Shown here one piece after another: positions 1-64,000 of a DNA stretch of 64,000 bases. Numbering within the stretch: position 1 is the stretch's first letter; every line of letters starts with the position of its first letter. The position numbers were made by a program, and so were the translations under genes. Under the pieces are notes generated by a model that saw only the letters and a list, made by a program, of their open reading frames with translations, did not search any database and was not told the DNA's origin. Location of the stretch: contig NZ_BBWQ01000001.1 in assembly GCF_001463885.1 (NCBI RefSeq), forward strand, positions 186,001 to 250,000, in the 5' to 3' direction. This DNA is from Aureimonas altamirensis (GTDB taxonomy: Bacteria > Pseudomonadota > Alphaproteobacteria > Rhizobiales > Rhizobiaceae).

Positions 1-519
1 TTGCAGTCGAGTTTCGCGCAACTGGATGGCGCGCTCTTCCTGCGTCTGGCTTCGGCGCTGGCGGACGGCGACGACCAGCGCTTTCTGGCAACCGATGCGT
101 GGTTGGCGGCAAGCCGCGAAAGCCGCGAGTTCCAGCTTGAGGACAAGCGGCTCGGGCAGGCGCTGCTGCGTCTGCTGGCCGACCTCGATGTGCCCGGAAC
201 CGAAGATGCCCACGACCGGCAACTGACCTTCACCGCGGTCTTTGCCATGGCGGCGCACCATTGGCGCATTCCGCCCATGGTGGCCCTGCAGGGCCTGATG
301 TGGATCTTCGTCGAAGGGCAGGTCACGGCCGCAATCCGGCTGGTGCCGCTGGGGCATACCGCGGGGCAGCGCATCCTGGTTCATGCCGTCGGGCCGATCG
401 AACAGGCGGCCGCACGCGCCGCCGCGATGGGGGATGACGACATAGGCAATCTGGCCCCCGCATTGGCCATGGCCAGCGCCTGGCACGAAACGCAGTACAG
501 CCGGCTCTTTCAGTCGTGA
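1..519 (+). CDS. ureF: Urease accessory protein UreF (5' end outside window)
   Basis: UreF is part of the UreDFG complex that loads nickel and CO2 into apo-urease in the cytoplasm. The visible 172 residues are the C-terminal part of the family: an all-helical stretch with the segment LVPLGHTAGQRILVHA, then the typical end HETQYSRLFQS. UreF is usually about 220-240 residues, so the true start lies left of the window and the TTG at base 1 is not a start. It reads in the same direction as ureDABC, but a strong promoter lies between them. UreG and UreE are not visible and would have to be to the left. Identification is confident from the C-terminal signature. Confidence 0.88.
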   Translation: MQSSFAQLDGALFLRLASALADGDDQRFLATDAWLAASRESREFQLEDKRLGQALLRLLADLDVPGTEDAHDRQLTFTAVFAMAAHHWRIPPMVALQGLMWIFVEGQVTAAIRLVPLGHTAGQRILVHAVGPIEQAAARAAAMGDDDIGNLAPALAMASAWHETQYSRLFQS

Positions 520-583
520 TGCGCACGGGTAAGAGCTGCAGTCCGTCACGTTGGCTCGCCAACCATGCGAGTGCACGCACAGA

Positions 584-612
584 TTGACAGAGAGAACTAT
601 CTTTATTCTAAT
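584..612 (+). promoter_or_regulatory. Sigma-70-type promoter for ureDABC
   Basis: TTGACA at 584-589, a 17-base spacer, then TCTAAT at 607-612, differing from consensus at one base. It sits in an AT-rich patch 60 bases before the ureD start, so the urease structural operon can be transcribed independently of ureF. No NtrC-type or sigma-54 site was recognised by eye. Confidence 0.7.
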
Positions 613-672
613 ATCATTATCGTCGGTGAACCGTAGGGGGCTATAGGTTCGCCGCGATCGGAGCAGCATGCA

Positions 673-1554
673 ATGAACTCCATCGTCAATGTTGCCGAAG
701 AAACCATAAAGCGCGCACGTTACTCCGCAGGCCCAAGCAACTGGTGCGCGGAGCTGGAGCTGTCGTTTGCGCGCAGCGCGGGCAAGACGCGCCTGATGCG
801 CCGTCGGCACCTTGGACCGCTCGTCGTGCAGCAGGCCTTTCATCCTGAAAAGGATGGAACCTGCCATGTCTATGTCCTGCATCCGCCGGGCGGGCTTGCC
901 GGCGGCGATCGGCTCGATATGGATTTCCATGTGGATGACGAGGCTCAGGCCGTTCTGACGACCCCCGGGGCGACGAAGTTCTACAGAAGCGACCGGCACA
1001 CCAGCATCCAGTCCGTCCGCATAAAGGTCGGGGCAGGGGCGACATGCGAGTATCTCCCGCAGGAATCCATCGTGTTCGACGGCGCCGAAGCGCATATCCG
1101 CAATGATGTATCGCTGGCATCGGACGGCACTTACGTCGGCTGGGATTTCATCTGCCTTGGCCGTCCGGCGGCCAACGAACGTTTCGAAACCGGCAGGTTC
1201 GTGCAGCGGACCGAGATCAGGCGGGACGGCCGGCCCATCTGGATCGAGCGGGTGGACCTTGCGGGCGGCTCGCCGCTCTTGCGCGCGCCGTTCGCGCTTG
1301 GGGGGCACACGACCTGGGCTACCATGATCTACGCGGGCCGGATCGTGGAGGACGCCGCGGACAGGGTGCGCGACGCGGTCGGCGATCACGGCGAAGGCCT
1401 GTTCTCGGTCAGCCAGATGGAGCAGGTCGTGGTGTGCCGCTATCTGGGGCCGCATGCCGCAGAGGGTAAGCATTTATTCCACAAGGCATGGGATGCTCTG
1501 CGAACGCTGATGCAGGGCAAGGCGGCGTGCGCTCCGCGCATCTGGGCAACGTAA
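673..1554 (+). CDS. ureD: Urease accessory protein UreD
   Basis: UreD (UreH) binds apo-urease first and recruits UreF and UreG for nickel insertion. The 293-residue product has the family landmarks: RRRHLGPLVVQQAFHPE near residue 45, the HPPGGLAGGDRL segment near residue 75, TTPGATKFYRS near residue 102 and YLPQESIVFDGA near residue 130. Length fits the family (about 270-300). The ATG at 673 has a GGAG nine bases upstream. It is followed after 28 bases by ureA, so it is the first gene of a ureDABC operon. Confidence 0.96.
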   Translation: MNSIVNVAEETIKRARYSAGPSNWCAELELSFARSAGKTRLMRRRHLGPLVVQQAFHPEKDGTCHVYVLHPPGGLAGGDRLDMDFHVDDEAQAVLTTPGATKFYRSDRHTSIQSVRIKVGAGATCEYLPQESIVFDGAEAHIRNDVSLASDGTYVGWDFICLGRPAANERFETGRFVQRTEIRRDGRPIWIERVDLAGGSPLLRAPFALGGHTTWATMIYAGRIVEDAADRVRDAVGDHGEGLFSVSQMEQVVVCRYLGPHAAEGKHLFHKAWDALRTLMQGKAACAPRIWAT

Positions 1555-1582
1555 TCGGAACGTGAAAGCAGAAAGGTAACCC

Positions 1583-1885
1583 ATGGAGCTCCTACCCCGG
1601 GAAAAGGACAAGCTTCTGCTCTTTACCGCGGCCCTCCTGGCCGAGCGCCGGAAAGAGCGCGGGCTGAAGTTGAACTATCCCGAAGCGATCGCCTTCATTT
1701 CGGCGGCGATCCTGGAGGGCGCGCGCGACGGCCGGTCCGTTGCCGAGCTCATGTCCTATGGCGCAACCCTGCTCACCCGTGACGATGTCATGGAGGGGGT
1801 TCCGGAGATGATCCACGACGTTCAGGTCGAAGCCACTTTTCCGGACGGGACCAAGCTGGTCACGGTCCACAGCCCTATTCCATGA
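1583..1885 (+). CDS. ureA: Urease gamma subunit
   Basis: Smallest structural subunit of urease (urea to ammonia plus carbamate). It is 100 residues, the standard length for a separate gamma chain, beginning [20 protein letters not shown] and containing [23 protein letters not shown] and the [21 protein letters not shown] end, all diagnostic. An AAAGG lies just upstream of the ATG. The three-chain (A, B, C) arrangement is the usual proteobacterial form rather than the fused Helicobacter form. Confidence 0.98.
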
Positions 1886-1895
1886 GGTTGCCGTT

Positions 1896-2207
1896 ATGAT
1901 CCCAGGCGAGTTTTTCATCGAGGACGGCACGATCGAGCTCAATGCCGGTCGTGAGACGCGGTCCATAGAAGTGGCCAATTCCGGCGACCGGCCGATACAG
2001 GTCGGATCGCACTACCATTTCTTCGAAACCAACGCCGCACTGCATTTCGACCGGGAAATGGCGCGTGGCTTCCGTCTTGGCATTCCTGCCGGCACGGCTG
2101 TCCGGTTCGAGCCGGGTCAATCGCGCACCGTCGAACTGGTGGCGCTGGCCGGCGACCGGACGGTCTACGGCTTCAACGGCAAGATCATGGGCAAGCTGGA
2201 GGTCTGA
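1896..2207 (+). CDS. ureB: Urease beta subunit
   Basis: The 103-residue beta chain of the urease (alpha-beta-gamma)3 assembly. The start [20 protein letters not shown] and the central [18 protein letters not shown] are diagnostic; the latter packs against the alpha subunit. It begins 10 bases after ureA with a GAGG ahead of the ATG, and ends one base before ureC, consistent with tight translational coupling in one operon. Confidence 0.98.
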
Positions 2208-2208
2208 A

Positions 2209-3912
2209 ATGGCGCGCATTTCCCGCGAGACTTACGCTTCGCTCTACGGTCCGACCAAGGGCGATCGCATCCGCCTGGCCGATACCGAACTGATGATCGA
2301 GATCGAGGAAGACAGGACGGTCTACGGTGACGAGGTCACCTTCGGCGGCGGCAAGGTCATCCGCGACGGCATGGGGCAAAGCCAGCGCAATGCCGCCGAT
2401 GTCGTGGATCTCGTCATCACCAATGTCGTCATCCTGGACCATTGGGGCATCGTCAAGGCCGATGTCGGCATCAAGGATGGGCGTATCGTTGCCATCGGCA
2501 AATCGGGCAATCCCGATATCCAGCCGGGCGTCGACATCGTCATCGGCCCGGGCACCGACGTCATTGCGGGCGAGGGGAAAATCCTCACCGCCGGCGGCAT
2601 CGACAGCCATATCCATTTCATCGCCCCGCAGCAGGCGGAAGAGGCGCTGACAAGCGGAACGACCACCTTTGTCGGCGGCGGGACGGGCCCGTCCGTCGGC
2701 ACGCTGGCGACCACCGTTACGCCGGGTCCGTGGTACATCCACCGGATGCTGGAGGCTACGGAAGAGCTTCCCATCAATGTCGGCCTGCTGGGCAAGGGCA
2801 ATGCCAGCCTGCCCGAGCCGCTCCGCGAGCAGGTGCGCGCCGGGGTGATCGGCCTGAAGCTCCACGAAGACTGGGGCACCACGCCCGCCGCCATCGACAA
2901 TTGCCTGACCGTCGCCGACGAAATGGACATCCAGGTGGCGCTGCATTCGGATACGCTGAATGAAAGCGGCTTCGTTGCCGATACATTCGCGGCCATGAAG
3001 GGCCGCGCCATCCACTCGTTCCACACCGAGGGCGCGGGCGGTGGCCACGCCCCCGATATCATCACGGCTGCCGGGCAGGAAAACATCCTGCCTTCGTCCA
3101 CCAACCCGACGCGGCCCTATACGGTCAACACGATCGACGAGCATCTCGACATGCTGATGGTGTGCCATCACCTCAGCCCGCAGATTCCGGAAGACGTGGC
3201 CTTCGCCGAATCCCGCATCCGCAAGGAAACGATCGCCGCCGAAGATATCCTTCACGATCTGGGCGCGTTCTCGATGATGTCGTCCGACTCGCAGGCCATG
3301 GGGCGCGTCGGCGAGACGACCCTTCGGTGCTGGCAGACCGCGCACAAGATGAAGGTCCAGCGCGGCCCCTTGCCCGAAGACAGCGAGCGCAACGACAATT
3401 TCCGCTGCAAGCGCTATGTCGCCAAATATACGATCAACCCGGCGATCACCCATGGCTTCGCCCATGAGATCGGATCGGTCGAGGTCGGCAAACGAGCCGA
3501 CCTGGTGCTCTGGAAGCCGGCGTTCTTCGGCGTGAAGCCATCGCTTGTCCTGCTTGGAGGCATGATCGCGACGGCGCCGATGGGCGATCCCAACGCGTCG
3601 ATCTCCACCCCGCAACCCGTCCACTATCGGCCGATGTTCGGCGTGATGGGCAGGGCACGCGGCCGGACAGGCGTCACCTTCGTATCGCAGGCCGCGCTGG
3701 ATGACGATATCGGCGGCAAACTGCAGCTCCAGAAGGAGCTTGTGGCGGTCAAGGGCACCCGCGGCATCCGCAAGAAGGACATGATCCACAACACGCTGAC
3801 ACCCAGGATCGAGGTCGATCCGCAGAACTACCAGGTGTTCATCGACGGGGAACTGATCACCTGCGAACCGGCAAGCGAACTCCCGATGACCCAGCGCTAC
3901 TTCCTGTTCTAA
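2209..3912 (+). CDS. ureC: Urease alpha (catalytic) subunit
   Basis: Carries the dinuclear nickel centre that hydrolyses urea. The 567-residue length is standard. Metal and catalytic residues are in place with textbook numbering: His134 and His136 in DSHIHF, carbamylated Lys217 in GLKLHEDWG, the histidines of ALHSDTLNE and [15 protein letters not shown], the mobile-flap MVCHHLS, and the aspartate of [11 protein letters not shown]. The start [16 protein letters not shown] matches the family, so the ATG at 2209 is chosen over a longer reading frame opening at 2065 that would overlap ureB. Nothing looks degenerate, so the enzyme should be active if nickel is inserted. Confidence 0.99.
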
Positions 3913-3922
3913 CCCAATGGAC

Positions 3923-3958
3923 CCGTTCGGCCTGGCCGTAAGTGGCCATGCCGGACGG
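3923..3958 (+). terminator. Hairpin between ureC and the urea channel gene
   Basis: A 15-base stem (3923-3937 with 3944-3958, one mismatch and one wobble) closes a six-base loop GTAAGT, starting 10 bases after the ureC stop. No T-run follows, so it may be a partial terminator or an mRNA stabiliser that sets different levels for urease and the transporter, rather than a full stop. Confidence 0.5.
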
Positions 3959-3978
3959 TCGGTCCCGCAGGTGACGTG

Positions 3979-5034
3979 ATGGCAGAGACAAGTCACACGC
4001 AGAGAAGAAGGGGCCCCACAGACCAGGCCGTGGCCTTCGGCGACCATGTCCTGCGCGGCATCGGACAGGTCGTGTTCCAGAACAACCCCCTGTCCGGGTT
4101 CATCATCCTGGCCGCGCTGTTCTTCAATTCATGGATTTACGGCGCGATATGCCTGCTGGGCACCGTCATTGCCACGCTCACCGCCAAGGTGCTGAAGGCG
4201 GATGACGGCCTGATCGCCGACGGCCTGTACGGCTTCAACGGCGCGCTGGTCGGCCTTGCGCTGGTTGCATTCACCAGCGCGGATTTCCGCACCGGCGCCA
4301 TTCCGTCGGTCCATATGCTGGTCTACATCATCTTCGCTGCCGCGATGACCAGCGTGGTGTTTTCGGCTATCGGCGCCTTGCTGCAGCCCTACAAGGTGGC
4401 TGCTTTGACCATGCCCTTCGTTCTGGTGGGCTGGTTGTTCCTGTTCGCCGTGCTGAAGTTCGCCAATATCGACGCCGGCCCCCTGGCAAAGCCCGTATCG
4501 CCGGACGATTATGTGGCCACCGCCAACTATGTCCTGCCGACCTGGTACATGGGGATCGGCAATGCGATCGGGCAGATCTTCTTTCAGGACAACTGGATTG
4601 CGGGTTACCTGATCGTCGTCGGCATTGCCGTCAACTCCCGCGTCAGCGCGGCGATGGCTCTTCTGGGGGCCGCCTTTGCCGCCTTGGTGGCTGTCGTCTT
4701 CGGCGGACCGGAAGGGGCCATCCGGGATGGCCTGTTCGGCTACAACGCCGCCCTTACGGCAATCGCCCTTGGCGGCTTCTTCCTTGTGCTGACTTGGGCG
4801 AGCTTTCTGTACACGCTCTTCGGCATCGTGCTGGCGACCTGGCTTTGGGCGTCCGTCGCGATCTTCCTGGAGCCGATCGACATGCCGGTGCTGACGTCGG
4901 CCTTCGTTCTCGTCACCTGGCTCATGCTGATCGGGGCCAAGGGCTTCGCCGCCTTGCGGCCGGTTGCGCCGGCAGATGCGGTTACGCCCGAGGTGAACAG
5001 GCAGCGCTACGGCCTGAAGATGCACGATCCGTAA
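3979..5034 (+). CDS. Urea transporter (UT family channel)
   Basis: An inner-membrane protein of about 351 residues that should let urea cross the membrane down its gradient, feeding the urease encoded just upstream. The chain shows the internal twofold repeat of the UT family: NPLSGFIILAALFFNSWIYG with GLYGFNGALVGLAL in the first half, and DNWIAGYLIVVGIAVNSRVSA with GLFGYNAALTAIAL in the second. It is almost entirely hydrophobic helices. A GTG at 3976 lies directly before the ATG and could also serve as start. Linkage of a UT gene to urease is known in Brucella and Pseudomonas. The exact transport mode is inferred. Confidence 0.88.
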   Translation: MAETSHTQRRRGPTDQAVAFGDHVLRGIGQVVFQNNPLSGFIILAALFFNSWIYGAICLLGTVIATLTAKVLKADDGLIADGLYGFNGALVGLALVAFTSADFRTGAIPSVHMLVYIIFAAAMTSVVFSAIGALLQPYKVAALTMPFVLVGWLFLFAVLKFANIDAGPLAKPVSPDDYVATANYVLPTWYMGIGNAIGQIFFQDNWIAGYLIVVGIAVNSRVSAAMALLGAAFAALVAVVFGGPEGAIRDGLFGYNAALTAIALGGFFLVLTWASFLYTLFGIVLATWLWASVAIFLEPIDMPVLTSAFVLVTWLMLIGAKGFAALRPVAPADAVTPEVNRQRYGLKMHDP

Positions 5035-5122
5035 CGCGATCGACCGACAGGCACGATGGGAATGATCTGGTTGCGCCGGTCGTTCGACGCAGCCGAGTTT
5101 ATCGCGGAAGTGGAGCTCGGGT

Positions 5123-6568
5123 ATGGGACTGATCGGTATCCTTGTCGCGCTGGCGCTGTTGATATGGTTTGCATATCGCGGATGGAGCGTCCTTCTGGTT
5201 GCCCCGGTGGCGGCATTGGCGGCGGCGCTGCTTGCCGGTGAGCCGGTCCTTCCGCACTGGACGCAAACCTTCATGCCGGGCGCCGCGCGCTTCGTGGCGC
5301 AGTGGTTTCCCATATTCCTGCTGGGCGGCCTGTTCGGCAAGCTCATGGACGACAGCGGCTCGATCGCATCCATCGCCAATTTCCTGACCTCCCGCCTGGG
5401 TACGAAAAGAACCATCCTGTCGGTGGTTCTTGCGTCAGCCATCGTCACCTATGGCGGTGTCAGCGTCTTCGTTGCGTTCTTCGTTCTCGTGCCCATGGCG
5501 CAGCGCATGTTCGAGGCGGCCGATATTCCGCGGCGTCTGATGCCGGCCACCATCGGGTTGGGTGCATTCACCTTCACCATGACGGCCTTGCCGGGTACGC
5601 CCTCCGTCAACAACGCGATCCCCATGCCGTATTTCGGCACAACGACATTCGCCGCGCCGGGCATCGGCATCATCGCTTCGTTGATTACCCTGGCCTTCGG
5701 CCTGTGGTGGCTGGCACGCGCGGAAGCCGCGGCGCGCCGCGCGGGCGAAGGCTTTGGCGCCATCGTCGAAACGCCGGCACCGATCGACGAGAAGCTGCGC
5801 GAGCGGGCAAGCGCCTCGGGCGAGTTCGATCCGGCAGAGCTGGAGCACGGGCAAAGGGCCGATGCGGAGCCACCTTTCATCGCTGCGGCCATGCCGCTGG
5901 TCGTCGTCATCGTCGTCAATTTCCTGATGGCCCTGGTGGTGCTTCCCCGCCTGGACTTCGCCTATCTGGCCGAACCGCAATGGGGCGGCACCAGCTTCGC
6001 CGCCGTCGGCGGTGTATGGTCGGTGATCGTGGCCCTCGCGGCCGCCAACCTGACCGTCATCCTCCTGAACTTCCGCCGACTGCCCAACATTCGGCAAAGT
6101 CTCGACGCGGGCGCCAATTCCGCCGCGTTGCCGATGCTGACCATCGCCAGCCTCGTCGGCTTCGGGGCCGTCGTCGCGGCCCTGCCGGCCTTCACAGCCG
6201 TTCGGGATGCGGTTCTGTCGATCCCGGGTGGCCCGCTGATTTCGCTGACGGTTGCCATGAATACCCTGGCCGCCCTTACGGGTACGGCCTCGGGCGGCTC
6301 GGCCATCGCGCTGGCCGCATTGGGCGACCATTTCCTGGCCCTGGCTTCCACATACGGTATCGACCCCGCATTGATGCACCGCATAACCGTGATCAGCGCG
6401 GGGACGCTGGACGCCCTTCCGCATAACGGCACCGTATTGATGCTTCTGCAAATCAGCAGGCTGACCCACGCCGAAAGTTACAAGGACATGAGCATGACCG
6501 TCATCGTGGGCGTCGTGATCTCGCTGATCGTGGTTCTTCTTCTCGGAACATACGTCGGGTCGTTCTGA
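5123..6568 (+). CDS. GntP-family permease
   Basis: A 481-residue polytopic membrane protein with about a dozen hydrophobic segments. The N-terminal MGLIGILVALALLIWFAYRG and internal GLFGKLMDDSGSIASIA and TALPGTPSVNNAIPMPYFGT resemble the GntP/gluconate-type H+ symporter family. A hydrophilic stretch around residues 200-250 separates two membrane bundles. The substrate cannot be read from sequence; family members move gluconate, other hydroxy acids or related anions. It starts 88 bases after the urea channel on the same strand, so it may be co-expressed with the urea genes, but a functional tie is only inference. Confidence 0.8.
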   Translation: MGLIGILVALALLIWFAYRGWSVLLVAPVAALAAALLAGEPVLPHWTQTFMPGAARFVAQWFPIFLLGGLFGKLMDDSGSIASIANFLTSRLGTKRTILSVVLASAIVTYGGVSVFVAFFVLVPMAQRMFEAADIPRRLMPATIGLGAFTFTMTALPGTPSVNNAIPMPYFGTTTFAAPGIGIIASLITLAFGLWWLARAEAAARRAGEGFGAIVETPAPIDEKLRERASASGEFDPAELEHGQRADAEPPFIAAAMPLVVVIVVNFLMALVVLPRLDFAYLAEPQWGGTSFAAVGGVWSVIVALAAANLTVILLNFRRLPNIRQSLDAGANSAALPMLTIASLVGFGAVVAALPAFTAVRDAVLSIPGGPLISLTVAMNTLAALTGTASGGSAIALAALGDHFLALASTYGIDPALMHRITVISAGTLDALPHNGTVLMLLQISRLTHAESYKDMSMTVIVGVVISLIVVLLLGTYVGSF

Positions 6569-6578
6569 TCACGGCGCC

Positions 6579-6603
6579 GGACGGGGCCGGGGCGGCCCCG
6601 TCC
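6579..6603 (+). terminator. GC-rich hairpin after the permease gene
   Basis: A perfect 10-base stem (6579-6588 with 6594-6603) and a five-base loop lie 10 bases past the permease stop. Only TT follows, so it is a weak intrinsic terminator at best, but it marks the likely end of the urea transcription unit. Confidence 0.5.
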
Positions 6604-6646
6604 TTGCAAGCGACATGGTTTCATGGAGTTCCAGGAGGGGCGTTCA

Positions 6647-7120
6647 TTGATCCGGAAAGTCTTCTCGGCAAGTCGTTACATGATGATCATTCCGGTCATC
6701 ATTACGCTTGGCTGTTCTCTGTTCCTGATGCTGCATCAGAGCGTCAGCATCATCATGACGGCCTTCCGGATGTCGGAGTTTCTCGGGGGGCATTCCGGCG
6801 ACACGAAACTGCTTGCGATCCGCGTGATCGAGGCGGTCGATGTCTTTCTGATCTCCATTGCCGTCTATATCATCTCCATCGGGCTCTACAGCCTGTTCGT
6901 CGATGATAAATCGCCCCTGCCGAAGTGGCTGATCATCAGTAACCTCGATGATCTGAAGGATCATCTCGTCAGCGTTGTCATCGCTGTACTGTCCGTCCTG
7001 TTTCTCAAGGAAGCCGTCGCATGGGACGGCAACAAAGACATACTCCACCTTGGGGCGGCGATCGGGCTCGTGCTCGTGCCGCTGGTTTTTTATCTGTCCA
7101 TCAACCGCAACAAACACTGA
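6647..7120 (+). CDS. YqhA/UPF0114 family membrane protein
   Basis: A small inner-membrane protein of unknown function with four predicted hydrophobic helices, including MMIIPVIITLGCSLFLML near the start, VFLISIAVYIISIGLYSLFV in the middle, and two near the end. The segment LPKWLIISNLDDLKDHLVSV is typical of UPF0114. The start is ambiguous: the TTG at 6647 has a strong AGGAGGGG six bases upstream and gives 157 residues. An ATG at 6623 in the same frame gives 165 but has no obvious ribosome site. Function is not known for the family. Confidence 0.8.
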   Translation: MIRKVFSASRYMMIIPVIITLGCSLFLMLHQSVSIIMTAFRMSEFLGGHSGDTKLLAIRVIEAVDVFLISIAVYIISIGLYSLFVDDKSPLPKWLIISNLDDLKDHLVSVVIAVLSVLFLKEAVAWDGNKDILHLGAAIGLVLVPLVFYLSINRNKH

Positions 7121-7174
7121 CCGCGTGGCTGTCATGTCAAGCCGGATCGATGCTCGCAAAGAGGGGGAAGAGCG

Positions 7175-8284
7175 GTGATCGCCTACAAGGAACACTCTTG
7201 CGACCGTTTGAACCTGTCGCATGTCCTGCCTGTCGTGCTGGCCACGCTGCTGTTGACGGGGTGCAGTGGCGGCGACGAGCCGCGGGCTGCGGCGCCCCGG
7301 CCGGTGCGGACCGTGCAGGTCGAAATGAGCCGGAGCATGGACCCGATCGTGCTGTCGGGCCGGGTCGAGGCCCGCAACGAGGCGGCGCTCGCCTTTCGTA
7401 TTGCCGGCCGAATGGTGGAGCGCCCCGTCAATGTGGGCGACGTCGTGGCGCCGGGGCAGGTGGTTGCGCGGCTTGACCCGCAGAACGAGTTGAACGCGCT
7501 CAGTTCGGCCCAGGCGGCGCTGGCGGCGGCCGAGGGGCAGCTCCGCACGGCGCGCAACGCCTTCGAGCGGCAGCGGCAATTGCTGGACAGCGGGTTCACC
7601 ACGCGCGCCCTTTACGATCAGGCGCAACAGGCCCAGCAGACGGCGACCTCGCAGGTGGACGACGCAACGGCGCGGCTGAAGATCGCGCATGATCAGGTTG
7701 CCTTCACCGAGTTGAAGGCAGACACGGCCGGCGTCGTCACGGCGCGCGGCGCCGAGCCGGGCGAAGTGGTGCAGGCCGGTCGGATGATCCTGCAGATTGC
7801 CCGGCAAAACGGGCAGGACGCCGTGTTCGACGTTCCCGCGCAGTTGCTGCGCAACCTGCCCGCCGACCCGGAAGTCACCGTCAGCCTGACGGACGACAAT
7901 GCGGTTTCAGCATTGGGCCGTGTCCGCGAGGTTGCGCCGCAGGCCGACCCCGTTACGCGCACCTTTGCCGTGCGCGTCGGCCTGATAGACCCGCCCGCGG
8001 CGATGCGGCTGGGCGCCAGCGTGACGGGCAGCGTCACCGCCGAAAGCGCCTCGGCGATCAGCCTGCCGGCATCCGCGTTGACGCGCGTCGACAACGCCCC
8101 CGCCGTCTGGGTGGTCGATCCGGCCAGCAACGCCGTGGCGCTGCGCAATGTCGAGATCGCCGGTTTCGATCCGGCCTTCGTGACGGTGGCGCAGGGGCTC
8201 GACATCGGCGAGATCGTCGTCACGGCCGGCGTGCAGGCACTGCATCCTGGGCAGGTGGTCCGGCTTCTCGGTTCGCAGCAATGA
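7175..8284 (+). CDS. RND efflux periplasmic adaptor lipoprotein (HlyD/AcrA type)
   Basis: The membrane fusion protein that links an inner-membrane RND pump to an outer-membrane channel. At 369 residues, the order is a signal sequence with lipobox LLTGC (Cys28), a first half-lipoyl strand set (RVEARNEAALAFRIAGRM), a coiled-coil hairpin around residues 105-175 (NALSSAQAALAAAEGQLRTA), the second lipoyl half (DTAGVVTARGAEPGEVVQAG), then beta-barrel and membrane-proximal parts. The GTG at 7175 has GGGGGAAG upstream. The stop codon overlaps the pump gene start by four bases, so translation is coupled. Confidence 0.93.
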   Translation: MIAYKEHSCDRLNLSHVLPVVLATLLLTGCSGGDEPRAAAPRPVRTVQVEMSRSMDPIVLSGRVEARNEAALAFRIAGRMVERPVNVGDVVAPGQVVARLDPQNELNALSSAQAALAAAEGQLRTARNAFERQRQLLDSGFTTRALYDQAQQAQQTATSQVDDATARLKIAHDQVAFTELKADTAGVVTARGAEPGEVVQAGRMILQIARQNGQDAVFDVPAQLLRNLPADPEVTVSLTDDNAVSALGRVREVAPQADPVTRTFAVRVGLIDPPAAMRLGASVTGSVTAESASAISLPASALTRVDNAPAVWVVDPASNAVALRNVEIAGFDPAFVTVAQGLDIGEIVVTAGVQALHPGQVVRLLGSQQ

Positions 8285-11200
8285 GCGGGTTCAACCTTTC
8301 CGACTGGGCGCTCCGGAACCGTTCGATCGTCGTCTACCTGATGATGATCGCGGTGGTCATCGGCCTTGCGTCCTACAATACGCTGGGCCGCAACGAGGAC
8401 CCGAGCTTCGTCATCAAGACCATGGTGGTGCAGGCGGCGTGGCCGGGCGCCAGCGTCGAGGATACGCTCTCCCAGGTCACCGAGCGGCTGGAGCGCACGC
8501 TGCAGGAAACGCCGCATCTGGATTTCCTGCGCAGCTACACAAGCGCGGGGGTGACGACCATCTTCGTCGCCCTGCAGGGCAAGGCGACGCCCGCAGAGGT
8601 GAACGACACCTGGTACCATGTGCGCAAGAGCGTCGGCGACATGCGCCACACGCTGCCGATGGGTATCGTCGGGCCGGGCTTCGACGACGAGTTCGGCGAC
8701 ACGTTCGGCATCATCTATGGCTTCACCGCCGATGGCTTCTCGTCCCGCGAGCTTCGGGACTATGTCGAAGATGCACGGTCAAAGCTGCTGCATGTGGCGG
8801 ATGTCTCCAAGATCGACATCATCGGAGCGCAGGACGAGCAGATCTTCATAGAATTCTCGATGGAGCAACTGGCAAATCTGGGTGTCGACCGCACTTCGCT
8901 GATCGCCGCGCTTCGGGCACAGAATGTGGTGCGGCCGTCCGGCATCATACGCACCGGCGATGAAAACCTTGCATTGCAGGTTTCCGGCTCGTTCGAGACA
9001 GAGGACGACATCCGCAATGTCGACTTCTTCGTCGGCGACAGGCTGCTGCGTCTCAGCGATATCGCCGTGGTGCGGCGTGGCGAAAGCGACCCGCCGCAAC
9101 CCCTGTTCCGGGTGAATGGGACCGCAGCGATCGGGCTGGCCATCGCCATGCGCGATGGCGGCGACATATTGGCGCTCGGGCAGAACGTCACCGACGCCAT
9201 GGTCGAGATCACCGACGAACTGCCTGTCGGCATCGAGGCCCATCTGGTGGCCGACCAGGCGGTGACGGTGGAACTGGCGATCGCCGATTTCATGACATCG
9301 CTGTTCCAGGCGATCGCCATCATTCTCGTGGTCAGCTTCATCGCGCTGGGGCTGCGGCCGGGACTTGTCGTGGCGCTGTCGATACCGCTGACGCTGGCCG
9401 TCGTCTTTTCGGTGATGGACATCGCCGGCATCGACATGCAGCGCGTATCGCTGGGAGCGCTCATCATCGCTCTTGCCCTTCTGGTGGACGACGCGATGAC
9501 GACAACCGATGCGATGCTCAACCGGCTTGCCGCCGGCGACGACAAGCACGATGCCGCCACCTTCGCCTTTCGCACCTACGCCTTCGCGATGCTGGCCGGA
9601 ACGCTGGTCACCATTGCCGGTTTCGTGCCCATCGGTTTTGCCGCCAGCTCGGCGGGCGAGTACACCTATTCGCTGTTTGCCGTCGTCAGCATATCGCTGG
9701 TCGTCTCATGGTTCGTGGCGGTGGTTTTCGCGCCATTGCTCGGCGTCTTCATACTGAAGGCGCCAAAGCAGACCGGTACGACAAAACCGGGCAGGGTGAT
9801 CGGCGCCTATCGCGGCTTCCTGTCGAAGGCCATACGGTTCAAGTGGGCAACCATCGCCGTAACGCTGGCGATGTTCGTCGGGGCGGTGTTGCTGCTGCCG
9901 CTGGTGCCGCGCCAGTTCTTTCCCTCGTCCGACCGGCCCGAGCTGCTCGTCGACCTTCGCCTGCCGCAAAGCGCCTCCATCCATGCCAGCGAAACCGTGG
10001 CCAGGCGCTTCGACGATGCCCTCAGGGGCGATCCGGACGTGGAGCGGTGGAGCAGCTATGTGGGGCGCGGCGCGATCCGCTTCTATCTGCCGCTCAATGC
10101 GCAGCTTCCCAATGATTTCTTTGCCCAGGCGGTGGTGGTGGCCAAGGATGTGGCCGCGCGCGAGCGCCTGCAGACCCGGCTCGAGGCACTGCTGGCCGAA
10201 GAGTTTCCCAGCCTGGTTGCTCGCGTCTACCCGCTCGAGCTGGGGCCGCCCGTCGGCTGGCCGGTCCAGTACCGCGTCAGCGGACCGGACATCGAAACGG
10301 TGCGCGACATCTCTTTCGACCTGGCCGAGATCGTGGCGGCCAACAGCGACACCAAAATGGTCAATTTCGACTGGATCGAGCCGACCAGGGAGGTGCGCAT
10401 CCGCGTCGACCAGAACGAGGCGAGGCGGCTGGGCCTGAGCTCGCAGGCGATCTCCTCGGTGCTCGACACCGTTATCACCGGCATGCCGCTGACGCAGGTG
10501 CGCGACGATATCTACCTCGTCGATGTGGTTGCCCGCGCCACGGACGAGCAGCGCGTATCGCTGGCCTCGCTGCGGACGCTGGCGCTGCCGCTGCCCGGGG
10601 GGCGCACGGTGCCGCTGGGCCAGGTCGCCAGTTTCGAATATGAGCAGTCCTATCCGCTGGTCTGGCGGCGGGACCGCGTGCCCACCCTGACCATCCAGGC
10701 CGACGTGACGCCCGGGGTGCTGCCCGAGACCGTGGTTTCGGCGCTGACGCCGCAGGTAGAGGCTCTGGCCGCCACCTTGCCGCGCTCCTATCACATAGAT
10801 CTGGGCGGCACTGTGGAGGAAAGCACGAGGTCGCAGGCATCGGTGATCGCGGTGGTGCCGGTGATGCTGCTCATCATGCTCACCGTGCTGATCTTCCAGT
10901 TCGAGAGCTTCCAGCGGCTGGCGCTGGTGCTCAGCGTGGCTCCGCTGGGCCTGATCGGCGTGGTCGGCGCCTTGATGCTATCCGGCAAGCCGCTCGGCTT
11001 CGTCGCCATTCTCGGCATCCTGGCGCTGATGGGAATGATCATCAAGAATGCGGTTATCCTGATCGGCCAGATCGACACCGAACGACGGTCGGGCAAGGGC
11101 GTCGCCGAAGCGGTCATGGATGCCAGCAGCGCGCGGTTCAGGCCGATCATGCTGACGACGGTGTCGACGGTGCTCGGCATGATCCCGATTGCGCCGACCG

Positions 11201-11322
11201 TGTTCTGGGGGCCGATGGCCTTTGCCATCATGGGCGGGCTGCTGGTCGCGACGCTGCTGACGCTGATCGTGCTGCCGACGCTTTACGCCATCTGGTTCGG
11301 CTGGCGCGAGCGCGCGCATTAG
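8281..11322 (+). CDS. RND efflux pump, inner-membrane permease
   Basis: A proton-driven tripartite exporter subunit of 1013 residues, normal for the HAE-1-like family. Two repeats of a large periplasmic loop and a membrane bundle are visible. Membrane segments include LFQAIAIILVVSFIALGL and VIAVVPVMLLIMLTVLIF. The proton-relay aspartates appear in the fourth helix as ALLVDDAMTT, and the partner lysine as GMIIKNAVILI near residue 920. Drug or substrate range cannot be predicted. It forms an operon with the adaptor but no outer-membrane factor gene is adjacent, so it must borrow a TolC-like channel encoded elsewhere. Confidence 0.95.
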   Translation: MSGFNLSDWALRNRSIVVYLMMIAVVIGLASYNTLGRNEDPSFVIKTMVVQAAWPGASVEDTLSQVTERLERTLQETPHLDFLRSYTSAGVTTIFVALQGKATPAEVNDTWYHVRKSVGDMRHTLPMGIVGPGFDDEFGDTFGIIYGFTADGFSSRELRDYVEDARSKLLHVADVSKIDIIGAQDEQIFIEFSMEQLANLGVDRTSLIAALRAQNVVRPSGIIRTGDENLALQVSGSFETEDDIRNVDFFVGDRLLRLSDIAVVRRGESDPPQPLFRVNGTAAIGLAIAMRDGGDILALGQNVTDAMVEITDELPVGIEAHLVADQAVTVELAIADFMTSLFQAIAIILVVSFIALGLRPGLVVALSIPLTLAVVFSVMDIAGIDMQRVSLGALIIALALLVDDAMTTTDAMLNRLAAGDDKHDAATFAFRTYAFAMLAGTLVTIAGFVPIGFAASSAGEYTYSLFAVVSISLVVSWFVAVVFAPLLGVFILKAPKQTGTTKPGRVIGAYRGFLSKAIRFKWATIAVTLAMFVGAVLLLPLVPRQFFPSSDRPELLVDLRLPQSASIHASETVARRFDDALRGDPDVERWSSYVGRGAIRFYLPLNAQLPNDFFAQAVVVAKDVAARERLQTRLEALLAEEFPSLVARVYPLELGPPVGWPVQYRVSGPDIETVRDISFDLAEIVAANSDTKMVNFDWIEPTREVRIRVDQNEARRLGLSSQAISSVLDTVITGMPLTQVRDDIYLVDVVARATDEQRVSLASLRTLALPLPGGRTVPLGQVASFEYEQSYPLVWRRDRVPTLTIQADVTPGVLPETVVSALTPQVEALAATLPRSYHIDLGGTVEESTRSQASVIAVVPVMLLIMLTVLIFQFESFQRLALVLSVAPLGLIGVVGALMLSGKPLGFVAILGILALMGMIIKNAVILIGQIDTERRSGKGVAEAVMDASSARFRPIMLTTVSTVLGMIPIAPTVFWGPMAFAIMGGLLVATLLTLIVLPTLYAIWFGWRERAH

Positions 11323-11444
11323 CCGGAGCCTTGTCGTAGATGCTGGTTAGGCCAGAGCGGACCCAATGCCGGCGGTCGACCGACTGCCGGCTGCGGCCGC
11401 CCCGAAGGGCTGGGGCACTGCATCGACGATGTGAGGGAGCTGGA

Positions 11445-11521
11445 TGGTCGGAGTGGCAGGATTCGAACCTGCGACCCCCTCGTCCCGAACGAGGTGCGCT
11501 ACCAGGCTGCGCTACACTCCG
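11445..11521 (-). tRNA. tRNA-Pro (CGG)
   Basis: Read on the minus strand, the 77-base gene starts CGGAGTGTAGCGCAGCCTGG and folds into a complete cloverleaf: acceptor CGGAGTG/CACTCCG, anticodon stem CCTCG/CGAGG with loop TTCGGGA giving anticodon CGG (complement of 11485-11487), T-loop TTCGAAT, and an encoded CCA (complement of 11445-11447). It decodes CCG, a frequent proline codon in this GC-rich sequence. Confidence 0.97.
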
Positions 11522-11532
11522 AAACCGCCGTC

Positions 11533-11561
11533 CGTATAGCCGGGAGGGGGCCGCCGCGCAA
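11533..11561 (-). promoter_or_regulatory. Probable promoter for tRNA-Pro
   Basis: On the minus strand, TTGCGC (complement of 11556-11561), 17 bases, then TATACG (complement of 11533-11538), placed 12 bases ahead of the tRNA-Pro 5' end. Spacing is right and a GC-rich discriminator follows, as expected for stable RNA genes. Confidence 0.5.
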
Positions 11562-11598
11562 GCGGTTCTTTCGGCAAAGTTTGGCCCTCCGTCCTGGA

Positions 11599-11627
11599 TT
11601 GCCAGCCCCTCCGGGAGAGGGTATAGA
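11599..11627 (+). promoter_or_regulatory. Probable promoter for tRNA-Gln
   Basis: TTGCCA at 11599-11604, a 17-base spacer and TATAGA at 11622-11627, about 24 bases before the tRNA-Gln 5' end. Together with the opposite promoter for tRNA-Pro this makes a divergent tRNA pair. Confidence 0.55.
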
Positions 11628-11650
11628 GCCCACGCTGCGACAGCGGCCGG

Positions 11651-11725
11651 TGGGGCGTAGCCAAGCGGTAAGGCAGCGGTTTTTGGTACCGCCATTCCCT
11701 GGTTCGAATCCAGGCGCCCCAGCCA
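11651..11725 (+). tRNA. tRNA-Gln (TTG)
   Basis: A 75-base gene starting TGGGGCGTAGCCAAGCGGTA, with acceptor TGGGGCG/CGCCCCA, anticodon stem GCGGT/ACCGC, loop TTTTGGT giving anticodon TTG at 11683-11685, T-loop TTCGAAT and an encoded CCA end. It borders the AT-richer polysaccharide locus to its right. tRNA 3' ends are common integration points, but no second copy of this 3' end was found downstream. Confidence 0.97.
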
Positions 11726-11962
11726 CTTCACATCATGCGTGGCAAACCGCGTGCTTTGAGAGCGCAAAAAGCTCCAATTTCTCGTGAATTACCGCAGCTG
11801 CGCCTGCTCATGATCCCATCGAGCCAGCCTCGACGGCCGGTTGCTGTCCTGGTGCGATATGGCATCGAGAAAGCCCGCACTGGTTTGACATTTGGCCATC
11901 TTGTAGCGCAAGAGTCACAACCAGAAGCGGTCTCTCTTCAATTAAATAATACGGGAAATTGA
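11726..11962 (+). other. Intergenic leader of the polysaccharide locus
   Basis: 237 bases with lower GC than the genes to the left. A TTGACA occurs at about 11884-11889, but no convincing -10 follows at the right distance. A 75-codon open frame (11735-11962) ends at the next start codon, has no ribosome site and no recognisable domain, and is not called. A GGGAAA lies just before the ATG at 11963. Confidence 0.4.
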
Positions 11963-14900
11963 ATGCATTCAGACCTGATTGATTCCGGTTACGTCCTTCA
12001 TGAGGGATCAAACGTCTGGATGCGCAATGGCTACGACAGTATCCAGTACAGTGACGGGGACGACTTTGAGAATGGCCTGGCGCGGGCCCTATCAAATGTT
12101 TCCGATCTAAGTGTGCTATCGGACGAACTTCGGCGTTATTGTGTAGACTGGCCGTCAACGTACCATTTATCTGCTCAGAGAGCGAACCTTCTGCGGCCGC
12201 TGGCCGACACGTTGACTGGCAGCATTCTGGAAATCGGGGCCGGCTGCGGGGCGATCACGCGTTTCCTGGGAGAGTTGGGAGCAGACGTTCTCGCTCTTGA
12301 GGGGACGGCACGGCGTGCCGAAATAGCCAGGCTGCGTACGCATGATCTGGACAACGTGACCGTGTTGGCGGAACGGTTCGGCGACTTCCAGACAAGCAGG
12401 AAATTCGACGTCATCACGCTGATCGGCGTCCTGGAATATGCCAACCTGTTTACGCCCGGGGATCAGCCTCATATCGAGATGTTGAGGCAGGCAAGAAAGT
12501 TGCTCAAGCCCAATGGGCGACTTATTATTGCAATCGAAAATCAGCTTGGCCTGAAGTATTTTTCCGGTGCGCCGGAAGACCATCTGGGTACCGTCATGTA
12601 CGGGGTTGAAGATCGGTATCGTACAAACGAGCCGCAGACCTTCGGACGAGCTGCGCTGGAAAACGCCATACGATCCGCAGGTTGGGCGTCTACCGAGTTT
12701 TTGGCACCGTTTCCCGACTACAAATTGCCACGCTCGATCGTGTCGCAGCGTGGTTTCGAGGACGAAACGTTCGACGGCGCGGCGCTTGCTAGCCAGAGCG
12801 TGGCATACGATCCGCAGATGCCACCGGCAACCGCCTTCTCTCTGGATCTGGCTTGGCCGGTGTTGTCGCGGAACGGTCTCGCCCTCGATATGGCCAACTC
12901 GTTCCTCGTCGTAGCTCATGATGGCAACTTCAGCTTTTCTAATGAGCGCACGCTCGCCTGGCATTACAGCACAAACCGCGTGAAACGCTTCTGCAAGCAA
13001 TCGGAGTTTGTCAGGGGGGAAGAGGGTAAGCTGTGGGTCAACACGCGCCTGCTGGGTTCACCAGACGATTCCAATGCTCGATCGGATACGCCGTTGACGC
13101 TGACCGTGTCGGATATCGCACCCTACGCATCTGGAAAGACGTTGGGTCAGGAGCTGGCATCGCTTCTGGCACAGGACAACTGGTCTTCGGCAGACATAGC
13201 CAAAAGCTTCTTCAAATATATTATAGCTGTTGAACAGATAGTATCCCGCGAGACAGGCGCGACGGTTAGGATTGCAAGCGAGAAAACTGAGGTTGGGTCT
13301 GCATACTTCGATTTAAACCCAAACAACATAATTTTAAAAATTGACGGCACCTTCGAGAAAATCGACCAGGAGTGGAGTTTTGATGGTCCGGTAACGTCAG
13401 GTTATCTTGTTTTCCGTTCCGTTATAAATATTCTTTCCGCGGTCGAGCGCTTGGGAAGCTCGCCCGATCTGCAGGAAATCACGCCCTATTCATTCATGAA
13501 GCTGGTGTTCGATCGCTTGGGCTGGACGCTCGCCGAGGCGGATCTGCGTGACTATGTCAGTGCGGAAACCAGCATCAGGCGGCAAGTTTTCGGGATCGAT
13601 GCACATGAGCGGGATCTCTCGACCTGGCTTCACACATGGGTGCCTGGACGTCCCAGCATTTTCGCTTTGGCGGCAACGCGGGCACGGGAGCTGAGCGCGC
13701 TCGCGGAAGAGAGGTCAGCGCGGCAGATTCAGATTGCAGAGCTCACAAAAAGCGTGGATGTGGCAACTGCCAGGCTTATCCAGTCGGAAAAAGCTCGGAC
13801 GGAATTGAGTGATCTCGGCACCTCTCTAGGTGCGGCAAATGCCGAGCTTATCGCGGTACGGACTGCAAATGCCCACCTGCATGGCGAGGTGGAGCGCCTG
13901 CGCGATTACAATCAGGCGCTGCTGAATTCAACCAGCTGGCGTTTTAGTTCGCCGGTCCGCTTCCTCGGTCACCAGATATGGCGTGTCCGACGGATGTTGG
14001 ATGTAGCGCCCTTGATCTCGAATCGATTGGGTGGACCCTCGAATGTTGCACGAAGAGCAGCATCGCTCTTGAAGCAGGAAGGTCTGACCGGAATACGGTC
14101 TCGGCTGCGGCACGTCGTGATGGAGGTTGACAGTCAAACGACAGCGCCTGGCATTGCCATCGAACCGCCGCGTGTAACCGTGCCGGCTCCCGCGCTTGTG
14201 ATCCCGTGGTACATCGATCCTGCACAAGGTGACACAAGTTCCGATATCGCAACTGACGGTCCGCGGATCTGTGTCATCCTGCGCATTCGCGCTAACGATG
14301 AACTCGATATTTTAGTGGAGCGACTGCGCCATATACCTCGCGAATTCTCGGTTCATATCATTGCTGAGGTCGACGACCGGGCCCTGCATAAGGGCTTTCA
14401 GGATAAGCTGCCCCAGGCTGTCCGCATCAGCACGCAAACTGCCGATCATGGTGAAAGCACTCAGGCCATCGTCGGGGAATTGCTTCGCAACGAACTGTCG
14501 GGCTACGACATCGTCGGGCTGTTCCATGACCTTGATGGCGGTAAGCGGAAGACCGGCGCGCATGCGGGCTCGGATCCGGAGCTGGATTGTCTTCTGGGTG
14601 ATGCCTCAGCAATTCGTCAGATAATCACTCGCCTTGCAGAGGATGCGGACGCCATTTTTGCAGTTGAGGACGCCGAGGCACTGAGGAAGCGTTTCGAACG
14701 CCCGGCCGATGCTGCATATGACTTGGGTGGGGAGGGTTTGCCCGCGCCTGCAGCCGATGCTGTGGAACACCTCGCCATGTGGGCTCGTGCAGACCGACTG
14801 AGCACGATACTTGAGACGTTGGGCGATGTCCTGCCCCGGGGGGAGCGGACCGGGCTACGAGTGCTCAACGTGACGCGCGGGGACTCCATCAAGGATTATC

Positions 14901-17350
14901 GCCAGCACGAAGAGCAGGTCGATTACCGCCAATCGATCCTGTACCAGGACATCAAGGTACTCGCGTACTATCTGCCACAGTTCCATACGACGCCAGAAAA
15001 TGACGAATGGCACGGCAAGGGTTTTACCGAATGGACGAAAGTTCGGGCTGCAAACCCGCTTTTTGAGGGACATTACCAGCAGCATATCCCGCATGACGAC
15101 CTCGGATACTACATTCTGGATAATCCGACTGTGCTGCATCAGCAGGCGGATATGATGCAGGCGGCCGGTATCCATGGAATGATTTTTTATCATTACTGGT
15201 TCGGCGGCAGGATGATACTCGAAGAGCCGGCACAGATGCTGCTCGAGAATGCCGACATCGACATGCCGTTCTGCTTCTGCTGGGCCAATGAGAATTGGAC
15301 GCGGCGATGGGACGGCAATGAAAAGGAAATCCTGCTCGGGCAGAAATATTCCCCAGACGACGCACGCGCCTTCATCCGATACCTAATCCCCTTCTTCAAG
15401 GACCATCGGTACATACGGGTGGAAGGCCGGCCGGCCTTGTATGTTTATCGGCCGTCTGACCTACCCACGGATGTACGGTATGTGGACATCTGGAAGGAGG
15501 AATGCGAGCAAGCAGGCCTCCCTTCACCTTATCTCGTGTCCGTCCTGACGCGCGGCGCGCTTGATCCGCGCGAGTTCGGCATGGATGCCGGTGTGGAACG
15601 CGTTCTGCATGACTGGACCGGGGGTGCCGTCGCCGAGCGCAAAAACAATCTCAGGCCGTATACACAGATCAACGGAACGGTTCTCGACTACGGGGACGTC
15701 GCAAGGTTCTATAGCAGTCAGACCGACCCGAAGGAGTTCACCTATTTCCGGTCTCTCGTTCCGATCTGGGATAATACCGCACGCTACGGGAATGGCGGCT
15801 ATGTGATCGACGCCAGCACACCGCAACTTTTTCAAGGTTGGTTGGAGGCGGCCATTGCCTACAGTCGAGACAACCTGCCCGCCGACCGACGGTTCGTGAT
15901 CGTCAACGCCTGGAATGAATGGGCCGAAGGCGCCCATCTGGAGCCGGATACCCGCTATGGCTACGCGTATCTGAATGCGGTCGGCCGCGCGTTGTCGATA
16001 CAGTCCTATGAGCAACAGGCCACGCGATCGATAGCGTCAACCCAGCCGGTCGCTCTGACCATAATGTGTACCTCGGCCTTGCGATCCGCCCTGCGCGATA
16101 ATCCAACCCTGGCAAAACGCTTCGAGCATGTTCTATCGAGGGTAAAGGATCTGCCGCACGTCGCCGTCCATCTGGATGATTCGAGTCGCGACCTGTTTCC
16201 GACTTTGGCTGATACGAGCGGCACGAGCGAGGGCATCGAGTTTGAGCTGGAAATCAGCCGGCCAAGCGTCTTCGCGCCGGATGCAATCGGCAAAATGGTT
16301 CAGGCGGCACTGGCGCATCCAGATGCCTCTATCGTCTGCAACGAGTATCACGGCGATCCATCCGTCATCGACGTGGAGCCGAACAATGCTCTACGAACGG
16401 AAGACGCCCTTCGTCAGCCGATGATGCTCAGGCGCTCCGCTGGCTCGCCCATCCAGCGAGCGAAGTTCTGCATGGCGACGGAAGCTTGGTGTTTCCCTTT
16501 GAGTGCGGATAGCCTGCCGGCAGAAGACCTGACCAAAGTCACGACGGTGGTCCGTGTACATACCAAGTCGGATCTGCAGTTGCTGAGGCGGGCTCTGAGT
16601 TGCCTGTGTGTCATGCGCAATTGCCTCAGTATACCAATGATCGCAGCTCAGGACTTTTTGCCCGCCCAGGTCGATCAGCTCGACGAGATAATCGCTGATT
16701 TACCTTGGCGCGAAGGTTGCGCGCCTATTATCACCCAGTATTTTTCGGAAGATTCGAAGGGTGATCTTCGATCGACGATGTTGAACGAGTCGCTCAAAAA
16801 TATCCGGGATGGGTATGCCGGCATCCTGGACTACGATGATCTGCTGTTCCCAGACGCGTATGGATGGCTGATTGATCGTTTGGCAACAACGGGGAAGGCC
16901 GTCAGTTTCGGACGTGTCTATTCTTCCTTGTATTCAAATCAGCGCTCAATCATCATCGCGCGCAAAAAAATATATACAAGCAGGGTTGATTACGCTGGTT
17001 TCGTCAACAACAATCATGCTCCTAATCATAGTTTCCTGATGGATATGTCGCTGATCGACATGACGGCTACGATTTATTATCCCGACCAGAAATATATGGA
17101 GGATTATTTTCTGCTTCTTCAATTGTTCGGGGAGCGTAACGTAGATTGGGACTCACTCGCCGCCGATTATTATGTTGGAGACTATATCCACAGCATCGAT
17201 CGGGTTCAGACGTTGGCACTTACCGATGAAGACACGCGCGCGGCGCTGATCGAGACCTATGACTACAGGCGGGACGAGTTGCGTGTCTCGTTCATGCAGC
17301 GGCAATTGATGAAACAGATCTCGATGGAACGTGAAGGCGCGGGGGCCTGA
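11963..17350 (+). CDS. Giant multidomain polysaccharide enzyme: methyltransferase, kinase-like, coiled coil, RgpF-like, WbsX-like, GT-like
   Basis: 1795 residues, apparently cytoplasmic, acting on a cell-surface glycan. In order: a class I SAM methyltransferase (motif ILEIGAGCGAITRF at about 88-101); a kinase-like lobe with YFDLNPNNIIL near 450 and IDQEW near 467; a coiled coil at about 572-660 ending in the membrane-binding-like NSTSWRFSSPVRFLGHQIW; an RgpF-like part (IVGLFHDLDGGKRKTGAHAG, about 855); a WbsX/GH99-like domain at about 996-1350 (LAYYLPQFHTTPENDEWHGK to NAWNEWAEGAHLEPD); and a C-terminal GT-A-like region with DYDDLLFPDAYGWL near 1623. The first three parts match the layout of WbdD, which caps and measures O-antigen chains. 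The role of the fused glycosyltransferase-like half is inference. Base composition is AT-richer than its flanks, suggesting acquisition. Confidence 0.85.
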   Translation: MHSDLIDSGYVLHEGSNVWMRNGYDSIQYSDGDDFENGLARALSNVSDLSVLSDELRRYCVDWPSTYHLSAQRANLLRPLADTLTGSILEIGAGCGAITRFLGELGADVLALEGTARRAEIARLRTHDLDNVTVLAERFGDFQTSRKFDVITLIGVLEYANLFTPGDQPHIEMLRQARKLLKPNGRLIIAIENQLGLKYFSGAPEDHLGTVMYGVEDRYRTNEPQTFGRAALENAIRSAGWASTEFLAPFPDYKLPRSIVSQRGFEDETFDGAALASQSVAYDPQMPPATAFSLDLAWPVLSRNGLALDMANSFLVVAHDGNFSFSNERTLAWHYSTNRVKRFCKQSEFVRGEEGKLWVNTRLLGSPDDSNARSDTPLTLTVSDIAPYASGKTLGQELASLLAQDNWSSADIAKSFFKYIIAVEQIVSRETGATVRIASEKTEVGSAYFDLNPNNIILKIDGTFEKIDQEWSFDGPVTSGYLVFRSVINILSAVERLGSSPDLQEITPYSFMKLVFDRLGWTLAEADLRDYVSAETSIRRQVFGIDAHERDLSTWLHTWVPGRPSIFALAATRARELSALAEERSARQIQIAELTKSVDVATARLIQSEKARTELSDLGTSLGAANAELIAVRTANAHLHGEVERLRDYNQALLNSTSWRFSSPVRFLGHQIWRVRRMLDVAPLISNRLGGPSNVARRAASLLKQEGLTGIRSRLRHVVMEVDSQTTAPGIAIEPPRVTVPAPALVIPWYIDPAQGDTSSDIATDGPRICVILRIRANDELDILVERLRHIPREFSVHIIAEVDDRALHKGFQDKLPQAVRISTQTADHGESTQAIVGELLRNELSGYDIVGLFHDLDGGKRKTGAHAGSDPELDCLLGDASAIRQIITRLAEDADAIFAVEDAEALRKRFERPADAAYDLGGEGLPAPAADAVEHLAMWARADRLSTILETLGDVLPRGERTGLRVLNVTRGDSIKDYRQHEEQVDYRQSILYQDIKVLAYYLPQFHTTPENDEWHGKGFTEWTKVRAANPLFEGHYQQHIPHDDLGYYILDNPTVLHQQADMMQAAGIHGMIFYHYWFGGRMILEEPAQMLLENADIDMPFCFCWANENWTRRWDGNEKEILLGQKYSPDDARAFIRYLIPFFKDHRYIRVEGRPALYVYRPSDLPTDVRYVDIWKEECEQAGLPSPYLVSVLTRGALDPREFGMDAGVERVLHDWTGGAVAERKNNLRPYTQINGTVLDYGDVARFYSSQTDPKEFTYFRSLVPIWDNTARYGNGGYVIDASTPQLFQGWLEAAIAYSRDNLPADRRFVIVNAWNEWAEGAHLEPDTRYGYAYLNAVGRALSIQSYEQQATRSIASTQPVALTIMCTSALRSALRDNPTLAKRFEHVLSRVKDLPHVAVHLDDSSRDLFPTLADTSGTSEGIEFELEISRPSVFAPDAIGKMVQAALAHPDASIVCNEYHGDPSVIDVEPNNALRTEDALRQPMMLRRSAGSPIQRAKFCMATEAWCFPLSADSLPAEDLTKVTTVVRVHTKSDLQLLRRALSCLCVMRNCLSIPMIAAQDFLPAQVDQLDEIIADLPWREGCAPIITQYFSEDSKGDLRSTMLNESLKNIRDGYAGILDYDDLLFPDAYGWLIDRLATTGKAVSFGRVYSSLYSNQRSIIIARKKIYTSRVDYAGFVNNNHAPNHSFLMDMSLIDMTATIYYPDQKYMEDYFLLLQLFGERNVDWDSLAADYYVGDYIHSIDRVQTLALTDEDTRAALIETYDYRRDELRVSFMQRQLMKQISMEREGAGA

Positions 17351-17710
17351 GGCTTAGCAACATTATTTGCTGCCGGCACCCCCTGCGGAACCGCCATCAC
17401 CAGCCGCTCTGGGTCTGGTGTCGAAGACGAAGGTGCCGGCTGGCTGGCCGCAGTTGCAGTCGTTCAGTCGGCGCAAGAGGCGCACGCGCAGCTTGCATTC
17501 TCCAGAACTTTCTAGCCGGTGGACGCTGGAAGCAGCCATCTCGGCGAATGTCTGGCTTGAGCTAGTATTAAAAGTTCAGGTCAACTCCCCGACCAGTCCC
17601 ACGACGGCGTGCGAGCCTGATACGAAGTCGTCAATCTGGCAGCGGCTGGACCGCTGACATCCAAATACCGCTTTCAGCATTCAAACCCATGGATAGCTGA
17701 AAGGTAATTT
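17351..17710. other. 360-base gap with a possible 58-codon minus-strand frame
   Basis: No confident gene. On the minus strand a frame from the ATG at 17539 down to the TAA at 17363 encodes 58 residues starting MAASSVHRLESSGECKLRVR, with three cysteines (CNC within) and a Gly/Ala-rich tail. The frame stays open upstream only to a TGA about 36 bases before that ATG and has no clear ribosome site. It looks more like a gene remnant than a working gene. A 96-codon plus-strand frame over the same bases is low-complexity Ser/Pro/Arg and is not called. Confidence 0.25.
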
Positions 17711-18637
17711 GTGCACTACCGTTACCCTAACTTTGACCTGATGCGCCTGTTCCTTGCGGGTCAGGTCGCCGTCGCACATGCATGGTACACAGTGGATCCG
17801 AATTTCGGGTGGCCCGGCTTCGTCATGGCGGTGCCCAGCTTTCTGGCAATCAGCGGCTTTCTGGTTTTGAAAAGTTACGAATTTTCGAACACATGGCGCA
17901 ATTTCATGCGCAAGCGCGTCCTTCGTATCCTTCCTGCCTTGATCGTTTCGTTCGTCCTCTGCCTCGTCCTGCAGGATTGGCTGACGAGTTGGAACTCGGT
18001 CCTGAACTGGTTGACTGGCGGACTGTACACCCTGCCGTACCGCGCCAATGGTCCTTTATGGTCGCTGGCCTGGGAAGAAGCCGCCTACGTTACGCTGGCC
18101 GTTCTTTGGGGCTGCGGAGCCTACCGGCGACCGATCTGGATCTGGGCATTGCTAGCTCTATCGCTTCTGGTTTGTTGGGCGTTGCGCGAAGCACCGCCTC
18201 ATTACAGGATCATAACGTTCCTCGCGCCGGCATTTCTAACCGGTAATTTAATGTATCTGTACAGGCAATATTTAGTGAAGGTTCATCCCATTGTTCCCTG
18301 GGTTTTCCTTGTTGCAGCGGTGCAGGCAAATTACATGCAGTTCTTGAGTTACTTTGGCGGATCACTGCTGGCGGTGGTAGAGGCATTTGCCGTTGTCTGG
18401 GTTGGGATAGCCGGGCTTCGACTTCAGCCTAAGGTGGTGCCTGACATCTCTTACGGATTATATATCTATCATATGCCGTTCATCATGTTTTTGGCTGACC
18501 ACGGAATGCTCTCAGGTGTCCAGAGGTCTATATTACTTATGTTTGCGGTAACGGTTCCATTCTGTCTGGTCAGCTGGTTCATTGTCGAGAAGCCGATACT
18601 GCGGCTAAAAACGCGGTCTGCGGTGCAGCTAGCGTGA
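17711..18637 (+). CDS. Acyltransferase family 3 (OafA/YrhL-like)
   Basis: An integral membrane O-acyltransferase of 308 residues with about ten hydrophobic helices, expected to transfer acetyl or another small acyl group from the cytoplasm to a surface sugar. Family features: the start YPNFDLMRLFLAGQVAVAHA with its Asp-x2-Arg and helix histidine, the RKRVLRILPAL loop, PLWSLAWEEAAY near residue 117, and DISYGLYIYHMPF near residue 250. The start is a GTG, with GAAAGG about seven bases ahead. It follows the giant polysaccharide enzyme in the same AT-richer segment, so it likely decorates that glycan. Confidence 0.88.
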   Translation: MHYRYPNFDLMRLFLAGQVAVAHAWYTVDPNFGWPGFVMAVPSFLAISGFLVLKSYEFSNTWRNFMRKRVLRILPALIVSFVLCLVLQDWLTSWNSVLNWLTGGLYTLPYRANGPLWSLAWEEAAYVTLAVLWGCGAYRRPIWIWALLALSLLVCWALREAPPHYRIITFLAPAFLTGNLMYLYRQYLVKVHPIVPWVFLVAAVQANYMQFLSYFGGSLLAVVEAFAVVWVGIAGLRLQPKVVPDISYGLYIYHMPFIMFLADHGMLSGVQRSILLMFAVTVPFCLVSWFIVEKPILRLKTRSAVQLA

Positions 18638-18750
18638 TTTCTACGACGCTTGCCCAGGGTGCGGTGCTTATCGATGATGAGGACCGACAACGCCAACCGT
18701 GCGGACGCGCCGATCATCAGCGCTCCGCAGCTTTCTTCGGAGAATTGCCC

Positions 18751-19143
18751 GTGCACAAGCTTGTTCTGCTGGCCCTTGGACTGAGCCTTGGCGGTTGCGT
18801 CGCCACCAGCCAGATGGACAAGGCCGAGATGGAGGCCGGCCCCGCGCCTGAAACCGTCAAGACGGCCATCGTCAACGGTGCGCGCACCTATATGTCGGGG
18901 CCCTATGTCCTGCGGACGGCCGAAATTTCCACCATGCCGTTCGATGCCCTGCGCGATCGCCATTACGTCTGCGTCCGCGCCGATGCCGCAAATGCGGGCG
19001 GTGAGGATCTGGGGCGCAAGGCCATGGCCGTCTTCGTCCGAAACGAGCGGCCCGTCGCCACCTCGCTGAACGATCCACTCTGCGCGCGGCCCGGCCTGCG
19101 ATGGGAGCCATTCCCGGAACTGGAAGCGCTGCAACGCTCTTGA
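18751..19143 (+). CDS. Small putative lipoprotein
   Basis: 130 residues of unknown function. The chosen GTG start at 18751 has GGAG eight bases upstream and gives a short signal peptide MHKLVLLALGLSLGG followed at once by Cys16, a good lipobox. A longer frame from 18634 would bury this signal and overlap the acyltransferase gene. The mature part is soluble, with RTYMSGPYVLRTAEISTMPF and two later cysteines (YVCVR and PLCARPG) that could pair in the periplasm. It lies just upstream of folA and marks the return to typical GC-rich coding. Confidence 0.7.
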   Translation: MHKLVLLALGLSLGGCVATSQMDKAEMEAGPAPETVKTAIVNGARTYMSGPYVLRTAEISTMPFDALRDRHYVCVRADAANAGGEDLGRKAMAVFVRNERPVATSLNDPLCARPGLRWEPFPELEALQRS

Positions 19144-19176
19144 GGCGGGGCCTATCGCTCTGACCGGCAAAGGGCC

Positions 19177-19713
19177 ATGATGCCGCCCATGACAGACATT
19201 CCGATCGTCCTCGTCGTCGCAATGGCCCGCAACCGCGTGATCGGCGCGGATGGCGGCATGCCCTGGACGCTGCCCACCGATCTTGCCCGATATAGACGCC
19301 TGACTATGGGGCGGCCGATGATCATGGGGCGCCGCACGCTGGACGCGATCGGACGGCTTCTCGACGGCCGCGATTCGATCGTGCTGTCCCACGATGCGGG
19401 GCGGGTGCGCTTCGGGGCCGTGTACGCCGACAGCCTGGAAGCCGCGCTGCGGCTGGCCCGAGCCAGCGCCGGCAGGCGGGGCTCCGACGCCATCACGGTA
19501 GTCGGAGGCGAGGAAATCTTCCGCCAGTTCCTGCCGATGGCGAACCGCATAGAACTGACGGTGATCGAAATCGAGCCGAAGGGCGATGCCTTCTTTCCGG
19601 AGCTTGCAGACGAGGAATGGCAAGTCGTGCGGGACGAGCCGATGAAGTGCGCGGACCGCGACGAAGCCGACGCCCGATTTCTGACTCTGGAACGGCGGCG
19701 CGTTGCGATTTAG
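19177..19713 (+). CDS. folA: Dihydrofolate reductase
   Basis: Reduces dihydrofolate to tetrahydrofolate with NADPH. The roughly 175-residue protein has the Met20-type segment VIGADGGMPWTLPTDLARYR, the NADPH-binding MGRPMIMGRRTLDAIGR, and the VVGGEEIFRQFLPMANRIEL strand-turn typical of DHFR. Several in-frame ATGs (19177, 19180, 19189) could start it; the catalytic part begins right after the last. In related genomes thyA usually precedes folA, but here the upstream neighbour is a lipoprotein and the polysaccharide locus. Confidence 0.95.
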   Translation: MMPPMTDIPIVLVVAMARNRVIGADGGMPWTLPTDLARYRRLTMGRPMIMGRRTLDAIGRLLDGRDSIVLSHDAGRVRFGAVYADSLEAALRLARASAGRRGSDAITVVGGEEIFRQFLPMANRIELTVIEIEPKGDAFFPELADEEWQVVRDEPMKCADRDEADARFLTLERRRVAI

Positions 19714-19757
19714 GCCGAAATCTCGGATTTGTGCTTGGCGGAATCCGCCGGCCGTCA

Positions 19758-19786
19758 TTGAATGCAGAATTGGCAATTCCTATAAG
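19758..19786 (+). promoter_or_regulatory. Probable promoter for hflKC
   Basis: TTGAAT at 19758-19763, 17 bases, TATAAG at 19781-19786. It lies 64 bases before the hflK start in the only AT-rich stretch of the folA-hflK gap. Confidence 0.5.
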
Positions 19787-19849
19787 GGCCTGAAACGTCA
19801 GGTCGCCGCCATGTCCGTGGTGCGCGTGCCCTTGGGTGAGAGGACATAA

Positions 19850-21058
19850 ATGCCCTGGAGTAATCAGAGCGGGAACGGCGGCTGGAAAGGCGGCGGTGGC
19901 AACAATGGCGGCCCATGGGGGCAGGGGCCGCAGAACCCCCGTCCGGGCGGCGGTGGTGGCGGCTCACCCGACCTTGAGGAAATCCTGCGCCGTGGCCAGG
20001 ACAGGCTGCGCCGCGCCATGCCGGGCGGCGGCGGATCGGGTGGCGGCAGCCGCGGCAGCGGACTGGCGTTCGGCGGTCTCGTCGTGGCTGGCCTGGCCGT
20101 CATCTGGGCGCTCAACGCCATCCATGTCGTCGAGCCGGGCGAAAACGGCGTAAAGATCCTGCTTGGCCAGCCGCGCGAGGAACTGTCTCCGCCGGGGCTG
20201 CACATGACGCTCTGGCCGCTCGAAACCTTCGAGACCGTGCCGGCCGTCGAGAATCGTCTTCAGATCGGCGGAACGGGCGGCAGCGACACGTCGGGCCTGA
20301 TGCTTTCCGGGGATCAGAACCTCGTCGACGTCAAGTTCTCGGTCCTTTCCTTCGTGTCCGACCCGCAGGCTTACCTGTTCAACGTCGATGACGCGCCGGG
20401 CATGCTGCGCCAGGTTTCGGAAAGCGCGATGCGCGAAGTAGTGGGCCGCAACCCGGTGGACGACCTCTTCCGCGACGACCGTGCCGCCATCGCCGAGATG
20501 GTGCGCGCCATCACGCAGCAGACGCTCGACAATTATGGCGCCGGTATCACCATCAACGCCGTATCCATCGAGGAAACCGCTCCGCCGACGCAGGTTGCGA
20601 GCGCCTTCGAAGAGGTGCAGCGCGCAACGCAGGATCAGGACCGCTTCGTGGACGAGGCGAACATCTACCGCAACCAGCAGCTCGGCCGCGCGCGAGGCGA
20701 GGCGGCCCAGATCAACGAAGATGCGCTGGCCTATCGCAACCGCGTCGTGCAGGAGGCGATCGGTGAATCGCAGCGCTTTGCGTCAATCCTGGAGGCCTAC
20801 GAGCAGGCACCTGAAGTGACGCGCCGCCGACTGTATCTGGAGACGATGGAAGGCGTGCTGCGCGATTCCAACAAGGTCATCATGGATAGCAATGGCGATG
20901 CCAGCGGCGTCGTGCCCTATCTGCCCCTGACCGAGATCGACAGGCTGCGCAACACCAACAATACCAACACCAATCAGGACGGAGCCGGCAACGGGGCCGG
21001 CGCCGCGGCATCGATACCGCCGTCCGGCACATCCGCGAACACGCAGGGGCGCAACTGA
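19850..21058 (+). CDS. hflK: FtsH protease modulator HflK
   Basis: Membrane-anchored SPFH/band-7 protein that with HflC forms a large cage around FtsH and tunes its proteolysis. The 402 residues begin with a Gly/Asn/Pro-rich cytoplasmic tail (about 1-70), then one membrane helix (GLAFGGLVVAGLAVIWALNA), then the SPFH domain (HVVEPGENGVKILLGQPREE) and a long charged helix (EEVQRATQDQDRFVDEANIY). An Asn/Thr-rich tail ends the protein. GAGAGG precedes the ATG. Its stop overlaps the hflC start by one base, so the pair is co-translated. Confidence 0.97.
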   Translation: MPWSNQSGNGGWKGGGGNNGGPWGQGPQNPRPGGGGGGSPDLEEILRRGQDRLRRAMPGGGGSGGGSRGSGLAFGGLVVAGLAVIWALNAIHVVEPGENGVKILLGQPREELSPPGLHMTLWPLETFETVPAVENRLQIGGTGGSDTSGLMLSGDQNLVDVKFSVLSFVSDPQAYLFNVDDAPGMLRQVSESAMREVVGRNPVDDLFRDDRAAIAEMVRAITQQTLDNYGAGITINAVSIEETAPPTQVASAFEEVQRATQDQDRFVDEANIYRNQQLGRARGEAAQINEDALAYRNRVVQEAIGESQRFASILEAYEQAPEVTRRRLYLETMEGVLRDSNKVIMDSNGDASGVVPYLPLTEIDRLRNTNNTNTNQDGAGNGAGAAASIPPSGTSANTQGRN

Positions 21059-22029
21059 TGAGCAACCGTTTCTATGCCGTACTGGCGACGGTGGCTGTCG
21101 CGTTGCTGTTCGTCTGGAACTCGGCTTTCATCGTTTCCGAACGCCAGCAGGCGCTGGTGCTCCGCTTCGGTGAAATCCAGCGCGTGATCCAGCAGCCCGG
21201 GCTGTATTTCAAGATGCCCTTCGGCTTTGCACAGGCCGATAATGTCCAGTTGCTGCCGAAGCGGCTTCTGCGGTCCGACCTGAACAATCTGCGCGTGCAG
21301 GTCTCGGGCGGCGCCTTCTACGACGTCGATGCCTTCATGGTGTATCGCATCGAGAATCCCGCGCTGTTCCGCCGCGGCGTTCGCGGGGGTCAGTTGGACG
21401 AAGCCGAACGCCTGCTCCTGACGCGCTTCGATTCGGCCATCCGCGCCACCTACGGCCGGCGCAGCTTCACCGCAGCGCTGTCGGACGAACGCGCCTCGAT
21501 GATGGTTGAGGTCCGCGACCAGGTGCGCCCCGAAGCGCAACGGCTGGGCATCGACCTTGTCGACGTGCGTATCGGCCGGACGGACCTGACGCCCGAGATT
21601 TCGGAACGCACTTATGAGCGCATGGCCGCCGAGCGCCTTGCAGAGGCCGAGCGCCTGCGTGCGGAAGGCCAGGTACGCGCCCGGACCCTGCGCGCCAACA
21701 CGGACCGCGAGGCATCCGAGACAGTCGCCGGCGCGCGCCGTGACGCGGCGGTACTGCAGGGCCAGGGCGAGGCCGAGCGCAATGCCACCTTTGCCGAGGT
21801 GTTCAGCCGCAACCCGCAGTTCTTCGAGTTCTACCGCTCAATGCAGGCTTACCGCACGGCACTGGAAGGCACCGGGACCACGATGGTGCTGTCGCCCGAT
21901 TCCGAGTTCTTCCGCTATTTCGGTACGGACGGCTCCGACATCGACGGCAATTTGACGCCGCCGCGTGAAACGCCGCCCGCGACCGGGCCGGCGGCGGCGA
22001 CGCCATCCTCCGCCGCGATCGGCAACTGA
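21058..22029 (+). CDS. hflC: FtsH protease modulator HflC
   Basis: Partner of HflK in the FtsH-regulating complex. The 323-residue protein has an N-terminal membrane helix (VLATVAVALLFVWNSAFIV), the band-7 region (SERQQALVLRFGEIQRVIQQ), the conserved RTDLTPEISERTYERMAAER and a helical tail. A proline/alanine-rich end (TPPRETPPATGPAAATP) extends past the usual stop. A strong terminator follows directly. The small DUF2065 gene often found between hflC and degP in related genomes is absent. Confidence 0.97.
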   Translation: MSNRFYAVLATVAVALLFVWNSAFIVSERQQALVLRFGEIQRVIQQPGLYFKMPFGFAQADNVQLLPKRLLRSDLNNLRVQVSGGAFYDVDAFMVYRIENPALFRRGVRGGQLDEAERLLLTRFDSAIRATYGRRSFTAALSDERASMMVEVRDQVRPEAQRLGIDLVDVRIGRTDLTPEISERTYERMAAERLAEAERLRAEGQVRARTLRANTDREASETVAGARRDAAVLQGQGEAERNATFAEVFSRNPQFFEFYRSMQAYRTALEGTGTTMVLSPDSEFFRYFGTDGSDIDGNLTPPRETPPATGPAAATPSSAAIGN

Positions 22030-22036
22030 TGTGGAA

Positions 22037-22063
22037 AAGCCCGGGCATCGTCCCGGGCTTTTT
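22037..22063 (+). terminator. Rho-independent terminator of hflKC
   Basis: A perfect nine-base stem AAGCCCGGG/CCCGGGCTT (22037-22045 with 22052-22060), six-base loop CATCGT, and a run of five T including the stem end, eight bases after the hflC stop. Confidence 0.85.
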
Positions 22064-22150
22064 ACTGGCAGCCGGGCGCGCGTTCTTGATTCAGTCGCTT
22101 TTATCGGCTTGCCTCGGCGCAACAGGCCGACAGTGATGGAAAGGGCAGTG

Positions 22151-23737
<1,587 letters not shown>

Positions 23738-23748
23738 GGCGGCGGCGC

Positions 23749-24633
23749 CTATGCGGCGATGAACTGCTCTGCTTTGTAGCCCTGCAGGAAGAGAAGACCC
23801 GTCAGGTCGGAATGGTCGATACGGAACGGCGCCTTCGCGGCGACGGCCGGCTTGGCATGCAGGGCGACACCCGTGCCTGCGGCAAGGATCATCGGCAGAT
23901 CGTTGGCGCCGTCGCCGACGGCCAGCACGTCGCCCGCATCCACACCGCGGGCGCTTGCGATCTCGTGCAGGGCAGCCAGCTTGGAGTCCGCGCCCAGGAT
24001 CGGCTCGGCGACAGTGCCCGTCAGCACGCCGTCTGTGACATCCAGCCTGTTGGCGCGGTTTTCGTCGAAGCCGAGTTGCCGGGCTACCTCCTGCGTGAAC
24101 AAGGTGAAGCCGCCGGAGACGAGGGCCGTGTAGGCGCCATTGGCCCGCATGGTGGCAACCAGCGTCGTCCCGCCGGTGGCAAGCTGGATGCGCGTGGCCA
24201 GAACATCGCTCACCCTTGCGACCGGCAGGTCCCGCAGCAGGGCCACACGTTCGCGCAGGGCAGGCTCGAAGGCGATCTCGCCATTCATGGCACGGGCGGT
24301 GATAGCCGCGACCTTGTCCTTGAGGCCGATTTCGGCGGCCAGTTCGTCGATGCACTCCTGGTCGATCATGGTGGAATCCATGTCGGCGATCAGGATGGAC
24401 TTGCGGCGGCCCGCCACGGGCTGAACGGCGCAGTCCACCGCGGCGGAAAGGGCAAGCCGCGACAGGGCCTCTCGTGTGGCGGCGTCGGGCGCGTCTTCCG
24501 TAACGAGGTCGCAGGCTGTATCCCGCTCCAGCCAGAACATCTCGGCCTCGCCGATGATATACTGGGCCTGCTCCGCGAGGGAGCGGCTGACGCGCGGATC
24601 GTTCCGGGCGGAGATCAGGGTAACGACGTGCAT
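23749..24633 (-). CDS. serB: Phosphoserine phosphatase
   Basis: Last step of L-serine synthesis, a HAD-superfamily phosphatase. The 294-residue protein has a short N-terminal ACT-like part (about 1-75), then motif I DMDSTMIDQECIDELA with the nucleophile aspartate, motif II as VSGGFTLF, and motif III/IV as AVGDGANDLPMILAAGTGVA. It is convergent with degP (11 bases apart) and its ATG overlaps the first base of the divergent miaA frame, so the two starts share almost no space for separate promoters. Confidence 0.97.
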   Translation of the reverse strand: MHVVTLISARNDPRVSRSLAEQAQYIIGEAEMFWLERDTACDLVTEDAPDAATREALSRLALSAAVDCAVQPVAGRRKSILIADMDSTMIDQECIDELAAEIGLKDKVAAITARAMNGEIAFEPALRERVALLRDLPVARVSDVLATRIQLATGGTTLVATMRANGAYTALVSGGFTLFTQEVARQLGFDENRANRLDVTDGVLTGTVAEPILGADSKLAALHEIASARGVDAGDVLAVGDGANDLPMILAAGTGVALHAKPAVAAKAPFRIDHSDLTGLLFLQGYKAEQFIAA

Positions 24634-25535
24634 TGGCAGGGGACCTGGCGGGCTTGGACCGGTTGAATGCGATTTTGATAGCGGGCCCCACCGCGAGCGG
24701 CAAGTCGAAGCTGGCCGTGGACCTGGCGCGCAGCCATGGCGGCGTCGTGGTGAATGCCGATTCGATGCAGATTTACGACGGGCTGTGCATCCTGTCGGCG
24801 CGCCCGACCGAATCGGACATGGGCGGTATCCCCCACCATCTGTACGGCTATGCGGACCCTTCCGCGCCCTATTCGACGGGCTTGTGGTTGGCGGAGGTTG
24901 AGCGGCTGCTACCCATCATCCGCGCGGCCGGCGCGGTGCCGGTGTTCGTCGGCGGCACGGGGCTGTATTTCCGCGCTTTGACGCAGGGGCTGGACGATAT
25001 GCCGGCGATTGCGCCGGAGCTGCGCGCCGCGCTGCGCGCTCGCCACGCCGAAGAGGGGGCCGGGCGGATGCACGAGGCGCTCCAGAGCCTCGATCCGCAG
25101 GCCGCAGCACGGCTGCGCCCCACCGACAGCCAGCGTATCCTGCGGGCGCTGGAACTGGTGATGACGACGGGCCGGCCGCTGGCATCCCTGCAGGAAGGGA
25201 AGGGCCGCCCGCTGCTGTCTGGCGCCGGCATCCGCCGGATCGTTCTTACGCCGGACCGCGCCGTGCTCCGGGATCGGATCGCCCGGCGGTTCGATGCCAT
25301 GATGGCGGAAGGCGCAAGGGACGAGGCGTTGCGCTTCGCGCTGCGCCCCGGCGCGCTCGACCATTCGGCCGGGCAGGCGATCGGCGTTGCCGAGCTGTTG
25401 GCCGCGGAGCGCGGAGAGATGACGCTGCGCGATGCGGTGGAGCGGGCGGTGGTGCGGACGCGGCAGTATGCGAAGCGGCAGGAGACTTGGTTTCGCAACC
25501 AGTTCGGCCCGGATTGGGAGCGGCTGGAAAGCTGA
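24633..25535 (+). CDS. miaA: tRNA dimethylallyltransferase
   Basis: Adds a dimethylallyl group to A37 of tRNAs reading UNN codons. About 300 residues with the P-loop GPTASGKSKLAVDLA, the NADSMQIYDGLCILSARPT segment, GGTGLYFRALTQGL and the C-terminal VVRTRQYAKRQETWFRNQFG, all diagnostic. The start is uncertain: TTG codons at 24633, 24654 and 24663 are all in frame, and none has a strong ribosome site; the catalytic fold begins at the last. It is followed by the ilv attenuator region. Confidence 0.96.
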   Translation: MAGDLAGLDRLNAILIAGPTASGKSKLAVDLARSHGGVVVNADSMQIYDGLCILSARPTESDMGGIPHHLYGYADPSAPYSTGLWLAEVERLLPIIRAAGAVPVFVGGTGLYFRALTQGLDDMPAIAPELRAALRARHAEEGAGRMHEALQSLDPQAAARLRPTDSQRILRALELVMTTGRPLASLQEGKGRPLLSGAGIRRIVLTPDRAVLRDRIARRFDAMMAEGARDEALRFALRPGALDHSAGQAIGVAELLAAERGEMTLRDAVERAVVRTRQYAKRQETWFRNQFGPDWERLES

Positions 25536-25546
25536 GCGGAATTGCG

Positions 25547-25575
25547 TTGACGTGCGAAGTCTATGGAAGTATCTT
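25547..25575 (+). promoter_or_regulatory. Promoter of the ilvBH attenuator transcript
   Basis: TTGACG at 25547-25552, 17 bases, TATCTT at 25570-25575. A start about seven bases after the -10 would put the RNA 5' end near 25582, only two bases before the leader-peptide ATG at 25584. The leader would then be translated from a leaderless or nearly leaderless RNA. Confidence 0.65.
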
Positions 25576-25583
25576 CCCGCCCC

Positions 25584-25637
25584 ATGAAGAACATCACGCT
25601 CATTCTCGTAGGTAGGCGCACACGCGAGGCGGTTTAA
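25584..25637 (+). CDS. ilv leader peptide (attenuator uORF)
   Basis: A 17-residue peptide MKNITLILVGRRTREAV. Residues 4-9 (ITLILV) hold two Ile, two Leu and one Val codon in six, the three end products of the pathway encoded downstream. No ribosome site precedes the ATG. The codons for the Arg-rich part (25616-25624, GCGCACACG) are the exact complement of 25658-25666, so ribosome position would decide whether that hairpin forms. A terminator follows. This is the classic design of amino-acid-controlled attenuation. Related leaders have been predicted in alphaproteobacteria from comparative work. Confidence 0.85.
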   Translation: MKNITLILVGRRTREAV

Positions 25638-25696
25638 AGACCGTCCGGCGAATGCCACGTGTGCGCGAAAGACAGGCCCCTCGAAGGGCCTTTTTT
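25616..25696 (+). promoter_or_regulatory. ilvBH attenuator: pause hairpin and terminator
   Basis: Two RNA structures are visible. The first pairs 25616-25624 with 25658-25666 (nine bases, perfect). The second is an intrinsic terminator, AGGCCC (25674-25679) with GGGCCT (25686-25691), followed by five more T. Stalling of the ribosome on the Ile/Leu/Val codons would free part of the first structure. The exact antiterminator pairing was not resolved by eye. Confidence 0.75.
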
Positions 25697-25767
25697 ATTG
25701 CCTGAAAAAAACTTGGAAAAACGACGCGCACCGCATCGACGGAAGGCGCCCAGCAGGAACAGCAGCC

Positions 25768-27561
25768 ATGGACGACATGACGACCAATCCGGCAATCCGC
25801 AAGATGACCGGCGCCGAAATGGTGGTGCAGGCCATGAAGGATCACGGCGTCGAGCACCTTTTCGGATATCCGGGCGGTGCGGTGCTGCCGATCTACGATG
25901 CGTTGTTCCAGCAGGATGCCGTGCAGCACATCCTCGTCCGCCACGAACAGGGCGCCGGCCATGCGGCCGAAGGCTATGCCCGTTCTACCGGCAAGGTCGG
26001 CGTGATGCTGGTCACCTCCGGCCCCGGCGCAACCAATGCGGTGACGCCGTTGCAGGACGCGTTGATGGACTCGATTCCGCTGGTCTGCATCACCGGGCAG
26101 GTTCCGACGTCGCTGATCGGCTCGGACGCTTTCCAGGAATGCGACACGGTCGGCATCACGCGCCCCTGCACCAAGCACAACTGGCTGGTGAAGAGTGTCG
26201 AGGATCTGGCCGAGATCCTGCATGAGGCGTTCCATGTCGCAACGTCCGGGCGGCCCGGCCCCGTCGTCGTCGATATTCCGAAGGACGTCCAGTTTGCCAC
26301 CGGCACCTATACGCCGCCGCAGATGAGCCGCGCGGCAAGCCGCTATCATCCGCGCGTCGATGCGGACCGGGCCCGGGTGCGCGCGGCTGTCGAGCTGCTC
26401 GCATCGGCAAAACGGCCGGTCTTCTATACGGGCGGGGGCGTCATCAACTCCGGGCCGGAGGCAAGCCGGCTGCTGCGCGAATTCGTGGCCCGGACCGGCA
26501 TACCCGTCACCTCGACGCTGATGGGGCTGGGCGCCTACCCGGCATCGGGCGAGAACTGGCTGGGCATGCTCGGCATGCACGGCACCTACGAGGCCAACCT
26601 CGCCATGCATGACTGCGATGTCATGATGTGCCTGGGCGCGCGCTTCGACGACCGCATCACCGGCCGCCTGGATGCCTTTTCGCCCAATTCGCGCAAGGTC
26701 CATGTCGATATCGATCCGTCGTCGATCAACAAGAATGTCCGCGTCGACCTGCCGATCATCGGCGATGTCGGCCATGTGCTGAAAGCCATGCTGGAGGCAT
26801 GGAACGAGCTGGGACTGACGATGGACACGGGCGCCCTCGCCGAGTGGAAAGGCCAGATCGCACGGTGGAAGGCGCGCAACTGCCTTGCCTACCGGCAGGA
26901 CGGCGACATCATCATGCCGCAGCACGCGGTCAAGCGCCTGTATGAGCTGACCAGGGACCGCAAGACCTACATCACCACCGAAGTCGGCCAGCACCAGATG
27001 TGGGCCGCGCAGTTCTATGGCTTCGAAGAGCCGAACCGTTGGATGACCTCCGGCGGGCTCGGCACCATGGGCTACGGCCTGCCGGCGGCGCTGGGCGTGC
27101 AGATCGCCCATCCGGACGCGCTCGTGATCGACATTGCGGGCGACGCCTCCGTGCAGATGACGATGCAAGAGATGTCGGCCGCGGTGCAGTACGAAGCGCC
27201 GATCAAGATCTTCATTCTCAACAACCAGTACATGGGCATGGTGCGCCAGTGGCAGCAGCTGCTGCATGGCAACCGCTTGTCGCATTCCTACAGCGAGGCG
27301 CTGCCCGACTTCGTCAAGATGGCGGAGGCCTTCGGCGGCGTCGGACTGCGGGTCGAGAAGGCAGGAGATCTGGATGGCGCCATCCGCGAGATGATCGACA
27401 TTCGCCGCCCCGTCATCTTCGACTGCTGCGTGGCGAACCTTGCAAACTGCTTCCCGATGATCCCGTCGGGCCGCGCCCACAACGAAATGCTGCTGCCGGA
27501 CGAGGCCACCGACGAAGCGGTTGCCAACGCCATCGATGCCAAGGGCAAGGCGCTGGTCTAA
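25768..27561 (+). CDS. ilvB: Acetolactate synthase, large (catalytic) subunit
   Basis: First common step of valine and leucine, and second of isoleucine, synthesis; a ThDP- and FAD-dependent enzyme. The 597 residues contain the catalytic glutamate in VRHEQGAGHAAEGYAR, the FAD/quinone-fold segment LGMLGMHGTYEANLAMHDCD, and the ThDP/Mg motif opening IAGDASVQMTMQEM and ending FILNNQYMGMVRQWQ. The first ten residues are a nonconserved extension before MTGAEMVVQAMKDHGVEH. It lies 71 bases after the attenuator terminator and 47 before ilvH. Confidence 0.98.
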   Translation: MDDMTTNPAIRKMTGAEMVVQAMKDHGVEHLFGYPGGAVLPIYDALFQQDAVQHILVRHEQGAGHAAEGYARSTGKVGVMLVTSGPGATNAVTPLQDALMDSIPLVCITGQVPTSLIGSDAFQECDTVGITRPCTKHNWLVKSVEDLAEILHEAFHVATSGRPGPVVVDIPKDVQFATGTYTPPQMSRAASRYHPRVDADRARVRAAVELLASAKRPVFYTGGGVINSGPEASRLLREFVARTGIPVTSTLMGLGAYPASGENWLGMLGMHGTYEANLAMHDCDVMMCLGARFDDRITGRLDAFSPNSRKVHVDIDPSSINKNVRVDLPIIGDVGHVLKAMLEAWNELGLTMDTGALAEWKGQIARWKARNCLAYRQDGDIIMPQHAVKRLYELTRDRKTYITTEVGQHQMWAAQFYGFEEPNRWMTSGGLGTMGYGLPAALGVQIAHPDALVIDIAGDASVQMTMQEMSAAVQYEAPIKIFILNNQYMGMVRQWQQLLHGNRLSHSYSEALPDFVKMAEAFGGVGLRVEKAGDLDGAIREMIDIRRPVIFDCCVANLANCFPMIPSGRAHNEMLLPDEATDEAVANAIDAKGKALV

Positions 27562-27608
27562 AGCCGGCGCCACCCCTCCATCCAACCGTTTTCCAGAGTC
27601 CGAGAGCC

Positions 27609-28199
27609 ATGAACAGCCCGCTACAGCCGCCCGCATCCGCCTATTTCATCACCGAGGAAAAGGAGCGGGCGGAGTCGCATACGCTCGCCGTCATCGTCGA
27701 CAACGAGCCGGGCGTGCTGGCCCGCGTGATCGGTCTGTTCTCGGGCCGCGGCTACAATATCGAGAGCCTGACCGTGTCCGAAACGGAGCATGCGCGCCAT
27801 CTGTCGCGAATTACGGTGGTTACGCGTGGTGCGCCGCATATCATCGAGCAGATCAAGAGCCAGCTCGACCGGATCGTGCCGGTGCACAGGGTGGTCGACC
27901 TCACCAATGCCGCGTTCGGCAATGGCGAGGACGGCCCCATCGAGCGCGAGCTTGCGCTGGTGAAGGTTTCCGGCGACGGGGACGACCGCGTGGAAGCGCT
28001 GCGGCTGGCGGACGTGTTCCGCGCCAAGGTGGTGGATTCCAGCACGGCCCACTTCGTGTTCGAGATTACCGGCCGCAGCACCAAGATCGAAAAATTCATT
28101 CAGCTGATGAGCCCTATCGGCCTGACGGAAGTATGCCGCACCGGCGTTTCCGCCATGAGCCGGGGTCGGGAGCCGATGATCGTCATCGGTCAGGAGTAG
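27609..28199 (+). CDS. ilvH: Acetolactate synthase, small (regulatory) subunit
   Basis: Binds the catalytic subunit and confers valine feedback. At 196 residues it has the N-terminal ACT domain HTLAVIVDNEPGVLARVIGL with FSGRGYNIESLTVSETE (about 25-60) and the C-terminal domain ending CRTGVSAMSRGREPM. The N-terminal 20 residues are a variable extension. The ATG at 27609 is the first in frame after the ilvB stop. It is in operon with ilvB and probably with the LysE-type gene 21 bases further on. Confidence 0.97.
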   Translation: MNSPLQPPASAYFITEEKERAESHTLAVIVDNEPGVLARVIGLFSGRGYNIESLTVSETEHARHLSRITVVTRGAPHIIEQIKSQLDRIVPVHRVVDLTNAAFGNGEDGPIERELALVKVSGDGDDRVEALRLADVFRAKVVDSSTAHFVFEITGRSTKIEKFIQLMSPIGLTEVCRTGVSAMSRGREPMIVIGQE

Positions 28200-28220
28200 C
28201 TGCTGCAAAGGCCCTGAGGC

Positions 28221-28814
28221 ATGACCCATGAACTTCTAGTCGGTCTGGTCGTCTTCGCGTTCGTTTCGTCCATCACGCCGGGCCCCAACAACCTCATGCT
28301 GATGGCGTCGGGCGTCAATTTCGGCTTTCGACGTTCCATCCCGCATATGCTGGGCATTTCGGGAGGGTTCGCCGTTCTGCTGCTGGCGGTCGGCATGGGA
28401 CTCGGGGCGATCGTCCACGCCTATCCCGGCCTGTCGCTGGCCATGAAGTTCGCCAGCGCGGCCTACCTGATCTATCTGGCATGGCGGATCGCCTTTTCGC
28501 GCAGCGTCGGATCGGGCCAGTCCGGTGCGGAGCCCCTGACATTCCTGCAGGCGGCGATGTTCCAGTGGGTCAATCCCAAGGCCTGGGCCATGGCTCTTGT
28601 CGGGATGGGCGCCTATGTCAACATGGAGCGGCCCTGGCTGTCGGTGGTGCTGGTGGCCATCATCTTCACCCTCGTCAACCTGCCGAGCGTCTCGGTATGG
28701 ACAGGATTCGGGATTGCGCTGCGCGGCTTCCTTGCCAATCGCACCCGTCTGCGCCTCTTCAACATAGCGATGGGGCTTCTGCTCGTCGCCACACTGTGGC
28801 CGATGCTGCGATGA
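28221..28814 (+). CDS. LysE/RhtB-family amino acid exporter
   Basis: A 197-residue inner-membrane exporter with six predicted helices. The start shows the family signature FVSSITPGPNNLMLMASGVNF, with the conserved TPGPN turn, followed by RSIPHMLGISGGFAVLLLAV. The middle WVNPKAWAMALVGMGAY is also typical. It follows ilvH by 21 bases, so it may export excess branched-chain or other amino acids made by this operon; that substrate is inference from position only. Confidence 0.88.
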   Translation: MTHELLVGLVVFAFVSSITPGPNNLMLMASGVNFGFRRSIPHMLGISGGFAVLLLAVGMGLGAIVHAYPGLSLAMKFASAAYLIYLAWRIAFSRSVGSGQSGAEPLTFLQAAMFQWVNPKAWAMALVGMGAYVNMERPWLSVVLVAIIFTLVNLPSVSVWTGFGIALRGFLANRTRLRLFNIAMGLLLVATLWPMLR

Positions 28815-28851
28815 GCTTGCGGCGGCGGTGTTTTTCTGCGAGGCGATTGGC

Positions 28852-29979
28852 ATGAAGCTATCGCAACAGCAGGAAGATGCGCTCGACCGCGTCGCAGAAT
28901 GGTTGAAGACCCGCAACCAGCCGGTTTTCCGACTGTTCGGATATGCCGGGACCGGCAAGACGACGCTAGCCCGCTACTTTGCCGAGGGGCTGGACGGTCA
29001 GGTGCAGTTTGCCGCCTTTACCGGCAAGGCTGCGCAGGTGCTGCGCAGCAAGGGCGCCCGCAATGCCCGCACCATCCATTCGCTGATCTATCGTCCGCGT
29101 GGCGAGGAAACGGTCGAAAATGCCGAGACGGGCACCGCCCGCGTCTCGCCGGCCTTCTCGCTGAACAGGCAAAGCCCCGTGGCCAAGGCCAAGCTGATCA
29201 TCGTGGATGAGTGCTCCATGGTGGACGAGGCTTTGGGCCGCGACCTTTTGAGCTTCGGCACGCCGGTGCTGGTGCTGGGCGATCCCGGGCAGTTGCCGCC
29301 GGTATCGGGCGGCGGCTTCTTCACCGAGGCGGAGCCCGATTTCCTGCTGACGGAGATCCACCGTCAGGCGCGCGACAACCCCATCATCGACCTGGCGTTG
29401 AAGGTGCGCGAGGGAGAAGAGATCGCCTATGGGGATTATGGGGCAGCCCGTGTCATCTCGCGTCACGAGGTGGACAGGGATGCCGTGCTGGCGGCCGACC
29501 AGGTGCTGGTGGGCACCAATCGCACGCGACGTCGCTACAATACCCGCCTGCGCGAGTTGAAGGGCTTCCAGGGCGCTACGCCCATTTCCGGCGACAAGCT
29601 GGTCTGCCTGCGCAACGATCCGGCCAAGGGGCTTTTGAACGGCTCCTTGTGGCAGGTCATGACCGCCTCTCGCGAGACGGTGAAGCCCGGCGTCAACCTG
29701 ATCGTGCGGCCGGAAGACGACGATCTGGACAGGGGCGCGGCGAAGATAAAGCTGTTGAAGTCCGTTTTCGAAGAGCCCGACACGGAAATTCCGTGGCAGA
29801 CGCGCAAGCGCTACGACGATTTCGACTTCGGCTATGCCCTCACCGTGCACAAGGCGCAGGGCTCGCAGTGGAACGACGTGATGCTGTTCGACGAAAGTTT
29901 TGCGTTCCGCGACACGCGGGAGCGGTGGTTGTACACGGCGATTACCCGGGCGGCGGAACGGTTGACCGTCGTTCGGTGA
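28852..29979 (+). CDS. RecD-like ATP-dependent DNA helicase
   Basis: A compact 375-residue superfamily 1B helicase. Walker A is FGYAGTGKTTLARYFAEG near residue 33, Walker B IIVDECSMVDEAL near 116, motif III LVLGDPGQLPPVSGGGF near 142, and the C-terminal UvrD-like motif ALTVHKAQGSQWNDVMLFDE near 335, ending in YTAITRAAERLTVVR. It lacks the long N-terminal region of RecD and RecD2, so it is a stand-alone mini-helicase of the kind often seen in alphaproteobacteria and phages. The ATG at 28852 starts the conserved part. Its role in the cell is not known. Confidence 0.87.
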   Translation: MKLSQQQEDALDRVAEWLKTRNQPVFRLFGYAGTGKTTLARYFAEGLDGQVQFAAFTGKAAQVLRSKGARNARTIHSLIYRPRGEETVENAETGTARVSPAFSLNRQSPVAKAKLIIVDECSMVDEALGRDLLSFGTPVLVLGDPGQLPPVSGGGFFTEAEPDFLLTEIHRQARDNPIIDLALKVREGEEIAYGDYGAARVISRHEVDRDAVLAADQVLVGTNRTRRRYNTRLRELKGFQGATPISGDKLVCLRNDPAKGLLNGSLWQVMTASRETVKPGVNLIVRPEDDDLDRGAAKIKLLKSVFEEPDTEIPWQTRKRYDDFDFGYALTVHKAQGSQWNDVMLFDESFAFRDTRERWLYTAITRAAERLTVVR

Positions 29980-29994
29980 GGGGAGAGGGGCTCG

Positions 29995-30738
29995 ATGACC
30001 AGTCTGTCGGTGAACGTGAATGCGGTGGCCATGTTGCGCAATCGACGCGACCTGCCCTGGCCGAGCGTGACGGGCCTGTCGCGTATCGCGCTGGCCGCCG
30101 GTGCCGCCGGCATCACCGTGCATCCGAGACCCGATCAGCGGCACATCCGCTTTTCCGACGTGCCGGAGCTGCGGGCACTGCTGGATGCCGAATTCCCCAC
30201 GGCGGAGTTCAACATCGAGGGCTATCCGACGCCGGAATTCCTTGACCTCGTGCGTGTGGGCCGTCCCGATCAGGTGACGCTGGTGCCCGACGATCCGTCG
30301 CAGGCGACTTCCGATCATGGGTGGGATTTCATCGGCCGGGCCGCGTTCCTGAAGCCAGTGGTCGAGAGACTGAAAGGCGAGGGCATCCGCGTTTCGCTGT
30401 TTGCGGACCCGGACCCGAAGGGATACGAGCAGGCCGTAGAGTTGGGCGCCGACAGGCTGGAGCTTTATACAGGGCCCTACGGCGCCACCTACGATGACCG
30501 CGCCGCACAAAGCCGGGAGCTGGACCGGCTGGAAACCGCCGGAAAACACGCAGAGGCGCTGGGCCTTGCGCTCAATGCCGGCCACGACCTGACCGTCGCC
30601 AACCTGCCGCCGCTGCTGCGCCGGCTGCCCGCTATAGCCGAGGTGTCCATCGGCCATGGCCTGACGGCGGAAGCGCTGGAATTCGGGATGGCCGGCGCCG
30701 TCGGCCGATTCATCCGGGCCATCCAGCCGCAAGGCTGA
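29995..30738 (+). CDS. pdxJ: Pyridoxine 5'-phosphate synthase
   Basis: Condenses 1-deoxy-xylulose 5-phosphate with 3-amino-2-oxopropyl phosphate in the DXP-dependent vitamin B6 pathway. The 247-residue TIM barrel shows [17 protein letters not shown] near 42, [13 protein letters not shown] near 65, [17 protein letters not shown] near 95 and [15 protein letters not shown] with [10 protein letters not shown] near the end. The first strand reads [20 protein letters not shown], where gamma-proteobacterial enzymes have NIDH; this is the form I know from rhizobial PdxJ. A strong AGGGGAGAGGGG precedes the ATG. Confidence 0.95.
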
Positions 30739-30784
30739 CCCTTCGGGGACTTGCGGCCGCTTCGCAAGTGCTGTAGAGCCTCTC

Positions 30785-32528
<1,744 letters not shown>

Positions 32529-32580
32529 CCTGACCGCGCGGGCGTCGCCCGCGTCACCCAGCATTGCTGAATCTATTTCA

Positions 32581-32609
32581 TGCCGCCCGGCGCATCGCGC
32601 CGGGCGGCA
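32581..32609 (+). terminator. Terminator after ilvC
   Basis: A perfect 13-base stem TGCCGCCCGGCGC/GCGCCGGGCGGCA with loop ATC, followed by TTATTGTTT. Its strength and place 52 bases after the ilvC stop separate the ilv region from the giant gene. Confidence 0.8.
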
Positions 32610-32634
32610 TTATTGTTTGCGCAAAGACGATAAC

Positions 32635-32663
32635 TTGCTATATACGATATCATGTAGTATAAA
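32635..32663 (+). promoter_or_regulatory. Promoter of the giant GH18/Ig gene
   Basis: TTGCTA at 32635-32640, 17 bases, TATAAA at 32658-32663, in a strongly AT-rich block that stands out from the GC-rich surroundings. The likely start near 32670 leaves a short leader of about 30 bases with AGGG ahead of the ATG. Confidence 0.65.
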
Positions 32664-32702
32664 TTAAATACAACTATAAGTTTTTATTTTAGGGCGACGG
32701 CC

Positions 32703-35700
32703 ATGTCTGATATTAGCTTGACACTCGACGACATCATCAATCTGCAACGCAAGCAGAGCGTCACCCTCGTCAGGGCGGAGCACGGCGAGCTGGCCACCGG
32801 CACGCGACTCGAACTTTGGCGCGACAACGTCCGGGTGCGCAGCGTCGTCGTGGGAAGCAACGCGTCCTCCACGACTTTCAGCCTGTCCGGCGCCGACTGG
32901 GGCGCCGATGGCACGCGGACGTTCAAGGTGCGGACGATCGCGCCCGGCACCGGCGTTGCCAGCGCCTGGAGTGCAAGCGAAACGGTTCTGGTGGATACAC
33001 GTCCGCCCTCGCGCCCGACGGTTCTGTCGGTTTCCGGCGATAACAAGGTCAATGCCAGCGAGCAGTCCGCCGACATCCCCGTCGTCATCTCCCATGAGGC
33101 GGCCGTCAGTGGAACCACGATGGACATCCTGATGGACGGGGCGCTCGTCAAGACCGTGACCCTTCAGGCCGGGGCGCGCAGCACGACGGTCGATCTGCCG
33201 GCAGCGCTTTTCCAGCAAGTGTCCTCCTTCGATATCTCGGCCCGGCTGATCGACAGTGCCGCGAATGCCAGCCCGGTAAGTTCGGCGCGTTCCGTGCAGG
33301 TCGTCACGCAGACCCCGGCGGGTGTCGCAATGCCTGTGCTGGCAGGGGATAACATCGTGTCCGCGGCGGAGCGCGCCACGGTCACGACCGTTTCCATACA
33401 GCATGCCAGCACGCTTGGCGGCGGCAAGCTGGAAATCTGGCGCGACGGCGCGTTGCTGAAGTCGGTCTCGATAGCCGCAAACGCAACCTCGACCACCGTA
33501 CGTCTCAGCGGTGGAGACTGGGGCGCCGACGGAAATCACGTCTTTGAAGCCCGTGTCGTCGACAGCGCCGGCAACCCGGGCGATTTTGGTGGCTCTCAGA
33601 CTGTGAGGGTGGACACCACTCCGCCACAGGCCCCGACGTTTTCGGCCATTGCGGGCGATGGGTTTGTCAACGTCGCCGAGGCCACGCAGGGCGCGGGCTT
33701 CACGATCGCTCACGAGGCCGCAGGCGCCGGCGACAAGCTGGAGCTCTATCGCGACCGTGTGCTGATCAGGACCATCGATCTCGACGTTGGCGCTTCTTCC
33801 ACCTCTGTCACGCTGCTGGCTGGCGAATGGGGTACCGAAGGTGCGCATATGCTCCGGGCACGCGTTGTCGATGCCGCCGGAAATGTCGGCGCGTGGAGCA
33901 CGAACGCCTCGTACAGCGCCGATACGGCCACGCCCGCTGCCGCCGAGCTGCCGGTCATCGCAGGTGACGATCAAGTCAGCGCGGCGGAGAAGGCACAATC
34001 GACGGCGGTCATCGTTCGCCATGGCTTGGCCATGAGCGGATCGCGTGTCGAGCTGATGCGCGATGACGTCGTTGTGAAGACCGTCACCCTGGCTGCTGCC
34101 GCCTCTTCGACATCCATCAGCCTGACCGGGGCCGACTGGGGTAGCGATGGCGTCCATGCCTTCAAGGCGCGCCTGATCGACGCGGCCGGCAACGAAGGTG
34201 AATGGAGTGCGGTTCGGTCCGTCTCAGTTGCGTCGACGCTTCCCGAGGCGCCGGTGCTGGGTGTCTTCGCGGGCGACGGGATGGTGAATGCGGCAGAGCG
34301 GATCGCAGCATCTACCCTGTCCATTTCCCACGACGCCGCTTCCGCCGGAGCCCAGCTCGAACTGTATCGCGGATCGACGCTTGTGCGTCGCGTGACCATG
34401 ACAACGGGGGCGACATCCACAAATCTGCAACTGTCCGGGATGGACTGGGGCGCCGATGGTCCGGCCGCTTTTACGGCGCGGATCGTCGATGCGTACGGAA
34501 ACGCGAGCGAAGCGAGTGCCGTATCCAACGTGCTGGTGGATACGCGCGGCCCGCTTGCCGCCACACTGCCTTCCATCACCGGCGACAACAAGATCACCCT
34601 TGCCGAGAAGCAGGCAAACGTCACCATAGCAGTTGGCCACGAGGCCGCTACCGCAGGGTCGGTCCTGCAGCTCTACCGTGACGGCACCTTGTGGAAGACG
34701 GTTGCACCGGTGGCCGGTGCGACGACATCCAGCATCGTCGTTGCGCCTGCCGACTGGGGTACGCCGGGAACGGTGGCGCTCAAGGCTCGACTTGTAGATA
34801 CCGCGGGCAACGAGGGCGCCTGGAGCGTGGAGCAACGGGTTTCCGTGGCCGGCGCTCTTCCCGCCGCGGTGACGCTGGCGACGGTCGCCTCGGACGGGGT
34901 CGTCAACGCCGAGGAGCGGCGTTCCGTAACCTTGTGGCAGGTTGGCCATGAGGCCGCTCTGTCCGGAGCCGTTATCCAGCTGTACCGCGACGATGTGCTG
35001 GTGAAGTCCGTCACCGCAGGCGCCGGTTCTACGTCTACCGCTATTCCCATGTCAGGGGCCGAATGGGGTGCAGACGGACAGCATCAGTTCAAGGCACGCA
35101 TGGTCGATCCGACGGGCGGCGCGGGTGACTGGAGCGTCTTGTCAAGCATTCGGGTTGACACCAGTCCGCCTGCCGCGGTCGTGGTGCCCATCATCGCGGG
35201 GGATGATCGGATCAACGCTGTAGAAAAGGCGGCCGGCGTTCCGCTCGTCATACCGCATGAGTTGGCGCAGCCTGGCAGCATGCTGCAGATCTACCGCGAT
35301 GGCGTGGAGTTGCGGACGGTCGCGCTTTCGGACGCGTCCGTGAGCACGACGGTGACGTTGCTGGCGGAGGATGTCGGGGCTGACGGCGTACACGTCTTTA
35401 AGTTCCGGCTGGTGGACGGCGCCGGTAATCTCGGTGCCTGGAGCTCGGAGCGCCGTGTCCTCGTGGACACGGCGGCGGATGCCGCTCCCATCATCGAAAC
35501 CGTAGCCGGGGACGATTACGTCAACGTACTCGAGAAGACGAACGTCCGGTTCATCACGGTCAGCCATGAGGCTGCCGCGTCGGGAACGACGTTGTCGCTG
35601 TACAGGGACGGCGGCCTTTTGAAGACGGTGGTGCCGGCCTATGCGGCCACATCCACCCGCATCGCCGTCAACGCCGCAGATTGGGGCGCCGACGGTGCGC

Positions 35701-38700
35701 ATGTCTTCACGGCAAAGCTGATCGATGCCGCAGGCAACCAGAGCGACCTAAGCGCGGAGCGGCACGTCACCGTCCTGACGGGAACTCCGCTCGCACCGGT
35801 GCTCCCGATCCTCGGCACCGACGCGATCGTCAGTGCTGCCGAGAAGGCAGCTTCTTCGATGGTCTCCGTCACGCACGGGGCGATGAGCGAAGGGGCGACG
35901 CTGGAGCTTTATCGCGATGGCGTTCGCGTCAAGACCGTGCAGGTTGCTGCTGAGGCTACGGCCACGGACCTTGCGATGAGCGGCTCGGACTGGGGAAGCG
36001 ACGGGTTTCATGGCTTCAAGGTCCGCATCGTGGATGTCGCCGGAAACGTCAGCCAGTTTTCCACCGAACAGCGGGTTTCTATCGATACGATCGCGCCTCT
36101 GGCTGCCGTCATGACAGCTGTCGGCGATGGCAACGTCAACGCGGCTGAAAAGCTGGGTTCTACGATCGTCAGGATTTCGCACGAGGCGGCAACTGCGGGT
36201 TCGGTCGTACAGCTTTGGCGGGATGGCGATATCGTTCGTTCGGTTTCCGTTTCCGCCGGTGTCAGAGCGACGGCGATCACGCTCACCGGCAGCGACTGGG
36301 GGAGCGATGGTGAACACACGTTCAAGGCGCGCCTCGTGGACGGCGCCGGGAACGTCGGGGCGTGGAGCGGAGTGCAGGTCGTCACGGTTGCATCGTCCGC
36401 ACCGGGGGCGGTGACATGGGGTCCGCTCGCCACGGACGGCATGGTGAATGCCGCGGAGAGGGTGGCTGGGGTCGACGTTGCGATCGGACATGACGCGGCA
36501 GCACTCGGAGCGCGGATCGAAATCTACAGGGATGACAGGCTCGTAAAGTTGGTCGCTCTCGCCACAGGCGCCACCAGCACGACGGTATCCTTGGCCGCCG
36601 GCGAATGGGGCAGCGAGGGTACGCATGTCTTCAAGGCGCGCATGGTCGACGGGTCCGGGAATGCGGGGGCCTGGAGCGAGGTCCGGTCCGTTCTTGTGGA
36701 TAGTCTGGCGCCGGCCGCATCCTCGATTCTGTCGATCGCCAACAGCGGTTCCGTTGGCGCCGTTGAGCTCGCTGCGGTTTCTCATGCGACAGTGCGGCAC
36801 GATGTGGCGACCGCAGGTTCCATGCTGGAACTCTACAACGGCGATACGCTGTTCAAGCGCTATGATATGACGGTCGGCACAACGCAGACGACGGTCGACA
36901 TCGATCCGGCCGAATGGGGGCCTGACGGCATCTATACGTTCAAGGCTCGGGTGGTCGACGCCGCCGGCAATGCAGGTGCCTTCAGCTTCTCCAAGACCGT
37001 GACGGTTGCATTGCCCACCACGCTTTCCGGGCTTTCGGACGGGGTCGTCAACGGCACGGAACGCATGCAGACGAGTTCTGCGATCGTTTCGCACACCGCC
37101 CTAGGAGCCGGCTGGACGGTCGAGCTCTATCGCGACTCGACCTTGGTCACGACGGCTCCGGTGGTTTCCGGGTCAACGTCGACGGCGATCCCTGTGACGA
37201 ACTCTGACTGGGGCACCGAGGGCACGCACAGCTTCACCGCCCGTCTCGTCAGCCCGGCTTCGGTCTTCCGGACGACAGCCGCGCGCGACGTGATTGTCGA
37301 CTATACCGCTCCCGATGCCGCCTCTCTGGCATTGGGCGTGATTGCCGGCGATGATACGGTCACCGCAATCGAGCGACAGCAGTCGGCTGACGCCATCGTA
37401 ACCCATGCGGCGGCGGAGTCAGGAGAGCGTCTCAACCTGTACCGGGACGGCGTCCTGGTGAAGAGCATCGCGGTTACCGCCGGCTCGACTTCCACTGCCC
37501 TCTCATTCGCTGAATCCGATTGGGGCAGCAATGGCGCGCACGCCTTCACGGTCGGCCTCATGGATGCGGCAGGCAATGTCAGCGTGCAGAGCGCGGCTCG
37601 AACCGTCACCGTAAACCCCGCGGCAACGCTTCTCGATATCTCGGCCGCCGCCGTGCGCAATACTTCGGCCCTGCTTGTCTGGGATCGTTACACGCCGACG
37701 CAGGCAGGGCACTCCGTTGCATACCGGATATACAACGGCGCCACGTTGCTGGGGGAGACGACGGATCTTGCCTTTAATGTCCAGGGCCTGACTGCCTCAA
37801 CGGACTACGTGCTGTCGGTGAAGGTGGTCGAGCAGGGCGTATTGACTAACCTTGGCGAGCAGATCGCATTCCAGACGGCGGCGTCCAGCTGGTGGGATAT
37901 CCCGCAGGTCTATTCCCCCTATATCGATGTCGGGATCGGGCCGGTTACCTACAACAATCACCTCAAGATCATCGAGCAGTCCGGGCTCAAGGCTGTCACT
38001 CTCGGCTTCCTGGTCTTGAAGCCCGCTGGCTGGATCGACGCCGACCATGCGTCGCAGGTCACCAGCGCGGGTGTTCCAACCGGCAACACCAACGGCTTGC
38101 GGTGGGGCGAGTCGAACACCACCGTCTTCCCGTCGGACATGATTACCGAGACAGTTTCGGTAAAGGCGATGATTGCCGAGCTGCAAAGCAAGAACATCGA
38201 CGTCACCATAGCGCTTGGCGGCTTTTCCGGAAGTGAGCCGGCCCTCTACGAGACGAATGTCGACAAGCTGACGGCGATCTATCAGTCAATCATCGACGAG
38301 TACGGCATCAAGCACCTTGATATCGATATCGAAGGCGCTTCGCTGAACTCGCTGGAATCCGGCGCCTATCACGGCTTCTATCCGCAAGCCTATCTCAACC
38401 AGACGCACCTCAATCGTATCGAGGCGCTGAAGGCCATCAAGGAGGCAAACCCGGGAGTCTCCATATCCTTCACCGTGCCGGTTCTGCCATCGGGGATGCT
38501 GCCGAACGCAGTTGCCCTGATGCAGATGGTCAAGGACGAAGGTTTCGACCTCGATGTCCTCAACATCATGGCCATGGATTACGGGACGGGCGATCCGGAT
38601 CAGGGGCGCAACGCCGTCGAGGCCGCGCGCAACACCATTGCCCAGTTGCGGGGGCTCGGGTTGGCTACGAAGGTCGGCATCACGCCGATGATCGGCATCA

Positions 38701-41700
38701 ACGACGTGATCAGTGAGGTGTTCACGCTCGAGGATGCGCGCGAGGTCCTCGAGTTCGCGAAGGACAATCCCGATATCGCCTCGCTCGGCATCTGGTCGCT
38801 TGGTCGCGATCTTCCGAGCGATCCGGGCTCCAACGGCTTCACACAGGACGATGTCACCCCGAACGGCAGTGCGATCGTCGACCAGACGCGCTACGAGTTC
38901 TCGGGCATCTTCAACCAGCTATCCAATGCCGGCGCGGGGTACAATCCGGCCAGCGGCCTGACCGTCCTGGGTGTGGTTTCCGGCAACGATATCGTCGGTT
39001 CCGCCGAAAGCACGGCAACAACCCAGGTGACCGCCAACTTCCCGGCGGCCGTGGCCGGCTCCCAACTTCAGGTCATCCGTGACGGCATCGTCGTCAAGAC
39101 GCTCGCGCTCGCCGCAGGGAGCACATCGCGCGATATTGCGTTAAGTGGCGCGGACTGGGGTGCGGAGGGCGTCCATCTGTTCTCCGTCCGGGTGGTGAAC
39201 GGCAGTGGCGCCACCTTGTCCACCAGTGCACCGCGTGCGGTGACCGTGGATAAGACTGCGCCCACGGCGCCGGTGATCGGTCAGCAGGCCGGCGACGATG
39301 CGGTGGGATCACAGGAGGCGAGCAGCGGCCTCGCCTTTACCTTCACGCACGCCATCGCCGATGCCGGAACGAAGGCCCGGATTTTCCGCGACGGGGTTCT
39401 GGTCAAGACGGTGACGCTGGCAACGGATTCCACCGAAACGCAAGTCATGCTGTATGGCAGCGACTGGGGAGCAGTGGGTACTGCCGCCTCGCCGTCCTTC
39501 ACGGTTCAGCTCATCGACGCCGCCGGCAATGCCTCGGCAGCGAGCGCGGGGCATACCGTTGCAGTCTCGAAATACGCGACGCTGCAGAACTGGGACGCCG
39601 GCAAGAACTATCCGTACAATTCGACTGTTCAGGGCAGCCAGCCGTTCTACGTATTGCATGAGGGAGTCGTATATCGCACGAAGTGGTACGCCTCCCTCGG
39701 CGAGGAACCGGGCACGATCAGCGATCCCAGCTCGAACCCCTGGGAAGTTGTGGAAACGCTGCAAACAAATCCGCAGCCGCAGGGCTTGCGTATCCTGCCA
39801 ACGGCGTTGGCCGACACCTCGGTCATGCTCATGTGGGATGCTCACGCGGCAAGCAGCAGCGGCGCCGCGGTGACCTACAAAATCTACAAGGGCAGCGATC
39901 TGCTGACCACCACTGCGAACCTGTCCTATAAGGTCACCGGCCTGACTGCGTCGACGGCTTATCAGTTCTCGGTGCATGTCGCTGAGAATGGAACGGAGAC
40001 GCAGGTCGCGGAAAGTGTTTCGGTCCAAACGACCGCGTACCCGTTGTGGGACATCGCTCAATACTACTCCCCCTATATCGACATGGGACTTGGCAAGTCG
40101 CAAGGCCAGCTGGAAGCGCTGACCACGAGCAACGCCAAGCACGTGACCCTCGCATTCCTGGTGCTCAAGCCGGACGGATGGGTAAATTCCGATACGGCAG
40201 CGGCCGTCGATGCGAACGGCAACCCGACAGGCGTCACCCATGGCCTGCGGTGGGGCGAGGGCAACACCTCGATCTTCCCGGACGACAAGACATCGAACGG
40301 CAGCACCACGATCAAGGCGCTTATCCAGCAATTACAGGGCAGGGGTATCGACGTCACGATCGGGCTCGGTGGCTTCTCCGGCAGCGAGCCGGCCCTGTTC
40401 GTGACCGATGTGCAGGCGCTTACGGCGATGTACCAGTCGGTGCTGGACACCTACGGGGTTAAGCATCTCGACATAGACATCGAAGGAGCGTCGCTGAATT
40501 CGGTCGAGTCTGGCGGGTATCATGGCTTCTATCATCAGGCCTATCTGAACCAGACCCACCTGAACCGGATCGAGGCCTTGAAAGCCATCAAGGCAGCCAA
40601 TCCCGACGTGACTATTTCGTACACGATCCCGATCACGCCGGATGGGATGCTGCCGAACGCGGTTGCCCTGATGCAGATGGTCAAGGACCACGGCCTCAAC
40701 CTGGACGTCGTCAACATCATGGCGATGGATTACGGGGCCGGTGATTGGGGCCATCGCGGCGATCAAGGCCGCAATGCGATCGACGCGGCGCGCAACACCA
40801 TCGCGCAGTTGCGCCAGATCGGCCTTGCGTCCAAGGTGGGCATCACGCCGATGATCGGCATCAACGACGTCCAGACCGAAATCTTCACCTTGCAGGATGC
40901 GCAGGAACTACTGGCCTTCGCCAAGGACAATCCCGATGTCGCATCCCTGGGCATCTGGTCGCTCGGCCGCGACGAAACCGGTACCGTAGGTCAACTGACC
41001 GTGGGCGGAAGCGGGATCACGCAGGATCCATATGGATTCACCACCATTTTCGAAGGTATCACCGATACTGGAGCAGGCTATGACACCCACTCGGGCCTGA
41101 CGATCGTCAACACCTTGTCGTCCGACGATATCGTCAACGCAGCGGAAAAGACGAGCGGCGTGTCCTTCACGGTCAGTCACGCTGCGGCGGTGGCGGGCTC
41201 GGTGGTGAAGGTTTATCGCGACGGTGTCCTGATCAAATCAGTCACGGCATCTGCAGGAACGAATCAGACGGTGGTCACTCTTAGCGGAAGTGACTTCGGT
41301 TCGATCGACGGCGACTACACATTCGCCGCGTCGTTGGTATCCAATGGGGTCGAGGGAACCAGGAGCACGCTTCATCACGTGACGATCGATACGGTGGCCC
41401 CGTCGGCCCCGGTGATCGCGGCGGTTAGCGGAGACCATAAGGTCGTCGGTGGAGAGGGTGCCAGCGGCATTCCCGTTTCCTTCTCGCATGGTGCAGCGTC
41501 AGCCGGCTCAAAGCTCGACATCTACAAGGACGGCACGTTAATCCGCACCGTCACATTACTTGCCGGAACGACGCAGACATCGGTCAGCCTGTATGCGGGC
41601 GATCTTGGCCTTGCCACGGAGTCCAATACGACGATCGCACTGACTGCCAAGGTCCGTGATCTCGCCGGCAATATTGGCGGTACGTCGGCGACGGAATCGG

Positions 41701-43067
41701 TGATCGTCCAGAAATACGCCTTCGTTAAGCCCTGGACGGATGCGGTGGGTGCCTACCCGGGCGGCGGCCTGTACGCCACCTACGAGGGGCAGGTCTACAA
41801 GACAAAGTGGTATCCCAGCGACTACACGCCCCCTTCGGCCAGTTCGGAGTGGACGCTTGTCGGGCCCCTGTATTCCGATCCGGCTGTACCGAACGCGCCG
41901 ACACGCGTTTATGCAACGGGCATCAGCCAGACGGGCGCCTTCGTCATGTGGGACAAGGCGCTTATACCGGGCACCGGAACAGTGTCGGGTTACGACATCT
42001 TCGTCGACGGTACAAAGGTCGGCAGCGCGACGGACACCCAATTTGCATTGACCGGGCTGACGGCAGCACATACCTACTCTGTGACGGTTGTGGCAAAGGA
42101 CGAGACCGGGTCGTCGGTCGCATCCACTCCGCTGTCGGTGGTAACGCGCTCGACACCGGTGCCGGACATTGCTCAAACCTACACAATGGTCGCCGATGTC
42201 AGCCGGACCGATACTGACGTCACAAACTTCATCGGCCATTCGTCGTCCATGTCCACGAGCTACATCCACAACCATGTGGAGAACTCGGGCAACACGATCG
42301 TCTGGGCCGGAGGAACCTCCGCACTAATCGGCGTTGGCGGCCAGGACAGATGGATGAACTACGGTGCATCCGGTACCGGGGAAACCACCGGTCAAAGTCA
42401 GATCAGCGAATACCGCAGCAGTGGGGCGAAACCGGTTATCCTGTCGTTTGCACGTGATACCTCCGACAGCACCAGCGATCTGGCCTTGGGATACTCAACT
42501 TCGTCGGCACTCCTTCCCCAGCTGTCATACCTAACGAGCCGCTATTCTTCTAACTATGTCGACTTCACATTCTGGAGTTCCGACCTCAACGCATACGCCG
42601 CAAATGCGAGCAAGCATACAGTGCGCGATGTCGCCCTTCGCGATCTCGATGCCCAGAAGTCGGATGCCCTGCACATTTCCTACACGGTAGAAACGTCGAC
42701 GACCGGCCTCACCGCCGGCGCGATCCAGATGTTGCAGGGCGCCCATGCAAATGGTGTGAAGCTGGATGTGTTGAACATCCTGGCCGCGGACTATTGGGGC
42801 TCGGGAAGCGGGATCGACATGGGCCGCACGGCAATCGACGTCGCGCTCGACGCAATGCAGAAGCTCGACTCCGTCGGCTATACCGATACCAAGGTCGGCA
42901 TTCTGGTTCGCGCCGGTGCAAACGGTGGCGGGGGTACGTTCTCGATTGACGATGCACAGCAGATCTATGCATTCGCCAAGGAAAACCCGCATATCTCGGG
43001 CATCGGGCTGCTCAATCCCTATCAGGAAAACAACTACAACTACTCCAACATCTTCAACAATCTCTAG
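32703..43067 (+). CDS. Giant Ig-repeat protein with tandem GH18 chitinase-like modules
   Basis: 3454 residues, by far the largest gene here. Residues 1-1640 are sixteen Ig-like repeats of about 102 residues, each with a consensus like AGDxxVNAAEK, ELYRDGxLVKTV, DWGADGxHxFKARLVDAAGN. Then follows FN3 (1640-1725), GH18 (1728-2085), two Ig repeats, a chitin-binding CBM5/12-like domain (2289-2350, YPYN to VVYRTKWYASL); then FN3, GH18 (2446-2800), two Ig, CBM (3004-3060); then FN3 and a third GH18-like domain (3154-3454). Catalytic DxDxE is D1873/D1875/E1877 and D2590/D2592/E2594. The third domain has DFTFW instead. There is no signal peptide and no RTX repeat. A role in binding and cutting chitin or a similar glycan outside the cell is likely, but the export route is unknown. 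Confidence 0.88.
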   Translation: MSDISLTLDDIINLQRKQSVTLVRAEHGELATGTRLELWRDNVRVRSVVVGSNASSTTFSLSGADWGADGTRTFKVRTIAPGTGVASAWSASETVLVDTRPPSRPTVLSVSGDNKVNASEQSADIPVVISHEAAVSGTTMDILMDGALVKTVTLQAGARSTTVDLPAALFQQVSSFDISARLIDSAANASPVSSARSVQVVTQTPAGVAMPVLAGDNIVSAAERATVTTVSIQHASTLGGGKLEIWRDGALLKSVSIAANATSTTVRLSGGDWGADGNHVFEARVVDSAGNPGDFGGSQTVRVDTTPPQAPTFSAIAGDGFVNVAEATQGAGFTIAHEAAGAGDKLELYRDRVLIRTIDLDVGASSTSVTLLAGEWGTEGAHMLRARVVDAAGNVGAWSTNASYSADTATPAAAELPVIAGDDQVSAAEKAQSTAVIVRHGLAMSGSRVELMRDDVVVKTVTLAAAASSTSISLTGADWGSDGVHAFKARLIDAAGNEGEWSAVRSVSVASTLPEAPVLGVFAGDGMVNAAERIAASTLSISHDAASAGAQLELYRGSTLVRRVTMTTGATSTNLQLSGMDWGADGPAAFTARIVDAYGNASEASAVSNVLVDTRGPLAATLPSITGDNKITLAEKQANVTIAVGHEAATAGSVLQLYRDGTLWKTVAPVAGATTSSIVVAPADWGTPGTVALKARLVDTAGNEGAWSVEQRVSVAGALPAAVTLATVASDGVVNAEERRSVTLWQVGHEAALSGAVIQLYRDDVLVKSVTAGAGSTSTAIPMSGAEWGADGQHQFKARMVDPTGGAGDWSVLSSIRVDTSPPAAVVVPIIAGDDRINAVEKAAGVPLVIPHELAQPGSMLQIYRDGVELRTVALSDASVSTTVTLLAEDVGADGVHVFKFRLVDGAGNLGAWSSERRVLVDTAADAAPIIETVAGDDYVNVLEKTNVRFITVSHEAAASGTTLSLYRDGGLLKTVVPAYAATSTRIAVNAADWGADGAHVFTAKLIDAAGNQSDLSAERHVTVLTGTPLAPVLPILGTDAIVSAAEKAASSMVSVTHGAMSEGATLELYRDGVRVKTVQVAAEATATDLAMSGSDWGSDGFHGFKVRIVDVAGNVSQFSTEQRVSIDTIAPLAAVMTAVGDGNVNAAEKLGSTIVRISHEAATAGSVVQLWRDGDIVRSVSVSAGVRATAITLTGSDWGSDGEHTFKARLVDGAGNVGAWSGVQVVTVASSAPGAVTWGPLATDGMVNAAERVAGVDVAIGHDAAALGARIEIYRDDRLVKLVALATGATSTTVSLAAGEWGSEGTHVFKARMVDGSGNAGAWSEVRSVLVDSLAPAASSILSIANSGSVGAVELAAVSHATVRHDVATAGSMLELYNGDTLFKRYDMTVGTTQTTVDIDPAEWGPDGIYTFKARVVDAAGNAGAFSFSKTVTVALPTTLSGLSDGVVNGTERMQTSSAIVSHTALGAGWTVELYRDSTLVTTAPVVSGSTSTAIPVTNSDWGTEGTHSFTARLVSPASVFRTTAARDVIVDYTAPDAASLALGVIAGDDTVTAIERQQSADAIVTHAAAESGERLNLYRDGVLVKSIAVTAGSTSTALSFAESDWGSNGAHAFTVGLMDAAGNVSVQSAARTVTVNPAATLLDISAAAVRNTSALLVWDRYTPTQAGHSVAYRIYNGATLLGETTDLAFNVQGLTASTDYVLSVKVVEQGVLTNLGEQIAFQTAASSWWDIPQVYSPYIDVGIGPVTYNNHLKIIEQSGLKAVTLGFLVLKPAGWIDADHASQVTSAGVPTGNTNGLRWGESNTTVFPSDMITETVSVKAMIAELQSKNIDVTIALGGFSGSEPALYETNVDKLTAIYQSIIDEYGIKHLDIDIEGASLNSLESGAYHGFYPQAYLNQTHLNRIEALKAIKEANPGVSISFTVPVLPSGMLPNAVALMQMVKDEGFDLDVLNIMAMDYGTGDPDQGRNAVEAARNTIAQLRGLGLATKVGITPMIGINDVISEVFTLEDAREVLEFAKDNPDIASLGIWSLGRDLPSDPGSNGFTQDDVTPNGSAIVDQTRYEFSGIFNQLSNAGAGYNPASGLTVLGVVSGNDIVGSAESTATTQVTANFPAAVAGSQLQVIRDGIVVKTLALAAGSTSRDIALSGADWGAEGVHLFSVRVVNGSGATLSTSAPRAVTVDKTAPTAPVIGQQAGDDAVGSQEASSGLAFTFTHAIADAGTKARIFRDGVLVKTVTLATDSTETQVMLYGSDWGAVGTAASPSFTVQLIDAAGNASAASAGHTVAVSKYATLQNWDAGKNYPYNSTVQGSQPFYVLHEGVVYRTKWYASLGEEPGTISDPSSNPWEVVETLQTNPQPQGLRILPTALADTSVMLMWDAHAASSSGAAVTYKIYKGSDLLTTTANLSYKVTGLTASTAYQFSVHVAENGTETQVAESVSVQTTAYPLWDIAQYYSPYIDMGLGKSQGQLEALTTSNAKHVTLAFLVLKPDGWVNSDTAAAVDANGNPTGVTHGLRWGEGNTSIFPDDKTSNGSTTIKALIQQLQGRGIDVTIGLGGFSGSEPALFVTDVQALTAMYQSVLDTYGVKHLDIDIEGASLNSVESGGYHGFYHQAYLNQTHLNRIEALKAIKAANPDVTISYTIPITPDGMLPNAVALMQMVKDHGLNLDVVNIMAMDYGAGDWGHRGDQGRNAIDAARNTIAQLRQIGLASKVGITPMIGINDVQTEIFTLQDAQELLAFAKDNPDVASLGIWSLGRDETGTVGQLTVGGSGITQDPYGFTTIFEGITDTGAGYDTHSGLTIVNTLSSDDIVNAAEKTSGVSFTVSHAAAVAGSVVKVYRDGVLIKSVTASAGTNQTVVTLSGSDFGSIDGDYTFAASLVSNGVEGTRSTLHHVTIDTVAPSAPVIAAVSGDHKVVGGEGASGIPVSFSHGAASAGSKLDIYKDGTLIRTVTLLAGTTQTSVSLYAGDLGLATESNTTIALTAKVRDLAGNIGGTSATESVIVQKYAFVKPWTDAVGAYPGGGLYATYEGQVYKTKWYPSDYTPPSASSEWTLVGPLYSDPAVPNAPTRVYATGISQTGAFVMWDKALIPGTGTVSGYDIFVDGTKVGSATDTQFALTGLTAAHTYSVTVVAKDETGSSVASTPLSVVTRSTPVPDIAQTYTMVADVSRTDTDVTNFIGHSSSMSTSYIHNHVENSGNTIVWAGGTSALIGVGGQDRWMNYGASGTGETTGQSQISEYRSSGAKPVILSFARDTSDSTSDLALGYSTSSALLPQLSYLTSRYSSNYVDFTFWSSDLNAYAANASKHTVRDVALRDLDAQKSDALHISYTVETSTTGLTAGAIQMLQGAHANGVKLDVLNILAADYWGSGSGIDMGRTAIDVALDAMQKLDSVGYTDTKVGILVRAGANGGGGTFSIDDAQQIYAFAKENPHISGIGLLNPYQENNYNYSNIFNNL
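37621..39774 (+). repeat. Module copy 1: FN3-GH18-Ig-Ig-CBM
   Basis: First copy of a coding duplication of about 2.1 kb inside the giant gene. Long stretches agree with copy 2, for example LGGFSGSEPAL, KHLDIDIEGASLNS, YLNQTHLNRIEALKAIK, PNAVALMQMVKD, VGITPMIGINDV and ASLGIWSLGRD. Boundaries are approximate domain edges. Confidence 0.8.
39775..41878 (+). repeat. Module copy 2: FN3-GH18-Ig-Ig-CBM
   Basis: Second copy, same domain order and nearly the same length as copy 1. It differs by a short insertion at GDWGHRGDQGRN in the GH18 domain and by divergence in the flanking Ig repeats, so the duplication is not recent. Confidence 0.8.
41879..43067 (+). repeat. Module copy 3, partial: FN3 plus degenerate GH18
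   Basis: Only the FN3 and GH18-like parts are present; the gene ends before Ig and CBM. The GH18-like fold is traceable by LNILAADYWGSG (for NIMAMDYGTG), TDTKVGILVRAG (for KVGITPMIG) and IYAFAKENPHISGIGLLNPY, but it has diverged far from copies 1 and 2 and lacks the catalytic acid. Confidence 0.7.
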
Positions 43068-43074
43068 GGCCGAC

Positions 43075-43107
43075 CCGCCCCGGCATGCAATGCGCATGCC
43101 GGGGCGG
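43075..43107 (+). terminator. Large hairpin after the giant gene
   Basis: A perfect 14-base stem (43075-43088 with 43094-43107) and five-base loop, starting 8 bases after the stop. No T-run follows. It probably works together with the intrinsic terminator about 30 bases further on. Confidence 0.55.
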
Positions 43108-43137
43108 TGGAAGGCGAAAAGATTGACGCAATATTGG

Positions 43138-43174
43138 AACGCGAACCGGACCCCCGGTTCGCGTTTTCTCTTTT
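43138..43174 (+). terminator. Rho-independent terminator of the giant gene
   Basis: A perfect 12-base stem AACGCGAACCGG/CCGGTTCGCGTT (43138-43149 with 43154-43165), a four-base loop, then TTCTCTTTTT. Confidence 0.85.
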
Positions 43175-43666
43175 TCGGCCTGGCCGGGACGTCTTTGAAA
43201 CGCTGCGGTTCGTGCAGGGGCGGGGAGGGGTGTCGAAGGTGCGCAAGGCCGTAAGCGCGGCGCCGTGTCAGCGCACGGTATGATCGAAAACGATGAGCCG
43301 GTGGGGAAACCGTACCGAGGTTTTCGTGGAAACAGAAAACCCTTAGGGTGTCGTCTGGAGGGCGTGTGAGTGACGCGCCCAATCACTCCATATGCGGGCC
43401 TGGATAACGGCCTATGCCCTACAGGGCCAATGCGACGGCATTCCATCCGCAACAGCGGTCGAGAGCCATCGGCCCGCGAATGCCCCTGCGGGCTGCAATC
43501 TGTCTGAAACGTCCAAGGCAGGCGCTGGTGCGCAGGTCGTGCCGGGCCTGCTGGAGCCGTTCGCAATCACAGCCGTCGCCGCCTTGGCTGGCCGGCCGCA
43601 AAACGGCGTCGTCCGGCTAATCGCCGGCCCGCCGCAGTTTGCGCAACATTGTCTAAACTTGGTAAA
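43175..43666. other. About 490 bases without a supported gene
   Basis: Between the terminator of the giant gene and tRNA-Lys. Open frames here (a 94-codon plus frame at 43392-43676 that runs into the tRNA, and a 60-codon minus frame at 43419-43601) show no domain, no ribosome site and no coding-like composition. A possible structured patch around 43345-43382 (AACCCTTAGGGT, then GGGCGTGTGAGTGACGCGCCC) could be part of a small RNA but is not strong enough to call. Confidence 0.4.
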
Positions 43667-43742
<76 letters not shown>

Positions 43743-43967
43743 GAGCGCCTTCGCGCTGTGAACCGGTTGGCCCGTGCTCACGAGCGGGTTTCTAGTGGGT
43801 GAGGGCGGCGGTGTCCAGAGCTTTGCTGCACTTTTTTCGCAATGCAGCCAGACCTTCCCGGAAACGGTGCCTTTCAGGCCGAAAAGGGTGGGAAGCGGTG
43901 GCGCGCATGCTTATATTGGAGCTGCCAGACACGGCCTGAAGACAGGCCAGATTGATGGGGTTTCCAG

Positions 43968-45404
43968 ATGTATCCGCATACGCAGCTTCTGATCGCCGGC
44001 GAATGGGTCAACGGCGAGGGGGGCGACTCGATCGAGGTCGTCAATCCGGCAACCGGCGAAGTCATCGGTACGGTCGCCAAGGCCGCAACGTCCGATCTGG
44101 ACAGGGCCCTTGCCGCATCCGATTCGGCGTTCAGGGTTTGGCGCAAGGTACCTGCCGTCGAACGATCGCGGCTATTGCGGCGTGCGGCGGAAATCGTCCG
44201 CGAGCGCGCCGACGACATCGCCCGCACCGTCACGACCGAACAGGGCAAGCCGCTCGCCGAGGCGAAGGGCGAGGTTCTGTCCTGCGCCGACGTGCTGGAC
44301 TGGTCGGCCGAGGAAGCCCGCCGCATCTATGGGCGGCTCATCCCGCCGCGCGCGGACGGCGTAAACCAGCGTGTGCTGCGCGAGCCGGTGGGCCCCGTGG
44401 CCGCTTTCACGCCGTGGAACTTTCCCGTCAGCCAGGTGGTGAAGAAGGTGGCTCCGGCTCTCGCGGCCGGTTGCAGCATCATCGTCAAGGCGGCGGAAGA
44501 GACGCCGGCCTCTCCGGCGCTCCTGATCCGCGCGATCGTCGATGCGGGGATTCCCGCCGGCGTCGTGCAACTCGTCTATGGGTCGCCAGCCGAGATTTCC
44601 GGACATCTGGTGCCGCACCCGGTTATCCGGAAAGTGTCCTTTACCGGATCGGTGCCCGTCGGCAAGCATCTTGCCGCCCTGGCCGGACAGCACATGAAGC
44701 GCGCCACGATGGAACTCGGCGGTCATGCGCCGGTGATGGTGTTCGACGACGTCGACGTGGAGAGTGCCGCAGCGACGCTGGTTGGCTCCAAGTATCGCAA
44801 TGCCGGGCAGGTCTGCGTATCGCCGACCCGTTTCCTGATCCAGGAATCGATCTACGACGATTTCGTCGATCGCTTCGTGGAGAAGGCATCGGCGCTGAAA
44901 GTGGCCAACGGCCTCGATGACGGTACCCAGATGGGCCCTCTCGTCAACGAGAAGCGCGTCCAGGCCGTGGACGAGCTGATCGCCGATGCAGTGCGCGACG
45001 GGGCCGAGCTTTCGCTTGGCGGCGAGCGGATCGGCAACAAAGGCTCTTTCTACAAGCCCTCCGTTTTGCGCAATGTCGACAGGACCATGCGCATCATGAA
45101 CGAAGAGCCCTTTGGGCCGGTGGCGTTGATGACGCCCTTTGCCAAGGTGGACGAGGTGATCGAGGAAGCCAATCGCCTGCCGTTCGGCCTGGCGAGCTAC
45201 GCCTTCACGCGGTCGGCACGGACGGTGGAGACGCTGGCCGACTCCGTCGAAGCCGGCATGATGACGATCAATCATCTGGGCCTTGCGCTTCCCGAGACGC
45301 CGTTCGGCGGCATGAAGGACTCCGGCTACGGCTCGGAAGGCGGGGCAGAATCGATGGACGCCTACCTGACCACCAAGTTCGTGACGCATAACGCCCTGTA
45401 CTAG
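43968..45404 (+). CDS. NAD(P)-dependent aldehyde dehydrogenase, succinate-semialdehyde type
   Basis: 478 residues, the normal length of soluble ALDHs. Catalytic landmarks are in place: the oxyanion Asn in [14 protein letters not shown], the cofactor turn [12 protein letters not shown], the general base in [15 protein letters not shown] and the nucleophile Cys in [13 protein letters not shown], with EEPFGPVA downstream. The closest families I recognise oxidise succinate semialdehyde or alpha-ketoglutarate semialdehyde. Which of these is used cannot be decided here, since no GABA or sugar-acid genes are adjacent. It appears to be a single-gene unit between tRNA-Lys and a GC hairpin. Confidence 0.9.
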
Positions 45405-45433
45405 CATACAGGCAGTCACGCATTCGTGAATTG

Positions 45434-45454
45434 CCCCCCGCCTCCGGCGGGGGG
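45434..45454 (+). terminator. Hairpin between aldehyde dehydrogenase and DUF1194 genes
   Basis: CCCCCCGCC/GGCGGGGGG, a perfect nine-base stem with a three-base loop, 30 bases after the stop. No T-run, so its terminating strength is uncertain. A frame opening at 45431 would start inside it, which argues for the later DUF1194 start. Confidence 0.5.
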
Positions 45455-45466
45455 ACGCTTTCCCGC

Positions 45467-46309
45467 ATGCGCTGCCGACTTTTCCACCCCGCTGCTGTTG
45501 CAGTGTACGTCGCCGCCGCCTCCTTCGCCGCGTCATCCGCGGCGCAGGATGTCGATGTGGACGTCGAGCTGGTGCTTGCGGTGGATGTCTCCTGGTCGAT
45601 GGATATGTCGGAACAGGCGATCCAGCGGGATGGGTACATTGCCGCCTTTCGCAGCCCCGAGGTTCAGAAAGCCATTCTGGACGGCGGCTGGGGCCGGGTC
45701 GCGGTCACCTATGTCGAATGGGCCGGCAGCTTTACCCAGTCCGTCGTGGTGCCGTGGACCCTGATCGACTCTCGCGAGGCAGCGGACGGCTTCGCCTACC
45801 GGCTGTCGCAGGAGGAACCGAACCGCGAAAGACGGACATCCATTTCGGCCGCCCTGGATTTTTCCGTGACGCTGTTCGAGGACAATGGCTTTGCCGGCCT
45901 GCGCCGGGTGATCGACCTTTCCGGCGATGGCCCCAACAATCAGGGCCGGCCGGTGGACGAGGCGCGGGATGCGGCGGTGGCGCGCGGGGTGACGATCAAC
46001 GGCCTGCCGCTGATGACGTCCGGAGAAGAAGCCGGCGACTTCTCGTGGGGCGGTATCGCCGATCTCGATGCCTATTACACCGCCTGCGTGACGGGCGGCG
46101 CCGGAGCCTTCGTCATTCCGGTCAACGACTGGTCGCAGTTTCCGGAGGCCATACGCCGCAAACTGATCCTCGAGCTTGCGGGCACATGGCCAAAGCCCGG
46201 CGGCACTGACGTGGTCGTGCCGGTTCAGGCCAGCGAGGCGGCGGTCGATTGCCGCATCGGCGAACGCATGTGGCAGCAACGCCTGGAGCGTTGGAACCCG
46301 CCAAACTGA
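45467..46309 (+). CDS. DUF1194 (von Willebrand A-like) exported protein
   Basis: 280 residues. The ATG at 45467 gives a signal peptide running to about FAASSAAQ. The mature part is a VWA-like fold with a metal-site motif LAVDVSWSMDMSEQ (DxSxS), then GRVAVTYVEWAGSF, RTSISAALDF (the threonine/serine position) and VIDLSGDGPNNQG. Conserved cysteines occur late (TACVTGG and VDCRIGERMW). DUF1194 proteins are common in Hyphomicrobiales with no assigned role; binding of a divalent metal and a periplasmic protein partner is inference from the fold. It is convergent with the next gene, with no gap. Confidence 0.85.
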   Translation: MRCRLFHPAAVAVYVAAASFAASSAAQDVDVDVELVLAVDVSWSMDMSEQAIQRDGYIAAFRSPEVQKAILDGGWGRVAVTYVEWAGSFTQSVVVPWTLIDSREAADGFAYRLSQEEPNRERRTSISAALDFSVTLFEDNGFAGLRRVIDLSGDGPNNQGRPVDEARDAAVARGVTINGLPLMTSGEEAGDFSWGGIADLDAYYTACVTGGAGAFVIPVNDWSQFPEAIRRKLILELAGTWPKPGGTDVVVPVQASEAAVDCRIGERMWQQRLERWNPPN

Positions 46310-47257
46310 TCAGCGTCGAGGCGTATCGTGCTTGTGGCGGCGCCAGATGGAACTCTGCTCGAAGCCCAGCACGATGATGATCGCCAGTGCGAATGGGATG
46401 AGCAGGTACAGGATGCGGAAGACCAGCAGTGCCGCAAGGACATCCGTTTCGGGCAGGAAGGGGAAACCGGCCAGGAAGGCCACTTCCAGGACGCCGAGAC
46501 CGCCGGGTGCATGGGATATGAGCGCCAGCGAGAAGGAAATGACGAAGACGGCGACGACCATCATATAGCCGGGATGGTTTTCCGGCGGCAGCGCGAAATA
46601 GATGATGGCGGCCGCCGCGAAGATCTCGGCCGGCGCGATGACGAGCTGGCGCAACACGACGTCACGTGAAGGGTAATGCAGCTGGAACTTGCCGATGCGC
46701 AGGGGGCGTAGCCCTGAGAAGCTGCCGAAAAGGTAGAGCGCGACCAGCAGCAGGATGGCCGTTGCGATGCTCCGTGGAACGATGGGCGATACATCGAAAT
46801 AGCCGTTGATCGCTTCCGGATAGACGAGCAGCGAGATCGCCGACACGATCAGGACACCGAGAGCGAAGGTGAACGAGCAGAAGGCGATCAGCAGGGCGAC
46901 GTCGGAAACGGTGAGGCCCTTGGATGTGTAAGCCCTGTAGCGCACCACGGCACCGGAAAAGACCGATGCGCCGATATTGTGTGACAAGGCGTAGGTGGTG
47001 AACGAGGTAGCCAGCACGAAGCGGAACGGGATCCATCGCTTCAGGTGGCGCAAGGCCAACTGATCGTAAAGCGCCAGCATCGTGTATGCCACGATGGCGG
47101 CGATGGCGCTGAGCGTCCATTGCCGGGCCGAGATGGCCTGGAAGCTGGTGAGGATGGCGTCTAGGGAAAGCTCCCGCACTTCGTGAAAGAGGATCCAGCC
47201 GGAAAAGATCACTGCGGCAAGACCGATGATCGGCCAGATGTAGTCCTTAAGCTTCAT
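46310..47257 (-). CDS. Lysylphosphatidylglycerol synthase TM-region / YbhN (UPF0104) family protein
   Basis: A 315-residue inner-membrane protein with about eight helices. Family signature segments are SFTTYALSHNIGASVFSGAVVRYRAY near residue 85-110 and ALISHAPGGLGVLEVAFLAG near 245. It matches only the membrane (flippase-like) half of MprF; the aminoacyl-transfer half is absent, so it is not an MprF by itself. Stand-alone members have unknown function, possibly lipid movement. The next gene to the right is divergent, separated by about 230 bases. Confidence 0.85.
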   Translation of the reverse strand: MKLKDYIWPIIGLAAVIFSGWILFHEVRELSLDAILTSFQAISARQWTLSAIAAIVAYTMLALYDQLALRHLKRWIPFRFVLATSFTTYALSHNIGASVFSGAVVRYRAYTSKGLTVSDVALLIAFCSFTFALGVLIVSAISLLVYPEAINGYFDVSPIVPRSIATAILLLVALYLFGSFSGLRPLRIGKFQLHYPSRDVVLRQLVIAPAEIFAAAAIIYFALPPENHPGYMMVVAVFVISFSLALISHAPGGLGVLEVAFLAGFPFLPETDVLAALLVFRILYLLIPFALAIIIVLGFEQSSIWRRHKHDTPRR

Positions 47258-47493
47258 CGGGCTTCTCGCTACCTCCAGTTTTCGGATTGGTCACATCCCG
47301 CGGCGCGGCAAGGCGCGCCCTGTCTTAACCTCTGCCCTGATACGAAGAAAGTGCGGCAGGCGATTAATCGACCCCGACCGGACCGGCCTTCCGCTACGCC
47401 TCAACAGCTTGTCATCGAATTTTGAAGACGGGTGGAACGAATTGCCACATGCGGCGTTTGTCCCGCATAGTCAGTTTAACCTGGAGTTTCACG

Positions 47494-47643
47494 ATGCCCC
47501 GTCGTACCGCAACTATCGCTCTTGGCCTCGTCGCTGTCATGGCGCTTTCGGCATGTGCCAACACCGTACGCGGCGTCGGACGCGATGTCGGCAACACCGT
47601 CTCCGCAACCGAGGGCGCCGTGAACGACGTGGCGAGCCGCTAA
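47494..47643 (+). CDS. Entericidin-family small lipoprotein
   Basis: A 49-residue lipoprotein: MPRRTATIALGLVAVMALSA then Cys21 in the lipobox LSAC, and a mature peptide NTVRGVGRDVGNT rich in Gly, Asn and Val as in EcnA/EcnB. GGAG stands eight bases before the ATG at 47494; a frame opening at 47422 would mask the signal peptide. Entericidins of E. coli form an antidote-toxin pair linked to stationary phase. Only one peptide is present here, and single copies are widespread in alphaproteobacteria with no proven toxin role. A terminator follows. Confidence 0.85.
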   Translation: MPRRTATIALGLVAVMALSACANTVRGVGRDVGNTVSATEGAVNDVASR

Positions 47644-47686
47644 GTCGGCGAGGCGCCTGGCGCCTCGATACGTGTGACGTGCCAAA

Positions 47687-47720
47687 ACCCGCGAGCGGCT
47701 TGCCGCTTGCGGGTAATTTT
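47687..47720 (+). terminator. Terminator after the entericidin gene
   Basis: Stem ACCCGC-AGCGGC with GCCGCT-GCGGGT (47687-47699 with 47702-47714, one unpaired base on each side), followed by AATTTT. Confidence 0.7.
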
Positions 47721-47773
47721 GTGTCCGCATGGTGAATTTGCAGATGCGTTAGGCGAACTTTAGTGAATCTGCC

Positions 47774-48187
47774 TTAAGCCTGATGACGCGGCGACGTCGC
47801 CCATGCCCCGGCTTCAGGTTTTGCGTACCGGGGCAAGCCGCCATTACCGCCCGATGTTCGGGGCAGGGCTTTTTCGATCTCGCTATGATGGAACGGCTTC
47901 TGGACATGCGGCACCGACCGCATGTTGGCCGGTATCTGATCGGGATTGGCCGTTACGAAGGCAAACCGCACCCCTATCGCCTGCAGGCGCTCGGCAATCG
48001 GTTGCGAAGTCGCGCCGGCCGGCCGGAGGTTGACATCCAGCAGCGCGAAATCGACGCCCTGGGACACATGCGCAAGCGCCTGGTCGACGGTCGCGGCCAA
48101 CAGGCATTCGGCGCCCGTGCGTGCCTGGACGATGTCTTCCAGGTCCATGGCGATAAGCGCGTCGTCTTCGACGATCAGGATACGCAT
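47774..48187 (-). CDS. Single-domain response regulator (receiver only)
   Basis: 137 residues. The ATG at 48187 has AGGAGG seven bases upstream and starts MRILIVEDDALIAMDLEDIV, giving the acidic pair; the phospho-acceptor aspartate is in FALLDVNLRPAG near residue 54, the switch Thr in FVTANPDQ and the Lys in HVQKPFHHSEI. No output domain follows, only a short loose tail. A longer frame to 48316 adds a nonconserved extension. No histidine kinase is nearby. Such receivers often act in phosphorelays or by binding other proteins. Confidence 0.87.
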   Translation of the reverse strand: MRILIVEDDALIAMDLEDIVQARTGAECLLAATVDQALAHVSQGVDFALLDVNLRPAGATSQPIAERLQAIGVRFAFVTANPDQIPANMRSVPHVQKPFHHSEIEKALPRTSGGNGGLPRYAKPEAGAWATSPRHQA

Positions 48188-48319
48188 GGTACAGCCTCCT
48201 GCCTTCTGGCGACCCGGCGCCTGTGTGCCGGAAATCGCGGCGGGGATGAGCCCGCCAGACAGGGAAACGCCGTTTGTCGACAACGGTTGCCCGGCATGAC
48301 GACAGAGTTTCGGCATGCT

Positions 48320-49252
48320 CTATGAACGGTTAACGATCTGCCAGCGCCGGTGAAACCACATCCACTGTTCCGGCGTCTCGCGGACCCACCGCTCGACGAC
48401 GTCATTGAGCACCTGCGCGCTTGCGGTGACGTCGATATCGCCGTCGCCGGTGCGCGGCAGATCCAGCTTCGGCTCAAGCTGCAGCCGGTATCGACCATTC
48501 GGCAGACGCACGCAGCGGGCCGGATAGATTTCGGCGTCGAACTGGCGCGCCAGCTTGGGCAACAACGGGTTGGTCAGGCATGGCCTGCCGAAGAAGAGCG
48601 AGGGTGTACCCTTCTGGAACTTCTGGTCCACCAGCATGCCGACGGCCCGGCCTTCATCCAGCCTGGCCGCAAGGTTGCGGGCGGCCCCTGCCTTGGACGG
48701 CACGAGATGCCCGCCATCGGTACGCCGCGCATTCAGGACGCGGGCCGCAATGAAGGGGTTGTTGGGCTGGCGGAAAAGGGCCGTCACCTCCAGCCCGAAG
48801 GTTGCCGCGCAGACCGGCAGCAGCTCGAAGCAGCCGATATGCGCCGTAAAGAAGATGAATGGGCCTTTGCGATCCCGCAGCTCCTCGAACAGCGCAACCC
48901 CTTCCACGTCGATCAGGCCCTCGCCATCGGGCCGGCCGGGCACGTAGTCGAAGAGGCGGTCCAGAAAGACGTATTCGGCGGCGATGCGCCCCATCTGCCC
49001 CCAGTTCGCCCTGGCGGTTCGCTCTGCCCAGGCGGCGTCCTTTTCAGGATAGGCCTGCCGCAGATTGTCGAGCGCCAGCTTGTGGCGGGGCGTCAGGGGG
49101 CCAACCGTCCGCGCCAGCCAGTCGGCGAAATTCAACGCCTTGTGCGGGGGCAGCCGCTTCAGCACCGCCAAAAGCGAAAAGGCGATCTGCGCAACCACCC
49201 AGTCGACCATCAGGCCGAGGCGATCGCGCAGGCGGCGCAACCCCCTCTTCAT
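48320..49252 (-). CDS. lpxXL: Lipid A long-chain acyltransferase LpxXL
   Basis: An inner-membrane LpxL/HtrB-family acyltransferase of 310 residues. The active-site HxxxxE appears as TAHIGCFELL near residue 133; other conserved parts are ALFRQPNNPF, VDQKFQKGTPSLFFGRP and the end ETPEQWMWFHRRW. Its place as the last gene of the acpXL cluster marks it as the enzyme that moves the AcpXL-bound 27-hydroxy-octacosanoyl-type chain to lipid A in Hyphomicrobiales. The ATG overlaps the adh stop by four bases, so a longer frame from 49555 is rejected. Confidence 0.92.
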   Translation of the reverse strand: MKRGLRRLRDRLGLMVDWVVAQIAFSLLAVLKRLPPHKALNFADWLARTVGPLTPRHKLALDNLRQAYPEKDAAWAERTARANWGQMGRIAAEYVFLDRLFDYVPGRPDGEGLIDVEGVALFEELRDRKGPFIFFTAHIGCFELLPVCAATFGLEVTALFRQPNNPFIAARVLNARRTDGGHLVPSKAGAARNLAARLDEGRAVGMLVDQKFQKGTPSLFFGRPCLTNPLLPKLARQFDAEIYPARCVRLPNGRYRLQLEPKLDLPRTGDGDIDVTASAQVLNDVVERWVRETPEQWMWFHRRWQIVNRS

Positions 49253-50292
49253 CCGTCCTGCTCGTCCGACATGCGCAGGATGATCTTGCCGAATACCTGC
49301 CGCCCTTCCATCCGCTTCAGGGCGGGGGCGATATCGTCGAGGCCGACTTCCATGTCGATTACGGGCTGGACGCGGCCTTCGGCCATCTTCTGCATGGCAT
49401 CGGCCATGTTTTCCATTCGGCAGCCGAAGGAGCCCAGCAGCTTCAGCTGCTGCTGGAAGAGCTGCATCAGGTTCATCTGGGTCGAGACGCCCGAGGTGGA
49501 GCCGCAGGTGACCAGCCGGCCGCCGCGCTTCATGCACAGCATGGAGCCGGCCCATGTGTCGGCGCCGACATGCTCGAACACGACGTCGACGCCGCGCTTG
49601 CGCGTGAGCTTGCGCACGACGCCTTCGAACCGGTCGGTCCGATAGTTGATGACGTGATCGGCCCCGAGAGCCCGCGCCTTCTCGATCTTGTCGTCCGAGC
49701 CGACGGTGGTGATGACCGTGGCGCCATGCCGCTTGGCAAGCTGGATGGCAGCGGTGCCGATGCCGGAGCCGCCGGCATGAACGAGGATGGTCTCACCGGG
49801 TTGCAGCCGGGCATTGTCGAAGAGCATGTGCTCCACGGTGCCGAACGTAACGGGGGCGAGCGCCGCCCCGACAGCGTCGCAACGCGGCGGCGCAGGCACC
49901 AGAAGCCGGGCCGGCAGGTTGATGCGCTCCTGCGCGAACCCATCGAGATGAAAGCCGTGCACGCCGGAGACATGCTCGCAGAGATTATCGCGCCCTTCCC
50001 GGCAGGGGCGGCACAGGCCGCAGGTGCGCGCACCATAGATCGATACGAGCTGGCCCGGAACGAGGCCGGACGTGCCCTCGCCAAGTCGCTCCACGACGCC
50101 CGAGGCTTCCGCCCCGATCGTCAGCGGCAGCTTGCGCTTGGCAAAGGCCATGCCGCGCCAGCCCCAGACATCGATGTGATTGAGCGCGACGACGCGGATG
50201 GCCACGGTGACCTCGCCTGGGCCGGGCGGGGGCGGCGACGGCAGGTCGACCACTTGGAGGTCGCGGTCCGCGACGAGTTGCAAGGCGCGCAT
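49249..50292 (-). CDS. Zinc-type alcohol dehydrogenase of the lipid A long-chain cluster (AdhXL)
   Basis: A 347-residue medium-chain dehydrogenase/reductase. The structural zinc loop is present as TCGLCRPCREGRDNLC near residue 90, and the NAD(P) fold as VHAGGSGIGTAAIQLAKRHG near 170. Members of this gene group sit next to fabF1XL and lpxXL in rhizobia, where they are thought to serve as the enoyl reductase for long-chain elongation; that biochemical role is inferred from context. It follows fabF1XL after 35 bases and overlaps lpxXL. Confidence 0.88.
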   Translation of the reverse strand: MRALQLVADRDLQVVDLPSPPPPGPGEVTVAIRVVALNHIDVWGWRGMAFAKRKLPLTIGAEASGVVERLGEGTSGLVPGQLVSIYGARTCGLCRPCREGRDNLCEHVSGVHGFHLDGFAQERINLPARLLVPAPPRCDAVGAALAPVTFGTVEHMLFDNARLQPGETILVHAGGSGIGTAAIQLAKRHGATVITTVGSDDKIEKARALGADHVINYRTDRFEGVVRKLTRKRGVDVVFEHVGADTWAGSMLCMKRGGRLVTCGSTSGVSTQMNLMQLFQQQLKLLGSFGCRMENMADAMQKMAEGRVQPVIDMEVGLDDIAPALKRMEGRQVFGKIILRMSDEQDG

Positions 50293-50327
50293 CTTGGTCT
50301 CTTCGTCCTTGGGTTCTGTCGGGCGGG

Positions 50328-51614
50328 TCAGTCGCGCGGCGCGCGGCCGACGACCAGGCTGACGTTCTGGCCGCCGAACCCGAACGAATTGGAAAGGGCG
50401 GTCGTCGGCTCTGCCTTGCGCGCGGTGTTCGGCACCGTATCGAGCGGAATGGCCGGGTCCGGCGTGTCGTAGTTGATCGTGGGCGGCAGGACGCCACGGG
50501 CGAGCGTCAGCGTGGAGAACACCGCTTCGATGGCGCCGGCCGCCGTCAGCGTGTGGCCGATCATCGACTTGTTGGAGGAGATGGGCGTCTGAATGACGGC
50601 GTCCCCGAATACCTTGGACAGGCCGGTATATTCCATGCGGTCGTTTTCCGGCGTGGAGGTGCCGTGCGCGTTGATGTAGCCGATATCCTCGGGCTGCAGG
50701 CCCGCATCGGCCAGCGCGCGCTGGATCGAGGCGACGATGGGCGTGGCGTCGGGCTTGGAGCGCGTACGATGGAAATCGTCGGCAGATTCTCCGTGGCCCA
50801 GCATGATACCGAGTATGTCCGCGCCCCGCGCCCTGGCCGCTTCCAGAGATTCCAGCACCACGGCACCGGCGCCTTCGGCCATGACGAAGCCGTTCCTGTC
50901 CTTCGAGAAGGGGCGGGATGCCTTTTCCGGCGCGTCGTTCGCCGTGCTCAAGGCGGACAGCAGCGAAAAGCGGACCAGGGCCTCCGCGCCGACGGAGCCG
51001 TCGGTGCCGATGGCGATTGCGCGCGATGTCTCTCCGCGCCGGATCGCCTCTATGCCGAGCTGGATGGCCGTTGCGCCGGAAGCGCAGGCGGTGGACAGGG
51101 TGACAGGCAGTCCGCGCGTGCCGAAACTGTCGGCCAAACGCTCGGAGATCCCGCCGAACAGCGTCAGCCGGTAGATGTCGGGCGCATGGCGCCGGGCAGC
51201 CAGCAGCATCAGCCGGTCGTAGCCGGCCTCCTCAAGGACGGCGTCGGGCAGGCTGTCGAGATACAGTCGCTGCGACCATTCCAGCTCGATGGGCGGCGCC
51301 GCAAGAAACAGGGGCGCATCGAAGCGGCGCGCGTCGAGGCCGGCGCTTTCGATGGCTTCCGTTCCGGCCGCTTCGGCCAGGGCGAAGGACAGGTCGATGC
51401 CGCTCCACGGCTCCACGTCCATGAAGTCGACGGTGCCTGCGATGGTGGTGCGCAGATTATCGATGGGGAAGCGGGTGATCCGGTGGATGCCCGAGCGTCC
51501 CTGCGTCAGAGCGGTCCAGTTTTCTTCGACGCCGCGACCGAGCGAGGTGACGACACCGACCCCGGTGATGGCGACGACCGGCCGCCCGAATGTGTCCAGA
51601 AGATCTGCGCTCAT
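50328..51614 (-). CDS. Beta-ketoacyl-ACP synthase of the long-chain cluster (FabF1XL)
   Basis: 428 residues of the KAS II fold, elongating the AcpXL-bound acyl chain. The full catalytic triad is visible: Cys177 in TLSTACASGATAIQL, His317 in INAHGTSTPEND and His354 in KSMIGHTLTAAGAIEA. The start codon is three bases after the preceding gene's stop, which suggests production in a 1:1 ratio with the Cys-less partner encoded just upstream. Confidence 0.93.
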   Translation of the reverse strand: MSADLLDTFGRPVVAITGVGVVTSLGRGVEENWTALTQGRSGIHRITRFPIDNLRTTIAGTVDFMDVEPWSGIDLSFALAEAAGTEAIESAGLDARRFDAPLFLAAPPIELEWSQRLYLDSLPDAVLEEAGYDRLMLLAARRHAPDIYRLTLFGGISERLADSFGTRGLPVTLSTACASGATAIQLGIEAIRRGETSRAIAIGTDGSVGAEALVRFSLLSALSTANDAPEKASRPFSKDRNGFVMAEGAGAVVLESLEAARARGADILGIMLGHGESADDFHRTRSKPDATPIVASIQRALADAGLQPEDIGYINAHGTSTPENDRMEYTGLSKVFGDAVIQTPISSNKSMIGHTLTAAGAIEAVFSTLTLARGVLPPTINYDTPDPAIPLDTVPNTARKAEPTTALSNSFGFGGQNVSLVVGRAPRD

Positions 51615-51617
51615 GGC

Positions 51618-52808
51618 TTAACCTATCGCCTCGAGAAGGCCGACACCTTCGCCACGGACATGCCCTATCGTGGTGACAAGGGCCTGTCGCGGCGTGAAGC
51701 CTGCCGGCCGCTCTTCACCGCCATCGGCAGGAGCGGGCATCGCCCCGCGCGACAAGGCCGCCGCGGCCAGCGCCAGCCCCATGCCGAATTGCGCTTCCAT
51801 GCCGTGGCCGATGGCATTGCCATAGGCACGCAGGGCCGCGTCGGGATAGCGGGCGGCGACCGTGCGGCGCTCGACATCCGTGATGGGCTGTAGCCCCGTT
51901 GCGCCGGACAGGACCATCAGATCGCGTGCGTCGGCACCGCTGTCGGCGAACATGCGGGACAGACGCGCGGCAAGTGCCTCGTCGTCACGCGGGCCGCGAT
52001 CGCCCGCCACGAAGCCGAGCCTGGCATAGGCCGGCACGTTGCGCTCTGCTGCCGACTCGGCCGATTCCAGAACCAGGAAGGCACCCATGGCGCCGGGCGT
52101 GAAGCCGCCCTTGCCGCTGCGCGAAAACACCGGCTGCCAGGGCGCATGCAGCAGATAGTCGCCCAATTCGTAGTTGACGAGAATATCCTTGCGCTGCGCC
52201 GAAAACGCCCCGCCGACGAGGCAGATGCGGCTCTGGCCCGCTGCGATGCGGGACGCCGCCACATGGAAGGCCGAGATGCCGGCGCTTTCCTCGCCCATGA
52301 AGGTGCGCGACGAGCCCGTCACCTTGTGGACGATGGAGATGTTGCCCGCCATCAGGTTGGACAATTGCGCCAGAAACAGCGTCGGCCGAAGCTCGGTCAT
52401 CAGAAGTTCGTTGATATCGGCACGCGGATCTTCCGCCCCGCGTGCGCGCGCCATCACCAGCGCGTCGACGGTCTCGTCCCGCTCGCCGCCGCCGGCCGCG
52501 ACGATCATGTCCATCGTGGCGCGGAAGGCTTCGTCCTTCGGGATGGCGGCGTCGTCCAGCGCCAACCCGGCGGTATAGGTGCCGAGCTTCTGCCAGGTCT
52601 CCATCTGGCGCAGGTCGCCCTTGCGCTCGATCTGCGTCGACCAGTCTATCGCAGGAAGCGGATGGACGAGCGCCGGCGCATAGGCGCCGGCCTCGATGAT
52701 GGGCTGGGGCGCGCTGGCGCCGGCAAGGTGACGCAGATGGGATTCCACGCCCTCGCCCAGCGAGGATACCAGCCCGATGCCGGTGACGACGACGGATTGC
52801 TTGGCCAT
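51618..52808 (-). CDS. Ketosynthase-like protein lacking the active Cys (FabF2XL)
   Basis: 396 residues with the same thiolase fold as FabF1XL, starting VVVTGIGLVSSLGEGVESHL. The nucleophile position, aligned by SRTFMGEESAGISAFHVAAS, is Glu174 instead of Cys, and the first catalytic His is replaced (LSGATGLQPITD for NAHGTS). The second His is kept as His335 in GNAIGHGMEAQFGM. It therefore cannot condense by the normal route. The layout recalls the KS-beta/chain-length factor of type II polyketide synthases. It lies 14 bases after acpXL, where fabZXL is found in Rhizobium. Confidence 0.9.
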   Translation of the reverse strand: MAKQSVVVTGIGLVSSLGEGVESHLRHLAGASAPQPIIEAGAYAPALVHPLPAIDWSTQIERKGDLRQMETWQKLGTYTAGLALDDAAIPKDEAFRATMDMIVAAGGGERDETVDALVMARARGAEDPRADINELLMTELRPTLFLAQLSNLMAGNISIVHKVTGSSRTFMGEESAGISAFHVAASRIAAGQSRICLVGGAFSAQRKDILVNYELGDYLLHAPWQPVFSRSGKGGFTPGAMGAFLVLESAESAAERNVPAYARLGFVAGDRGPRDDEALAARLSRMFADSGADARDLMVLSGATGLQPITDVERRTVAARYPDAALRAYGNAIGHGMEAQFGMGLALAAAALSRGAMPAPADGGEERPAGFTPRQALVTTIGHVRGEGVGLLEAIG

Positions 52809-52822
52809 GGCGGGCTTGCGCC

Positions 52823-53104
52823 TCAGGCTGCTTTGGCGGCGCGCAATTCGTCGATCTTGGCGCAGAGGTTCTTCATCACGAAATACTCTTCCGTGTCGAC
52901 CTGGCCGTCATTGACCTCCTGCGTCCACTTTTCCAGTGGGATCTTGATGCCGAATTCCTTGTCGATCGCGAAGACGACGTCGAGGAAATCGAGCGAGTCG
53001 ATGCCCAGATCGTCGATCGTGTGGCTTTCGGGCGTGATCTTGGAACGGTCGATCTCGCTGGTTTCGGCGATGATGTCGGCGACCCGGTCGAAGGTGTTGG
53101 ACAA
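52823..53104 (-). CDS. acpXL: Acyl carrier protein AcpXL
   Basis: The special 93-residue carrier for the very-long-chain hydroxy fatty acid of lipid A. The phosphopantetheine site is Ser37 in [20 protein letters not shown]. The long loop [20 protein letters not shown] is characteristic of AcpXL and absent from the housekeeping AcpP. It is the first gene of a leftward operon with fabF2XL, fabF1XL, adhXL and lpxXL and has its own promoter. Confidence 0.96.
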
Positions 53105-53222
53105 GGTTCCATCTCCTGATGCTGGCTGCCCGATCGATGCGCAAGGACGGCAGCGATTTTATGACGGTTCGGGCCACGAATGATGTCGTGCAGCACCTAA
53201 TGCCGCGCGGCTTTGCGCGCAA

Positions 53223-53251
53223 GCTATAAGGTCTTGCCTGTCATTTTGCAA
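53223..53251 (-). promoter_or_regulatory. Promoter of the acpXL operon
   Basis: On the minus strand TTGCAA (complement of 53246-53251), a 17-base spacer, TATAGC (complement of 53223-53228). The likely RNA start near 53216 leaves a leader of about 110 bases before acpXL, with a GC-rich CCGCGCGGC element. Confidence 0.6.
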
Positions 53252-53270
53252 AGAATGAAACCGCCGGTAA

Positions 53271-53741
53271 TCAGGGGGTGGCGGACTGGCAGATATCCAC
53301 CCACAGGCCGCCGGTGATCTCGGCAAGGCGTTCGGGCGCAATCCGCACCGCGCTGTTGCGCGAGCCGGCCGCCGGCACCACCATGTCCCACGCGCGCAAC
53401 GACTCGTCGCAATAGACCGGCAAAGGAGCGGGCAGGCCGAAGGGGCAGACCCCGCCGACGGGATGGCCCGTCACGGCCTCGACCTCTTGCGCGTTCAGCA
53501 TGCGCGGCTTGCCGCCAAGAAGCGTCTTGACCTTGCGATTGTCGAGCCTGGCATCGCCCGCCGCGACGACGAGCACGACCGTATCGCCGACGCGCAGCGA
53601 CAGCGTCTTGGCGATCTGCCTTGGCTCGACGCCGTGGCCGGCAGCCGCCTCGGCCACCGTGGCGGTGCTGACATCGAGTTCCACAATGTCGATCTCGGGA
53701 GCGCGCTCCCTCAAGAAGGCGCGTACGGATTGGAGGCTCAT
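53271..53741 (-). CDS. YbaK/EbsC-family aminoacyl-tRNA deacylase
   Basis: 156 residues related to the editing domain of prolyl-tRNA synthetase. Conserved parts are QIAKTLSLRVGDTVVLVVAAGDARLD with the catalytic-type lysine, LNAQEVEAVTGHPVGGVCPFGL and the C-terminal SAVRIAPERLAEIT. Family members hydrolyse Cys- or Ala-tRNA-Pro made in error. It ends 20 bases right of the acpXL promoter and shares the strand of the DUF72 gene 13 bases upstream, with which it may form an operon. Confidence 0.9.
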   Translation of the reverse strand: MSLQSVRAFLRERAPEIDIVELDVSTATVAEAAAGHGVEPRQIAKTLSLRVGDTVVLVVAAGDARLDNRKVKTLLGGKPRMLNAQEVEAVTGHPVGGVCPFGLPAPLPVYCDESLRAWDMVVPAAGSRNSAVRIAPERLAEITGGLWVDICQSATP

Positions 53742-53754
53742 CGGGATGGCTCTT

Positions 53755-54558
53755 TCAGTGCCGGCCCAGCCGGTCGATCAGGGCCATGGCGGCCTGCGGG
53801 TTCTTTTCCTTGGCGCCGCTGATGACGTAAAGGAAAACGTCGCGGGCGGCCGCCTTGCCTGCCGGGCGAACGGGCGTCAGATCCGCCGGTACCTTGCCCT
53901 CGGACAAGGCGCGCGCCGTATCCGCCCAATAGGCAATACGTTCGTCCGGATAGCCCAGGGGCTCGTCTGCCGCCGTACCCATGATGCGCAGGTAGGAGAA
54001 GTCGGCCGTCTGGTCGCCGATGAGCGGATATTCGCTATCGGCCGCGGTGACGATCGCAACGCCGCGCCCCGCGCACAGATCGACGAAGCGCTCGTCGCGG
54101 AAGCTTTCATGACGCACTTCCACAGCGTGGCGCAGCGGATGGCTGCCGGCAGCCTCGGGAAGGAGGCGAAGGAAGGCCTCGAACTCCTCGGGGTCGAAGC
54201 GCTTGGTGCCGGCGAACTGCCAGTTGATCGGGCCGAGCCTGTCGCCCAGCTCCGCCAGGCCGCCCTCGGTAAAGCGGCTTATCGATTCTCCCGCTTCCGC
54301 CAGGTTGCGCCGGTTGGTGGCATAGCGCGGCGCCTTCAGCGCAAAGACGAATCCGTCCGGCGTTTCGTCTCGCCATTTGCGGAATGTGTCCGGGCTCTGG
54401 GATCGGTAGAATGTCCCGTTGACCTCGATCGTCGTCAGCCTGCGGCTTGCGAAAGCCAGCTCGCGGGAATGGGCAAGGCCCTTGTCGTAGAAGCTGCCGC
54501 GCCAGGGCTCGAAGGTCCAGCCGCCGACACCGACCCGGATCGAGGGGTTGACTGACAT
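53755..54558 (-). CDS. DUF72 family protein (YecE-like)
   Basis: 267 residues with a TIM-barrel-like fold. Recognisable parts are the start IRVGVGGWTFEPWRGSFYD, LTTIEVNGTFYRSQSPDTFR, FALKAPRYATNRRNL, and ADFSYLRIMGTAADEPLGY near the C-terminus. The ATG at 54558 begins the conserved domain; a frame to 54618 would overlap the divergent ArsC-like gene. The family has no assigned activity. Confidence 0.88.
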   Translation of the reverse strand: MSVNPSIRVGVGGWTFEPWRGSFYDKGLAHSRELAFASRRLTTIEVNGTFYRSQSPDTFRKWRDETPDGFVFALKAPRYATNRRNLAEAGESISRFTEGGLAELGDRLGPINWQFAGTKRFDPEEFEAFLRLLPEAAGSHPLRHAVEVRHESFRDERFVDLCAGRGVAIVTAADSEYPLIGDQTADFSYLRIMGTAADEPLGYPDERIAYWADTARALSEGKVPADLTPVRPAGKAAARDVFLYVISGAKEKNPQAAMALIDRLGRH

Positions 54559-54604
54559 GAACTTTGCCTCTTCACCGGACACGGGTTTTCGGTTGGAGCG
54601 CACA

Positions 54605-54952
54605 GTGACTGTATCCATCTACGGAATCAAGAATTGCGACACCATGAAGAAGGCGCGTGCCTGGCTTGATGCGCAGGGCGTCTCCTATGCCTTTCACGAC
54701 TATCGGTCCGAGGGCTTGGAGCCTTCCCGCCTGCAGGGCTGGATAGACGCGCTCGGCTGGGAAACGGTGTTGAACCGCGCCGGCACGACGTTCCGCAAAT
54801 TGCCGGATGAGGAAAAGTCCGGGCTGGACGCGGAAAAGGCGAAGGCCCTGATGCTGAAGCAGCCTTCGATGATCAAGCGCCCGATACTGGAGGCCGACGG
54901 CGCTCTTCTGGCCGGCTTCAAGCCGGCCGAATACGAGCGGCTGTTTGCGTAA
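54605..54952 (+). CDS. ArsC/Spx-family (YffB-like) thioredoxin-fold protein
   Basis: 115 residues starting MTVSIYGIKNCDTMKKARAW. The redox Cys is in KNCDTMKKA, and the family YRSEGLEPSRLQGWIDALGW, NRAGTTFRKLPDEEKSGLD and IKRPILEADGALLAGF segments follow. The GTG at 54605 starts the fold. In YffB-like members only the first Cys is kept, as here, and no arsenate-resistance genes lie nearby, so true arsenate reduction is unlikely; glutathione-linked thiol chemistry is possible. It is divergent from the DUF72 gene. Confidence 0.87.
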   Translation: MTVSIYGIKNCDTMKKARAWLDAQGVSYAFHDYRSEGLEPSRLQGWIDALGWETVLNRAGTTFRKLPDEEKSGLDAEKAKALMLKQPSMIKRPILEADGALLAGFKPAEYERLFA

Positions 54953-54957
54953 GGCTC

Positions 54958-54980
54958 CGGGCGCCCGGAAGGGGCGCCCG
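54958..54980. terminator. Bidirectional terminator-like hairpin
   Basis: CGGGCGCCC/GGGCGCCCG, a perfect nine-base stem with a five-base loop, in the 39-base gap between two convergent genes. No T-run on either side. Confidence 0.55.
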
Positions 54981-54991
54981 AAGGATGGCCA

Positions 54992-55288
54992 TCAGGATGG
55001 CGGTTGTTGATCGCGGACCTGATCCAGAATGGTGTTCTGCGCCAGCACCAGGGCCTGGATGCAGCCATTCTCGTCGGAGCGGGCCTGGGCGGCCTCCGCC
55101 TCGCCGACATGGGTCTTGGCTTGTGCCGTCTCGAGTCCACTCGATTCGGCCTGGCCGACGAGCTGGTTGATCTGCGGGAGAGCTTCCGCACATGTCGGGG
55201 GTGACGCCTGCGGCGCCGTGGCGTCCTGGGCGAGTGCGGGTGCTGCTGCCAGGGCGGCAAGGGCGCCCACCAGTATCCAAGGCTTCAC
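54992..55288 (-). CDS. Small exported hypothetical protein
   Basis: 98 residues with a clear signal peptide (MKPWILVGALAALAAAPALA, cut before QDATAP). The mature part has two cysteines (PPTCAEALPQ and ENGCIQALV) that may form one disulfide, and is mostly helical with many Ala, Gln and Glu. The GTG at 55288 starts the signal peptide; a longer frame to 55369 adds a basic nonconserved extension. I do not recognise a family. It is probably periplasmic. Confidence 0.6.
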   Translation of the reverse strand: MKPWILVGALAALAAAPALAQDATAPQASPPTCAEALPQINQLVGQAESSGLETAQAKTHVGEAEAAQARSDENGCIQALVLAQNTILDQVRDQQPPS

Positions 55289-55441
55289 TGGCTTACTCCG
55301 TGTTCGGTTCCTGTTTGCCGGCACCGTACGATGCGGCGAGCGGAACCTCGTCACCGGGTGTGGCGACAACGGGCAGCCGAGATGGTCATTGCTTGACGAT
55401 TTTGTGAAGGGGAGGGCCGACCGCGCCCGATTTCGCCGCCC

Positions 55442-55597
55442 TCAAAGGTGCGGCTGCTGTTCCATTGCGCGGCGGGGCGGCTCGGCCTGTACGGCGCGGA
55501 TCAGATCTTCGATTGCCTGCATCTTCGAGCGCTTGAGCGCTTCGCGCGCCGAGATGACGCCCGATAGATAATCGGCAAGGATGACGGTGAGCGGCAT
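55442..55597 (-). CDS. Short hypothetical protein, 51 residues
   Basis: Starts MPLTVILADYLSGVISAREA at the ATG 55597, with GGGGA seven bases upstream. Composition is that of a soluble helical peptide, ending in a Pro/Arg/Gln-rich tail. Stand-alone, with no recognisable domain. The longer reading (to 55669) has no ribosome site. Coding status is plausible but not certain. Confidence 0.45.
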   Translation of the reverse strand: MPLTVILADYLSGVISAREALKRSKMQAIEDLIRAVQAEPPRRAMEQQPHL

Positions 55598-55796
55598 GTG
55601 GAAATCCCCCGATTCGCATGTTGATAACCAGGGTAGAGTCTGTGGATAATTTTGCCATAGGCTCGCCACAAATGGTTAACGCGCGTTGCAATTCCGACTC
55701 ACGTGAACGAACGCGGAACGCTTGCCTATCAGGGGTTTTATGCAGGCGCCGAGCCGGAAACGGCCGATTGCAGATTGTGCCGTTTTCGCGGCCCAA

Positions 55797-56741
55797 TCAT
55801 GGCCGTGGCGGCTGGTCCTCTTCGATGACGGTCGCGACGTCGGGTACGATGGTGGCGGTGGGCGCGCGCCCTTTCTTCTGCTCCCGCAGGAAGATGAACA
55901 TGCCGGACCCGATGATGAGGACCGCACCCGCCAGAAGGGCAGGCTTCGGCTCGTCGCCGAAGAAGAGCGTGCCGTAGACGATGGCCCACACGATCAACGT
56001 ATACTGATAGGGCACCACCACCGATGCCTCGGCCAGCCGCAGCGATTGGTTGACGCAGACATGCGCCAGCATCGCGATCAGGCCCAGCAGGACTAGAAGC
56101 GCAAAGCCCGTCAGGTCGATCGGCGCCCAGTCGAAGGGGGCAACCACCAACCCGAACAGGAGCGCGCCGGCGGTCTGCCAGGTGATCAGCGTCGTGCCGC
56201 TGGCGCCGGACAGGGAGCGGGTGGAGATGATCAGCAATGCGTAGGCGAGGCTGCCGGCGATGGCCAGCAGTGCCCCGGTGGATGCTTCCTGAAAGCTGGG
56301 ACCGAGGGCTATGACGACACCGACGAAGCCGACGAGAACGGCGGACCAGCGCCGCCACCCCACCGGCTCTCGCAGGATAAGCGCCGACAGCGCCGTCACG
56401 TAGATCGGTCCGGCCAGGTAGAATGTCATGACGTCGGCAAGCGGCAGATAGAAGAGAGCGGCATAGAACAGGGCCACTTCGGCGGTCGAGCAGACCATGC
56501 GCAGCACATGGATGCCGCGGCGCTCGGGTTTCAGGATGGTCGCGCGCTCGCGCCAGATGAAGGGCGTCAGCATGAAGAGTGCCGCCGCGCTGCGAATCAG
56601 CAGGATCTGCCCGATGGAGAAAGTGGCGATCAGGAATTTTCCGAGCGCGTCGTTCGATGCGAACATGAAGACGCCGAACAGCATCAGCCCGATGCCCGCC
56701 AGGGAATTGGTGGCTGGTGCCAAAGAAGACTTGCTAGACAT
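55797..56741 (-). CDS. DMT-superfamily (EamA) transporter
   Basis: A 314-residue inner-membrane protein with ten hydrophobic helices in two EamA repeats (GIGLMLFGVFMFASNDALGK at the start, TGALLAIAGSLAYALLIIST in the middle) and the conserved ASVVVPYQYTLIVWAIVYGTLFFGDEP near the end of the second repeat. Substrates of this family range over amino acids, nucleobases and small metabolites and cannot be told here. It is transcribed away from the small membrane protein on its right. Confidence 0.88.
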   Translation of the reverse strand: MSSKSSLAPATNSLAGIGLMLFGVFMFASNDALGKFLIATFSIGQILLIRSAAALFMLTPFIWRERATILKPERRGIHVLRMVCSTAEVALFYAALFYLPLADVMTFYLAGPIYVTALSALILREPVGWRRWSAVLVGFVGVVIALGPSFQEASTGALLAIAGSLAYALLIISTRSLSGASGTTLITWQTAGALLFGLVVAPFDWAPIDLTGFALLVLLGLIAMLAHVCVNQSLRLAEASVVVPYQYTLIVWAIVYGTLFFGDEPKPALLAGAVLIIGSGMFIFLREQKKGRAPTATIVPDVATVIEEDQPPRP

Positions 56742-56843
56742 GACGATTCCGAAACGGCCCTCCCGACCCGATGCGTCTGGCGTAGCACCTTCCGCATCGG
56801 CATGCAGGCCCTATTTCCCTGCCGACCCGAGGAAAGGAACACG

Positions 56844-56984
56844 ATGGAGAACGCACCGGTATCGCGGCGTGAACGCCAGGCCAAACGCGCAGCCTATGCC
56901 GGCATTTCGCTCTTCTGCGCCGCCTGCGTGTTCATGATTTCGGCGCTCGGCTACTATCTCTGGCGGTTTCTGACGCAGGTGTGA
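56844..56984 (+). CDS. Small single-helix membrane protein, 46 residues
   Basis: Starts MENAPVSRRERQAKRAAYAG at an ATG with GAGGAAAGG eight bases upstream, an excellent ribosome site. A positively charged N-terminal tail is followed by one membrane helix (about ISLFCAACVFMISALGYYLW) and a four-residue end. The positive-inside rule places the start in the cytoplasm. It is too short for most gene finders. No family was recognised; such peptides often tune larger membrane complexes. Confidence 0.65.
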   Translation: MENAPVSRRERQAKRAAYAGISLFCAACVFMISALGYYLWRFLTQV

Positions 56985-57223
56985 TCGCCTGTCCGGTTGA
57001 CGCCGACACCGCGCCTCAGGCGGCCCGTGTGCGGTGGCAGGCCCTGTGGGACCGGATGTTGGGGCGGTTGCAGCGGCTCCCCTCGAAGCAGGGCTGCGTG
57101 CAACGGCCAGTTGCATTGCCGCAACAGGGTGTTGCGAACCTGCATTGCGCCCTGAAAGCGGCGCGTTGTCCTGCAACCCGGAACACTCCAGATTGCAGTT
57201 AGTCAGCTATATCAAGGTTCAGC
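56985..57223. other. Gap upstream of the L,D-transpeptidase gene
   Basis: 239 bases. No gene. Contains short imperfect repeats of the type TTGCATTG/CTGCATTGCG (around 57111-57150), but no convincing promoter or hairpin was resolved. Confidence 0.3.
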
Positions 57224-57931
57224 ATGTCACATCACCTCAGCCGTCGCGGCTTCATGGTTGCCGCGCCGCTTTTTCTTGCCGGATGCGCGACCGCCCAGAC
57301 CGGTAGCCCGGTCCAGCCGGCGCGTCCCGCAATTCCGCAGCAATATCTGGCGATGTACGCCGCGATGCAGGACGGCGAATTTGCGCTGCCGGCCATCGAC
57401 CTGACCGGTGTCGACCCGCAGTACTGGCGCCGCGTGGTGCGGTACTACGGGCCGGAAACGCCCGGTACCGTGGTGGTGGATCCGGAGCGGCGCTTTGTCT
57501 ACCTGGTGCTCGAAGGCGGCGAGAGCATGCGCTACGGCTGCGGCGTCGGACGTGCCGGCTTCGGGTTCAAGGGCGATGCGGTCATCCAGCGCAAGGCGCA
57601 ATGGCCCCGCTGGACGCCGACGCCGAACATGATCCGCCTCGACCCGGAGCGCAACGGCCCCTTTGCGGGCGGCGTGCCGGGCGGTCCGGCCAACCCGCTG
57701 GGAGCCCGGGCGCTGTACCTGTACCGGGGCGGCGTCGATACGCTGTATCGCATCCACGGAACCAACGAGGCCTGGAGCATCGGGCGCTCGGTATCCAGCG
57801 GCTGTATCCGCCTGTTCAATCAGGATATCATAGACCTTTACGGACGCGTTCCGACCGGGGCAAAGGTCGTCGTGCTTCAGCCGGGTTCGGCGGACCGGTC
57901 GGGGAACCCGTCGGCGCCGGCCGCGGTTTAG
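57224..57931 (+). CDS. L,D-transpeptidase (YkuD) lipoprotein
   Basis: 235 residues. It begins MSHHLSRRGFMVAAPLFLAG, a twin-arginine-like start running into a lipobox LAGC (Cys21). The YkuD domain covers about 80-215, with the catalytic IHGTNEAWSIGRSVSSGCIR motif (His and Cys). It should cross-link peptidoglycan 3-3 or attach proteins to the wall in the periplasm. Alphaproteobacteria of this order often carry many copies. It is followed closely (24 bases) by a small DUF2188 gene. Confidence 0.93.
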   Translation: MSHHLSRRGFMVAAPLFLAGCATAQTGSPVQPARPAIPQQYLAMYAAMQDGEFALPAIDLTGVDPQYWRRVVRYYGPETPGTVVVDPERRFVYLVLEGGESMRYGCGVGRAGFGFKGDAVIQRKAQWPRWTPTPNMIRLDPERNGPFAGGVPGGPANPLGARALYLYRGGVDTLYRIHGTNEAWSIGRSVSSGCIRLFNQDIIDLYGRVPTGAKVVVLQPGSADRSGNPSAPAAV

Positions 57932-57955
57932 CCACGGTTCATCAAGGAGGGTACG

Positions 57956-58222
57956 GTGGCTCAGATACATTACAAGATCGTCGAGCATGACGGCGGTTGG
58001 GCCTATAAGGTCAACGACGTGTTCTCGGAAACATTCCCGACGCATGACGACGCGCTGGCTGCCGCAAAGGACGCGGCCGCACGGCAGGCGCTGAGCGGCG
58101 AGACCGAGGGCATCGTCTTCCAGACGGCCGACGGCAAGTGGCACAGCGAGGTTTCGCGCGGGGACGATCGTCCGCAGACCGATGTCGAAGACGAGGACGT
58201 GCCCGAAGGCACCGGGCGCTGA
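57956..58222 (+). CDS. DUF2188-like small protein
   Basis: 88 residues, starting from a GTG with AAGGAGGG six bases upstream. The core HYKIVEHDGGWAYKVNDVFS with ETFPTHDDALAAAKDAAARQ has the DUF2188 layout (a Trp/Tyr-rich beta hairpin followed by an Ala-rich helix), and the tail is very acidic (TDVEDEDVPEGTG). No function is known. Its position between the transpeptidase and substrate-binding protein genes suggests one transcript. Confidence 0.75.
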   Translation: MAQIHYKIVEHDGGWAYKVNDVFSETFPTHDDALAAAKDAAARQALSGETEGIVFQTADGKWHSEVSRGDDRPQTDVEDEDVPEGTGR

Positions 58223-58236
58223 CCGGGAGAGGTTCG

Positions 58237-59079
58237 ATGCGCCGCGTTCCGGCATTCCTGCTCAGTATCGCGGTTCTTCTGACCCTGTCGGGCGTTTCGG
58301 GCGCGCAGGTTGCGACGCCCAATTTCATCGACCAGGCACAACGCGGCGCGGCGGCGCAGACGGTTGCTCCGCCCGCCCGCATCCGATTTCTGACGAGCGT
58401 CGATTTCCCGCCGTTCAGCTTTCTGGACTCGCGCGGGCTGCTTACCGGCTTCAATGTCGATCTGGCGCGCGCCGTCTGCGAGGACATGGCCGTTACGGAT
58501 GTCTGCCAGATCGAGGCGCGGCCTTTCGCCGAACTCGAGCCGGCCTTGCTGGCCGGGGAGGGAGAGGCGATCATCGCCGGCGTCGCAATAGACGTGGCAT
58601 CGCGGACGCGGCTGGCCTTCACCCGCACCTATCTGCACTTTCCGGCACGATTTGCAGCGCCTGCCGGATCGGCGCTGGGGGACGATCTCCCCGCTTCGCT
58701 GGACGGACAGCGGGTGGCCGTCGTTTCCGGCACGGCACATGCGGCGATGCTGGCGGCGTTTTTTCCGGCTGCCGTCGCCGTGCCCGTGCAGAACGCCTCC
58801 CAGGGTCTGTCTGCCATGCGGCGGGGCGATGCGGCCGCCTATTTCGGCGATGGCATCGGCCTGTCCTTCTGGCTGGCCAGCGAGGCCGCGTCCGATTGCT
58901 GCCGGTTTGTCGGCGGCCCCTATCTGTCGGACCGGTATCTCGGCGAGGGGCTCGCTTTCGCGCTTGCACCGGATGATCAGGAGCTTGCGGCGCGCTTCGA
59001 CGAGGCGTTGCGGCGGGTGGTGGCCAGCGGGCGGTTCTCGGAACTGATGCTCCGCTATTTCCCGGTCAGCGCCTTCTGA
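58237..59079 (+). CDS. Periplasmic solute-binding protein (amino acid ABC type)
   Basis: 280 residues with a signal peptide ending near SGVSGAQ. The SBP-bac-3 signature is visible as VDFPPFSFLDSRGLLTGFNVDLARAV near residue 60, with the ligand-binding type GEGEAIIAGVAID and GTAHAAMLAAFFP. GAGAGG precedes the ATG at 58237. No ABC permease or ATPase gene is adjacent, so it either feeds a distant transporter or acts as a sensor-like binder. Ligand unknown. Confidence 0.85.
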   Translation: MRRVPAFLLSIAVLLTLSGVSGAQVATPNFIDQAQRGAAAQTVAPPARIRFLTSVDFPPFSFLDSRGLLTGFNVDLARAVCEDMAVTDVCQIEARPFAELEPALLAGEGEAIIAGVAIDVASRTRLAFTRTYLHFPARFAAPAGSALGDDLPASLDGQRVAVVSGTAHAAMLAAFFPAAVAVPVQNASQGLSAMRRGDAAAYFGDGIGLSFWLASEAASDCCRFVGGPYLSDRYLGEGLAFALAPDDQELAARFDEALRRVVASGRFSELMLRYFPVSAF

Positions 59080-59139
59080 TCGTTGGATTTGCCTTGCGCT
59101 CGAAATGCTTTAGACGATGCGTCGAACGCAACGGCAAGC

Positions 59140-60783
59140 ATGGCGAGTGAAGGCATGGATACGGAACTTCTGAACGAGGCCCTGAAGTCGAACGCCTGGC
59201 CTTTCGAAGAAGCCCGCAAGCTGCTGCCCAAGATCGAAGGTTCGGACGCAAAGTCCGAAATCCTGTTCGAAACCGGCTACGGACCGTCGGGCCTGCCGCA
59301 TATCGGCACCTTCGGCGAAGTCGCCCGAACCACGATGGTACGGCATGCGTTTCGTGTGCTGACGCAGGACAGGGTCAAGACGCGCCTGATCTGCTTCTCG
59401 GACGACCTCGACGGCCTACGCAAGGTTCCGGACAACGTTCCGAACCGCGAGCGGATGGCGGAGTTCATCGGCAAGCCGCTCAGCCGCGTGCCCGACCCGT
59501 TTTCGGATGCCTACCCTTCGTTCGGTGCGGCAAACAATGCGCGCCTGCGGCAGTTTCTGGACCGGTTCGGCTTCGATTACGAGTTCGCTTCCGCAACGGA
59601 TTACTACACGTCCGGGCGGTTCGACGCGATGCTGCTTAAAATGCTGGCCGTCTATGACGAGGTCATGGATATCATCCTGCCGACGCTTGGGCCCGACCGG
59701 CGTGCCACCTATTCGCCGTTCCTGCCCATCAGCCCGCGCAGCGGCAACGTCCTGCAGGTGCCGATGGTGGATCGCGACGTCGCACGCGGCATGATCGCCT
59801 ATATCGACCCGGAGACCGGCGAACGCGTCGAGACCACCGTTACCGGCGGCGCCGTGAAGTGCCAGTGGAAGGCCGATTGGGCCCTGCGCTGGGCGGCGCT
59901 GAAGGTGGATTACGAAATGGCCGGCAAGGACCTGATCGACAGCGTTACCCTGTCGTCGCGGATCTGCCGCGCGCTGGGGCAAACCCCGCCGGAAGGGTTC
60001 AACTACGAGCTCTTCCTGGACGACAAGGGCGGCAAGATCTCCAAGTCCAAGGGCAACGGGCTGACCATCGACGAATGGCTCACCTATGCCTCGCCGAAGA
60101 GCCTGTCCTTCTACATGTTCAACAAGCCGAAGGCGGCCAAGAAGCTGTATTTCGACGTCATTCCCAGGGCCGTCGACGAGTACTATGCCTTTGTGGATGC
60201 CTATTGGCGGCAGGATGCACGCCAGAAGCTGCAGAACCCCGTCTGGCATGTCCACTCCGGTTCGGTACCCGACAAGGGCGTGGCCGTTCCCTTCGCCATG
60301 CTGCTGAACCTCGTTTCGGCTTCCAATGCCGGCGACAAGCAGACCTTGTGGGGCTTCATCTCGCGCTATGCGCCGGGCGTGACGCCGCAGAGCGCGCCCG
60401 AGTTGGACGAACTCGTCGGCTATGCGCTCGCCTATTTCGAGGATTTCGTCCGGCCGGCCAAGGTGTTCCGCGCGCCCGACGACCTTGAGCGGCAGGCGCT
60501 GGAAACGCTGGACGCAAAGCTGGCCGCGCTGCCGGCCGATGCCGATGCCGCGGCCATACAGGATGCCGTCCTGGACGTCGCCCGGCCCATCCAGCGGTAT
60601 CAGGACGCGTCGAAGAAGGGGCCGGATGGCGGCCCCGGCGTTTCGGTGGAGTGGTTCCAGGCGCTGTACCAGATCCTGCTGGGCCAGGAACGCGGACCAC
60701 GGTTCGGGTCTTTTGCGGCCCTGTACGGCATCGGCGAGACACGCGCGCTCATTCGTGCGGCGCTGGACGGCACCCTGCGCTAG
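59140..60783 (+). CDS. lysS: Lysyl-tRNA synthetase, class I
   Basis: Charges tRNA-Lys. It belongs to the archaeal-type class I LysRS, not the common class II. The HIGH motif is [20 protein letters not shown] near residue 45 and the KMSKS motif [15 protein letters not shown] near 305. The middle holds [15 protein letters not shown] and [20 protein letters not shown]. About 547 residues. Starts at 59140 or 59155 are both possible; the earlier ATG is given. Class I enzymes are standard in many alphaproteobacteria. It is convergent with the next gene, the two overlapping by four bases. Confidence 0.96.
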
Positions 60784-61451
60784 CGGCTTTCGCCGTAGCG
60801 CCAGAGGCCGCGCTCATCGCGGCGGGCGGCCTGTGCCGCGCTTTCATAAGCGCCCCCGGGTACGGGGCGCGCCCAACCCTGCACCACCAGCCAGCGGGCC
60901 ACATCCTCGCTGCCGACGCGGCACGTGGCTTCGACGCTGCCTTCCCGCGTATCCGCCGGTACATCGCAGGACAGGCTGCGGCCGCGCAGCCAGCCGCGCA
61001 ACGCCGTGCGCGCCTGTGCGCCGCATGGCGCGGACAGCGTGCCGAAGCTGCATGTCTCTTCGAAGGGCAGGCTTTCGACCCCGGCAAGCGAGATCCGCAG
61101 GCCATCGGCCTCGAAGTCGGTTGCCGTCACCGCCACCGCACGATGAAAGATGCGCTCCGGATCGTCGCTCGTCGGGGACGGGGCAGGCTGCGGCTCGGGC
61201 GTGGCCTGCGGCTCCGGCGCCGGTTCGGGCTCTGCGGGCACTTCGGCGGGTTGCGGCAGCCGCTCATCCCGGCTTTCGGCCGCCGGCGGGGGCGGCGTGG
61301 CCTGTCGTTGCCGCTCGGCAAGGCGCTCTGCGCGGCCTGGGCGATCCGGCCATTTCGGAAAGCCGGACACATCGGGCAGGATCAACAGCAAAATCAAGCA
61401 CATCAGCAGAAGCGACGCGGCGATCTTGATGGCCTGACTTATCGAACGCAT
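60780..61451 (-). CDS. SNase-like (thermonuclease-family) membrane-anchored protein
   Basis: 223 residues: one N-terminal membrane helix ([20 protein letters not shown]), a long Pro/Glu/Ala-rich spacer (about 50-110) and a C-terminal SNase-like domain. The latter shows [40 protein letters not shown] and [20 protein letters not shown]. The spacer suggests the domain reaches out from the membrane. Classic nuclease residues are not all obvious, so catalysis is uncertain. The ATG at 61451 is right before the helix; the longer frame to 61658 overlaps the regulator gene. Confidence 0.8.
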
Positions 61452-61470
61452 ACGCGGTATCCCTGAACGT

Positions 61471-62100
61471 CTACTGGCTCGCCCATGCGATCCGGGCCAT
61501 ATGGCGAATGGCCTTGCGTGCGAAGCGAACGACCGGCAGCGCCGGGTCCAGCGGCGCGATCTCGACCCGGCCCGGGGCGTTGCGCCTGACCGTGCCGACG
61601 ATGAAATCATCGCCGTACAGCACCGCAAGCACACGGTCGCCGGGGCGGGCCGCCGCATCGGGCGTCAGCAGCAGGATGTCGCCTTCCGCGTAACGGGGCG
61701 CAAACTGCCGTTCGTTGCCGACCTCCAGCGCATAGGTGCCAAAGGAAGAAGCATCGATCTTGATGTCGAGCGACATCGCGCCCGGCCCGGTGACCGGCCC
61801 ATCGGAGCCGAACTGCCTAGCATCGGTGAGGTGCGCGCCGGTGGCCAGCGGTAGCGACACCTTTACGGAGACCGGGCGCGATATGCCCAGGAAATCCTCC
61901 ATGCTGGTTCCGGTGGCCGACAGCACCTTGGCGACGGATTCGGTCGAGGGCCAGCGGGGGCGTCCGTCGCCCGACCGGCGCTTGGATTTGTTGAAGGAGG
62001 TCGCGTCCAGCCCGGCCTGCCGCGCCAGTGCGGATGGAGTGAGACCGCGCGTCTCGGCCAGACGGTCTATGGCCGCCCACCATTCGTCGTTCGATAGCAT
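61471..62100 (-). CDS. S24/LexA-like transcriptional regulator without cleavage residues
   Basis: 209 residues. A Cro/CI-type helix-turn-helix (about 11-60, LTPSALARQAGLDATSFNKS) is followed by a C-terminal S24-like beta fold (about 120-205). In the S24 signature GDSMxP the corresponding part is VGNERQFAPRYAEGDILLL, so the catalytic Ser is missing, and the Lys region reads IVGTVRRN. It should bind DNA as a stable repressor rather than self-cleave in an SOS response. It is divergent from yihY with a pseudo-palindrome just upstream. Confidence 0.85.
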   Translation of the reverse strand: MLSNDEWWAAIDRLAETRGLTPSALARQAGLDATSFNKSKRRSGDGRPRWPSTESVAKVLSATGTSMEDFLGISRPVSVKVSLPLATGAHLTDARQFGSDGPVTGPGAMSLDIKIDASSFGTYALEVGNERQFAPRYAEGDILLLTPDAAARPGDRVLAVLYGDDFIVGTVRRNAPGRVEIAPLDPALPVVRFARKAIRHMARIAWASQ

Positions 62101-62120
62101 CGGTCTCTCGTCACAAAACA

Positions 62121-62135
62121 GGCAATTCAATTACC
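62121..62135. promoter_or_regulatory. Candidate operator of the S24-type regulator
   Basis: GGCAATT-C-AATTACC, a 15-base pseudo-palindrome with one mismatched pair, 20 bases before the regulator start. A related half, ATTCAATTCC at 62169-62178, lies 44 bases to the right, about four helical turns. Autoregulation and control of the divergent gene are inferred. Confidence 0.4.
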
Positions 62136-62290
62136 ACTACTCAAGCAATATTATTGTGCAACCATGAGATTCAATTCCCCGGTTTGCGGAACATTGACTC
62201 AAATATGGCATTGACGTTGCTGCCAAAGGCGATCGAGACGATTATGCGGCGTTCGAGCTCGAACACGGAGCCGGCGGCAAGGGGGCATCC

Positions 62291-63373
62291 ATGGTGGTGA
62301 AGAGTCTGCGTTTCGCACCACATACGAGCGAAGAGACCAAGCTGCGCGCAAGCGAGCCGGGCAGGGGGCGCTCGGCCAAGGGCCCGTGGCATATTCCGTG
62401 GAAGGGCTGGAAGGATATTCTGGCGCGGCTGTACGTGTCTTTCTTCGAAGACCGGATCATGTTGATTGCCGCCGGCGCCACCTTCTACCTGCTGCTGGCA
62501 CTGTTTCCCGCGCTTGCCGTGTTCGTGTTCTTCTACGGCATGATGGCGGACCCGGCGACGATTGCCGGGCATATCGAGTTCCTCGGCCGCTTCCTGCCGC
62601 AGGCCGGGCTGGAACTTGTCAACGCGCAGCTCGAATATCTGGTCAACCAGGACCGGTCGTCGCTGTCGGTCGGCTTCGTGACCAGTCTTCTCTTCGCCCT
62701 GTGGAGCGCGAACAACGGTATCAAGACCCTGTTCGAGGCGATGAACGTCGCCTATGGCGAGCAGGAAGAGCGCAGCTTCGTGAAGCTCAATATCGTCGCC
62801 ATGTGCTTCACCATGGGGGCCATCTTCATCATTTCGGTGATGTTCACGGCCATCGGCCTTATTCCGGCGATCATGGGCGTCATCGGCGCCTCCAACTTCA
62901 CCGACGATCTCGTCTTCATCGGACGCTGGCCGATCCTGTTCGCGCTCGTGGTCGCGTCCATCGGCATGGTCTATCGCTATGGGCCGAGCCGGGCGCGGGC
63001 GCGCTGGACCTGGGTGATTTTCGGCGCGACGCTGACGGCGACCGTCTGGCTGGTCGCGACGGTGGGCTTTTCCTGGTATCTGCGGAATTTCGCCAATTAC
63101 AACGCCATGTACGGCTCTTTGGGTGCCGTCATCGGCTTCATGATGTGGGTGTGGATATCATCCGTGATCTTCATTCTCGGCGCCGAGATCAATGCCGAGA
63201 TGGAGCACCAGACGGCCGTGGACACCACGGTTCGCGGCGACACGCCGCTGGGTATGCGCGGTGCCCGCGTTGCCGATACGATCGGCGCGCGTGCCGGGGG
63301 CGACAAGCCGCCGCCCACCGAGAAGCCGGGCCTGTTCGGCTGGTGGCGCAAGCGGGGCCAGGACAAGGGCTGA
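62291..63373 (+). CDS. YihY/virulence factor BrkB family membrane protein
   Basis: 360 residues with six hydrophobic helices after a charged N-terminal tail of about 55. The family start FEDRIMLIAAGATFYLLLALFPALAVFV, FALWSANNGIKTLFEAMNVAYGE, GRWPILFALVVASIGMVYRYGP and YGSLGAVIGFMMWVWISSVIFILGAEINAE are all typical. Once annotated as ribonuclease BN by mistake; the real function is unknown. The C-terminal tail is Pro/Lys-rich and cytoplasmic. It shares a 190-base control region with the S24-type regulator. Confidence 0.92.
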   Translation: MVVKSLRFAPHTSEETKLRASEPGRGRSAKGPWHIPWKGWKDILARLYVSFFEDRIMLIAAGATFYLLLALFPALAVFVFFYGMMADPATIAGHIEFLGRFLPQAGLELVNAQLEYLVNQDRSSLSVGFVTSLLFALWSANNGIKTLFEAMNVAYGEQEERSFVKLNIVAMCFTMGAIFIISVMFTAIGLIPAIMGVIGASNFTDDLVFIGRWPILFALVVASIGMVYRYGPSRARARWTWVIFGATLTATVWLVATVGFSWYLRNFANYNAMYGSLGAVIGFMMWVWISSVIFILGAEINAEMEHQTAVDTTVRGDTPLGMRGARVADTIGARAGGDKPPPTEKPGLFGWWRKRGQDKG

Positions 63374-63394
63374 CCCCGCCGCACGTGTTTGTCG

Positions 63395-64000
63395 TCAGGC
63401 CGCCTCGGCCTGACGGGCCGGGCGGAACCGGCCGTAGAATGTCTGCCCGGCGGATGCCATTTCGTGCAGCAGAGGAATGGGGGCGAACCGCTCCCCATGC
63501 CGCTTCTCCAGCGTCTCGCACAGCGCGACGAACGCCTTGACGCCCATGCCGTCGATATAGGACAGGGCCCCGCCCGTGTAGGGCGCGTAGCCGAAGCCGA
63601 GGATAGACCCCACATCGGCCTCGCGCGGGTCGGTGACGACGCCTTCGGCCATGGTGCGTGCAGCCTCGAGCGCCATGGTGACAAGAAAGCGCTGCTGCAA
63701 TTCCTTTACATCGACATCTTCGGCGTTCTGCTGCGGGTAAAGCTCCTTGAGACCCGGCCACAGATGCTTTTTGGCGGGCTTGGCCGGATAGTCGTAGAAG
63801 CCCTTGCCGGCCTTGCGGCCGAGGCGGCCGGCATCCACAAGCCGGTTGACGAGGTCGAAATGGCGCTTGTCGACCGCCGCTTCGCCGAGGTCGGCCATGG
63901 TGGCCTGCATGATCCTGCGGGACAGGTCGATGGCGACTTCGTCATTCAAGGCTAGCGGGCCGACCGGCATGCCGGCCATGCGCGCGGCATTCTCGATCAT
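63395..64000 (-). CDS. 3-hydroxyacyl-CoA dehydrogenase, C-terminal part of FadB/FadJ-type enzyme (cut by window edge)
   Basis: The visible 201 residues are the second half of the dehydrogenase domains of a fatty-acid beta-oxidation multienzyme. Landmarks are MPVGPLALNDEVAIDLSRRI, VDAGRLGRKAGKGFYDYPAK, EAARTMAEGVVTDPREADVGSI and LGFGYAPYTGGALSYIDGMG. The hydratase half and NAD-binding fold lie to the right of the window, so the apparent ATG at base 64000 is internal. Strand and family are clear; exact naming (fadJ or fadB) is not. Confidence 0.92.
   Translation of the reverse strand: MIENAARMAGMPVGPLALNDEVAIDLSRRIMQATMADLGEAAVDKRHFDLVNRLVDAGRLGRKAGKGFYDYPAKPAKKHLWPGLKELYPQQNAEDVDVKELQQRFLVTMALEAARTMAEGVVTDPREADVGSILGFGYAPYTGGALSYIDGMGVKAFVALCETLEKRHGERFAPIPLLHEMASAGQTFYGRFRPARQAEAA

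Follow-up and report, generated by a model that had tools for sequence, protein, structure and literature searches.

Is a reading frame of 3,454 codons, found in the 64,000 nucleotides of Aureimonas altamirensis DNA analysed here (the window), a real gene, and if so, what could its giant product do and how could it leave the cell? Counted from stop to stop the frame spans 3,469 codons, and 5' of the start codon it stays open for just 15 codons. G+C content at codon positions 1, 2 and 3 (0.61, 0.50 and 0.76, respectively) is coding-like. The frame is preceded by a gene (31509-32528) that we take, from its protein sequence, to be ilvC, and is followed by an aldehyde dehydrogenase gene (43968-45404, PF00171), all three being located on the same strand. 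Terminator-like hairpins flank the giant gene on both sides, in a scan whose total (7) is not above the shuffle mean (7.3). No sigma-70-type promoter was found scanning the region 32300-44000 (shuffle mean 3.0). Elsewhere in the window, a 1,795-aa ORF (11963-17350) combines a complete WbsX glycosyltransferase domain with a methyltransferase domain.

Domain layout and conservation of the giant gene

The protein opens with sixteen Ig-like repeats, followed by two units organized as FN3-GH18-Ig-Ig-CBM-like, and ends with an FN3 domain and a third GH18 domain (Table 1). In the whole protein Pfam identifies three fn3 stretches and two of Glyco_hydro_18. An HMM trained on seven of the protein's own repeats finds 20 Ig-like repeats; residues 9-1643 hold 16 of them, and one pair each lies at 2091-2289 and 2804-3003. 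The first 16, which confirm the initial annotation, occupy about half the chain length and share a mean pairwise identity of 39.1%. In NCBIfam the repeats correspond to Ca_tandemer NF033510 (152.4 bits, cut-off 50). They thus score as calcium-stabilised extender repeats, and are predicted to bind calcium; the notion of a long reach, advanced in the initial annotation, is consistent with this score. Four of the repeats were compared by sequence to PDB, and no solved chain was found at E <= 0.01.

Table 1. Features of the giant gene and its flanks (window coordinates)
Feature	Coordinates	Strand	Remarks or basis
AT-rich stretch	32611..32702	+	from terminator-like hairpin after ilvC to start codon
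Whole gene	32703..43067	+	3,454 aa, 357 kDa, pI 4.76, zero cysteine
Ig-like repeats 1-16, about 103 aa each, Ca_tandemer/Big_13 type, proposed extender arm	32727..37622	+	HMM, NCBIfam
FN3 domain a	37623..37883	+	Pfam fn3 and repeat register
GH18a, DIDIE at residue 1873 (38319-38333)	37884..38951	+	Pfam, motif
Ig-like repeats 17 and 18	38973..39569	+	repeat HMM
CBM5/12-like domain 1	39570..39782	+	Pfam score below cut-off
FN3 domain b	39783..40037	+	Pfam fn3 and repeat register
GH18b, DIDIE at residue 2590 (40470-40484)	40038..41090	+	Pfam, motif
Ig-like repeats 19 and 20	41112..41711	+	repeat HMM
CBM5/12-like domain 2	41712..41888	+	Pfam score below cut-off
FN3 domain c	41889..42152	+	best fn3 stretch, residues 3065-3146
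GH18c, degenerate, C-terminal; DFTFW replaces DIDIE (about 42561-42575)	42153..43064	+	alignment, profile, model
Terminator-like hairpin 3' of giant gene	43136..43167	+	hairpin scan

The units recur at a spacing of 2,148-2,163 bp, the offset of about 2.1 kb expected from the initial annotation. Unit 1 (residues 1641-2360) aligns with unit 2 (2361-3062) over 689 aa at 54.3% identity (score 1778), and unit 3 (3063-3454) is 29.2% and 30.7% identical to units 1 and 2, with scores of 256 and 308. In 200 shuffles the maximum was 85 for the pair of units 1 and 2, and 84 for the comparisons involving unit 3. The domain order and the duplication of the module, both proposed earlier, are borne out by Pfam and by these alignments. 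Of the two full copies and the partial one that had been described, the full copies stand; the third is made of FN3 and a complete GH18-sized domain.

Homologs were searched in 21 Aureimonas genomes, the window's own included, by using as query the GH18b region with its flanks. Matches were found in five genomes, and correspond to three giants (3,454, 3,456 and 3,456 aa) and to the relatives hosted by genomes G004 and G005. Searching genome contigs, one relative was found, the A. altamirensis A31 ortholog (NZ_JAMQCO010000007.1); in a plasmid search 48 records were found, all under 60% identity. Long repeats may assemble wrongly, and the catalytic motif is lost in GH18c, as might be expected of a collapsed assembly or of a gene in decay. 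Yet the two other giants have the same 20 Ig repeats in order and no stop, one genome being a single contig, and comparisons of the whole gene in the three genome pairs gave dS values of 0.495-0.683 and dN/dS values of 0.105-0.113. Artefact and pseudogene are so improbable on these grounds as to be ruled out, and the frameshift envisaged in the initial annotation as a possible refutation is countered by homologous frames of the same size, intact in both genomes. The ORF at 32703-43067, unbroken as first described, is a real gene, under purifying selection (dN/dS about 0.11).

Since number and order of the repeats are identical in the three giants, the Ig array is old and stable. Constraint varies along the chain. 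In the three genome pairs dN/dS was 0.033-0.058 for GH18b, 0.060-0.075 for GH18a, 0.101-0.115 for GH18c and 0.138-0.155 for Ig repeats 1-16. GH18a and GH18b are the two most constrained among the measured regions over 150 aa; for the last 125 residues of GH18c the value was 0.047-0.052.

The G004 relative is a 973-aa ORF (L039:6463-9384) located directly 3' of ilvC. It is made of 8 Ig repeats and 142 residues that align to the C-terminal part of GH18c with 53% identity, and lacks DxDxE; its N-terminal region is somewhat hydrophobic (maximum 1.57). The G004 aldehyde dehydrogenase homolog lies on another contig, and the 3' neighbour is unlike that of the window. This form is read as an internal deletion, in preference to a separate origin. 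The G005 relative (770 aa) is found at another locus, no such gene being present within 1.5 kb after the G005 ilvC, and has a CBM5/12 match over the cut-off. In the alignment of the GH18c C-terminal part the L040 row is out of frame, and was disregarded.

GH18 domains and CBM5/12-like modules

Searched alone against PF00704, GH18a and GH18b score 30.3 and 32.8 bits, and both pass the cut-off of 29.6. The two domains are 66.6% identical. DxDxE is the catalytic motif of GH18 chitinases, and is kept as DIDIE in GH18a and GH18b of all three giants. At E <= 0.001 only four PDB sequences match GH18b, all chitinases, the best being 9buf, exochitinase 1. The two catalytic GH18 domains of the initial annotation are therefore catalytic-looking, by motif and Pfam score, and the kept DxDxE suggests that both are active on chitin.

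The initial annotation missed that the last module includes a full pseudo-GH18. GH18c alone has no Pfam match, and is picked up by the GH18 family profile (8.3e-29) and linked to 9buf by phmmer (5.3e-14). Structure predictions covered GH18c and an Ig-CBM piece, leaving GH18a and GH18b aside. The GH18c model matches 9buf (Foldseek E 1.8e-09); its mean pLDDT is 58.5, and it is usable in the later part only, residues 1-95 being below 50. GH18c reaches the normal end of a GH18 domain, and hence is not a fragment. Set against GH18a and GH18b, GH18c shows DFTFW in place of DIDIE, has lost the GGFSG stretch and lacks the W of IWSLGRD. DFTFW is found also in the A. altamirensis ortholog L036, and G001 has just two DxDxE matches. 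As DxDxE is turned into DxTxW, GH18c looks catalytically dead.

The two chitin-binding domains claimed at first are unconfirmed at curated thresholds. The regions score 13.4 bits against 26.2 required for PF02839, and 13.3 against 27 for PF14600. The model of the Ig-CBM piece (mean pLDDT 54.5) has no PDB match at E <= 0.001, and lends no support to the CBM call. The two modules are hence named CBM5/12-like only, and their binding to chitin is a prediction.

Relatives outside Aureimonas and the route of export

The initial annotation placed the protein at the cell surface, and overlooked the route of export as the main question raised by the locus. No signal peptide is found by hydropathy, as the 19-residue maximum is 0.58 in the first 78 aa, and the highest value in the whole protein is 1.43; the frame, closed 15 codons before the start, leaves little room for a longer N terminus. 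The protein has neither the RTX pattern GGxGxD nor a sortase motif, and no anchor or retention domain, at the N terminus or elsewhere, was recognised by hydropathy, sortase motif or Pfam. These features lend no support to a cell-surface location; outside the cell the protein may be displayed or released. Cysteine is missing in all 3,454 residues, against 18.6 expected from 18 other ORFs of the window (14 with a Pfam match, one ilvC, three unscanned). Among the relatives, cysteine counts are zero in G001, G002, G004, G179 and G356, one in G005 and G387, and two in G395; those of G387 and G395 may lie in starts placed too far upstream. The pI of the giant falls within the range (3.2-4.9) given in PMC3034196 for 90% of putative RTX proteins.

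Counting the window's own genome, matches were found in 2 of 297 genomes of the family, 4 of 397 of the order, 2 of 385 of the class and 7 of 398 of the phylum, one of the latter being G387 again; all these sets are samples of larger groups. Outside Aureimonas the matches in these samples all fall in frames of at most 790 aa. The gene surroundings were inspected for G179, related through 46% identity to GH18b, and for G356, G395 and G387, related through the GH18 family profile; six more distant class and phylum matches were left out. All four have, near the GH18 gene, an ABC gene of PrtD type that exceeds the curated cut-off; it is adjacent in G179, G356 and G395, and at 1.8 kb in G387. HlyD was confirmed beside the three relatives scanned, G387 being outside that scan. 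The G395 ORF begins with a portion that fails to align with its relatives and seems to be out of frame; this portion was kept as found. An LHAxDG tail, lacking at the giant C terminus, is present in three of the four.

A recurring domain, centred on LDFG, is found in short GH18 relatives (L041, L085, L087, L040), at both ends of the G179, G356 and G387 proteins and once in G005, and is absent from the giant. Pfam gave no match to it in G179 and G005, the two proteins scanned. In a 1.1-Mb genome of the same class, two matches to this GH18 family sit close to each other, their frames measuring 611 and 574 aa (G1007:C1:23841-26594; L089, L090).

Type I substrates are usually, though not obligatorily, encoded next to their cognate ABC and HlyD genes. 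No exporter genes are found beside the giant gene. Of the 21 Aureimonas genomes, 15 have a PrtD gene over the cut-off; the five carriers of the GH18b region all lack one. An LssB-like ABC gene is found at E <= 1e-150 in five of the 21 genomes, which are exactly the carriers; the exporter scores 634.8 bits, below the cut-off of 693.1. In G000, G004 and G005 the gene adjoins HlyD- and TolC-like genes, and at the G000 locus no obvious substrate is found near these flanks. Stops at the G004 and G005 genes fall in the first 60 residues of an over-extended query, and the family match begins at residue 66. All 21 genomes were included in an ilvC tree, where a split with support 98 sets the five carriers apart from the other genomes; as a single gene tree, it is weak on species relations. 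Since the carriers lie on one side of the split, the co-occurrence counts as a single correlated gain or loss, not as five.

At least two other type I systems are found in the genome of the giant. A HlyB-type exporter (974 bits, cut-off 725.55) lies near a 1,447-aa RTX protein ORF (L045:2975-11881). An LssB-type exporter over the cut-off was also noted, near an ORF combining Mur ligase and D-Ala-D-Ala carboxypeptidase (L047:4377-8273, 9473-11689), which is either an odd neighbour or a fusion. LapA-like retention was also considered, and discarded. LapG-type PF06035 is present in all 21 Aureimonas genomes, carriers and non-carriers alike, and is thus uninformative.

As the four outside relatives examined are all near a type I ABC gene, type I export is probably the route, and is the best supported by gene neighbourhood; it stays a proposal, because the giant gene has no linked exporter. 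The exporter may perhaps be the LssB-like one, encoded elsewhere in the genome. The giant C terminus resembles an ordinary GH18 end; its last 125 aa are strongly constrained, and the C-terminal part is kept in G004.

Proposed function and comparison with known systems

On the whole, it seems reasonably probable that the giant is a secreted rod that binds and cuts chitin, is exported by a type I system, and carries in GH18c a non-enzymatic domain. Made without a signal peptide, the chain would be exported in one step. Outside the cell calcium, judging from the repeat family, would stiffen the 16-repeat Ig arm, and the C-terminal half would present two active GH18 domains, spaced by Ig pairs and CBM5/12-like modules. 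The latter may hold the chain on chitin, as that of fungal walls or arthropod cuticles. GH18c would probably be used for binding, or would cap the C terminus and carry the export signal. A bolder version, in which dead GH18c was repurposed as export and cap domain of a type I adhesin-enzyme and the G004 form is an adhesin reduced to arm and signal, is conceivable but doubtful; in it GH18c would have given up catalysis and kept its C-terminal part, a chitinase fold thereby becoming or bearing the secretion signal. Three of the 21 Aureimonas genomes have GH20 genes. None was found in the five carriers, which makes growth on chitin doubtful; chitin is less likely a food than a target for attachment or for competition with fungi. 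Among N-acetylglucosaminidase families the search covered GH20; a GH73 enzyme is listed as beta-N-acetylglucosaminidase in an A. altamirensis study (PMC9781493).

The lack of GH20 fits also a protein that is primarily a giant adhesin, in which Ig arm, CBM-like modules and pseudo-GH18 attach to a chitinous surface, hydrolysis playing a secondary part or serving for release only. The 16 repeats, about half of the chain, score as adhesin repeats, and the G004 form keeps Ig repeats without a catalytic motif. However, DIDIE is kept in GH18a and GH18b of all three giants, both domains being the most constrained of the measured regions over 150 aa, and the N terminus has no recognised retention or anchor domain; a primary adhesin is unlikely. 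The carriers without GH20 could alternatively act on a substrate other than chitin, as another GlcNAc-containing glycan. The GH18 family does not fix the substrate, as the relatives G005 and G179, 40% and 46% identical to GH18b, are both uncharacterised. This is quite improbable, as the PDB sequence relatives are all named chitinases, and CBM5/12-like modules are found in the giant (below cut-off) and, over the cut-off, in G005.

It is likewise rather unlikely that the giant leaves the cell by lysis, in vesicles, or by some signal-peptide-free route other than type I. The gene has no linked exporter, PrtD is under the cut-off in the carriers, the RTX motif is missing, and the chain simply ends like a GH18 domain, all features compatible with such a route; against it stand the relatives encoded near type I genes, and a chain both acidic and cysteine-free. 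If a type I system does export the protein, systems of this type are able to transport a multi-enzyme rod of 357 kDa, and its pseudo-GH18 terminus would allow a test of what a non-RTX secretion signal consists of. A leaf-associated species could in this way become able to grip and cleave the chitin of fungi or arthropods. In a genome study of ash-leaf A. altamirensis, type I secretion genes are reported in two of three strains, and GH18 is absent from the main text and tables (PMC9781493). In the open-licence literature nothing was found linking GH18 chitinases, type I secretion and Ig-like domains, and nothing relevant on chitinases and type I secretion in Methylobacterium.

Among known systems, the type I-linked GH18 proteins of other Hyphomicrobiales (G179, G356, G395, G387) share with the giant the GH18 family, an FN3-like stretch before GH18 and, at least in the proposed route, an ABC exporter, which they have nearby. 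They differ in that their ORFs are just 711-778 aa long, carry a single GH18 and LDFG-type end domains, and lack the Ig array. Streptomyces venezuelae exochitinase 1 (9buf) and Pyrococcus furiosus chitinase active domain 2 (3a4w, 3a4x), the best matches to the GH18b sequence and the GH18c fold, are single domains of 311-315 aa. The glycanases PlyA and PlyB of Rhizobium belong to another enzyme family, have another substrate and are not giant. As proposed for the giant, they are described as non-RTX polysaccharide hydrolases exported by type I PrsDE (PMC3034196).

Giant RTX adhesins similarly feature a long tandem beta-sandwich array, whose extender repeats are described as stiffened by calcium (PMC7493085). 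The A. altamirensis protein has in contrast no RTX motif and no recognised retention module, and carries hydrolases at the far end; by the nonapeptide-repeat test it is no RTX adhesin. Paenibacillus ChiW, as described in PMC5132251, has in one chain two GH18 domains, Ig-like domains between them and a carbohydrate-binding module. ChiW is surface-expressed in a Gram-positive organism and features CBM54, whereas the giant combines FN3 domains and 20 Ig repeats with a third GH18 that looks dead, and no anchor could be recognised in it. Two kinds of protein that are usually considered separately, the extender arm of giant adhesins and the multi-catalytic chitinase, are joined in one chain lacking both signal peptide and RTX. 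By analogy, the giant may work like a cross of a multi-catalytic chitinase such as ChiW and an extender-type adhesin.
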